DNA from: Sphingopyxis sp.
GTDB taxonomy: Bacteria > Pseudomonadota > Alphaproteobacteria > Sphingomonadales > Sphingomonadaceae
Assembly: GCA_015657575.1 (NCBI GenBank)
Contig: JACDQN010000530.1
Location: forward strand, 1 to 33,246
Length of the DNA: 33,246 nucleotides
Direction of reading: 5' to 3'
Below are positions 1 to 33,246 of the stretch, one piece after another. Below the pieces are notes generated by a model. It did not search any database. It was not told the origin of the DNA and saw only the letters and a list, made by a program, of their open reading frames with translations. Both the position numbers and the translations under genes were made by a program. Every line of letters starts with the position of its first letter. The first letter of the stretch is position 1.

Positions 1-36
1 ACGAATGATGTGCTCTACCAACTGAGCTAAAGCGGC
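1..36 (-). tRNA. tRNA-Thr (CGT), 5' half, cut by the window edge
   Basis: Read on the minus strand, this is the 5' half of a tRNA: a 7-nt acceptor strand GCCGCTT, then TA, a D-arm GCTC-AGTTGGTA-GAGC, and the anticodon stem CATCA leading into a loop beginning TTCGT. The anticodon in that loop is CGT, which reads threonine codon ACG. The 3' half lies outside the window. Confidence 0.9.
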
Positions 37-220
37 AACGAGGCGCGCCATTAACAGCGCGGCGGCGCGAAGACAAGCATCGTCGCGCAAGAATCTCGGA
101 ACCGGCCCGGCGCCGCGCGCGCCGCGTCCGGCCCGCACCAGCAAAATCATCAAGGCGAAGCAGCCGCGGGCATCGGGTCCGCGCCGCTCCTGCCCGTGAC
201 CACAAGGAAATCCTCTCTCC

Positions 221-2200
221 ATGTATAAATTCATCGGCGCCGACGGCGACATCGACGGCGCTGTCCAGGCCCTTCCGCCCGCGCCCGAACCGGCGCCAAA
301 GAAGAAGCGCGGCCCCAAGCCCAAGCCGATCGTCGAATTCCCGCAGGCGGTGCACGGTCCGTGGATCGATCCGCCCGGCTTCGCCGAGGCCCTCGCCCTC
401 CACATGCGGCGGCACGGCGACAGCCCCGAGCATCTGCTGAAGGCGGTCACACTCCCCGATGCAGGGACGTGCCAGAAGACGATCCGCAAATGGACGAATG
501 AGCGGAGCGCGCCCGAAAGCGTCGAGAGCTTCGCGCTCCTCGGCCGGATCGAGCGGCGCTACCAGCTCCCGCCCGGCTATTTCCGGGCGAAGCTCGCCGC
601 CAACGCGCGCGCGCCGCGCGGTAGCCGGATTCCGGGAATCTCGCCCGCCGAGCAACGCCGCATCGCCTGGCATCTCCCGGCCGATTTCCGCAGGCGCCCG
701 AAACGCGAGCGCGAAGAAATTCTCGCCTGGGTGCGCAGCGTCATCATCGCGGGCTCGACCGACTATCGCGCGTTCCAGCGCGAGAGCGGCAAGCATCGCT
801 TCGCGCTCCGCTTTCCCGAGGCGGGTATCCGCAAATCGGCGCGCATCGAACGCGGCGTCGGCCGATCGCCCGCAACCTCCGAGCCGTCCGACCGCGATGC
901 GCCCGCCGATCTCCAGCGCGATGTCGCCGCCTTCATCCGCTTCAAGACCGCGACACTGCCGCCGCCGCATCTGCTCCGCAACGGTCGCTGGGGCTCCGAG
1001 ACCGCGGCGCAGAAGCTCGAACATCTGGGACTCATGTTCGGAGCGCTGACCGCCAAAGCCGATGGTCCCGTGGAGGGCCGCGCGATCCCGCGCGACAGCC
1101 TGTCCTTCGCGATGCTGCTCTTTCCCGCGGTATGGGATTGGTATCTTGGTTGGCGCGAGGCGCGGCGCGGCTTCTACACGAGCTGGGAAATCAACATGCT
1201 CGACTTCGCGATGGCGATGGCGCGCCCCGACACGGGATATTTTCGGCAGAACCCGCATCTCGCCGCCACGCTGCGCCCGATCGAAGGCCTGATCTCGGAA
1301 GCGGACATCGTCGATGCGGCGAGCGACTGGGACGCGCTCTGCACGCGGTGCCACATCTATACGGCGGGGCGGAAGAAGGATGTGCAGAGTGTCGCGCGCG
1401 TCCACCGCGATCCCTTCGAGCCGATCCTGCCGATCCTCGAAGCCGACAGCCCGGTCGGCGAATATCGCAAGATCACCGAAGAGATATTGGCGCGTATGCC
1501 GAATGCGAAGCGGCAGCCCAAGGCGGCGGCCGAAAGCGTCCGCGCCTTTCTGATGCTGCGCTTCGGGCTGCATCTCGGGCTGCGCCAGAAGAACCTCCGC
1601 CAGCTCCGTTTCGTCCCACGCGGCCAGCAGCCCATGGGCGAGCGCCAGCTCGAGACGCTCAAATGCGGCGAGCTGCGCTGGAACGACAAGAGTGACGGCT
1701 GGGAAGTGCTGGTCCCCGCGGTCGCCTTCAAGAATGCGACCTCCTCCTTCTTCAGCAAGCGGCCCTATCGCCTGCTGCTCCCTGATCTCGGGCGACTCTA
1801 CGAGTTCATAGACCTCTACATTAAATGCGACAGGGCGCTGCTGCTTGGCGGCGCCGAAGACCCCGGCACCTTCTTCGTCAAATCGGCGAAGCGGACGACC
1901 GCCAATGCCGCCTACGACCAGCTCAGCTTCTACGAAGCATGGCGCCTCGCGATCCAGCGCTACGGTATCTACAATCCCTACACCGGCCGCGGCGCGATCA
2001 AGGGTCTGCTGCCGCACGGCCCGCATAATGTCCGCGACGTTCTCGCGACCCATGTACTCAAGAAGACCGGTTCCTATGAACAGGCGGGCTATGCGATCCA
2101 GGACAGCCCCGAGATCGTCGCCAAACATTATGGGCGCTTCTTCCCGCACGACAAATCGGCGCTCGCCGCGGGCATCCTCAATATCGCCTGGGAGGATTGA
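221..2200 (+). CDS. Tyrosine recombinase-like protein with N-terminal DNA-binding region
   Basis: A 659-aa protein whose C-terminal third looks like a tyrosine recombinase/phage integrase catalytic domain. There is a candidate first arginine in GLRQKNLRQLR (about residue 450), a box II H-N-V-R (about 602-605), a further His near 611, and a candidate nucleophile Tyr in KHYGRF (about 637). The N-terminus has a basic Lys/Arg/Pro stretch resembling an AT-hook (about residues 27-36), then a helical segment (about 55-115) that may be a helix-turn-helix. It is longer than usual integrases (300-450 aa). The ATG has an AAGGAAA Shine-Dalgarno about 13 nt upstream. The tRNA-Thr gene upstream has its 5' end facing this gene, so this is not the usual integrase-at-3'-end layout. 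It could be a resident recombinase or an integrase remnant; its substrate is unknown. Confidence 0.7.
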   Translation: MYKFIGADGDIDGAVQALPPAPEPAPKKKRGPKPKPIVEFPQAVHGPWIDPPGFAEALALHMRRHGDSPEHLLKAVTLPDAGTCQKTIRKWTNERSAPESVESFALLGRIERRYQLPPGYFRAKLAANARAPRGSRIPGISPAEQRRIAWHLPADFRRRPKREREEILAWVRSVIIAGSTDYRAFQRESGKHRFALRFPEAGIRKSARIERGVGRSPATSEPSDRDAPADLQRDVAAFIRFKTATLPPPHLLRNGRWGSETAAQKLEHLGLMFGALTAKADGPVEGRAIPRDSLSFAMLLFPAVWDWYLGWREARRGFYTSWEINMLDFAMAMARPDTGYFRQNPHLAATLRPIEGLISEADIVDAASDWDALCTRCHIYTAGRKKDVQSVARVHRDPFEPILPILEADSPVGEYRKITEEILARMPNAKRQPKAAAESVRAFLMLRFGLHLGLRQKNLRQLRFVPRGQQPMGERQLETLKCGELRWNDKSDGWEVLVPAVAFKNATSSFFSKRPYRLLLPDLGRLYEFIDLYIKCDRALLLGGAEDPGTFFVKSAKRTTANAAYDQLSFYEAWRLAIQRYGIYNPYTGRGAIKGLLPHGPHNVRDVLATHVLKKTGSYEQAGYAIQDSPEIVAKHYGRFFPHDKSALAAGILNIAWED

Positions 2201-2278
2201 GGAATGCATTGACCCGTCGCGGGCGGCGCAACATCTCGCGCGCCGCGCATTGTCGAAGCACATATAGGAGATTTTCAG

Positions 2279-2832
2279 ATGGCCAATCCCCTCGACACCC
2301 GCCGCATCCTCATCATGGCGACCAACGGCTTCGAGCAGTCCGAACTCGAAGTTCCCCTCGAACGCCTTCAGGACGCGGCGCCGAGATCGACATCGCCTCG
2401 CTCAAGACCGGCGACATCACCGGATGGGACGAAGATGATTGGGGCGACGACATCGAAGTCGATCTGCTGATCGCCGATGCCAAGGTGGAAGATTATGACG
2501 CGCTTGTCCTGCCCGGCGGGCAGATCAATCCCGACCTGCTGCGCGTGGATGAGAAGGCGATCGCGCTGATCAAGTCGTTCGCCGACGCCGGCAAACCCGT
2601 CGCCGCGATCTGTCATGCGCCCTGGCTGCTGGTCGAAGCGGGCCTCGCCAAGGGCAGAAAAATGACGAGCTACAAGTCGATCCGCACCGATGTCGCCAAT
2701 GCCGGCGCCGAAGTGGTCGACGAGGAAGTCGTCGTCGACGGCAACATCATCACAAGCCGCTGCCCCGACGATCTTCCGGCCTTCTGCGACGCGATCATCA
2801 AAGCGCTCGCGCCGGTCGACGCCGACGCCTGA
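2279..2832 (+). pseudogene. DJ-1/PfpI-family protein, frameshifted
   Basis: Reading from ATG 2279 gives MANPLDTRRILIMATNGFEQ, the usual N-terminus of DJ-1/PfpI glutamine-amidotransferase-like proteins. The frame breaks at about 2373-2381 and the rest of the family pattern continues in the +1-shifted frame: DYDALVLPGGQINPD, then the nucleophile elbow AAICHAPWLL with its Cys, ending at TGA 2830-2832. Restoring one G (GACGCGGGCGCC instead of GACGCGGCGCC) gives a continuous protein of about 184 aa, the normal family length. Such proteins act as stress-related deglycases, proteases or chaperones; the precise activity here is unknown. A Shine-Dalgarno (TAGGAG) lies about 8 nt before the ATG. The break may be a sequencing error. 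Confidence 0.85.
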
Positions 2833-3021
2833 CGACGGCAAATTGAGCCACAAATAGCATCGAAGATAGTCCGGACCGCGCGAGAGCGCGGCCCGGTGGA
2901 AAGCACTCAAACCATTATCGTTTTGAAGCTCGCCGGGAATACCCGGATGCCCCCTATCCGGTTCCAGCCACCACGATATTTTTGTTTCGGCATATGACCT
3001 TATGGCGAAAAGCGCCCTGAA

Positions 3022-3614
3022 CTACGGCCGCTGGCGCAGGCTCCGGAACGTCACCGACCAGCGCGGCGCAGGCATGTCGGCAATGCTGTGCTCCCAATCG
3101 GTCCGCACCTCGCCGTCCAGATGATAGACCGACCGCGGCGCGAGCGGCACCGCCATCCTCTCGAAGCGCGGACCCGCCCGCCGCCGAAAGCGCATCGCCG
3201 CTTCGGCTCCCAGCGAAATACCCACGACATGCTCGAAGACGGGGCGGTCCTTGTGCCAGCCGATCCCGCGCCGACGCCATATTCGATGACGAGTGCCTGC
3301 ACGAGATCGCCAGGCGCGACGCCCGCGAAAATCGCGGCGCGGTCGCGCACCGGCTCCAGCCACTCGGGTATCGGTTCGGAAGGTGCGAAGCGACCGGTCT
3401 GAAAATCATAGGTCCAGCCAAACGAGCGGGTGAGCCTTTTGCCTTCCCATTGCTGGAACTGGAACGGGGTCAGCCCGGCGGCGCCGATCCGCTCGATCAG
3501 CACGGCTTCCTCGGCGACATCGATGATCTCGTCGGCGTAGTGCAGCCCTGGCAGCGGCGGCGAACCGAACAGATCGCCGAGCGGTGCCGCGGCCCACGCT
3601 ACGCCGGACCTCAT
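3022..3614 (-). pseudogene. alkB: AlkB-like 2-oxoglutarate/Fe(II) dioxygenase, frameshifted
   Basis: Two minus-strand frames together give one AlkB-family protein of about 197 aa. The first part (from ATG 3614) runs through PFQFQQWEGKRLTRSFGW to LVIEYGVGAG. The frame then shifts near 3263-3267, and the second part gives GIGWHKDRPVFEHVVGISLG, DWEHSI and SVTFRSL. The iron ligands are the H-x-D of WHKD and the later His of DWEHS; the Arg of TFRSL fits the 2-oxoglutarate-binding Arg. Adding one G to a GGG run restores GAGIGWHKD. AlkB enzymes oxidatively remove alkyl groups from bases in DNA or RNA. The start overlaps the stop of the SRAP gene by 4 bp, so the two are probably co-translated and SOS-controlled through the LexA box at 4126. 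The shift may be a sequencing error. Confidence 0.85.
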
Positions 3615-4120
3615 AGCGCGAACACGGTCTGCGCGCGCAATGGTTCAACGAAGAAACTGTGGCGCGGCGGTTCCGCGAACAGCACCTCGTTCGGAATGCT
3701 GCCGTCGAGCCAGCCCATCACATCGCGGCGCTGGACGATGACGCCATGGCGCGACTGGTGCGGGATGACGTCGGCACCCGCCGGGATGGTGAGGATGCGA
3801 TAGGAGAGCGGCCAGTCGGCGAGCGGCGGATCCCAGATCGAGGCGAGGTAGAAGAAATTGCCGCTGTCGAGCGTCACCCGGTAGCGATGATCGCCTGTCC
3901 CCATCCGGAATTCCGAGGCGGGGATCAGGCAGCGGCGCTTCGGAAAGGCACGGCCTTCCGAGCGCACGAAACGATAGTTGATGCCGTCCGAGAAGCGCGG
4001 GTCCGAGCCCCACACCGCCTCGACCATTTCGATCTCGCTTTCATCGTCGGGATTGCGTCTTATGAGCGCACGGCGGCCGTCCGGGGACTCGGGGTCGAAA
4101 GGGGTTGGCGCCGCGCTCAT
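3611..4120 (-). CDS. SRAP-like (YedK/HMCES) protein, possibly lacking the catalytic Cys
   Basis: A 169-aa SRAP-domain protein. The family core is visible: VWGSDPRFSDGINYRFVRSE, then RRCLIPASEF (the Glu of the active-site segment), and the late His region IPHQSRHGVIV. Active SRAP proteins begin Met-Cys, and Cys2 forms a thiazolidine crosslink with abasic sites. With the likely start at ATG 4120 (MSAAPTPF) this Cys is absent. An in-frame ATG at 4189 would give Met-Cys, but that reading crosses the LexA box and overlaps the divergent gene's start, and its first 25 residues do not resemble SRAP. I prefer 4120 with moderate certainty. It is coupled downstream to the alkB-like gene. Confidence 0.75.
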   Translation of the reverse strand: MSAAPTPFDPESPDGRRALIRRNPDDESEIEMVEAVWGSDPRFSDGINYRFVRSEGRAFPKRRCLIPASEFRMGTGDHRYRVTLDSGNFFYLASIWDPPLADWPLSYRILTIPAGADVIPHQSRHGVIVQRRDVMGWLDGSIPNEVLFAEPPRHSFFVEPLRAQTVFAL

Positions 4121-4125
4121 ATGTG

Positions 4126-4140
4126 GAACATAATGGGAAC
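4126..4140. promoter_or_regulatory. LexA (SOS) box between divergent SRAP genes
   Basis: The sequence GAACATAATGGGAAC matches the alphaproteobacterial LexA operator GAAC-N7-GAAC exactly. It lies in the 67-bp gap between two divergent SRAP genes, a protein family often called SOS-response-associated peptidase, so one operator could control both directions. Confidence 0.75.
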
Positions 4141-4187
4141 GAGATTGAGTCGCAAGGGCGGCCAAGAGCGACAGGGAATGCGCACAC

Positions 4188-4805
4188 ATGTGCAATGACT
4201 ATAGGCTGGAAGCCGATATCGCCTCGATCGCCGAGGATTTCGAAGACCTCCAGATCAAGATCAAGATGCCCGAGGGGAGCCCGAACGTGCCCGCGCGCGA
4301 AGACGTCCGCATCACCGATATGGCGCCGATCGTGAAGGCGAGCGACGGCGACGCGATCGGCGAACTGGTCAACCGGCGCTGGAGCTGGCCCGGCCAAGGC
4401 GGCAAGCCGGTCTACAACGTCCGCTCGGAAGGCCGCGACCTCGGCAGCCAGCGCTGCCTCGTCCTCTGCGACGGCTTCTACGAGTTCACCGACCCGACCG
4501 ACAAGGCGCAGAAGCGGCTCGACAAATGGCTGTTTACGCTGAAGGACCATCGCTGGTTCTGCATGGCGGGCATCTGGCGAGATGCCCATGTCGGCGAAGC
4601 CTTCAGCCTGCTGACAATGGACGCCGGGCCCGACATCGCGCCTTATCATCACCGCCAGATCATCCCGCTGCCCCGCGACCGCTGGGCCGACTGGCTCGAC
4701 CCGCGCATCCCCGCAAGCGACATCCTGGGTTGGCTCCCCGAAGGCAGCCTCATTCCGACGCAAGTCCATGGCCAGCCGCCGGCGCAGGGAGCACTTGCGC
4801 TATGA
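4188..4805 (+). CDS. SRAP-family abasic-site-processing protein (YedK/HMCES-like)
   Basis: A 205-aa protein starting MCNDYRLEADI, so the catalytic Cys2 is present. Other SRAP signatures are VYNVRSEGRD, the Glu in LCDGFYEF, and the His region APYHHRQIIPL. In the family, Cys2 forms a stable DNA-protein crosslink with abasic sites in single-stranded DNA, shielding them from strand breakage. The start ATG is part of a palindromic CACATGTG. The LexA box at 4126-4140 lies about 48 bp upstream, which fits SOS induction. The stop overlaps the following DUF1810 gene by 4 bp (ATGA), indicating translational coupling. Confidence 0.9.
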   Translation: MCNDYRLEADIASIAEDFEDLQIKIKMPEGSPNVPAREDVRITDMAPIVKASDGDAIGELVNRRWSWPGQGGKPVYNVRSEGRDLGSQRCLVLCDGFYEFTDPTDKAQKRLDKWLFTLKDHRWFCMAGIWRDAHVGEAFSLLTMDAGPDIAPYHHRQIIPLPRDRWADWLDPRIPASDILGWLPEGSLIPTQVHGQPPAQGALAL

Positions 4806-5227
4806 CCGACACCGACAGTCTCCAGCGCTTCGTCGACGCGCAGGAGCAGGTCTATGCCCGCGCGCTCGACGAAATCCGGCGCGGCACCAAGCGTAGCCAC
4901 TGGATGTGGTTCGTCTTTCCGCAGCTGGCAGGCCTCGGGCGGAGCGCCATGGCGCAGCGCTACGCCATAGCCGACCTTGCAGAGGCGCGCGCCTATCTGG
5001 CGCATCCGATCCTCGGCGCCCGCTATCTCGAATGCGTCGCGGCGCTGCAGGATGTCGTTGGTCATGACCCGGTGACAATCTTCGGCGACGTCGATGCGCT
5101 GAAGCTGCGTTCGTCGCTCACCCTGTTCGAAGCCGCGGGTGACAAGCCGATTTTCGCCGCCGCGCTCGACCGCTGGTTCAAGGGCGTGCGCGATGACAAG
5201 ACGCTCGCTCGACTGAGGGGCAAATGA
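4802..5227 (+). CDS. DUF1810 family protein
   Basis: A 141-aa protein with the DUF1810 pattern: LQRFVDAQEQVYARALDEIR, HWMWFVFPQLAGLGRS, ARAYLAHPILGARYLE, and KLRSSLTLFEAA near the end. The biochemical function of this family is not known to me. The length is normal for the family. The start overlaps the upstream SRAP stop by 4 bp, so it is probably in the same SOS-controlled transcript, which ends at the hairpin at 5315-5348. Confidence 0.9.
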   Translation: MTDTDSLQRFVDAQEQVYARALDEIRRGTKRSHWMWFVFPQLAGLGRSAMAQRYAIADLAEARAYLAHPILGARYLECVAALQDVVGHDPVTIFGDVDALKLRSSLTLFEAAGDKPIFAAALDRWFKGVRDDKTLARLRGK

Positions 5228-5314
5228 GGCGACCGAGAGGCAGCGGCACGACGCCAATGATGGCGCGGCTTGCGCTTAGCCTATTTTAACCATGATATTG
5301 CATGGAGCCGACGG

Positions 5315-5348
5315 CCCGTCACCGTGCGACCCGGTGGCGGGTTATTTT
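5315..5348 (+). terminator. Rho-independent terminator after the SRAP-DUF1810 operon
   Basis: A 10-bp stem (CCCGTCACCG with CGGTGGCGGG, one T:G wobble) with a 7-nt loop is followed directly by TTATTTT. It lies about 90 bp past the DUF1810 stop. Confidence 0.75.
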
Positions 5349-5394
5349 CGCCATAAGGAATAGGCTGCCCCAAAAACTCGCCGTCGCTCCGGCC

Positions 5395-5425
5395 GGCAAA
5401 GAAAAGGGCCCGCCGAAGCGAGCCC
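5395..5425 (-). terminator. Rho-independent terminator after the small stress-type gene
   Basis: On the minus strand, GGGCTCGC-TTCG-GCGGGCCC forms an 8-bp stem with one wobble and a stable TTCG loop, followed by TTTTCTTT. It sits about 30 bp downstream of the small gene ending at 5454. Confidence 0.85.
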
Positions 5426-5453
5426 AGTCTGCCGTTTAGGGTCGGCGGGGGAA

Positions 5454-5630
5454 TTAGTTTTCGGTGCCGGGAGTGCCCGGCTTCGGCGCCTTGCCGTCTT
5501 CGATCCGGCCTTCGTTGCGAAGGTCGCGGCCTTCCTGCGCCTTGCGCTTCGCTTCGGGGCTGTCGCCATTCTCGTACAGCTCTTCCTTCACATAGCCGGC
5601 GGCTTCCTTGATCTTGCTTTCAACGCTCAT
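5454..5630 (-). CDS. Small hydrophilic protein, CsbD-like stress type (tentative)
   Basis: A 58-aa charged, Lys/Glu-rich protein with no membrane segment, beginning MSVESKIKEAAGYVKEELYE and ending in a Pro/Gly-rich tail. The composition and the KIKEAAG-VKE start recall CsbD-type general stress proteins, but similarity is limited and the assignment is tentative. ATG 5630 is preferred over 5633 and 5642 because a GGAGG Shine-Dalgarno ends 5 nt upstream of it. It is a single-gene unit closed by the hairpin at 5395-5425. Confidence 0.6.
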   Translation of the reverse strand: MSVESKIKEAAGYVKEELYENGDSPEAKRKAQEGRDLRNEGRIEDGKAPKPGTPGTEN

Positions 5631-5786
5631 CATGACCTCCATTGATTTGATAACCGATCAACCGATGTGGGCCGGTGAAAGTTGCCGCACGACGCCCCGA
5701 TTTATTTTCGCGTCACCGAGAAACCTTGATCCAATTTCATGTGTTTAGCCCCGCCGACACTCGGACCGTCATTCGTGTGGGGCCGT

Positions 5787-6452
5787 TCATGGTCGCACGG
5801 CCGGCGATGCCGCAGGACGCGGCCCTGCCGGTTTCGGCACCAGGATCAGGGTGCGGCCCTCGACGCGCCAGGCCGCAAGTTCGGACAGGAAGTTCATGCC
5901 GAGCACATCGGTGTCGCCAAGCCCGCGCGCGATCACGACCTTGAGACCGCGCGCTTCGATACCACCGATGTCGAGCTGATCGACCGTGCCGGCATCGGCA
6001 CGGACCGTGCCGTTCGCGGTCTTCATCAGGAGCGGTACGAGCGTCGCATTGGCTTCGACGCCAGCGGCGGCGGCGGTCGCCGGTGACAGCGCAGTGACCG
6101 TCGCACCGCTGTCGACCAGCATTCGCCGCTCGGTGCCGTTGATTCTGACCTCCACCCAATAATGCCCATCGCGCGCCATCGGGATGCGCACTTCGTCGCC
6201 GACAACCTCCTGCCGATTGAGCCCGAGACCCGATGTGATGCGCGAGAGATTGGGATCGAACGGCGCCTGCTGCAGCACGAGAAAGATGCCGAACGCGAGC
6301 AGCGCGAACGAGAAGAGCCCTCGCAGCACGCGGCCGACATAGGGCAGCTTGAACAGGATGATAAGAATCAGCGCCGCGCCGACCGCATAAATAGCGAGCG
6401 TTTCCACGGGGAGTTGGGGCGCGAGGTCGGTCGATAGGGGCATGGATTTCAT
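5787..6452 (-). CDS. Membrane-anchored retropepsin-like aspartic protease (TIGR02281-like)
   Basis: A 221-aa protein with two hydrophobic membrane segments (about residues 18-36 and 42-61) and a C-terminal single-lobe aspartic protease fold. The catalytic motif is MLVDSGATVTALS with Asp about residue 114, followed by the family's DIGGIEARGLKVVIARG and LGMNFLSEL. Retropepsin-like proteases act as dimers; bacterial members of this clan AA family have few known substrates. The start at 6452 (MKSMPL) is chosen because further upstream the frame loses protein character; 6443 is also possible. It diverges from imuA, with the LexA box at 6539-6553 between them, but need not be SOS-controlled. Confidence 0.8.
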   Translation of the reverse strand: MKSMPLSTDLAPQLPVETLAIYAVGAALILIILFKLPYVGRVLRGLFSFALLAFGIFLVLQQAPFDPNLSRITSGLGLNRQEVVGDEVRIPMARDGHYWVEVRINGTERRMLVDSGATVTALSPATAAAAGVEANATLVPLLMKTANGTVRADAGTVDQLDIGGIEARGLKVVIARGLGDTDVLGMNFLSELAAWRVEGRTLILVPKPAGPRPAASPAVRP

Positions 6453-6538
6453 CGGCTTTACAAGGCCCAAGGTGTCGGCGCGCTGAATGATCCACAGGCA
6501 TCTGCCGCAACCGCCTTGACGCCGCCTCCGACTCAATG

Positions 6539-6553
6539 GAACATATAGCGAAC
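6539..6553. promoter_or_regulatory. LexA (SOS) box in front of imuA
   Basis: The sequence GAACATATAGCGAAC is an exact GAAC-N7-GAAC operator, ending 17 nt before the imuA ATG at 6571. The imuA-imuB-dnaE2 cassette is a known LexA target in alphaproteobacteria. Confidence 0.85.
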
Positions 6554-6570
6554 ATTTGAGTCGATGCCTT

Positions 6571-7350
6571 ATGACATTCGCCCTCCCCTTGCCCGTCTCC
6601 CGGCCATCCGCCGAGGAGCTTGCCGCGCTTCGCGACGCGGTTGCGCGCGTGCGCACCGAGCGTGGGCCGATCCTTCCCTTCGAGATCGCCGCTATGGATG
6701 ATCGCCTTTCAGATCACGGCCTCGACGGCGCCGGCATGCACGAGATCGCCGGCGCGAGTCCGAGCTGGGGCGACGATGCCGCCGCGACGCTCTTCGCTGC
6801 CGGGATCGCCGCGCGGTTCGCCGCCGCGCCGGGCCTCAACGTCCTCTGGACGCTGACCCGCTTCGATCTTTATGCGCCCGGCCTCGAGCAAGCGGGACTC
6901 GCTCCGGACAAGATCTTCTACGCGCAGGGCCGCGACGACCGGGATGTGCTCGCGCTTGCCGAAGACGGGCTCCGCGACGGCGCGCTTGCCTGCGTCGTTG
7001 CCGAGGCGAAGAGTGTCGACCAGGCTTCGACGCGGCGGCTCCAGCTCGCGGCATCCGAGGGCCGGACCCCGATGCTGCTTTACCGGCGCTTCCGGCGGCA
7101 GGACCGCTGCCCGCTCGCCGAGCCGTCGCTGGCGATGACGCGCTGGCGCATCGGCTCGGCGCCTTCGGCGCCGCTCGGGCTGCCGGGTGTCGGGCGCGGC
7201 CGCTGGGCGGTCGAGCTCGTCCGTCAGCGCGGCGGGCCGCCCTTTTCTCTCGAAGTGGAGGCGTGCGATGACCAGGGTCGCCTCGCTCTTCCTGCCGCAA
7301 TTGCCGATAGAGCGGCTGCGCCGGACAGAGCGGCCAGATACGCCGCCTGA
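6571..7350 (+). CDS. imuA: ImuA, accessory factor of the DnaE2 mutasome
   Basis: A 259-aa RecA/SulA-like protein. The pattern LPFEIAAMDDRLSDHGLDGAGMHEI near the N-terminus, RFDLYAPGLEQAGLAPDKI in the middle, and the C-terminal RWAVELVRQRGG with a short SLEVEACDD tail are typical of ImuA. Together with ImuB and DnaE2 it carries out damage-induced translesion synthesis. ATG 6571 (MTFALPLPV) is chosen over an upstream TTG because that start sits next to the LexA box. The 3' end overlaps imuB by 83 bp, and gene order and context support the assignment. Confidence 0.9.
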   Translation: MTFALPLPVSRPSAEELAALRDAVARVRTERGPILPFEIAAMDDRLSDHGLDGAGMHEIAGASPSWGDDAAATLFAAGIAARFAAAPGLNVLWTLTRFDLYAPGLEQAGLAPDKIFYAQGRDDRDVLALAEDGLRDGALACVVAEAKSVDQASTRRLQLAASEGRTPMLLYRRFRRQDRCPLAEPSLAMTRWRIGSAPSAPLGLPGVGRGRWAVELVRQRGGPPFSLEVEACDDQGRLALPAAIADRAAAPDRAARYAA

Positions 7351-9055
7351 TCGCGCCCGCGCCGTTCCGGCGCCTTCCTTGCCGATCGCGATCGACGACG
7401 ACCCCGGCGCCTGCTCGGTGCCGCGCGGCGGCGGCTGGCGGCCCGGCGCACGCTGGGCGCGTGACGGCACGGTCGAGGATTTGCCGGCGCACCAGCGCCC
7501 GACCATGCGCGAGATGGGCCGCCGCAGCGAAACCGCGCCCTCGCCCTTCCGGCCCGCACGCGGCGACGAGGGCGGCGCGGCGGTCATGCCGCCACCGGCG
7601 CTGCCGCCGCTGTGGGACCGAAGGCCGCGCATTCTCATCGCCCGCGACGGCCAGCGCGATATCGTCTCCGCAGCCTGTCCGCTGGCACAAGAACTCGGCC
7701 TTGCGCCCGGCATGGCTGCGGCGCACGCGCGCGCGCTCGTCCCCGATCTCGACGTCGGCAACGCCGAGCCGCAAGCCGACGCGGCATGGCTCGACCGGCT
7801 AGCGCTCCACGCCGTACGCCACTGGACCCCGACCGCGGCCGTCGCCGGGCGCGATGGCCTCTGGCTCGATCTCAGCGGAACGACGCACCTGTTCGGGGGC
7901 GAGCCGCGCTTCTGCCGCCGGCTGGTCGCCTTCCTGCAGCGTCTCGGCGTCACGGCGCAGATCGCCGTCGCGGGCACGCCGGGCGCCGCGCATGCGCTCG
8001 CGCGCTTCGCGGGGCGCCCGATCACGATCATCGATTCCGGTACCGAGACCCAGGAAATCGCCGCGCTGCCGCTGGCGGCGCTTCGTGTGACGGCGGAAGC
8101 GCTCACCGCCGCGGCACGGTTCGGGATCGAACGCATCGCCGATCTCTACCCGATGCCGCGCGGCCCGCTCGCCCGCCGTCTCGGTCTCGGCACGGTCACC
8201 CGTCTCGACCAGGCCCGCGGGCTCGCGCCCGAACCGATCGTTCCCGTCGCGCCGTTCGAAGTCCCGACAGCCGAACGACGCCTGATGGAGCCGATCGCCA
8301 CACCCGAAGCTATCACGTTGGTCATCGGCGACCTCGTCGACGAACTCACGCAAACCCTTGCCCGCCGCGGCCTCGGCCTCCGCGCCGCCGCGCTCGTCTG
8401 CGTCCGGGTCGACGCCGCCGAGCAGATCGTGCCGCTCGGAACCTCGCGCGCGACGCGCGATGCGAAGCATCTGAAGCGCATGTTCGCGATGCGCATCGAG
8501 ACAATCGAGCCGGGGCTCGGAATCGAGGCGATGCGCCTCGCCGCGCCGCAGGTCGAGCCGCTCGGCGCGCAAAGCCTGACAAGCGACCTCATCGCGGACG
8601 CCCACGCCCCCGACATCGCGCCGCTCGTCGACCAGCTCGCGGGCCGCGTCGGCGAGCATGGCTTGTTCCGGCTGACCGGACACGAGAGCGACGTCCCCGA
8701 ACGCGCGGTCCGCGCGCAGGCGCCGCTCGCGGCGCCGCAAGGCTGGCCGGGCTGGAAGCGCCCGGCGCGGCTGCTCGTCCGCCCCGAGCGCCTCAGCGGC
8801 GTCGTCGCACTGCTCCCCGACCATCCGCCGCGCCGTTTCACATGGCGCCGGCAGGATTATCGCATCGTAGCGGGCGACGGTCCCGAGCGCATCCATGGCG
8901 AATGGTGGCTGCGCCGCACCGAAATGTGGGCAGTGCGGGATTATTTCAAAGTCGAGGCGGACACGGGCGAGCGCTTCTGGATCTTCCGGCGCGGCGACGG
9001 CGTCGAGGCCGATACCGGCGATCTCAGCTGGTATATGCACGGCGTGTTCGGCTGA
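7268..9055 (+). CDS. imuB: ImuB, Y-family polymerase-like mutasome scaffold
   Basis: A 595-aa ImuB-type protein. The N-terminus [19 protein letters not shown] lacks the first catalytic Asp of active Y-family polymerases, as expected for ImuB, which is considered catalytically inactive and links DnaE2 to the sliding clamp. Family segments follow: [36 protein letters not shown] and [12 protein letters not shown], with a C-terminal region ending SWYMHGVFG. Residues about 20-115 hold an Arg/Pro/Gly-rich insertion between the first strand and the [10 protein letters not shown] segment. ATG 7268 lies inside the end of imuA. The stop overlaps the dnaE2 start by 1 bp (TGATG). Confidence 0.92.
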
Positions 9056-12000
9056 TGACGGATCGAGCCAGCACCTATGTCGAACTGCAGGTCACGAGCC
9101 ATTTCTCCTTTCTGCGCGGCGCGTCACGCCCGAGGAGCTGTTCGCGGCCGCCGCGCTCCAGGGCCACAGCGTGCTCGGCCTCACCGATCGCGGCAGCGTC
9201 GCCGGCATGGTGCGCGGCCTCAGCGGGCAGGAAGCGACCGGCGTTCGCCTCATCCCCGGCACGCGCCTCGATCTGCGCGATGGGCGGGCATTGCTCCTCT
9301 ATCCCAAGGATCGCGCCGCCTGGTCGCGCCTCACCCGCCTGCTCAGCCTGGGCAAGAGGCGCGGCGGCAAGGGCCAATGCTGGCTCGACTGGCCCGATGT
9401 CGCCGCCCATGCCGAGGGGCAAGTCGCGATCCTGCTTCCGGGCGAGCCCGATGAAACGGCCAGCCTCAACCTCACGGAGCTACACGAGGTCTTCGGCGCC
9501 GACGCCTATCTCGGCCTATCCTTCCGCCGCCGCCCGGGCGACGCCGCACGCCTCCGCGCGCTCGACGATCTCGCCAAGGCGGCCGGAGTGCGCAGCGTCG
9601 CAACCGGCGATATCCTCTATCACAGCCCCGAACGCCGCCCGCTGCAGGACGTCGTCACCGCGATCCGCGAGAAGACGACCGTCGACGCGCTCGGCTTCAA
9701 GCGCGAGCGCTTCATGGATCGCTGCCTCAAAAGCCCCGCCGAGATGGAGCGGCGCTTCGTCCATTTCCCCGATGCGATCCAGGCGACTGCCGACATCGCC
9801 GCAGCCTGCACCTTCGACCTTGCCGAGATCAAATATCAATATCCCTATGAGCAGGTGATGGAGGGTCGCACCGCGCAGGAAGCGCTCGCCGCGCTCACAG
9901 CCGAAGGCGCGGCCACGATGTTCCCGGGCGGCCTGCCGCCACCCTATCGCAAGCAGATCGATCATGAGCTGAGGCTCATCGGCGAGCTCGGCTATGCGCC
10001 CTATTTTCTGACGGTCAACGCGATCGTCGCCGAGAGCCGGCGGCGCGGCATCCTCTGCCAGGGACGCGGCTCGGCGGCGAACAGCTGCGTCTGCTATATG
10101 CTCGGCATCACCTCGATCGACCCGATCCGCCACGAACTGCTATTCGAGCGTTTTGTGTCGGGCGAGCGCAAAGAGCCGCCCGACATCGACGTCGACTTCG
10201 AGCATGAGCGGCGCGAAGAAATCATCCAGTGGATCTACGAGACCTATGGCCGCCACCGCAGCGCGCTGACCGCGGTGGTCACGCGCTACCGCACCCGCGG
10301 CGCGGTCGCCGAGGTCGGCAAGGCACTCGGCCTGCCGCGCGATCTCACCAAGATGCTCACCGGCCTCGTTTGGGGCTGGTCGATCGACGGAATCAGCGAC
10401 GCAGAAATCGAGAAGCTCAATCTCAACGCACAGGACCACCGGCTCAGACTCACCCTCGACCTCGCCCGGCAACTCATTGGAACGCCGCGCCATCTCTCGC
10501 AGCATCCCGGCGGTTTCGTGCTCACCGAGGAGCGGCTCGACGACCTCGTCCCGATCGAACCCGCGCGCATGGAAGACCGCCAGATCATCGAATGGGACAA
10601 GGACGATATCGACGTCCTCAAGTTCATGAAGGTCGACGTGCTCGGGCTCGGCATGCTCGGCTGCATGAACCGCGCCTTCAACCTGCTCGCCGATCACAAG
10701 GACATCCGCGTCGGCATGGCAGACCTGCAGGACGACGACCCCGATGTGTTCGGCATGATCCAGAAAGCAGACACGCTCGGGGTCTTCCAGATCGAAAGCC
10801 GCGCGCAGATGTCGATGCTGCCGCGCATCAAACCCAAATGCTTCTACGATCTCGTGATCGAGGTCGCGATCGTCCGGCCCGGCCCGATCCAGGGCGATAT
10901 GGTCCATCCCTATCTCCGCCGCCGCGAAGGTAAGGAGAAGCCCGAATATCCGAGGCCCGAGCTCCGCGCTGTGCTCGAGAAGACCTTGGGCGTCCCGCTG
11001 TTCCAGGAGCAGGCGATGAAGGTCGCGATCGTCGGCGCGGGATTCACGCCCGCCGAGGCCGATCAGCTCCGCCGCGCGATGGCGACGTTCAAACTCACCG
11101 GCGGCGTATCGCACTTCTACGACAAGCTCGTCGGTGGGATGGTCGAGCGCGGCTACCCCAAGGACTTCGCCGAGCGCACCTTCAAGCAGATCGAGGGCTT
11201 CGGAAGCTATGGCTTTCCCGAGAGCCATGCCGCGAGCTTCGCCAAGATCGCCTACGCCAGTTGCTGGATGAAGCATCATCATCCCGATGTGTTCTGCGCC
11301 GCGCTGCTCAACGCGCAGCCGATGGGCTTTTACGCGCCCGCACAGATCGTGCGCGACGCGCGCAACCACGGCGTCGAAGTACGCCCCGTATCCGTCAATC
11401 ACAGCCACTGGGATTGCACGCTCGAACCAACCGGCGGCAATTATCTCGCAGTCCGCCTCGGCTTCCGACAGGTCCGCGGCCTCGCCAATATCCATGGCGC
11501 CGCGATCGTCGGTGCGCGCGGCGAAAGCCCTTATGATGCGGTCGAGGATGTATGGCGCCGCGCCGGCGTCCCGCGCGCCGCGATCGAGCGCCTCGCCGAA
11601 GCCGACGCCTTTCACGCGATCGCCGAGACCCGCCGCCAAGGTTTATGGAAGGTGCGCGGCCTTGGCGAAGCGCCGCTCCCGCTCTTCCAGGCAGCCGACG
11701 AACGCGAGGCCGGGTTCAGCCCCGAAGGCATCGAGCCACCGACGATCCTCTGCCCAATGACCGAGGACGCGAGGTCGTCGAGGATTATCGCGCGACCCAG
11801 CTCAGCCTTCGCGCCCACCCGATATCCTTCCTCCGTGACGATCTCGAAGAGATGGGGGTCGTGCGCTGCGATGATCTTCGGCATATCCGTGACGGCCGCA
11901 ATATCGAGGTCGCCGGCGTCATTCTCGTGCGCCAGCGCCCCGGCAGCGCCAAGGGCGTCCTGTTCGTGACGATCGAGGACGAGACCGGCGTCGCCAATGC

Positions 12001-12259
12001 GATCCTTTGGCCCGACCGGTTCGAGATCTACCGGCGGCAGGTCATTGCCGCCTCGATGATCGCGATCCGCGGGCGCCTCCAGAAGGAAGGCGAGGTCATC
12101 CATGTCATCGCCGATCGCATCGTCGATCATGACGCGATGCTGCGAAGCATCGGGCGCACCGGCTTTACCGTCGCGCCGGGGCGCGGCGACGGCGCCACCA
12201 ACGGCGGAAACCCCGACAGCCGCGAACCGCTCCGCCAGCGCAGCCGCAATTTTCAATGA
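9055..12259 (+). pseudogene. dnaE2: DnaE2 error-prone DNA polymerase III alpha subunit, two frameshifts
   Basis: About 1068 aa once two single-base breaks are repaired, the normal DnaE2 length. It starts [20 protein letters not shown] (PHP domain). The frame breaks near 9130, where CCC would need to be CCCC to give [14 protein letters not shown]. The polymerase core then runs intact: [29 protein letters not shown] (catalytic Asp cluster), [19 protein letters not shown]-type (here [18 protein letters not shown]) and [16 protein letters not shown] second break near 11766 (GAGGACGC for GAGGGACGC) leads into the OB-fold end [18 protein letters not shown] to NFQ. DnaE2 performs SOS-induced mutagenic translesion synthesis with ImuA and ImuB. 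Both breaks are short homopolymer losses, so the gene may be functional in the organism. Confidence 0.92.
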
Positions 12260-12380
12260 CATCGCCGAAGTGGCACCCTAGGCGCCGACACGCCAGACGA
12301 ACCGCACGAACCGCCATACACTGAAGCTCACACTTGCTGCCTGTACGAAGGGCGCAAGCAACGCTTAAAACGCCCTTGGT

Positions 12381-13997
12381 CTACATTTTGCCCGGAACGA
12401 ATATTCGACTAGGAAACGCTTCACGATACCAAGGTTCCCCGCCGCTAATCTCACTTAGCAGGGGGATGCTGCTCTCAATAAGATCGGGTCCCCCCCATCC
12501 AAGGGGTCGAGGGTAGAGCCGATTCACGATGACGTGCGGAATGCGAAACATCGCTGAATGCTCCCAGTCTTGGAGGCGGTCTAGCACCTGCTCTACCCTT
12601 CGGTTCGCAACTTCTTCCCGAGCCCCCTCCATATACGCAAGATATACGATACCAAATTCGCCGCCCGGTATCTGATTCGCCGCTTTGCCGAATAGACTCG
12701 TTGGTGGCTTCGCCCGTTTGACGATTGCCGCAGCCGCATCATTTCGCCACGCAAGTGCGACGCCGTCCCGGACTTCGTCAACCGATACACCTTCCGCAGA
12801 TCGAACCTTGCAGACAAGGCCGTCCCAGTCTGGAACGTCGCTCTCCCAGTCGAATGCATATTCAAGCATGTCGGGGCTGTAGGCCTTCGTTGGCTGCGGA
12901 AGTGCAATCCGTCTTGGAATATCGCGAAATGCAATCGAGCCCCATGGATAGATTACAGGATGATCTGGGCGAGGCGCGAAACGTTGCAGCGCCGCTTTGT
13001 CGGCGACTGCATCGACGTCGACTAGCTCCGCCTCGACGGTGAGTGAAAGCTCAAAAACGCCAAACATCCCCAATGCCCGCACCTTGGCATCGAGCCGCGA
13101 AAACAGCGCGCGCATGATCTGTTCTTCACGTTGTTCATATTCCGACAAAGCCTGTCGGCGCTTGCATTCAACGACTTGGGGAAACGGATTCATGCACCGG
13201 ATGTCCGGCGTCTTCTCCTGCATCTCTGGGATAAACGAGGGTTCGCGACCCTTCTCCGCGAGTGCCCCTGCGACGAGCAACTCATACACCGTGTTATCGA
13301 CTTCCGAAGGCTTGCGCCACAGATTGGCGATTCGCTCTGCGGCGTTCGTGACGGTCCCCAAACTCGCGAGCCGCCTGCCAAGTGTTGCAGCCTGCGGCAC
13401 TAGCATCGCCCCGCCAAAATGGTCGTAGCGAGGGTCGCCAGCGAGGAAGTCCAAGGATGCACGAACCATCTGCCGAAGGCGATGCCCTTGAGGGGCTTCG
13501 CTCTCTGGACGGATCCCTTTTACGATCGAAACAGGCCGTCCGTCGTCCAGCACCGGTAAACGGAAACGGTCAGCTTCTTCCTCGTCAAGCCAACCATTCG
13601 GTAATCGCCGTATCAATGCTTCCAGAGCGTCCGGCAGCACCTCTTCAATAGAGTTGTCGGGTTCAATGTGCTCAACGGTCAGCAGCGAGCGATTGACCCT
13701 ATTTATCGAATCTCCGTCGATCTCGGGCTCCGATAGCTTGTCGAAAACCTCATCCGGAATTCCGCTCGCAGCCTGAGTTCGTAGCAAGAGATCATCGAAG
13801 ATATCCCGCTTTGCTTGTGCGTCTGCCTCAACCCGATCCAGATGCGCTCTGTCTTCCGCGGATCGCGTCCGAGCCCAGCGGGTCCGAGCTTCATGAAGTT
13901 GCGGGATCATGTCAGTCATTGCGGACTGCGCGCCCTGCAGCTGAGACAACAGCGCTAGTGCGCTGGAAAGATCATTGGTCGGAACGTGTCTCCTCAA
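12381..13997 (-). CDS. Hypothetical protein with PD-(D/E)XK nuclease-like core
   Basis: A protein of up to 538 aa that I do not recognise as a named family. Its middle has the order expected of a PD-(D/E)XK nuclease: VYELLVAGALAEKG, then TPDIRCMNPF, then QVVECKRRQAL, giving E...PD...ExK (about residues 240-280). The N-terminus is helical and charged (about 20-75). The C-terminal half has no motif I can name. The start is uncertain: TTG 13997 is the longest reading, a GAGGAG lies just inside it, and the next in-frame ATG (MTDMIPQL) is 26 codons later. It is convergent with dnaE2 and is the first gene of the putative island; its role may be defence-related but that is inference. Confidence 0.65.
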   Translation of the reverse strand: MRRHVPTNDLSSALALLSQLQGAQSAMTDMIPQLHEARTRWARTRSAEDRAHLDRVEADAQAKRDIFDDLLLRTQAASGIPDEVFDKLSEPEIDGDSINRVNRSLLTVEHIEPDNSIEEVLPDALEALIRRLPNGWLDEEEADRFRLPVLDDGRPVSIVKGIRPESEAPQGHRLRQMVRASLDFLAGDPRYDHFGGAMLVPQAATLGRRLASLGTVTNAAERIANLWRKPSEVDNTVYELLVAGALAEKGREPSFIPEMQEKTPDIRCMNPFPQVVECKRRQALSEYEQREEQIMRALFSRLDAKVRALGMFGVFELSLTVEAELVDVDAVADKAALQRFAPRPDHPVIYPWGSIAFRDIPRRIALPQPTKAYSPDMLEYAFDWESDVPDWDGLVCKVRSAEGVSVDEVRDGVALAWRNDAAAAIVKRAKPPTSLFGKAANQIPGGEFGIVYLAYMEGAREEVANRRVEQVLDRLQDWEHSAMFRIPHVIVNRLYPRPLGWGGPDLIESSIPLLSEISGGEPWYREAFPSRIFVPGKM

Positions 13998-14127
13998 TAG
14001 ATACGAACCTTACTAGATCCCGGTCGAAAGCTCAATCCTGCCTGAGCAGGCTACGAGGATAAATTTTCGTCCCGCACACGGCCATCTCTCGCGTCGTGAG
14101 TGATCGATCTGTTGGGCATATTCGAGG

Positions 14128-14406
14128 TCAATCAGGCGCGCCAATGTTCCGCCACTCGCCTTTCAGCTCCATTGTGCGGGCGGTTAGCTTTGCGACATGC
14201 TCTTCAGGTGCGCCGCGGGCCATACTGGCGGCTGCCAAAAACTTATCGATGATGGCGATCTCATCGCTTGTGCCGCCCATCTCGATCCATCGTGACTTCG
14301 AGTCACGGAGCGCCGCTACGTTCTCGGCGGTGAAATGATTAGCCCCGCGAACCAATGCCTTGTCCATCAGCGAGAGTATCTCGAAATAAGTCTCCTTACG
14401 CGACAT
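14128..14406 (-). CDS. Small hypothetical protein
   Basis: A 92-aa mostly helical soluble protein starting MSRKETYFEILSLMDKALVRG, of no family known to me. ATG 14406 is chosen because AAGGA lies 7-8 nt upstream. It is followed about 130 bp later by the PD-(D/E)XK-like gene on the same strand; a short inverted repeat, CCTGC-CTGA-GCAGG, sits between them near 14040 but has no T-run. Its strand, spacing and clear ribosome site support it as a real gene; a function cannot be read from the sequence. Confidence 0.6.
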   Translation of the reverse strand: MSRKETYFEILSLMDKALVRGANHFTAENVAALRDSKSRWIEMGGTSDEIAIIDKFLAAASMARGAPEEHVAKLTARTMELKGEWRNIGAPD

Positions 14407-14556
14407 CACATCTTCCTTTCCGCCCAACCGGCACCAGATACACTATCATGACCGCTTACAGGCGTCGATTTCAGAAGAATTAGGATCGCGTAGCATCGCG
14501 AGCCGATTACTTTAGAACGGCTCGATTTAGCGAGATCAGACCTCAAGGAGCAACCT

Positions 14557-15489
14557 ATGGTCAGCGCTGGTGTCGAAGAAGAGGCTAACTGGTTCGTCCG
14601 CGAAGTTGGGTTCGGGAGTAAGCGTCAACTCTGGCACATCACGGACCGTACAGCGACGCGCGCCTACGTCAGTAATCCCGAAGGCGGCGTCGGCACCTAT
14701 TACACAGCGAAACCGGGGCAGACAATCTGGGCGTGCCTCAGAAATTCCACGCCATGGTTTGAAGACGCTAATGAGCGGGGCCCATTCGTTGCTATCCGAT
14801 TAGCTCCGGGCCAATACCATCGCCGTATCGCTCGCCCGGTCGCGATGTCGGACGACGAACGGCCAGTGCTGCCCGATTTGGCCGCAGAGCAACGCTATCT
14901 GATCGGCGCCCAGGAGCAGCTCAGCTCTCTCATTTCAGATCTGCGTGCGATCTGCCGTGTAGTGCAGCCGGCGCCGGCGTGTGCCGCCGCTTATGGGCAC
15001 GAAATCCGAAATCTTCTGATTTTGGCAGCAACAGAAAGCGAGATGCACTGGCGCGGCATCCTCCGAGCCAACGGCGTCACCGAAGCCAAGGCGAAATCGA
15101 CCTCACACTATGTGGCTCTGACGGGACCGTTAAATCTGGCGAGCTTCGCGGTCCGATTTCACGCTTATCCTGAAATTGGCAGACTTGAGCCTTTTGCCGG
15201 ATGGAACAGGGCAGAACCGACCAAGTCGCTGGGATGGTATGCTGCATATAATGGCGTAAAACATAACCGCGAACTCGAGTTCGAGAGCGCATCGCTGGGG
15301 AATGCATTTTCTGCAGTGGCAGCCTGCGCTGTGCTTCTCGTCGCACAATTCGGTAAGGACGCTCTGACTTCAGAACAGTCGGCATTGCTCTCGATCGACG
15401 TGCCAACATGGCCGATCGAAGACATGTATCTACCGCCACACTTTGGCAAAGAATGGGCTGCTGTGCCACATTTGGAATTCGGGGCATGA
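14557..15489 (+). CDS. Hypothetical protein coupled to DUF4238 gene
   Basis: A 310-aa protein with a strong AAGGAG Shine-Dalgarno before ATG 14557. No signal peptide or membrane segment is evident. The C-terminal half is helical and contains WYAAYNGVKHNRELEF (about residues 225-240), a pattern seen in uncharacterised, HEPN-like helical proteins; I would not claim an RNase from it. The N-terminal part (FVREVGFGSKRQLWHITDRT) looks beta-rich. It overlaps the DUF4238 gene by 4 bp (ATGA), so the two are probably a functional pair on the island. Confidence 0.7.
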   Translation: MVSAGVEEEANWFVREVGFGSKRQLWHITDRTATRAYVSNPEGGVGTYYTAKPGQTIWACLRNSTPWFEDANERGPFVAIRLAPGQYHRRIARPVAMSDDERPVLPDLAAEQRYLIGAQEQLSSLISDLRAICRVVQPAPACAAAYGHEIRNLLILAATESEMHWRGILRANGVTEAKAKSTSHYVALTGPLNLASFAVRFHAYPEIGRLEPFAGWNRAEPTKSLGWYAAYNGVKHNRELEFESASLGNAFSAVAACAVLLVAQFGKDALTSEQSALLSIDVPTWPIEDMYLPPHFGKEWAAVPHLEFGA

Positions 15490-16385
15490 AGCATCATTAT
15501 GTGCCCCAGTTCCTACTTCGCCGATGGGCCAACCAAAACGGGAAGCTTCAAGTTTTCTCGAGGCGACAAGGACGGATTATTTGCACCGAGCGCGCGCCGA
15601 GGAGCACAGGCTTTGTCGACGATCTCTATGCTATCGCCGCCAATATCTTCGGCATTCAAAAGGATCTCATCGAGCGAAAGTTATTCGGAAAAATCGACAA
15701 TGATGCAGCTGTCGCACTCGGCCATATCGAAGCGCATCAAGCACTCAACGTTGATCAGCAGATCGCGTGGCTCTTCTTCCTAAGTTCACTTCGCGTCCGG
15801 CAGCCCGACATGCTTCGCTTTTTGCGAACCACCGCATTAAACCATGTCCGTCGCAAGATCGCGGCGCAGAGGAACCTCAGCAGCTTAGATATCGCCGAAA
15901 CCCCAGAGGCCGCGTGGTTTGAGCAAAATTTCCCCGGGAATCTCGAAGCGAGAAGCCTGACAAGCTGGTTGCCGCGCATGATCACGCATGACGGCGTGCT
16001 CTGTAACTTTGAAAATCTTCTCTGGTTCACACGCGAATTCTCCGCCGAAGCACCGAAGCTGCTGTTGGCGGACATGCCGCTTCACTGGGATACGGGCCTT
16101 GAGGATCCAGACCTCGTAGTTCAGCTTCCGCTCGGTCCCGACCGAATTCTCCTCGGCACCCGGACTGAAAGCGCCAAGCTGTTTCTCAACCAAATTTCGG
16201 TTCCGGAGCTTGTTGAAAGGGCAAATCGAGCGACCCTCGCCTCTTCAGTCGAATTCATCTGGGCCTCTGAACGCGACGCAGCACGATCGTTCATCGAAGC
16301 TAACATCGATATCGTCGGCGCGAACTTCGCCTCGTTAAGCCATTACCAGCCTTGGCAAACGGAGAGCGAAGCTGCAACAATCTGA
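15486..16385 (+). CDS. DUF4238 family protein
   Basis: A 299-aa protein that starts MKHHYVPQFLLRRWANQNGK, the diagnostic N-terminus of DUF4238. The family's middle segment is recognisable as QIAWLFFLSSLRVRQPDMLR, and MPLHWDTGLEDPDLVVQLPLGPDRILLG near the end fits the common end-of-domain pattern. The function of DUF4238 is not established; members are common in accessory regions. ATG 15486 is chosen because it preserves the family N-terminus and gives an ATGA overlap with the preceding gene; longer in-frame readings are not supported. Confidence 0.85.
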   Translation: MKHHYVPQFLLRRWANQNGKLQVFSRRQGRIICTERAPRSTGFVDDLYAIAANIFGIQKDLIERKLFGKIDNDAAVALGHIEAHQALNVDQQIAWLFFLSSLRVRQPDMLRFLRTTALNHVRRKIAAQRNLSSLDIAETPEAAWFEQNFPGNLEARSLTSWLPRMITHDGVLCNFENLLWFTREFSAEAPKLLLADMPLHWDTGLEDPDLVVQLPLGPDRILLGTRTESAKLFLNQISVPELVERANRATLASSVEFIWASERDAARSFIEANIDIVGANFASLSHYQPWQTESEAATI

Positions 16386-16401
16386 GGCCCGACTGGCTAA
16401 T

Positions 16402-19400
16402 CTAACTGTTTCGTGCGGCGATTAAGTCGCGAAGATTAATTTTGTCGCCCTCCACGACGTAACGGCGCCCTTCGCGTGTAAGCGACCGTCCACCAGCTCC
16501 GACCTTGATCAGACCAAGCCGCGACAAATAGGCAACGATTTCGACGAAATCTCCGCGATTCGAGATCGATAGCGAGCGCTTTATTTCTTCCTCGGAAACC
16601 GCTCCACGCTGCGACAGGAGCGCCAGCAGTTCGAGATGGATCGGGCGAAGGCCGTTGGCATCAACTTGAAGCGTCTCCGCAAACCAGAGCCCAACATCGA
16701 CAGCGTTCATTCGGGCGGCCACATCGCGCCGTGTCGGCGTGGCCCCGTCCCCTTCGGCCTGCGCCCTAGTATAGAAGCTGGCAATGAGGGTCTGCAGGAT
16801 CTGTACGCTCGGGCGCGGGCTCGCCTGCATACGCGCGGCGATCTCGAGGCAGGCGTCGTGAGACAGATCGGCTTGGTCAAGCATCCCCCGCGCGCGCAGC
16901 CAGACGATGCCTGCTATCTCTTCAAGCGAATAGGGACGAAGGCTCGTCCGCGTCGGTCGACTTAGAAAAGCCTCGCTGAGTTTGCCCGGATCGGTTGTCG
17001 CGAGGAGAAACACCACTTTTTCGAAACTATAGACCGTATTGTCGACCGTCGTCGTCCGACGCTCGTCAAGAGCGCTCAGCAACGCGGTGGCAACCGAAGA
17101 AGCGATCGCATGTACTTCGTCGACGAACACGACGCATGGATCGACGACGATAGTCTCGGCACTGCCCGGCGCGTCGGGCGGGATGCTGCCCGTTTTCACG
17201 AGACGTTCGACGATCATCTCGGGGCGCCGGAGATCGGCGCCATTGAATAGCACGGGGGTGAGACCGAGGAACTGGGTCGACACCTCATAGGCAAGCGACG
17301 TCTTGCCGACACCCGCCGGACCGACGAGAAGCTTGTCGGGAAAACGCTCGTTCCAGCCCTTCGATTTTGCGGCCAGGTCCGCGAGTTCGCGAGCGACCTC
17401 ATTTTGGCCGATCATTCCGAGCGCATTGACCTGCGGCGGCCAGCCGTCATTCGTCTGCGCCGGCCTCGCCGCTGCTTGGGGAGCGGCCGGTACGGACGTC
17501 GCGGGCTCGGGTCCGATTACGGAATCCGGGACCGTCTCATTCTCGGGAGGATCGCTGCGCCTTCCGGCATCGCGGCCCGTAGCGAGCGGATCGAGCGGAT
17601 GGGTGAGCGCCAGTGCCGGGGCTGGCGCCGACGCGTCCGGTCGCGCCGCGCTTTTGTCCGCACTGCTCGGTCTCGGCGACGCGTCTAGTCCGCCGTCGCC
17701 GCCCTCGCCGGCCGGTCGTCTGCGGTCGGATTCGGGATCCCCGGCTGGCTCTTCGTCTATCCCGAGAAGCTGGCGCGCGAGAGGCTCGGTGATCGTGGAC
17801 AAGACCGCCTCGATACCGTCGACATGAAGCTGCTTGCGGACGGGCTCGCGGTTGGCCCGAAGCTTAACCAGCACTACTTCGGATTCGACGCGCACAAGCG
17901 GCGGGCTCTCGTTATCGAACAATTCCTTGAGCCACGGGCCCCAGCGGCGGCGGTGTTCGGCATCCGCTTCCTCGGTCTGCCACTGGACGCCCGCCGCGCG
18001 CACGAGAACTTCCTTGAGCATCTCAAGACGGGGGGCGGAAAAGACGTCGCCTTCGTCGAGCCGTAGCGCGCTGCGGATAACCTGGGCCGTCGATTCGACC
18101 TGCCGGACGGCAGCCTCGACACGCGGCTCTTCGTCGGAAAGCGCGGCATCCAAGGTCGTCTTCACCTCCAGCGTGGTGAAGACGAAAACGCCTTCCGGCG
18201 TGCGCTTGAGTGCCAGAAGATCGCAGCGGTTGAGCGAGCGCTCGATCCCGAGGCGCAGCCAGAGACGCGCGACACGGCTATCGACCGATGCAACAAGGCT
18301 GTCCGGGTCGCGGCGCCGGATATCGCGCGCCGCCAGCAGCATTCCAACGAAGCCCACGACATTGGCGCTGTCGGCGTCGCCCGTTTGCTTGCGGATAAGG
18401 TCGAGAAGCCCCCCCCCGACGAGATGCGCACCTTGCCGCAGCACCGCTGCGAGTTCGCGCCGCCCGACCGGAAGATTGCAGCGCTGGAACGCAATTTCCA
18501 TCGCGTCGGCGAGGCGATCATAATCGCCCGCCGCAAGAAGGATCTGGCGCTTTCCTTCGGGTCTTTCGAGCAGCCGGACGGATTGCATGCCCGCTTCGCG
18601 GGGCAGCGCGCGATCGGCGAGCATGATCCAGCGCGCTGCGGGATCATCGCCGGTCACCAGCAGATCGGTCAACGCGCGCAGGTCGTCGGCGTCGGCGGCG
18701 GCGTACATGGCGGAATCGAGACGTTCGCCCTGCCGCGCCTGGATCATCAGCACGAAATCGGAGAAAGGCGGTTCGCCGGGATGAGGGCGGAGCGAGATGC
18801 CGCCCAAAATGCCATCGACCGTGATTTCGTTGCGAACGCAGAAGGGGCTCATCCGCAGGATCGTATCGATCCGCTGCTTGCGGATGGCGATCGACGATTC
18901 ATCGAAGAGCCCGAGAATATGGAAGCGCTGGTTGCCGAGCCCCGTGTTGATCAGGTCCGCCAGAGAGCCTCCGGGAGTGGACGCAACGCGAAGTTCGAGG
19001 CGCTCGGAGGCGACCTTCTCATAGATGAGATCCTGCGCATCGCCTTCGAGCAAGGCAGCGGCGGCAAGGCGGTCGCGATGGCCATCGGTGCAGAAGACGT
19101 CGATCTCGATCCGACCGATACCGTCATTGCCGGGGTGCTCGTCGAGAAGCCTGACCATCCGCTCGACGATGCGGGTTGGCTCCGGCGGGTTCACCAGTGC
19201 GAGGCGAAGCGGCCTGATATGGTTCGGATAGAGAAGGGCGAAATGCGAGACCGCCCGGGCCAGCGTTTCCACGCCATCCGCATTACTGATGGCGTTGCGC
19301 AGATTCTCGAAGGTTGCGAGCCCAAGTCCCTCGATATGGTTGGCAACCGGCAACACCTGATCGAGACCGCGGTTGGCGGGGGCTCGTCCGGCGCGCACAA

Positions 19401-21153
19401 CGCTGAGGAATTGCTCGACGCGCTGCAGCTCGAACAGGAGCGCCGCGCGATCGGCGGGCGCGAGACCCCGATCGCGAGCAAATGCGCGCAACATCTGGCC
19501 GATCCGGAAATAGCGCCATAGGTGAAGCGGATGAAGAGGCAGCATGACCGCTTTGGAGCTGACGAAATCGGTACCCTGCCGGATGCGAACCTGAAGAAGA
19601 TCCATGGACAGGAGCGCGTCGAGCGTTGCTTGCGCCCATTCTGGCGATTCATCCGACACGACCGGAAAACGCGACTGGACGGCGGCGTAGAGTTCGGATG
19701 CCAGCGCCAGATAGTCGGCGCAGATCCCCCGGGCCTCGCCATGCGTGTCTAGAAACTCGCGCGGATGAACCAGCAATTGGCGCGTATATTCCGCCAGCGC
19801 GATGCGCCGCCCGATAAATTCCCGCCAGATCGCCGCAAGCGGTCTCCCCGCCTCGGTACCGACCGCCCTGTCCCAACCATCGAGCAGCTGTTCAAACGAG
19901 AATTTCCGCCCGTCGTGCCGCCAGATATCTTCGAGTTCGAGAAAGATCGGGTCGCATTCGGGATAGCGCTCGAGCGCTTGCTTGAAATCGAGAACTTCGG
20001 TCTCGATCAACCCGCCGAAGCGGTTCCCCGAGCAGAAAGCGCGGGCCCAGTCGAGCGCCTTCACATTGACGGCGACATCGAAGTTCACGGGACCGCTGGT
20101 CGTCTCGGCGGTCCCCGAAATCCGGTCGTCGCCTTCGTCGAATTCGCTCCATGCCCGATCGATGGCCTCACCGATCGCATCGAGGTCCTCATCGCGCCCG
20201 GTCAGCAGTGCATCGACTTCCTGTTCGTGCAATCCTTGGTCGATGCTCCGGGCGTCGTCGTCGACCGCGTCGCCATCTCCGGCAGCCTCGGTCAGCTCCT
20301 CGACGATTTGCGGAAGCTCACGGGGTGGTTTCACGATCCACTCGGCATGCTCAAGCGTCAATCCATGGTCCGCTTCGCCCTGGCGGAAGATCTCGAGACG
20401 GTCGAGCGCCGCGTCCATTTCCGCTCGCCGTTCTGGTGACCGGTAAAGGGCCGCGCGTTCGCGCCGTTGACGTATTTCGCCCGGCGCGAGGACCGTCACC
20501 ATGGTGCGGATTGCCAGGTTTCGCGCGAGGCGTTTGCCGAGATCCGGAGCCTCAAACAGTCCGGGATCCGGAAGGAGGCCCAACTCGGGAAGCGCGAACC
20601 GCGGTGCATCGACGGGATCGGGACACATGTTCCACGCAGCCAGGAACGCCGCGACATTTTCGAGCGACCGCAAACCTTGGAGCGACCGCGCGCGCGTCAG
20701 TTCATCGAGCAGCTGTGCATGCATCGGCGTCGCCGTGTAGCGCGGTTGCCGCGACGCCCAGCGCAGGAGATGCGCGGCGAGTTCGGAAGAAGAGGTCCGG
20801 GCGAAGAAATCGAGCCCGTGAACGCTCGGATTATAGCCGCGCGCAAGGGCGACGATCCGCGGATGGGTTTCGCGGTGGTTGCGCCAGTCGGTCGCAACAT
20901 GAAGATCGTCGGTGATCGCGTGAGCCGAAAGCTCGGACGCCAGCTCCTCAATGTCCGCAAAACGCTCGGTGAACCCCACGATCGCGATCGAGAAACCGGC
21001 GGCTGCGATCCGCGGATTTGCGAGGAGCAGGCGGAGCAGATGGCCTGCATCGCAACTCGGAAGTCCCTCGCGTGCAAAGTCATTATGATGTGGAAGCTCG
21101 GCGCCGATCCACTCGGCGAGCGCTTCGGCGACCAGAATTTCGGGCGTGTCCAT
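16402..21153 (-). CDS. Large protein: nuclease-like segment fused to RuvB-like AAA+ ATPase
   Basis: A 1583-aa protein. The C-terminal quarter is a RuvB-like AAA+ module: Walker A GPAGVGKTS (about residues 1278-1286), Walker B VVFVDEVHAI (about 1338-1347), sensor LLATTDPGKLSEAFLSRP, and a winged-helix-like tail (about 1500-1583). Near residues 980-998, CDLLALKRTPEG...TLEVKTT gives D-x(n)-E-x-K, as in PD-(D/E)XK nucleases. The N-terminal 900 residues are unrecognised; VMLPLHPLHLWRYF (about 530-545) resembles a motif I associate with DptH-like large ATPases. A Pro/Ala-rich linker (about 1150-1240) separates the two halves. ATG 21153 is chosen because it forms TGATG with the upstream stop and has GAGGT before it; longer readings extend into the upstream gene. 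Function is inferred as DNA processing. Confidence 0.8.
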   Translation of the reverse strand: MDTPEILVAEALAEWIGAELPHHNDFAREGLPSCDAGHLLRLLLANPRIAAAGFSIAIVGFTERFADIEELASELSAHAITDDLHVATDWRNHRETHPRIVALARGYNPSVHGLDFFARTSSSELAAHLLRWASRQPRYTATPMHAQLLDELTRARSLQGLRSLENVAAFLAAWNMCPDPVDAPRFALPELGLLPDPGLFEAPDLGKRLARNLAIRTMVTVLAPGEIRQRRERAALYRSPERRAEMDAALDRLEIFRQGEADHGLTLEHAEWIVKPPRELPQIVEELTEAAGDGDAVDDDARSIDQGLHEQEVDALLTGRDEDLDAIGEAIDRAWSEFDEGDDRISGTAETTSGPVNFDVAVNVKALDWARAFCSGNRFGGLIETEVLDFKQALERYPECDPIFLELEDIWRHDGRKFSFEQLLDGWDRAVGTEAGRPLAAIWREFIGRRIALAEYTRQLLVHPREFLDTHGEARGICADYLALASELYAAVQSRFPVVSDESPEWAQATLDALLSMDLLQVRIRQGTDFVSSKAVMLPLHPLHLWRYFRIGQMLRAFARDRGLAPADRAALLFELQRVEQFLSVVRAGRAPANRGLDQVLPVANHIEGLGLATFENLRNAISNADGVETLARAVSHFALLYPNHIRPLRLALVNPPEPTRIVERMVRLLDEHPGNDGIGRIEIDVFCTDGHRDRLAAAALLEGDAQDLIYEKVASERLELRVASTPGGSLADLINTGLGNQRFHILGLFDESSIAIRKQRIDTILRMSPFCVRNEITVDGILGGISLRPHPGEPPFSDFVLMIQARQGERLDSAMYAAADADDLRALTDLLVTGDDPAARWIMLADRALPREAGMQSVRLLERPEGKRQILLAAGDYDRLADAMEIAFQRCNLPVGRRELAAVLRQGAHLVGGGLLDLIRKQTGDADSANVVGFVGMLLAARDIRRRDPDSLVASVDSRVARLWLRLGIERSLNRCDLLALKRTPEGVFVFTTLEVKTTLDAALSDEEPRVEAAVRQVESTAQVIRSALRLDEGDVFSAPRLEMLKEVLVRAAGVQWQTEEADAEHRRRWGPWLKELFDNESPPLVRVESEVVLVKLRANREPVRKQLHVDGIEAVLSTITEPLARQLLGIDEEPAGDPESDRRRPAGEGGDGGLDASPRPSSADKSAARPDASAPAPALALTHPLDPLATGRDAGRRSDPPENETVPDSVIGPEPATSVPAAPQAAARPAQTNDGWPPQVNALGMIGQNEVARELADLAAKSKGWNERFPDKLLVGPAGVGKTSLAYEVSTQFLGLTPVLFNGADLRRPEMIVERLVKTGSIPPDAPGSAETIVVDPCVVFVDEVHAIASSVATALLSALDERRTTTVDNTVYSFEKVVFLLATTDPGKLSEAFLSRPTRTSLRPYSLEEIAGIVWLRARGMLDQADLSHDACLEIAARMQASPRPSVQILQTLIASFYTRAQAEGDGATPTRRDVAARMNAVDVGLWFAETLQVDANGLRPIHLELLALLSQRGAVSEEEIKRSLSISNRGDFVEIVAYLSRLGLIKVGAGGRSLTREGRRYVVEGDKINLRDLIAARNS

Positions 21154-24071
21154 CAAATGACCTCGTCGGCGCGCAGCGCGCATAGCGTCAGTCCGTCGGA
21201 GGGCGAGACCGCCAGACCAAGCCGGATTAGCAATGCGCGAAACGCGCGGGCGTTGGGTTCGAGATCTTCGTCGGCATCGAGCGGACCGAAACCGTTGCGG
21301 CGGAGCAGCTCGCCGTCGGCGGGAGCAGAGCCCGGACACAGACACCATAAGGACCGGAGCCGATCCGCAAACTCTATCTCGGTGACCACCTCATCCTCTC
21401 CGAGGATCGACATCGCCAACACACGCAGCGTGTCCGCCTGGAGTTCGATATGCTTGCGCTTGGCGGACGGCGCGCGCGGCTGGACGATCCCGATACGAAC
21501 CCCGAGGTCGCGGAAATGATCTTCCAGATTCTTGCGCGCCTTGCGCGAGCTCGAGAAGGTCTCCCAATCCTCGTCGTCGGCAGCAGCGCCCTCGTCATCG
21601 CGCCACTTGTCATAACTGTTCGCGAACCGGTCGAGTTCGCGCGCATAAGATGCCTGGCTTTGCGTCCGGATGCGCCGGTTCCGACCGCCCATCGCATCGA
21701 CGAGCAGCAGCGGCTCTGCCTCGCGCCGGAGCATCAGATAGCTGAACAGCCAGATCGACAGGCCGATGATCATGTAGCGAAGCGCATAGGCCGAGCGCAT
21801 GCGCAAGAGATTGGCCAGCAGCTTGGCTATCGCTTCGGTTCTCGGCGCCATGATCGCGGCGATGTCAGCCGCAGCGGCATCTGAAAGCGCCCCGAACAGG
21901 CTGTCATAATCGTCGGCCCACTCCAGATCCTCTTCATCGAGAAGCGGGCTTCCGAGCGCCTCGAGCGGCGGCGGCGGGAGATCGAGGACGGCAAGGCAGT
22001 CGGTGAGCACTTGCTGTCCCGTCTCGGTCGCCCTCAGGATGCGCGTGACAAAACTTCCCGAATGGCCGTGGTTCTTCGACAGATTGCCGATGTAGCGGAA
22101 GGAGGGCGCCGAATAATCGACGCCAAAGGGATTATATGGCGCGAATCCGGGACCAAGCGCGCCGCCGTCGTTGTTGAACGCGGCGTTGAGGTGCGAGCGC
22201 AGCAGTTTGAAGGTCGGCTCATCGACCTGGGCATTGATGCGGCCTTCGGCGATAAGGCGCGGATAAAGTTCCTCCGCGACAAATTCGTCGGCAACCCGCG
22301 CTCCAAGCTTGGGCGCTACGCGCGGAACCGAAGCCTTGTTCAAAAGCTCGAGCCGGTAACAGCGTCCGCGAAGCGCCAGAATCAGGCTCGTTGCAAAATG
22401 AACGGGCTTCATGCGCATCGGTTGGTAGCCGAGCGCGGCGCCGTGGATGCGCCGCTGGCCAGCTGCGATATCTTCGCGCGAGAAAGTAGAAATATCAGGC
22501 ATTGGTGCGCACCATTTCGTAGGAGCGGCGGTCTGGCGCCAGCCCGATTTGAAGCACTTGCATATGTTCCAGATGCACCGACCACACGGTGTCGCCCGTC
22601 GCGACGCGGCTGCCGCCAAGTTGTTCGAGGAAGGCATCGAGCCGGTGAACTTCGCGCTCGGGTACCAGCTTGCGCGGCAACCCGCGCCCGAGCCGGCGAA
22701 GCGTGCGGAACAGGGATAGTCGATGCGAAGCCTTGTCCCGCCGCGTGCCGGGGCCGCGAGCATCATATGGTCGCCCACGAAATCGAATGCGCTGTCGCAT
22801 ATGGCAGGAAGCCGCGGAATTTCGAGACGGAGGTCCTCCGCAGCGATACGCTCGGTGGCGACGAAGGATCGGGAAGGTTGCTCGTGAAATCTGTGTCCCG
22901 ACCAGAGGTAGAGATGATTTTCGCGCCCGGAAAAACGTACCGGGCAATAAGCCGCATTGATGGCGTCGATCATGGTGCCCACCGAGTTGCGACCCGAGGC
23001 GGCGCCGGCGAGCAAGGCCATGAACTCGGCGGCTTCGGGGTCGGCAAGTTCAAGCGCGGTTTCGCCTTCGTCATGTTCGAAATGAAAGGCGCGCTTCAGC
23101 CAGGTGAACACTGCAGGCTCGAGACGCGGCTGCGGGGGCACCGGCGGCGGCCCGAAGCGCCAGCCGTCTTCGAGGGCATTTTTCCCTCCTTCGAGCAAAT
23201 TGTCCCACCGCGGATGGCTGCAGGCGGCGGGGTCAAGCGCCCGGGCTAGCGAGCTTGTGCCGGCAAACACCGGGCTGGCGAAGAGCGCTTCGAAATACCA
23301 ATCGGCACGATTGAAATCGCGGCCCGCGTCTCGGCCCATTACCATGCGGGCGGCAAGGATCCACATTTCGCGGACCGTGACGCGTGCGCCGAGCGCGACC
23401 GAACGCTCGAAAATCGCTCGCAACCGTCGCCGCACGCGGGGGTCGCGCAGCCGCATCGCATTTTCCGACGCGACATCATGAGGATGGGCATCGACGAATT
23501 CCACAAACGCTGGATCGGTAAGGATCGCGTCGAGGATCGCGTCCGCAAAGCCCGGCGAGAGCGGATTGCGAAGGCTGAGGTCCACGACGATGATATCGCC
23601 TGCGGCACTTGCCGCGTCGTCACGATAGGCAAGTCGATGGCGCGACTGGCGCCATGTCTCGGCCAATGGTTCGAAATCCGGCGCTGCCTTGCGAAGCTGG
23701 TACAAAGGATATTCGTTGATCGCGATGCAAAAAGGTCGACGCTCGGCAATCGCTTCCCGCCAGCGCTTCAGGATGGGTTCGGGATCGCCGCGCCGCATTT
23801 CGGCTGTCGCGTCCGGAATGAAGATCGCCCCGGCAGCCTCCAGTTCGCGCGCGGCGCGCAGCAAGGCATGCGTCTTGCCGTCTCCGGCATTTCCGGTGAG
23901 GACAAGACTTTTGCCCTGCGCCACGCGATCGGCAATGAAGGCGTCCAGCGGGGTCTCTACATGCATGCGCTGCAAGTCGTCGCGCTCCAGCGCCTCGGCG
24001 GTCGCCTTGGGCCCCGCCTGCGCCAAGATGCGCCATAGATCGGTACCCGACTGCACGTCTGCCCCCATCAT
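21153..24071 (-). CDS. Large P-loop ATPase, DptF-like, with two compensating frameshifts
   Basis: A 972-aa protein. The N-terminus has Walker A LTGNAGDGKTHALL (about residues 54-66) and FCIAINEYPLYQL (about 110-122), a combination I associate with DptF-like restriction ATPases; the match is partial. The C-terminal half is helical with a hydrophobic stretch (YMIIGLSIWLFSYLML). Between 22498 and 22715 the reading is out of frame: another frame gives plausible protein (RGLPRKLVPEREVHRLDAF), and it rejoins if a CCC run is lengthened to CCCC near 22713 and one C removed near 22498. About 72 residues (roughly 452-525) are therefore probably misread here. ATG 24071, or 24068, follows AGGGGA. It lies between the DruA-like and the RuvB-like genes in one leftward operon. 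Confidence 0.7.
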   Translation of the reverse strand: MMGADVQSGTDLWRILAQAGPKATAEALERDDLQRMHVETPLDAFIADRVAQGKSLVLTGNAGDGKTHALLRAARELEAAGAIFIPDATAEMRRGDPEPILKRWREAIAERRPFCIAINEYPLYQLRKAAPDFEPLAETWRQSRHRLAYRDDAASAAGDIIVVDLSLRNPLSPGFADAILDAILTDPAFVEFVDAHPHDVASENAMRLRDPRVRRRLRAIFERSVALGARVTVREMWILAARMVMGRDAGRDFNRADWYFEALFASPVFAGTSSLARALDPAACSHPRWDNLLEGGKNALEDGWRFGPPPVPPQPRLEPAVFTWLKRAFHFEHDEGETALELADPEAAEFMALLAGAASGRNSVGTMIDAINAAYCPVRFSGRENHLYLWSGHRFHEQPSRSFVATERIAAEDLRLEIPRLPAICDSAFDFVGDHMMLAAPARGGTRLRIDYPCSARFAGSGAGCRASWYPSAKFTGSMPSSNNLAAAASRRATPCGRCIWNICKCFKSGWRQTAAPTKWCAPMPDISTFSREDIAAGQRRIHGAALGYQPMRMKPVHFATSLILALRGRCYRLELLNKASVPRVAPKLGARVADEFVAEELYPRLIAEGRINAQVDEPTFKLLRSHLNAAFNNDGGALGPGFAPYNPFGVDYSAPSFRYIGNLSKNHGHSGSFVTRILRATETGQQVLTDCLAVLDLPPPPLEALGSPLLDEEDLEWADDYDSLFGALSDAAAADIAAIMAPRTEAIAKLLANLLRMRSAYALRYMIIGLSIWLFSYLMLRREAEPLLLVDAMGGRNRRIRTQSQASYARELDRFANSYDKWRDDEGAAADDEDWETFSSSRKARKNLEDHFRDLGVRIGIVQPRAPSAKRKHIELQADTLRVLAMSILGEDEVVTEIEFADRLRSLWCLCPGSAPADGELLRRNGFGPLDADEDLEPNARAFRALLIRLGLAVSPSDGLTLCALRADEVI

Positions 24072-24087
24072 TTTTCCCCTGCCCACG

Positions 24088-26137
24088 TCAGCCGACGCGG
24101 TTTCCTTCGACCTGGCGCGGCGTCATGCCTTGTCCGGGCTCATCCTCTTCATAGCGCGGATATTGACGGTCGAGCCGTCCGGCAAGCCAGCGTTTGCGCC
24201 AATATTCCGCAATCGCCTCGCTCGCATCGGGAAATGCCTCCGGATTCGCGAGATAAGAAGGCAAATCGGTGGCGCGCTCGAGCAACCATTCACGCGACTG
24301 AGACGCCAAGGGAGCGGCATAGATCAGCCGCTTCTGCTCGTGGCGCAACATGCGATCCGGATTAAAGCCGATCAAGCGCATACCCTGCTTCAGTTTGCGC
24401 AACTTGGGGCTCGTACCTTCCCCAAAGACGCTGTTCACATCCTTGAAGGCTTTGCTGGCCGACACCAGCTGGTCGATTGCGCGGCTGGTTTCGGGGGAAA
24501 ATTGCAAGGTTCCGAACCCGGTCGTCTCGCCGATCGGCTCATAACGCAGTTCGGGCTGGTCAGGAGCGATGGTCTTCGCCGGCAGTTTCAGCCGGTTATA
24601 TTGGCTTGAACCATGGGCATAGAGGCTCGTCGTGCCGAGATAGACGAGCTTGTTGTCACGAATGACCGGGCGGTTGAGCATCTGCGAGGAAATGATCGAA
24701 GGTGCGTCATAGGCCGCTTGATAATCGGCACCCACCTGCGGGCTCAACATCATGAGCGCGACCAGCTTGCCGCCGAGGATCGGCCCATAGGGCGCGACCG
24801 CTCCACAGGTCGTTATTTCGAGAAGATTGGCGCCGGCGCGCCGGGCTTTAAGCGCCTCTACCACGATGTTGATGGCGTCCGCTTGAATTCGTCGGCTTCA
24901 AGTGCCGCGCGACCCGGGTCGGATCTGTCAACGCTGCCTCGTTACGGTCCAATATGAGCTTCGCCTCGAGCAGCCGCCCCAGAGCTCTGGCCCGCTTTTT
25001 CGCGACGAGATATTTGCGCGCGACATGCATGCGGGCATTGGCCGAGGCCTTTGCCTCAAGATGGAGTATATCATCGTCGACCGGCGGCGCGCCTTCCCGC
25101 ACCCAAAGATCCGGATCGAAAGCATCGCCTGTGTTTTCGGCAATCTCGCGAAGCAGATTTTCGCGAATGCGCGAGAATTCGTCGTGCGCAACGCCGATGC
25201 GCTGAAGGATATCTTCGTCGGGCGCCGCCACCTCGTCCGGCGTGACCAGATTTGCCCATTCTACCTCACCTAGCGAGACGTCGATCCGCTCTTGCAGCCA
25301 AGCAAGTTCCGCCGCGAGCGCGGCAGAACCGCGAGCGCGCGCGGACAGGAAACGCGCCGCGACCGCCCGACGGTGCCAACCGATAAACGTCTCGCGCGTC
25401 TCGCCCATTTCTAGCGGGCAATTGTTGAGCGCGGCGATTCCCATCACCGCGTGACGCGGATGCGCGGCGTCGCGGACGAGATAAAGGAGTTGGCGGCCAG
25501 GCACGGGGGTTTGCGGGATCGACCAGCTATAACGGAAATAACGCCAAATCTCGCGAAGTCGGATGCCGGTGAACGCGTCCGCATCGCCAGTGGCGCGCTG
25601 GAGGTAAGGCTGAATCGAGCCACGAAGCGCGTCTACTCGAGCGTCGCCCGCAAGTTCAGTTGCGTGGGACAGTCGTGCCGCCAGCTCCGCCTCGTCCGTG
25701 ATCAATTCGAAGATACTGCGCTTCGAGCGCGTTCCCTGCTCCATCTTACGGACGAAATCGCGCACAGCGGGCTGCATCCGCTGCTCATCGACGACGGGCC
25801 GCAGTTCTTCACGAATGGCATCTTTGCTCGCGACCAGCTCCGCGGTCGTGCGACTGCGCTTCTGGTCGCTGGGATTCTCGAGGGCAAAGCCATGGCCGCG
25901 CGGAAAGACGCGCCAGCGAAGCCGCACCAAATCGGCGAGCACCCTTATACAGGCTTCGTAGATCGTCGCTTGTTCGCCGAGGTGCCGATGGCGGTCGAGC
26001 CATTCAATCTCGTCGCGCAGCAAGTCCGACACGCGATCGCGCGCGCCTTCCGCCTGTAACGCGGCGAGCGCATTCATATAGCCGGGAAATCGCTCGGCAG
26101 TGCGCCCATCGAGCGGAGGCTGTATCGGAACAAGCAT
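24088..26137 (-). pseudogene. DruA-like (DUF4338) protein, split by frameshift
   Basis: Two minus-strand frames make one DUF4338 protein of about 683 aa. The first (from ATG 26137) contains REIWRYFRYSW, QLLYLVRDAAHPRHAVMGIA and FIGWHRRAVAARFLS. The frame changes at about 24865-24900, and the second gives LLEITTCGAVAPYGPILGG, then SPQVGADYQAAYDAPSI and LGTTSLYAHGSSQYNRL, all strongly conserved in DruA. Restoring one G after AAG and one in CGGAC gives a continuous LKADEFKRDAINIVVEALK. DruA is part of the Druantia anti-phage system, where its biochemical role is unclear. No DruE-type giant helicase is present in the window, so this is not standard Druantia. It starts the leftward operon and diverges from the GHKL gene. 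Confidence 0.75.
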
Positions 26138-26207
26138 TCAACATTTCTCGAACAAAGCTAGGATCGGCGGCGCGTTCGGTGTAGCCAACCCGGGCGGGAA
26201 GTAATTC

Positions 26208-26236
26208 GGCCATTCGTATCACTCGATGGCCATTCG
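26208..26236. repeat. Paired 9-bp direct repeat in divergent promoter region
   Basis: GGCCATTCG occurs at 26208-26216 and again at 26228-26236, 20 bp apart, about two helical turns. It sits in the 213-bp gap between the divergent druA-like and GHKL operons, where a regulator could bind as a dimer on one DNA face. This is read from the sequence only. Confidence 0.5.
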
Positions 26237-26350
26237 CCGCGTAACATAATTGGACCGGGGAGGCCACCCGCTTGTTAGCAGCACGACGCAAATCCCCGTC
26301 CATTCCAAGCCTTTCGCCTGGCTACACTTCAATGTATCGAGCTTCGGAAC

Positions 26351-28678
26351 ATGGCTGACCCCACCAATCTTGAGCAGTTGAAAGAAGCCCTTGAACGCGA
26401 GCTGAAGGGCCCTCAGACAGACTTTGGCGCAATATTGCAACTCGCGAACGAGATTTCGCGCGAGGAAGAAGGTGTTGTGCGGTTTCAGACCGACGCCGCC
26501 ATCGTGCGCCGGCTTGGACGAGAGCTTGTTGCCAAGCAGGAAACTGCGCTCGGCGAGCTCGTCAAAAACGCCTATGATGCCGACGCGACCCGCTGCACGG
26601 TCAATCTGTTCGAAGCTGCTGGCCTCACAGGGTTCGAGATAATCGACGATGGCAACGGCATGACCTATGCCGAGATCGTCAACGGATTCATGCGCCTCGC
26701 CAGCGACGAGAAAGTGACGAACCCGGTGTCTCCGCGGTACGGGCGTTCACGTGCGGGTAAGAAGGGGATTGGGCGGTTTGCGACAGAGCGGCTCGGCGTT
26801 TTTCTTACGATCGTCACACAAACCGAACATGAATCCCACGGCTGGACGATGGATATCGACTGGGACGAATTTGTCCAAGGCTCCGACATATCGCAGATCA
26901 GCAACAGCATCCGGCCCAGTCCAAAAGAGGCTCCGAAGGGTACGCGCCTGAGCATTCACGGTCTGCACGACAGCTGGAGCGACACAGATCTGAAGCGCGT
27001 CTTTCGCTATCTCTCGACGCTTATTCAGCCGCCACTTGAAGGTCTCGAACCCGCATCGGCAGCGGCGCGTACGCCAGCATCGGCCAAAAGCGATCCCGGC
27101 TTTGTCGTCGAAATGACCCGTGGTGGCTCGCTGATCAGCGAGCCGCGCGTCGTCGCCAATGCCGACACCGAAGTTCTGGGCAATGCACTGGCCGTAATAA
27201 CGGCAGAAATCGACGCAAGCGGGAACACGACATGGTCGATGGTCTGCCCGCGTTTCGATATCGACGAGAAAGACAAGCGGGCTGGTCTCGACAAGACCAA
27301 CAGCGCGCCGCTGACGCACGCGCATGACGTCCAGATGCGCGCATATTATTTCATTCGGAGATCCGAGTTTCTGGGCCATTCGACGACAGCGATCAGCGAG
27401 ATGCTCAACGAGCGAGGCGGCATCCGTCTTTATCGCAACGGCTATCGAGTCCCGCCCTATGGCGAGCCCGGCGACGACTGGCTCGGTCTCGACTCGAAAA
27501 ACTCGAAGACCTACGCGCCTATCAGCACCAAGGCCTTTCTCGGCTTCGTCGCGCTTCAGGATCTTCAGGGTGCCTCGTTCGAAGAAACCTCGTCGCGCGA
27601 GGGCTTGATCGAATCGGATGCGCTACAGGAAGTCCGCGACATCATGTCGCAGATACTCGAAGCCGCGGTGCGGCGGATCGAAAGCAAGCGCGGACTGGGC
27701 CGCAAGCCACGCGATCGTCAGGATCCCAAGAGCGGAGCTCGCGCCGCCGAGGATATTGAAAAGAGCATCGAAGAACTTCGGACGGTTCTGCTGGCGACAG
27801 AGGAGGCAGAGGAAAGGAGCCCTCAGGGTCAACGGGACGTCAGTGCCTCCCTGTTGCGCCTTGCGAATGCCGCCAAGGTCGCTGTCGAGATTGCGCAGGA
27901 GCGCGACGAATTTCTCGAAGAGGTAAATCTCATGCGCATCCTCGCGAGCATGGGACTGACGATTGCCGAGTTTACGCACGACTTCTCGCATCTTGCAGAG
28001 ACGATGGAACTCAATCTCAACGCCCTAGAAGCGAATTCGAGCGACCAAAGCCCTGTATTCCAACAACAGATGGACCGGTTCCGGGGACAGTTCCGACAGG
28101 TGCGAGCCTATACGTCGCATTTCGGCAGCATGATGAAGAGCAATTCGGTACGCGAGCTCCAAAGCATCGACCTTTATGATTTTGCGCGGTCATTCAAGGA
28201 AGATCTCGCCGCCATGTTCACGAAGCGCGGACTCCAGCTCGATGTTCCGCGTCCCGCAGATTATAGTCTCTGCACAATTCCCATGCATGCTTCGGAGTGG
28301 TCATCTATCCTACTGAATCTATTGACAAATTCAATTAAGGCCGCGGACAGAGTGGGGCGCGCCGGGCATTTCAGCATCACCGTTGGGCGCGCTAGGCCTG
28401 GAGAGATATTTCTTCAGTTCAACGACAATGGCGACGGCATTCCGGCGGAAAACCGCGGACAAATTTTTGACGCCTTTTTCACAACCGGGGGCGGGTCCCC
28501 AGTGCGCGCCAGTGAAGCGGCTCAGGCAATCGGCACCGGTTTGGGACTCAAGATCGTTGCCGATATCGCCTCCTCTGTGGGGGGGCGGGTTGAAGTTATC
28601 GATCCGCTCGACGGCTTCACGACATCGATACGCGTCAGCGTACCAGAAACAAAAGATCAAACGGAGACGCCTTCGTGA
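26351..28678 (+). CDS. Dual GHKL ATPase: N-terminal MutL/MORC-like plus C-terminal histidine-kinase-like
   Basis: A 775-aa protein with two GHKL ATP-binding modules. The N-terminal one has the N-box GELVKNAYDADA (Glu69, Asn73), DDGNGM (about 99-104) and KKGIGRFATERLG, as in Hsp90/MutL/MORC-type ATPases. The C-terminal one has NLLTNSIKAAD (about 656-666), NDNGDGIP, FDAFFTTGGG and GTGLGLKIVADI, as in sensor kinases. Between them, EFTHDFSHLAETMELN with His543 looks like a DHp phosphoacceptor helix. No membrane segment is seen, so it is probably cytosolic. It overlaps the receiver-protein gene by 4 bp (GTGA), so phosphotransfer to that protein is likely, though the trigger is unknown. It heads the rightward operon. 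Confidence 0.85.
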   Translation: MADPTNLEQLKEALERELKGPQTDFGAILQLANEISREEEGVVRFQTDAAIVRRLGRELVAKQETALGELVKNAYDADATRCTVNLFEAAGLTGFEIIDDGNGMTYAEIVNGFMRLASDEKVTNPVSPRYGRSRAGKKGIGRFATERLGVFLTIVTQTEHESHGWTMDIDWDEFVQGSDISQISNSIRPSPKEAPKGTRLSIHGLHDSWSDTDLKRVFRYLSTLIQPPLEGLEPASAAARTPASAKSDPGFVVEMTRGGSLISEPRVVANADTEVLGNALAVITAEIDASGNTTWSMVCPRFDIDEKDKRAGLDKTNSAPLTHAHDVQMRAYYFIRRSEFLGHSTTAISEMLNERGGIRLYRNGYRVPPYGEPGDDWLGLDSKNSKTYAPISTKAFLGFVALQDLQGASFEETSSREGLIESDALQEVRDIMSQILEAAVRRIESKRGLGRKPRDRQDPKSGARAAEDIEKSIEELRTVLLATEEAEERSPQGQRDVSASLLRLANAAKVAVEIAQERDEFLEEVNLMRILASMGLTIAEFTHDFSHLAETMELNLNALEANSSDQSPVFQQQMDRFRGQFRQVRAYTSHFGSMMKSNSVRELQSIDLYDFARSFKEDLAAMFTKRGLQLDVPRPADYSLCTIPMHASEWSSILLNLLTNSIKAADRVGRAGHFSITVGRARPGEIFLQFNDNGDGIPAENRGQIFDAFFTTGGGSPVRASEAAQAIGTGLGLKIVADIASSVGGRVEVIDPLDGFTTSIRVSVPETKDQTETPS

Positions 28679-29823
28679 CTCTCTATCTCATGCTCGACGA
28701 TGAGGCGAATGCCGAAGCGCCGGCGGAACTATACAGCGAGACAATCGAGACCGCTTCCAATGGCGCTTTGACGATTATGGTCAGGCGACCGAGCAAAATG
28801 GCTGACACGATCAGCCTCATCCGCGAGATCAACCCCGATGGGCTTTTCCTTGATGTAGCGCTTACCAATGCGCTCGATACGGACGGGCAGCCTGTAGGCT
28901 TCGACGGCATCGCGCTCGCGCAGCAGGTACGCACGCTCCAGACCCGGGCTCGTACGCCCACGTCCGGTAACAGCTTGCCCGAGTTTCCGATAATCCGCCT
29001 CTCGAAGCGCGACGTTATCCGAGAGTATGTGAATGAGGATTCTACCAGCGACGACCTTTTCGACGAGCTGATCGACAAGGAAAATGTACTCAACGCTCCA
29101 GCGCCCATTGCGGCGGTCGCTGCGGCTCTCGCAGATGACTACGAAAAGGTCTGCATTTTTTCGAGCGGCGATCCGACTCCCGCTACATTGAGCGCGCTTC
29201 TGGCTTGGCCGGAAGACCAACTCGCGCGGCTCGACACACGTACGCTGATCGGGCTCCAGCGGCCCAATGCCCCTGCCCATGTGCTCGCCCGTTTCATCGT
29301 CGTGAAGTTGTTGAGACGCGCCGGGCCTATGATCGCAGAAGAATTGTTAGCTGTGCGTCTCGGAGTCGATCGCGACAAGTCGCCGCAGTGGAGCGACCTG
29401 CTCGGTCTTCTTGAGGCGAGAGCTTATTCAGGCGCCTTTGCGCAGGGTTATCCGCGATGGTGGATGATGGGTGTCCTCGACTGGTGGCAGGAGAAGGTCG
29501 ATCCTGACCAGCTTCCCTCGCGCCTCTCCGCATCTGACCGTGTCGCCAAGCTGAAAGATGCGCTTGGTCTGGGTGAGCTTGAACCCATTGGCCCAAATCC
29601 TGATAGCCCCGGCGATCGATTCTGGACCATCTGCATCCGCTCGCAAGTACCGGTCGATCTGAACCAGGGATATCCGCTGCTCCCAGTCTATGGTTCCGAA
29701 AGCTGGCATGACACCGAATACCTCTGTCTGGAAGAAGCTCTGCGTAGTCCCAATCATCCGCGGCTGTCACCTGCGGAGCGAACCCGCGTGAAAGCGGAGC
29801 TCGCAAAGCGGGCGTCCCAGTGA
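28675..29823 (+). CDS. Receiver-domain protein with uncharacterised C-terminal region
   Basis: A 382-aa protein starting at GTG 28675, overlapping the GHKL gene by 4 bp. The N-terminal about 120 residues carry a receiver-domain signature: acidic pair Asp8-Asp9, phosphoacceptor candidate Asp60 in LFLDVAL, Ser110 and Lys111 in IIRLSKRD. Residues about 60-100 (TNALDTDGQPVGFDGIALAQQVR) are longer than in standard receivers. The remaining about 260 residues do not show a DNA-binding domain that I recognise, so it may be an effector or adaptor rather than a transcription factor. The stop overlaps the next gene by 4 bp. With the upstream GHKL protein it forms a two-component-like pair within a defence-type locus; the output is unknown. 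Confidence 0.75.
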   Translation: MTLYLMLDDEANAEAPAELYSETIETASNGALTIMVRRPSKMADTISLIREINPDGLFLDVALTNALDTDGQPVGFDGIALAQQVRTLQTRARTPTSGNSLPEFPIIRLSKRDVIREYVNEDSTSDDLFDELIDKENVLNAPAPIAAVAAALADDYEKVCIFSSGDPTPATLSALLAWPEDQLARLDTRTLIGLQRPNAPAHVLARFIVVKLLRRAGPMIAEELLAVRLGVDRDKSPQWSDLLGLLEARAYSGAFAQGYPRWWMMGVLDWWQEKVDPDQLPSRLSASDRVAKLKDALGLGELEPIGPNPDSPGDRFWTICIRSQVPVDLNQGYPLLPVYGSESWHDTEYLCLEEALRSPNHPRLSPAERTRVKAELAKRASQ

Positions 29824-30626
29824 CGCCCGCTCTCCGCGAGCTTTTTGAAGACTATCGCAAAGCAAGGCAGGACGAGCTGTTCGAGCTTGCCAATCTGCTC
29901 GAGGGCAATGGGCTGACTCAGGATGCCGGTCCGCTGCAAGTCGCCGCCGCGGGCTGCAAAGGCGGTCTTCGTACCGCTCCTCCCGGCGCGCGGGACGCCG
30001 GACGAGAATACTGGGGCTATCAAATCGATGACCTTCATCTTCGGCTTGAAGAGCAAAGACACTGTCGACCGCGAAAGGCGAGCGCCGACCGGCTCACCGC
30101 GATACTGAGCGTCAAGGTCCAGGAATACGTTCCAACCGAGGTCAGCGAAGTAGGCAACAGCTACGCTTTGTTGCGCGACCTCGCGGTGGATTTCCGATGT
30201 GACGCGCTCGTTGAGACTGACGACGAAATGCATGAGCTGCGATCCGCCTGGCACATAGACACGCATCTTTATCTCGGTACTCAAAGTGCGGGCGTCCATC
30301 CCCGTTTCCATTTTCAGTTTGGCGGTGAGGGTATGGACGAATTTGATGACCGCATCAGGGGCGTGTTTCTTCCTGAAGCCCCGCGGATGGCATGCGCGCC
30401 AGTCGACGGCATCCTCGCCGTCGACTTTGTCCTCTCCCATTATTGCGGCGCGATGTGGGAGGATCTCAGGCTGATGGAAGCGCGCTACGGTCGGCTCCGA
30501 GCGCCGGCTATGCGTCGTTACTGGTCTCCGTATTTCGGGCTTATCGCTGGCGCATTGTCCGGCACAGCTCCCGTCCCAATCGACAGTGACGCAGGGTATC
30601 TCCTCCCTAATCTCGCCATTGGATAG
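29820..30626 (+). CDS. Hypothetical protein, last gene of the GHKL-receiver operon
   Basis: A 268-aa protein starting at GTG 29820 with a 4-bp GTGA overlap with the receiver gene. I do not recognise it. Two conserved-looking segments carry several His and Asp residues: SAWHIDTHLYLG and HPRFHFQFGG (about residues 140-170), which might bind metal, although that is a guess. No membrane segment or signal peptide is seen. The N-terminal part (about 45-95) reads less like protein than the rest, so an undetected pair of one-base errors is possible. Its tight coupling to the GHKL and receiver genes suggests a role in the same pathway. Confidence 0.65.
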   Translation: MTPALRELFEDYRKARQDELFELANLLEGNGLTQDAGPLQVAAAGCKGGLRTAPPGARDAGREYWGYQIDDLHLRLEEQRHCRPRKASADRLTAILSVKVQEYVPTEVSEVGNSYALLRDLAVDFRCDALVETDDEMHELRSAWHIDTHLYLGTQSAGVHPRFHFQFGGEGMDEFDDRIRGVFLPEAPRMACAPVDGILAVDFVLSHYCGAMWEDLRLMEARYGRLRAPAMRRYWSPYFGLIAGALSGTAPVPIDSDAGYLLPNLAIG

Positions 30627-30689
30627 GCATCACACCAATTGTCATTCTTCAATTGGTCGATTCCACCGTGAGACTAGCTTCCGGCAGCC

Positions 30690-30920
30690 CTACATGCCTG
30701 CATCATAACCTGCTTGATGCACTTCGTGGCCAGCCGGAGTGATGCGATAACCTGCTGTCCAATAGGTCTCGCATCTCGCCTCCTCGATCCACCCCTTCGC
30801 TACCATCGCGTCGAACGTCTTTTGACCGACGAAAGGAAAGTGGCTCTCCCCTTCGATATCGCCCAAACATAGACCATCGAGTACCTTCATCTCTTTGGAA
30901 TTCGAACGACTAGAATTCAT
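30690..30920 (-). CDS. Small protein with winged-helix-like features
   Basis: A protein of about 76 aa with the end GYRITPAGHEVHQAGYDA, a pattern seen in small winged-helix or MarR-like proteins, preceded by TFDAMVAKGWIEE, which fits a recognition-helix region. The start is uncertain: ATG 30920 is chosen, with ATG 30932 or TTG 30941 also possible; all overlap the end of the upstream RHH/HTH gene, so the two are likely co-transcribed. Function unknown. Confidence 0.5.
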   Translation of the reverse strand: MNSSRSNSKEMKVLDGLCLGDIEGESHFPFVGQKTFDAMVAKGWIEEARCETYWTAGYRITPAGHEVHQAGYDAGM

Positions 30921-31293
30921 AAGTCCGGGCATCCTCTTCAACAGGGCCGACGCTGCCTGAGACTACACGGACGGTCGTCGTCCGACTCATCCTCTCATGT
31001 CGGTTGATCACCTTAGTCACTGTCGACACTGAGAATCCCACCTCACGAGCGACTGCCGCATAGGTCTTCAACTCAGAGTACAGCTGACAATACAGCTTGC
31101 CCCGTTCCTCCATTTCCGCGCGCGTGGCAGGTCGCCGCCGACTATCAAAATCTGGCAGCTCGATGCCCAATCCCTGTGCGACGAAATATTCCAGTACATC
31201 GCCTCGCGTAAGCCGTTGGTCGCCGTGAGCAACTCGCCACTGGTCGATCGCCTCCACGAATTCGTCTGAAAGTTTGATAGCGACGTACGTCAT
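30910..31293 (-). CDS. Ribbon-helix-helix/HTH-type DNA-binding regulator
   Basis: A 127-aa protein starting MTYVAIKLSDEFVEAIDQWR, a ribbon-helix-helix-like N-terminus. The middle YAAVAREVGFSVSTVTKVINRH (about residues 78-100) resembles a helix-turn-helix of the type used by small regulators and resolvase-like proteins. It lies next to the integrase/AlpA module, so it probably controls the island or its cargo; the target is unknown. An AGGTGG Shine-Dalgarno lies about 8 nt before the ATG. A LexA-box-like site lies 67-81 bp upstream. It overlaps the downstream small gene. Confidence 0.7.
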   Translation of the reverse strand: MTYVAIKLSDEFVEAIDQWRVAHGDQRLTRGDVLEYFVAQGLGIELPDFDSRRRPATRAEMEERGKLYCQLYSELKTYAAVAREVGFSVSTVTKVINRHERMSRTTTVRVVSGSVGPVEEDARTYEF

Positions 31294-31359
31294 GACCGAC
31301 CACCTTGCTGGCGCCCTCCAATACCCGCAGGGATACAGGTTGAGTAAAGCGACTGCCCC

Positions 31360-31374
31360 GTTCTTCTTCCGTTC
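31360..31374. promoter_or_regulatory. Putative LexA (SOS) box upstream of the island regulator
   Basis: GTTCTTCTTCCGTTC matches GTTC-N7-GTTC, the reverse complement of GAAC-N7-GAAC. It lies 67-81 bp before the start of the RHH/HTH gene and about 210 bp before alpA. The spacer differs from the two core SOS boxes, and only the two half-sites are constrained, so this is weaker than those boxes. Confidence 0.5.
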
Positions 31375-31584
31375 TAGATAACTCTAAATTTCTGGAACGT
31401 CACGCCCTGTTGCGCGGCCAACATTGCCGAGTGATGAAACCGCGCGAGCGGTCGCTTGCACATCGAGCAAAAGCGGATCGACCACGGATGCGAATGGCCC
31501 ACTCATATGACGCCGATAACCCCAAGGGACTTGCGGCAAGCGTTCCGAAAACAAACTTGAATCCATTAGATTTGGAGAAACGAT

Positions 31585-31785
31585 ATGGAACAGCTGCATA
31601 CCTGCCGCATCCTACGAATTGCCAAAGTACTGGACCTGACAGGCCTCAGCCGCTCATCGCTATATCGAAAAGTCAACGAAGGCTCGTTTCCCAAACAGGT
31701 ACAAATCACAACTCACTGCGTAGGATGGCGAGAATCTTCCGTTCTTGAGTGGCTGGCCGACCCGATCGGATGGAAGGCGGACTGA
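31585..31785 (+). CDS. AlpA-family regulatory protein/excisionase
   Basis: A 66-aa AlpA-type protein. ILRIAKVLDLTGLSRSSLYRK is the MerR-like helix-turn-helix of the family, followed by GSFPKQVQI and the ending VLEWL typical of AlpA. Such proteins activate excision of P4-like and CP4-57-like elements by controlling the integrase, or act as the excisionase. A GGAG Shine-Dalgarno lies 8-9 nt before the ATG. It converges with the integrase gene, ending 6 bp before the integrase stop. Confidence 0.88.
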   Translation: MEQLHTCRILRIAKVLDLTGLSRSSLYRKVNEGSFPKQVQITTHCVGWRESSVLEWLADPIGWKAD

Positions 31786-31790
31786 CGGCA

Positions 31791-32999
31791 TTATGCCGCC
31801 TTCGTCTTGATGGCCTTTCCCGCCTTCAGTTGGTCGAGATAATCGCTCCACCACTGATGCATTTCGACCCGCTCGTTCCAATAGCGCCCCCGATTATAGG
31901 TTGCTCTGATTGCATTTGTGTCGTTGTGGGCGAGAGAGCGCTCGATAGCGTCAGGACTCCACAGGCCTGATTCATTCAGGAGAGTCGAGGCCGTCGTGCG
32001 CAGCCCGTGCGCAGTGACTTGCGTGAATGTGAACCCCATTCGCCGAAACGCCTGGTTCATCGTATTCTCGCACATCGGACGCCGATGGCTATGAAAAGCC
32101 GGGAACATGAATCCGTCCGGTCCGGTGTGAATGGCGAGCTCTCGCAAGAGACCAATCACTTGTCGTGACAACGGAACCGAATGCGCGCGGCGCATCTTCA
32201 TGCGTTCGGCAGGAATGGACCAAATACCCGTTTTGAAGTCGATGTCGGACCAGACAGAATGGCGAAGCTCCCCAGGCCGTAGCATGACATGGGGCGCAAT
32301 CTTGCAGGCGAACTGCGTGACGGGATATCCTTCGTAGCCGTCGATCGCACGAAGAAGCATGCCTACGTCGTGCGGATCCACGAGAGCGGCATGATGCGTC
32401 GTCCGCGGGACGATGAGCGCGCCTCGCAGGATGGCGCTGGGATCATTTTCCCCTCGCCCGGTCGCGACACCATACCGGAAAACCCGGCTGGCGAACGATC
32501 TGCACCGCCGTGCCGTCTCGTGATTGCCCTTTTTCTCGAGCTTCTTCAGAGCCGCGAGAACTTCCAAAGGCTTGATGTCTGCGATTGGCAGCTTCGCGAT
32601 CGGCGCCAGTTGCTTAAGCAACCAACGAGCCTTGTCCAGCGTCGCGTCGGCTCGCCCTTCCTTCGTGATCTTCAAGATGTACTCGTTGGCCACGTCTCCG
32701 AAGCTGTTCGCCATGTTCACGACCGCAGTGAGCTTCTCGCGCTTGCGACTGAGAACCGGATCGACACCTTGTTCGACGTTGCGTTGCGCATCGTCTCGCT
32801 TTCGACGTGCATCCGCTAGCCCCACCGCGGGATAGGCGCCCAAGGCGATCCGCTTGTCCTTGCCATGAAGGAAGTAGCGATATCGCCAGAGCCGGGACCC
32901 GTTCGGTCTCACCTCTAGGTAGAGCCCGCGGTCGTCTGATACCTTGTACAGCTTTTCGCGCGGCTTGAGGGTTCGAACCTTCGTATCGCTGAGAGCCAT
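31791..32999 (-). CDS. int: P4-type tyrosine integrase of the island
   Basis: A 402-aa integrase. The N-terminus (about 1-90) is the DUF4102 arm-binding region: LKPREKLYKVSDDRGLYLEV, then LWRYRYFLHGKDKRIALGAYP. The catalytic domain shows the first Arg in MLRPGELRHSVW (about residue 240), H-x-x-R in HGLRTTASTLL (about 328-331), and the likely nucleophile Tyr in ATYNRGRYW (about 368). It would integrate the island at the 3' end of the tRNA-Leu gene about 215 bp away. The ATG has a GGAG Shine-Dalgarno 8-9 nt upstream. A LexA-box-like site and GGTGACCCG repeats lie in the promoter region between it and the tRNA. Confidence 0.95.
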   Translation of the reverse strand: MALSDTKVRTLKPREKLYKVSDDRGLYLEVRPNGSRLWRYRYFLHGKDKRIALGAYPAVGLADARRKRDDAQRNVEQGVDPVLSRKREKLTAVVNMANSFGDVANEYILKITKEGRADATLDKARWLLKQLAPIAKLPIADIKPLEVLAALKKLEKKGNHETARRCRSFASRVFRYGVATGRGENDPSAILRGALIVPRTTHHAALVDPHDVGMLLRAIDGYEGYPVTQFACKIAPHVMLRPGELRHSVWSDIDFKTGIWSIPAERMKMRRAHSVPLSRQVIGLLRELAIHTGPDGFMFPAFHSHRRPMCENTMNQAFRRMGFTFTQVTAHGLRTTASTLLNESGLWSPDAIERSLAHNDTNAIRATYNRGRYWNERVEMHQWWSDYLDQLKAGKAIKTKAA

Positions 33000-33076
33000 G
33001 CACTCATCTCCAATGCGCTCACGGCTTCGATTCCAAAGTCGAGTACTAGGTCAGGACTCGAATTTCGGAAAAAAGC

Positions 33077-33144
33077 GGTGACCCGATCGGTGACCCGGTT
33101 TGCTCTGAGATGGAGTGAACATCTATGGAACATCCCGGGTCACC
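33077..33144. repeat. Repeated GGTGACCCG sites upstream of the integrase
   Basis: GGTGACCCG occurs at 33077-33085 and 33089-33097 in direct orientation, and in inverted orientation (CGGGTCACC) at 33136-33144. The copies lie between the integrase gene and the tRNA-Leu end and flank the LexA-box-like site. They fit integrase arm-type or regulator-binding sites, which is inference. Confidence 0.6.
33117..33131. promoter_or_regulatory. Putative LexA (SOS) box upstream of the integrase
   Basis: GAACATCTATGGAAC is an exact GAAC-N7-GAAC site, 118-132 bp before the integrase start. Its spacer is AT-leaning, like the imuA box. It could put integrase expression under SOS control. Confidence 0.6.
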
Positions 33145-33193
33145 AGCAGTGTCCCGAAATGCCATATTTTCCAGCAGTTTTTCAAGGTTTTCA

Positions 33194-33214
33194 GTACCCT
33201 ATGGGGAAGGGTAC
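33194..33214. other. Short inverted repeat beside the tRNA-Leu 3' end
   Basis: GTACCC (33194-33199) and GGGTAC (33209-33214) form a 6-bp stem with a 9-nt loop, adjoining the CCA end of the tRNA gene. It could be a tRNA terminator or part of the attachment region; there is no T-run. Confidence 0.4.
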
Positions 33215-33215
33215 C

Positions 33216-33246
33216 TGGTGCCCAGAAGAGGACTCGAACCTCCACG
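33216..33246 (-). tRNA. tRNA-Leu, 3' end, cut by the window edge
   Basis: On the minus strand this reads as a T-stem GGAGG, T-loop TTCGAGT, T-stem CCTCT, the acceptor strand TCTGGGC, then A and an encoded CCA. The CGTG before the T-stem and the acceptor strand fit a class II tRNA-Leu. The anticodon is outside the window, so the exact isoacceptor is not known. The gene's 3' end is the likely island attachment site. Confidence 0.8.

Follow-up and report, generated by a model that had tools for sequence, protein, structure and literature searches.

Gene Content and Layout of the Locus

The window analysed here is an entire contig of 33,246 bases (C190), and thus the ends of the island lie out of sight. 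Two divergent operons were found in it, 213 bp apart (table 1). Both had been described in the earlier note as gene runs with short overlaps, and this description holds: 4 bp are shared by the GHKL and receiver genes and again by the receiver and 268-aa genes on the right, while on the left the G-like and giant genes have one base in common, at 21153. A promoter scan of the stretch between the operons found none.

Table 1. Features of the two operons and the neighboring integrase gene, in window coordinates.
Feature	Position	Strand	Evidence or remark
dndH-like giant, 1583 aa	16402..21153	(-)	21-22% to haloarchaeal H core; profile match to canonical DptH
RuvB-like AAA+/winged-helix part of the giant, residues 1235-1583	16402..17451	(-)	NCBIfam RuvB, PDB sequences, fold
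REase motif in the giant (D978, E996, K998)	18160..18222	(-)	Invariant in 5/5 RuvB-type giants
dndG-like gene, 449 aa	21153..22502	(-)	57-58% identity with the L021 and L022 G proteins
dndF/dptF-like P-loop gene	22495..24086	(-)	SspF, E 2.5e-8; disturbed frame at about 22,710
druA1-like (DUF4338), C-terminal half of the gene	24088..24864	(-)	258-aa ORF; PDLC00001 418-642, E 3.9e-69
druA1-like (DUF4338), N-terminal half of the same gene	24848..26137	(-)	429-aa ORF; PDLC00001 45-389 of 675, E 6.3e-54
Dual GHKL protein, 775 aa	26351..28678	(+)	HATPase_c_3, E 1.2e-21; HATPase_c, E 1.3e-22; weak HEF_HK
Receiver-like protein, 382 aa	28675..29823	(+)	D8, D9, D60 kept in Hymenobacter homologue
268-aa protein	29820..30626	(+)	H145, D147, H149 conserved; Hymenobacter homologue
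Tyrosine integrase	31791..32999	(-)	PF13356, PF22022, PF00589; near right contig end

The leftward operon exists as proposed, but it contains four genes (druA1, dndF-like, dndG-like, and a dndH-like giant) instead of three. What had been read as a single 977-aa ATPase does include a P-loop part of DndF/DptF type; however, it joins two genes in one reading. The frame of the DndF-like gene is disturbed near 22710 and its C-terminus carries on in another frame to a stop at 22495-22497, while the DndG-like gene begins with an ATG at 22502. The giant starts at 21153, not at 21348. Upstream, two open reading frames are the halves of one DruA1, with a frame break near 24,890. DruA is a single unbroken frame in the related loci L022 and L023, and the N- and C-terminal halves are 56.6% and 70.1% identical, respectively, to the L022 protein; the C-terminal half also matches PF14236 (E 6.7e-17).

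A Probable Restriction Operon of DndFGH Type

The operon was compared with the restriction proteins of the DndFGH/DptFGH/SspFGH group. The F protein is 52% identical to F of L022 and 27% to haloarchaeal F, and the profile of its family matches canonical DptF (probability 91, E 1e-6). G agrees with DndG, a triple-wHTH protein, in position and size, although it is too divergent for a significant match: the G profile against canonical DptG gives a nonsignificant E of 0.04, and the window protein has no match among the PADLOC profiles at E up to 0.1, while haloarchaeal G matches SspG (E 2.9e-12). Haloarchaeal G also matches MAD7, and haloarchaeal H matches mad8; a literature search on MAD7/MAD8 found nothing relevant. 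For the core of H, the profile matches canonical DptH colinearly (E 2.8e-5 and 3.6e-4, 74% probability; reversed control E 0.5), a result obtained by hhalign with seven canonical rows, two rows having given none. The REase motif of the giant (D, ExK) falls within the stretch aligned to the canonical DptH motif. A search of PDB sequences with the H core gave no match. Homology of F and H, gene order, and an H protein with a REase core link the operon to this group. The earlier statement that no druE, dnd, or dpt genes are present fails for the operon itself, which is dnd/dptFGH-like, and stands for DruE1 and DndC, which have no match in the window's own assembly (78% complete). DndFGH-type restriction modules can stand without the phosphorothioate modification module, and phosphorothioate marks are not obligatory for them (PMC10853773).

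The separate druA in front is a further difference from DndFGH/DptFGH/SspFGH. A fusion of DUF4338 to DndF is already in print (PMC10853773, section 20), and we found DruA-F fusions in loci L025 and L075. These tie a DruA-type domain to DndF much as the window does, but in the window, L022, and L023 druA and F are separate genes. A PDB sequence search with DruA returned no match, and the structure model of the intact L022 protein (mean pLDDT 55.6) is too weak for use. A GNAT assignment has been published for DruA.

A RuvB-Like Module in Place of the HerA/FtsK Motor

The giant had been described as a nuclease-like/RuvB-like AAA+ protein, which is correct in outline: it consists of a restriction-type core and a RuvB-like module. 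The module aligns with RuvB at full length, over AAA+ and winged helix, but it is fused to a restriction giant. NCBIfam RuvB (PRK00080) matches it at positions 26-324 of 330 with an E of 3.2e-16 and 59 bits, below the cut-off of 282. RuvB came first among PDB sequences (E 1.5e-12), the best nine all being RuvB, and the best 27 matches of a fold search were likewise all RuvB, for a weak model (mean pLDDT 62) with an rmsd of 8.0-9.8 to RuvB chains. In Pfam the best family is the general AAA family; L022 and L023 exceed the RuvB_N cut-off, which the window and L020 fail to reach, and L022, L023, and the window all stay below that of RuvB_C. The module is in frame with the core in five of five assemblies, namely the window's own and those of four relatives spanning two phyla. 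The stretches GPAGVGK, DEVHA, TTD, and SRP, which we take to be Walker A, Walker B, sensor 1, and arginine finger, respectively, are invariant in all five RuvB-type giants. RuvB itself acts with RuvA as a ring on Holliday junctions; no match to RuvA or RuvC was found in druA, F, or G.

The motor of DndH has been described throughout as one of HerA/FtsK type, captured several times (PMC10853773), and our literature search found no DndH-type giant with a RuvB-like motor. Judged from these sequence comparisons, the leftward operon is probably a DruA-linked, DndFGH-like restriction operon in which a RuvB-like motor replaces the HerA/FtsK translocase. Because the C-terminal motor is replaced, we regard it as a variant of DndFGH/DptFGH and not as a plain member. 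The proposal of a new defence system can thus be retained in part: the DruA- and DndFGH-like form with a RuvB-like motor is unnamed in the literature searched, but the pairing of DruA with DptF is already known (PMC10853773).

Relatives and Distribution

A scan of 84,980 species genomes yielded 14 related loci, a lower bound since two short peptide patterns were used. Eleven of these have all four genes in the order druA-dndF-dndG-dndH, the remaining three being cut by contig ends. Members of the locus family occur in both bacteria and haloarchaea, and DruE is frequently found close to them. Among L021-L023, dN/dS is 0.04-0.12 where computable, in favor of the reading as a restriction operon. 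In L025 the giant has a HerA-like motor (weak match), while the L075 contig ends ahead of H. The gene set is rare. Among 196 genomes of the order, a 539-aa fragment of the giant matched that of the window and no other, and among 385 of the class a five-row profile matched two, the window's and one at 17.9 bits that we do not count as a relative. Three scans of IMG/VR for a viral home gave no relative.

Integrity of the Window Copy

The frames of both druA and dndF are broken in the window and unbroken in L022 and L023. With two frame breaks the copy may therefore be inactive, and it could be a decayed remnant of an operon that was once active. We consider this possible but the less likely case, and it is compatible with the reading of the operon as a DruA-linked restriction module. 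Against decay, G and the 1583 codons of H are both open, and comparison of the window with its relatives gives dN/dS values of 0.23-0.29 (G) and 0.18-0.24 (H), synonymous sites being close to saturation. Moreover, the window's own assembly is fragmented into 561 contigs, so that sequence errors are possible; the four RuvB-type relatives are MAGs. A scan for frame switches over 157 kb of this assembly, which recovered 35 of 40 artificial single-base breaks, counted 31 switches, and five in the window, gene overlaps and errors being indistinguishable; it detected the druA break and missed that in dndF.

Comparison with Druantia

In an alternative scenario the operon belongs to a system of Druantia type, made of DruA and DruE, whose DruB-D have been replaced by DndFGH-like parts. 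The window operon does have DruA1, as Druantia does, and DruE adjoins the operon in some relatives. DruE is near 10 of the 21 loci examined. DruE1 lies behind H in L022 and is also present in L021, and DruE is near druA-FGH in eight haloarchaeal loci, while Haloplanus has a weakly DruD-like gene. In contrast, DruE is lacking from the window and its own assembly (78% complete), as well as from the sequence examined around L023, L025, L031, and L032, and the PADLOC profiles for the type I proteins DruB, DruC, and DruD match neither F, G, nor H. We consequently reject membership in Druantia as improbable, with the proviso that, in loci with DruE, this protein may belong to the full system.

A Probably Separate Rightward Operon

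The GHKL-receiver-268 triplet also occurs on a Hymenobacter plasmid, flanked by two methylase genes, and tblastn searches for druA, dndF, dndG, and dndH in 26 kb of plasmid sequence around it found none. Conversely, the receiver and 268-aa genes had no match in 20 relative druA-dndFGH loci, and among 398 genomes of the phylum the receiver profile matched that of the window alone. Since the two rightward genes are absent from these loci and the triplet has no druA or dndFGH match within 26 kb in Hymenobacter, the earlier claim that all six genes form one new defence system under phospho-signalling control is rejected as very unlikely, despite the divergent arrangement in the window and a two-component pair next to druA-dndF in L025, the GHKL matches at relative loci (in L025, and in L032 roughly 7 kb past H) covering the kinase domain only. 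That L025 pair, an OmpR-type response regulator (Response_reg and Trans_reg_C) followed by a histidine kinase (HisKA and HATPase_c), lies directly upstream on the same strand and is the one hint of phospho-signalling control, but it is unrelated to the window's receiver protein, and its kinase resembles the Hymenobacter homologue in the kinase domain alone.

The rightward operon instead looks like a separate two-component-like element beside the restriction operon. Elements with HEF_HK and Response_reg_2 have been described (PMC8011034); like them, the operon encodes a protein with HATPase_c_3 and HATPase_c followed by a receiver-like gene, and we count the position of the Hymenobacter homologue between two methylase genes as a further likeness. 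It differs in that the HEF_HK match (19.3 bits) is below the cut-off of 24.1, H543 being kept in the Hymenobacter homologue, in the extra 268-aa gene, and in the receiver-like protein, for which Pfam gave no receiver match and no Response_reg_2 at E up to 1 (a search run without positive control).

Proposed Mechanism and Meaning

How the DruA-linked restriction operon might work, and its role in defence, we infer from its parts. F would sense nucleotides or parts of the invader, a role proposed for DndF (PMC10853773). DNA would be bound by G and by the N-terminal region of H, the RuvB-like part would form a ring on double-stranded DNA and pull it through, and the REase of the giant would cut it. 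DruA would be an accessory. The RuvB-like module appears to have been swapped in for the usual DNA pump, which would be an exchange of one ring-shaped double-stranded DNA pump for another. More tentatively, machines of DndFGH type might be able to adopt any such ring-shaped pump, and the RuvB-like version might steer the nuclease to branched DNA, such as recombining or replicating phage DNA, cutting by the form of the DNA and not by a chemical mark; we put this forward as a conjecture.

A RuvB-like motor in the slot of DndH would extend motor capture to a different class of ATPase, and it raises the testable question of whether the motor determines which form of DNA is attacked. That DruA is linked with DndFGH in bacteria as well as haloarchaea, in many cases with DruE in the vicinity, bears in turn on the role of DruA.

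Organization and Relatives of the Leftward Operon

Profiles, gene order and motif conservation together support the view that the leftward operon is a DruA-linked, DndFGH-like restriction operon that would have captured a RuvB-like motor. The ORF list and translations bear out the two divergent gene runs of the earlier note, and the leftward one stands as an operon; its three gene models do not, since joining the druA halves, splitting F from G and moving the giant's start yield four genes, druA-F-G-H. The 429-aa and 258-aa ORFs cover positions 45-389 and 418-642 of the single 675-position PADLOC DruA1 model, and DruA is one unbroken frame in the related MAG loci L022 and L023. In the 977-aa ORF, a DndF-like gene with a frame disturbed near 22710 reads through into the gene that follows. 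A frame display reveals a second frame, with a translation resembling the C-terminus of F in intact relatives and a stop at 22495-22497. A DndG-like gene, starting with the ATG at 22502, stays open as far as 21153, where the giant H (1583 aa) starts, one base being common to the G stop. Thus two of the four genes, druA and F, are frame-broken in this assembly, which may reflect sequence error or decay. The assembly itself (3.8 Mb, 561 contigs, 77.8% complete) is, we infer, a MAG, in which the window is the entire contig C190 (33,246 bases).

The earliest named relatives to emerge were plasmids of haloarchaea, Halalkaliarchaeum pAArc-CO and that of Natribaculum longum, with the same order of DruA, two more genes and an FtsK-type giant. 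PADLOC assigns the second gene of pAArc-CO to SspF/DndF, the third to SspG and the fourth to SspH, the last match being confined to the motor. When 84,980 species genomes were scanned once with a 3-row alignment of the giant's core (A1), there were 166 pattern matches, and 14 loci (L020-L033) were confirmed. According to tblastn, 11 of the 14 have the order druA, F, G, H; L020, L021 and L024 end at contig ends, and L030 and L033 share a plasmid and have broken frames. Among L021, L022 and L023, dN/dS is 0.04-0.12 in the computable pairs for DruA (one pair), F, G, H and the RuvB module. Between the window and its relatives it is 0.23-0.29 for G and 0.18-0.24 for H, with synonymous sites near saturation; four further pairs yielded no value.

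L025 and L075, the latter a contig ending before H, carry a DruA-F fusion. At 48% (DruA) and 46% (F) identity to L022, L075 stands close to the RuvB-type loci. In a small DruA tree (11 rows, the window represented by one half only), the RuvB-type DruA groups with L025, apart from the haloarchaeal DruA and from that of MzaB-like loci. The MAD7 and mad8 matches of the haloarchaeal G and of the H motor hint at a relationship to MADS, a defence system.

The Motor of the Giant

The C-terminal end of the giant is a RuvB-like module in the window and in L020-L023, and in all five it shares one reading frame with the core. The NCBIfam RuvB model aligns with the window giant over 26-324 of its 330 positions (E 3.2e-16, under the model's cut-off). 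Pfam ranks the general AAA family highest; RuvB_N is over its cut-off in L022 and L023 and under it in the window and L020, and RuvB_C stays under its own. When a 5-row module profile was compared with the PDB, the nine best distinct sequences were RuvB (top 3pfi, E 1.5e-12), with FtsH, Clp and others lower down, interspersed with more RuvB. The 27 best PDB fold matches of a predicted REase and module model (mean pLDDT 62) are all RuvB chains (best E 8.9e-11), at low TM-scores of 0.39-0.48 by target length and an rmsd of 8.0-9.8.

The window module is 57-62% identical to those of its four relatives, an Acetobacteraceae MAG, two Rhodospirillales MAGs and a Bryobacterales MAG, and these represent two phyla. 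RuvB-type loci are rare: the giant was matched in one of 196 genomes of the order (the window's own) and in two of 385 at class level, the window's own included and the second one marginal. Elsewhere the motor is FtsK (haloarchaea, L024 and L032) or, in L025, gives a sub-threshold HerA-like match.

Relationship to DndFGH and Druantia

According to Rakesh, Aravind and Krishnan (PMC10853773), DndFGH can act alone, some DndF carry a fused DUF4338, which these authors view as a GNAT domain, and DndH ends in a HerA/FtsK motor drawn from six clades, this last view being repeated in PMC12839542; the word "RuvB" is absent from the main text of the former. The open-access literature searched, represented mostly by listings, yielded no RuvB-type DndH, and no match for RuvB together with Druantia.

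Canonical copies were taken from two genomes and five plasmids, with annotated dptF and dptG beside H in each plasmid; two of these plasmids have H itself annotated as dptH. By profile comparison the F family (6 rows) matches DptF (2 rows) with probability 91 and E 1e-6. The H core (11 rows) matches the DptH core (7 rows) in two colinear stretches, 543-1062 with 651-1182 (E 2.8e-5) and 12-233 with 8-243 (E 3.6e-4), the reversed control giving E 0.5; the REase D and ExK of both families lie together within a single aligned stretch. An earlier attempt with two canonical rows gave no match for H, and G against DptG was not significant (E 0.04). F and the H core are related by profile to those of the canonical system; the motor is RuvB-like in the window and L020-L023 and HerA/FtsK in published DndH.

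Druantia is treated through its helicase in PMC12458937. In L022, H is followed by DruE1 (1448 bits), and so it is in L021, whose DruE1 is 81% identical to that of L022. DruE is present in 10 of 21 loci (L021, L022, L026-L029, L002, L035, L036 and L037), a count in which the window is included, L003/L035 are parts of one plasmid and L030/L033 of another, and L026, L028 and L029 hold only its start within the sequence examined. The same search did not find it in L020, L023, L024, L025, L030-L033, L003, L075 or the window, and the 77.8% complete assembly gave no DruE1 match. In haloarchaeal loci DruE lies near druA-FGH, in three plasmids within a divergent three-gene run, of which the ~610-aa protein is weakly DruD-like in L036. 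Together with druA-dndFGH, the run of L036 and L037 forms a composite that mixes components of Druantia and DndFGH.

The Rightward Operon

Two GHKL domains are present in the 775-aa protein, along with an HEF_HK match that stays under threshold. A Hymenobacter plasmid protein shares 36% identity with it across 98% of the 775-aa length; homologues of the 382-aa and 268-aa proteins come after this plasmid protein. HEF_HK/Response_reg_2 gene pairs, related to paraMORC ATPases, are reported from 644 regions in which R-M genes are overrepresented (Bellieny-Rabelo and others, PMC8011034); the window proteins resemble them in domain make-up, under two thresholds. H145, D147 and H149, and later H160, P161 and H164, of the 268-aa protein are kept in its Hymenobacter homologue; the conserved His/Asp residues are a possible metal site, which would make this protein perhaps an effector.

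The earlier note had joined both operons in one six-gene system, which the comparisons argue against. Neither the receiver gene nor the 268-aa gene is matched in 20 druA-dndFGH loci (for 14, the upstream stretch is given as 1.4-11.6 kb; not all 20 independent), and tblastn over 26 kb of the Hymenobacter plasmid found no druA, F, G or H beside the triplet. GHKL-type matches in druA-dndFGH loci concern the kinase domain only, in L032 (~7 kb beyond H) and L025. Only the two-component pair of L025 hints at possible control of such an operon by a pair of this kind, and it does not join the two operons in the window. We read these as neighbours, the rightward one being, from its sequence, an adjoining two-component-like element in its own right.

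Coordinates of features in the window and in comparison loci
Sequence	Position	Strand	Feature
Window	7612-9858		GC-rich ORF preceding the polymerase gene, with which we take it perhaps to form an imu-type cassette
Window	8895-11969	+	DNA polymerase III alpha-type protein (Pfam); perhaps error-prone DnaE2
Window	14557-15489	+	Weak PglZ match (E 0.0046), convergent to giant's end
Window	15408-16385	+	DUF4238 protein, convergent to giant's end
Window	29820-30626		268-aa protein
Window	30910-31293	-	Small protein beside integrase; weak helix-turn-helix type matches (IS21, BcepMu gp16)
L001 (Hymenobacter plasmid)	5303-18266		Triplet between two methylase genes; Piwi gene further on
L003 (haloarchaeal)	5548-7044		G, matching MAD7
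L003	7041-11648		H, motor matching mad8
L017 (other DruA context)	6829-18102		MzaB-like-match protein preceding DruA1; DruE1 also present, opposite strand
L018 (other DruA context)	5908-9718		MzaB-like-match protein preceding DruA1
L021	8095-15995		DruE1-type helicase directly 3' of RuvB-type giant, same strand
L022	13958-21840		As in L021; NERD+UvrD-type protein after DruE1
L025	1443-3681		Ordinary two-component pair (OmpR-type regulator, histidine kinase), immediately upstream of druA-F on its strand
L025	3764-7507		DruA-F fusion
L075	3-3131	-	DruA-F fusion, contig-edge gene
L036 (haloarchaeal)	2633-11347		Three-gene run (413-484 aa, ~610 aa, DruE), divergent from druA-dndFGH
L037 (haloarchaeal)	13550-22039		As in L036

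A Possible Mode of Action

By analogy to DndFGH, F would act as the sensor, G and the N-terminal part of H would bind DNA, the ring motor would move double-stranded DNA and the REase would make the cut. An exchange of motors is plausible because a RuvB-like ring performs the mechanical job of FtsK/HerA, and it could also bring a preference for branched DNA.
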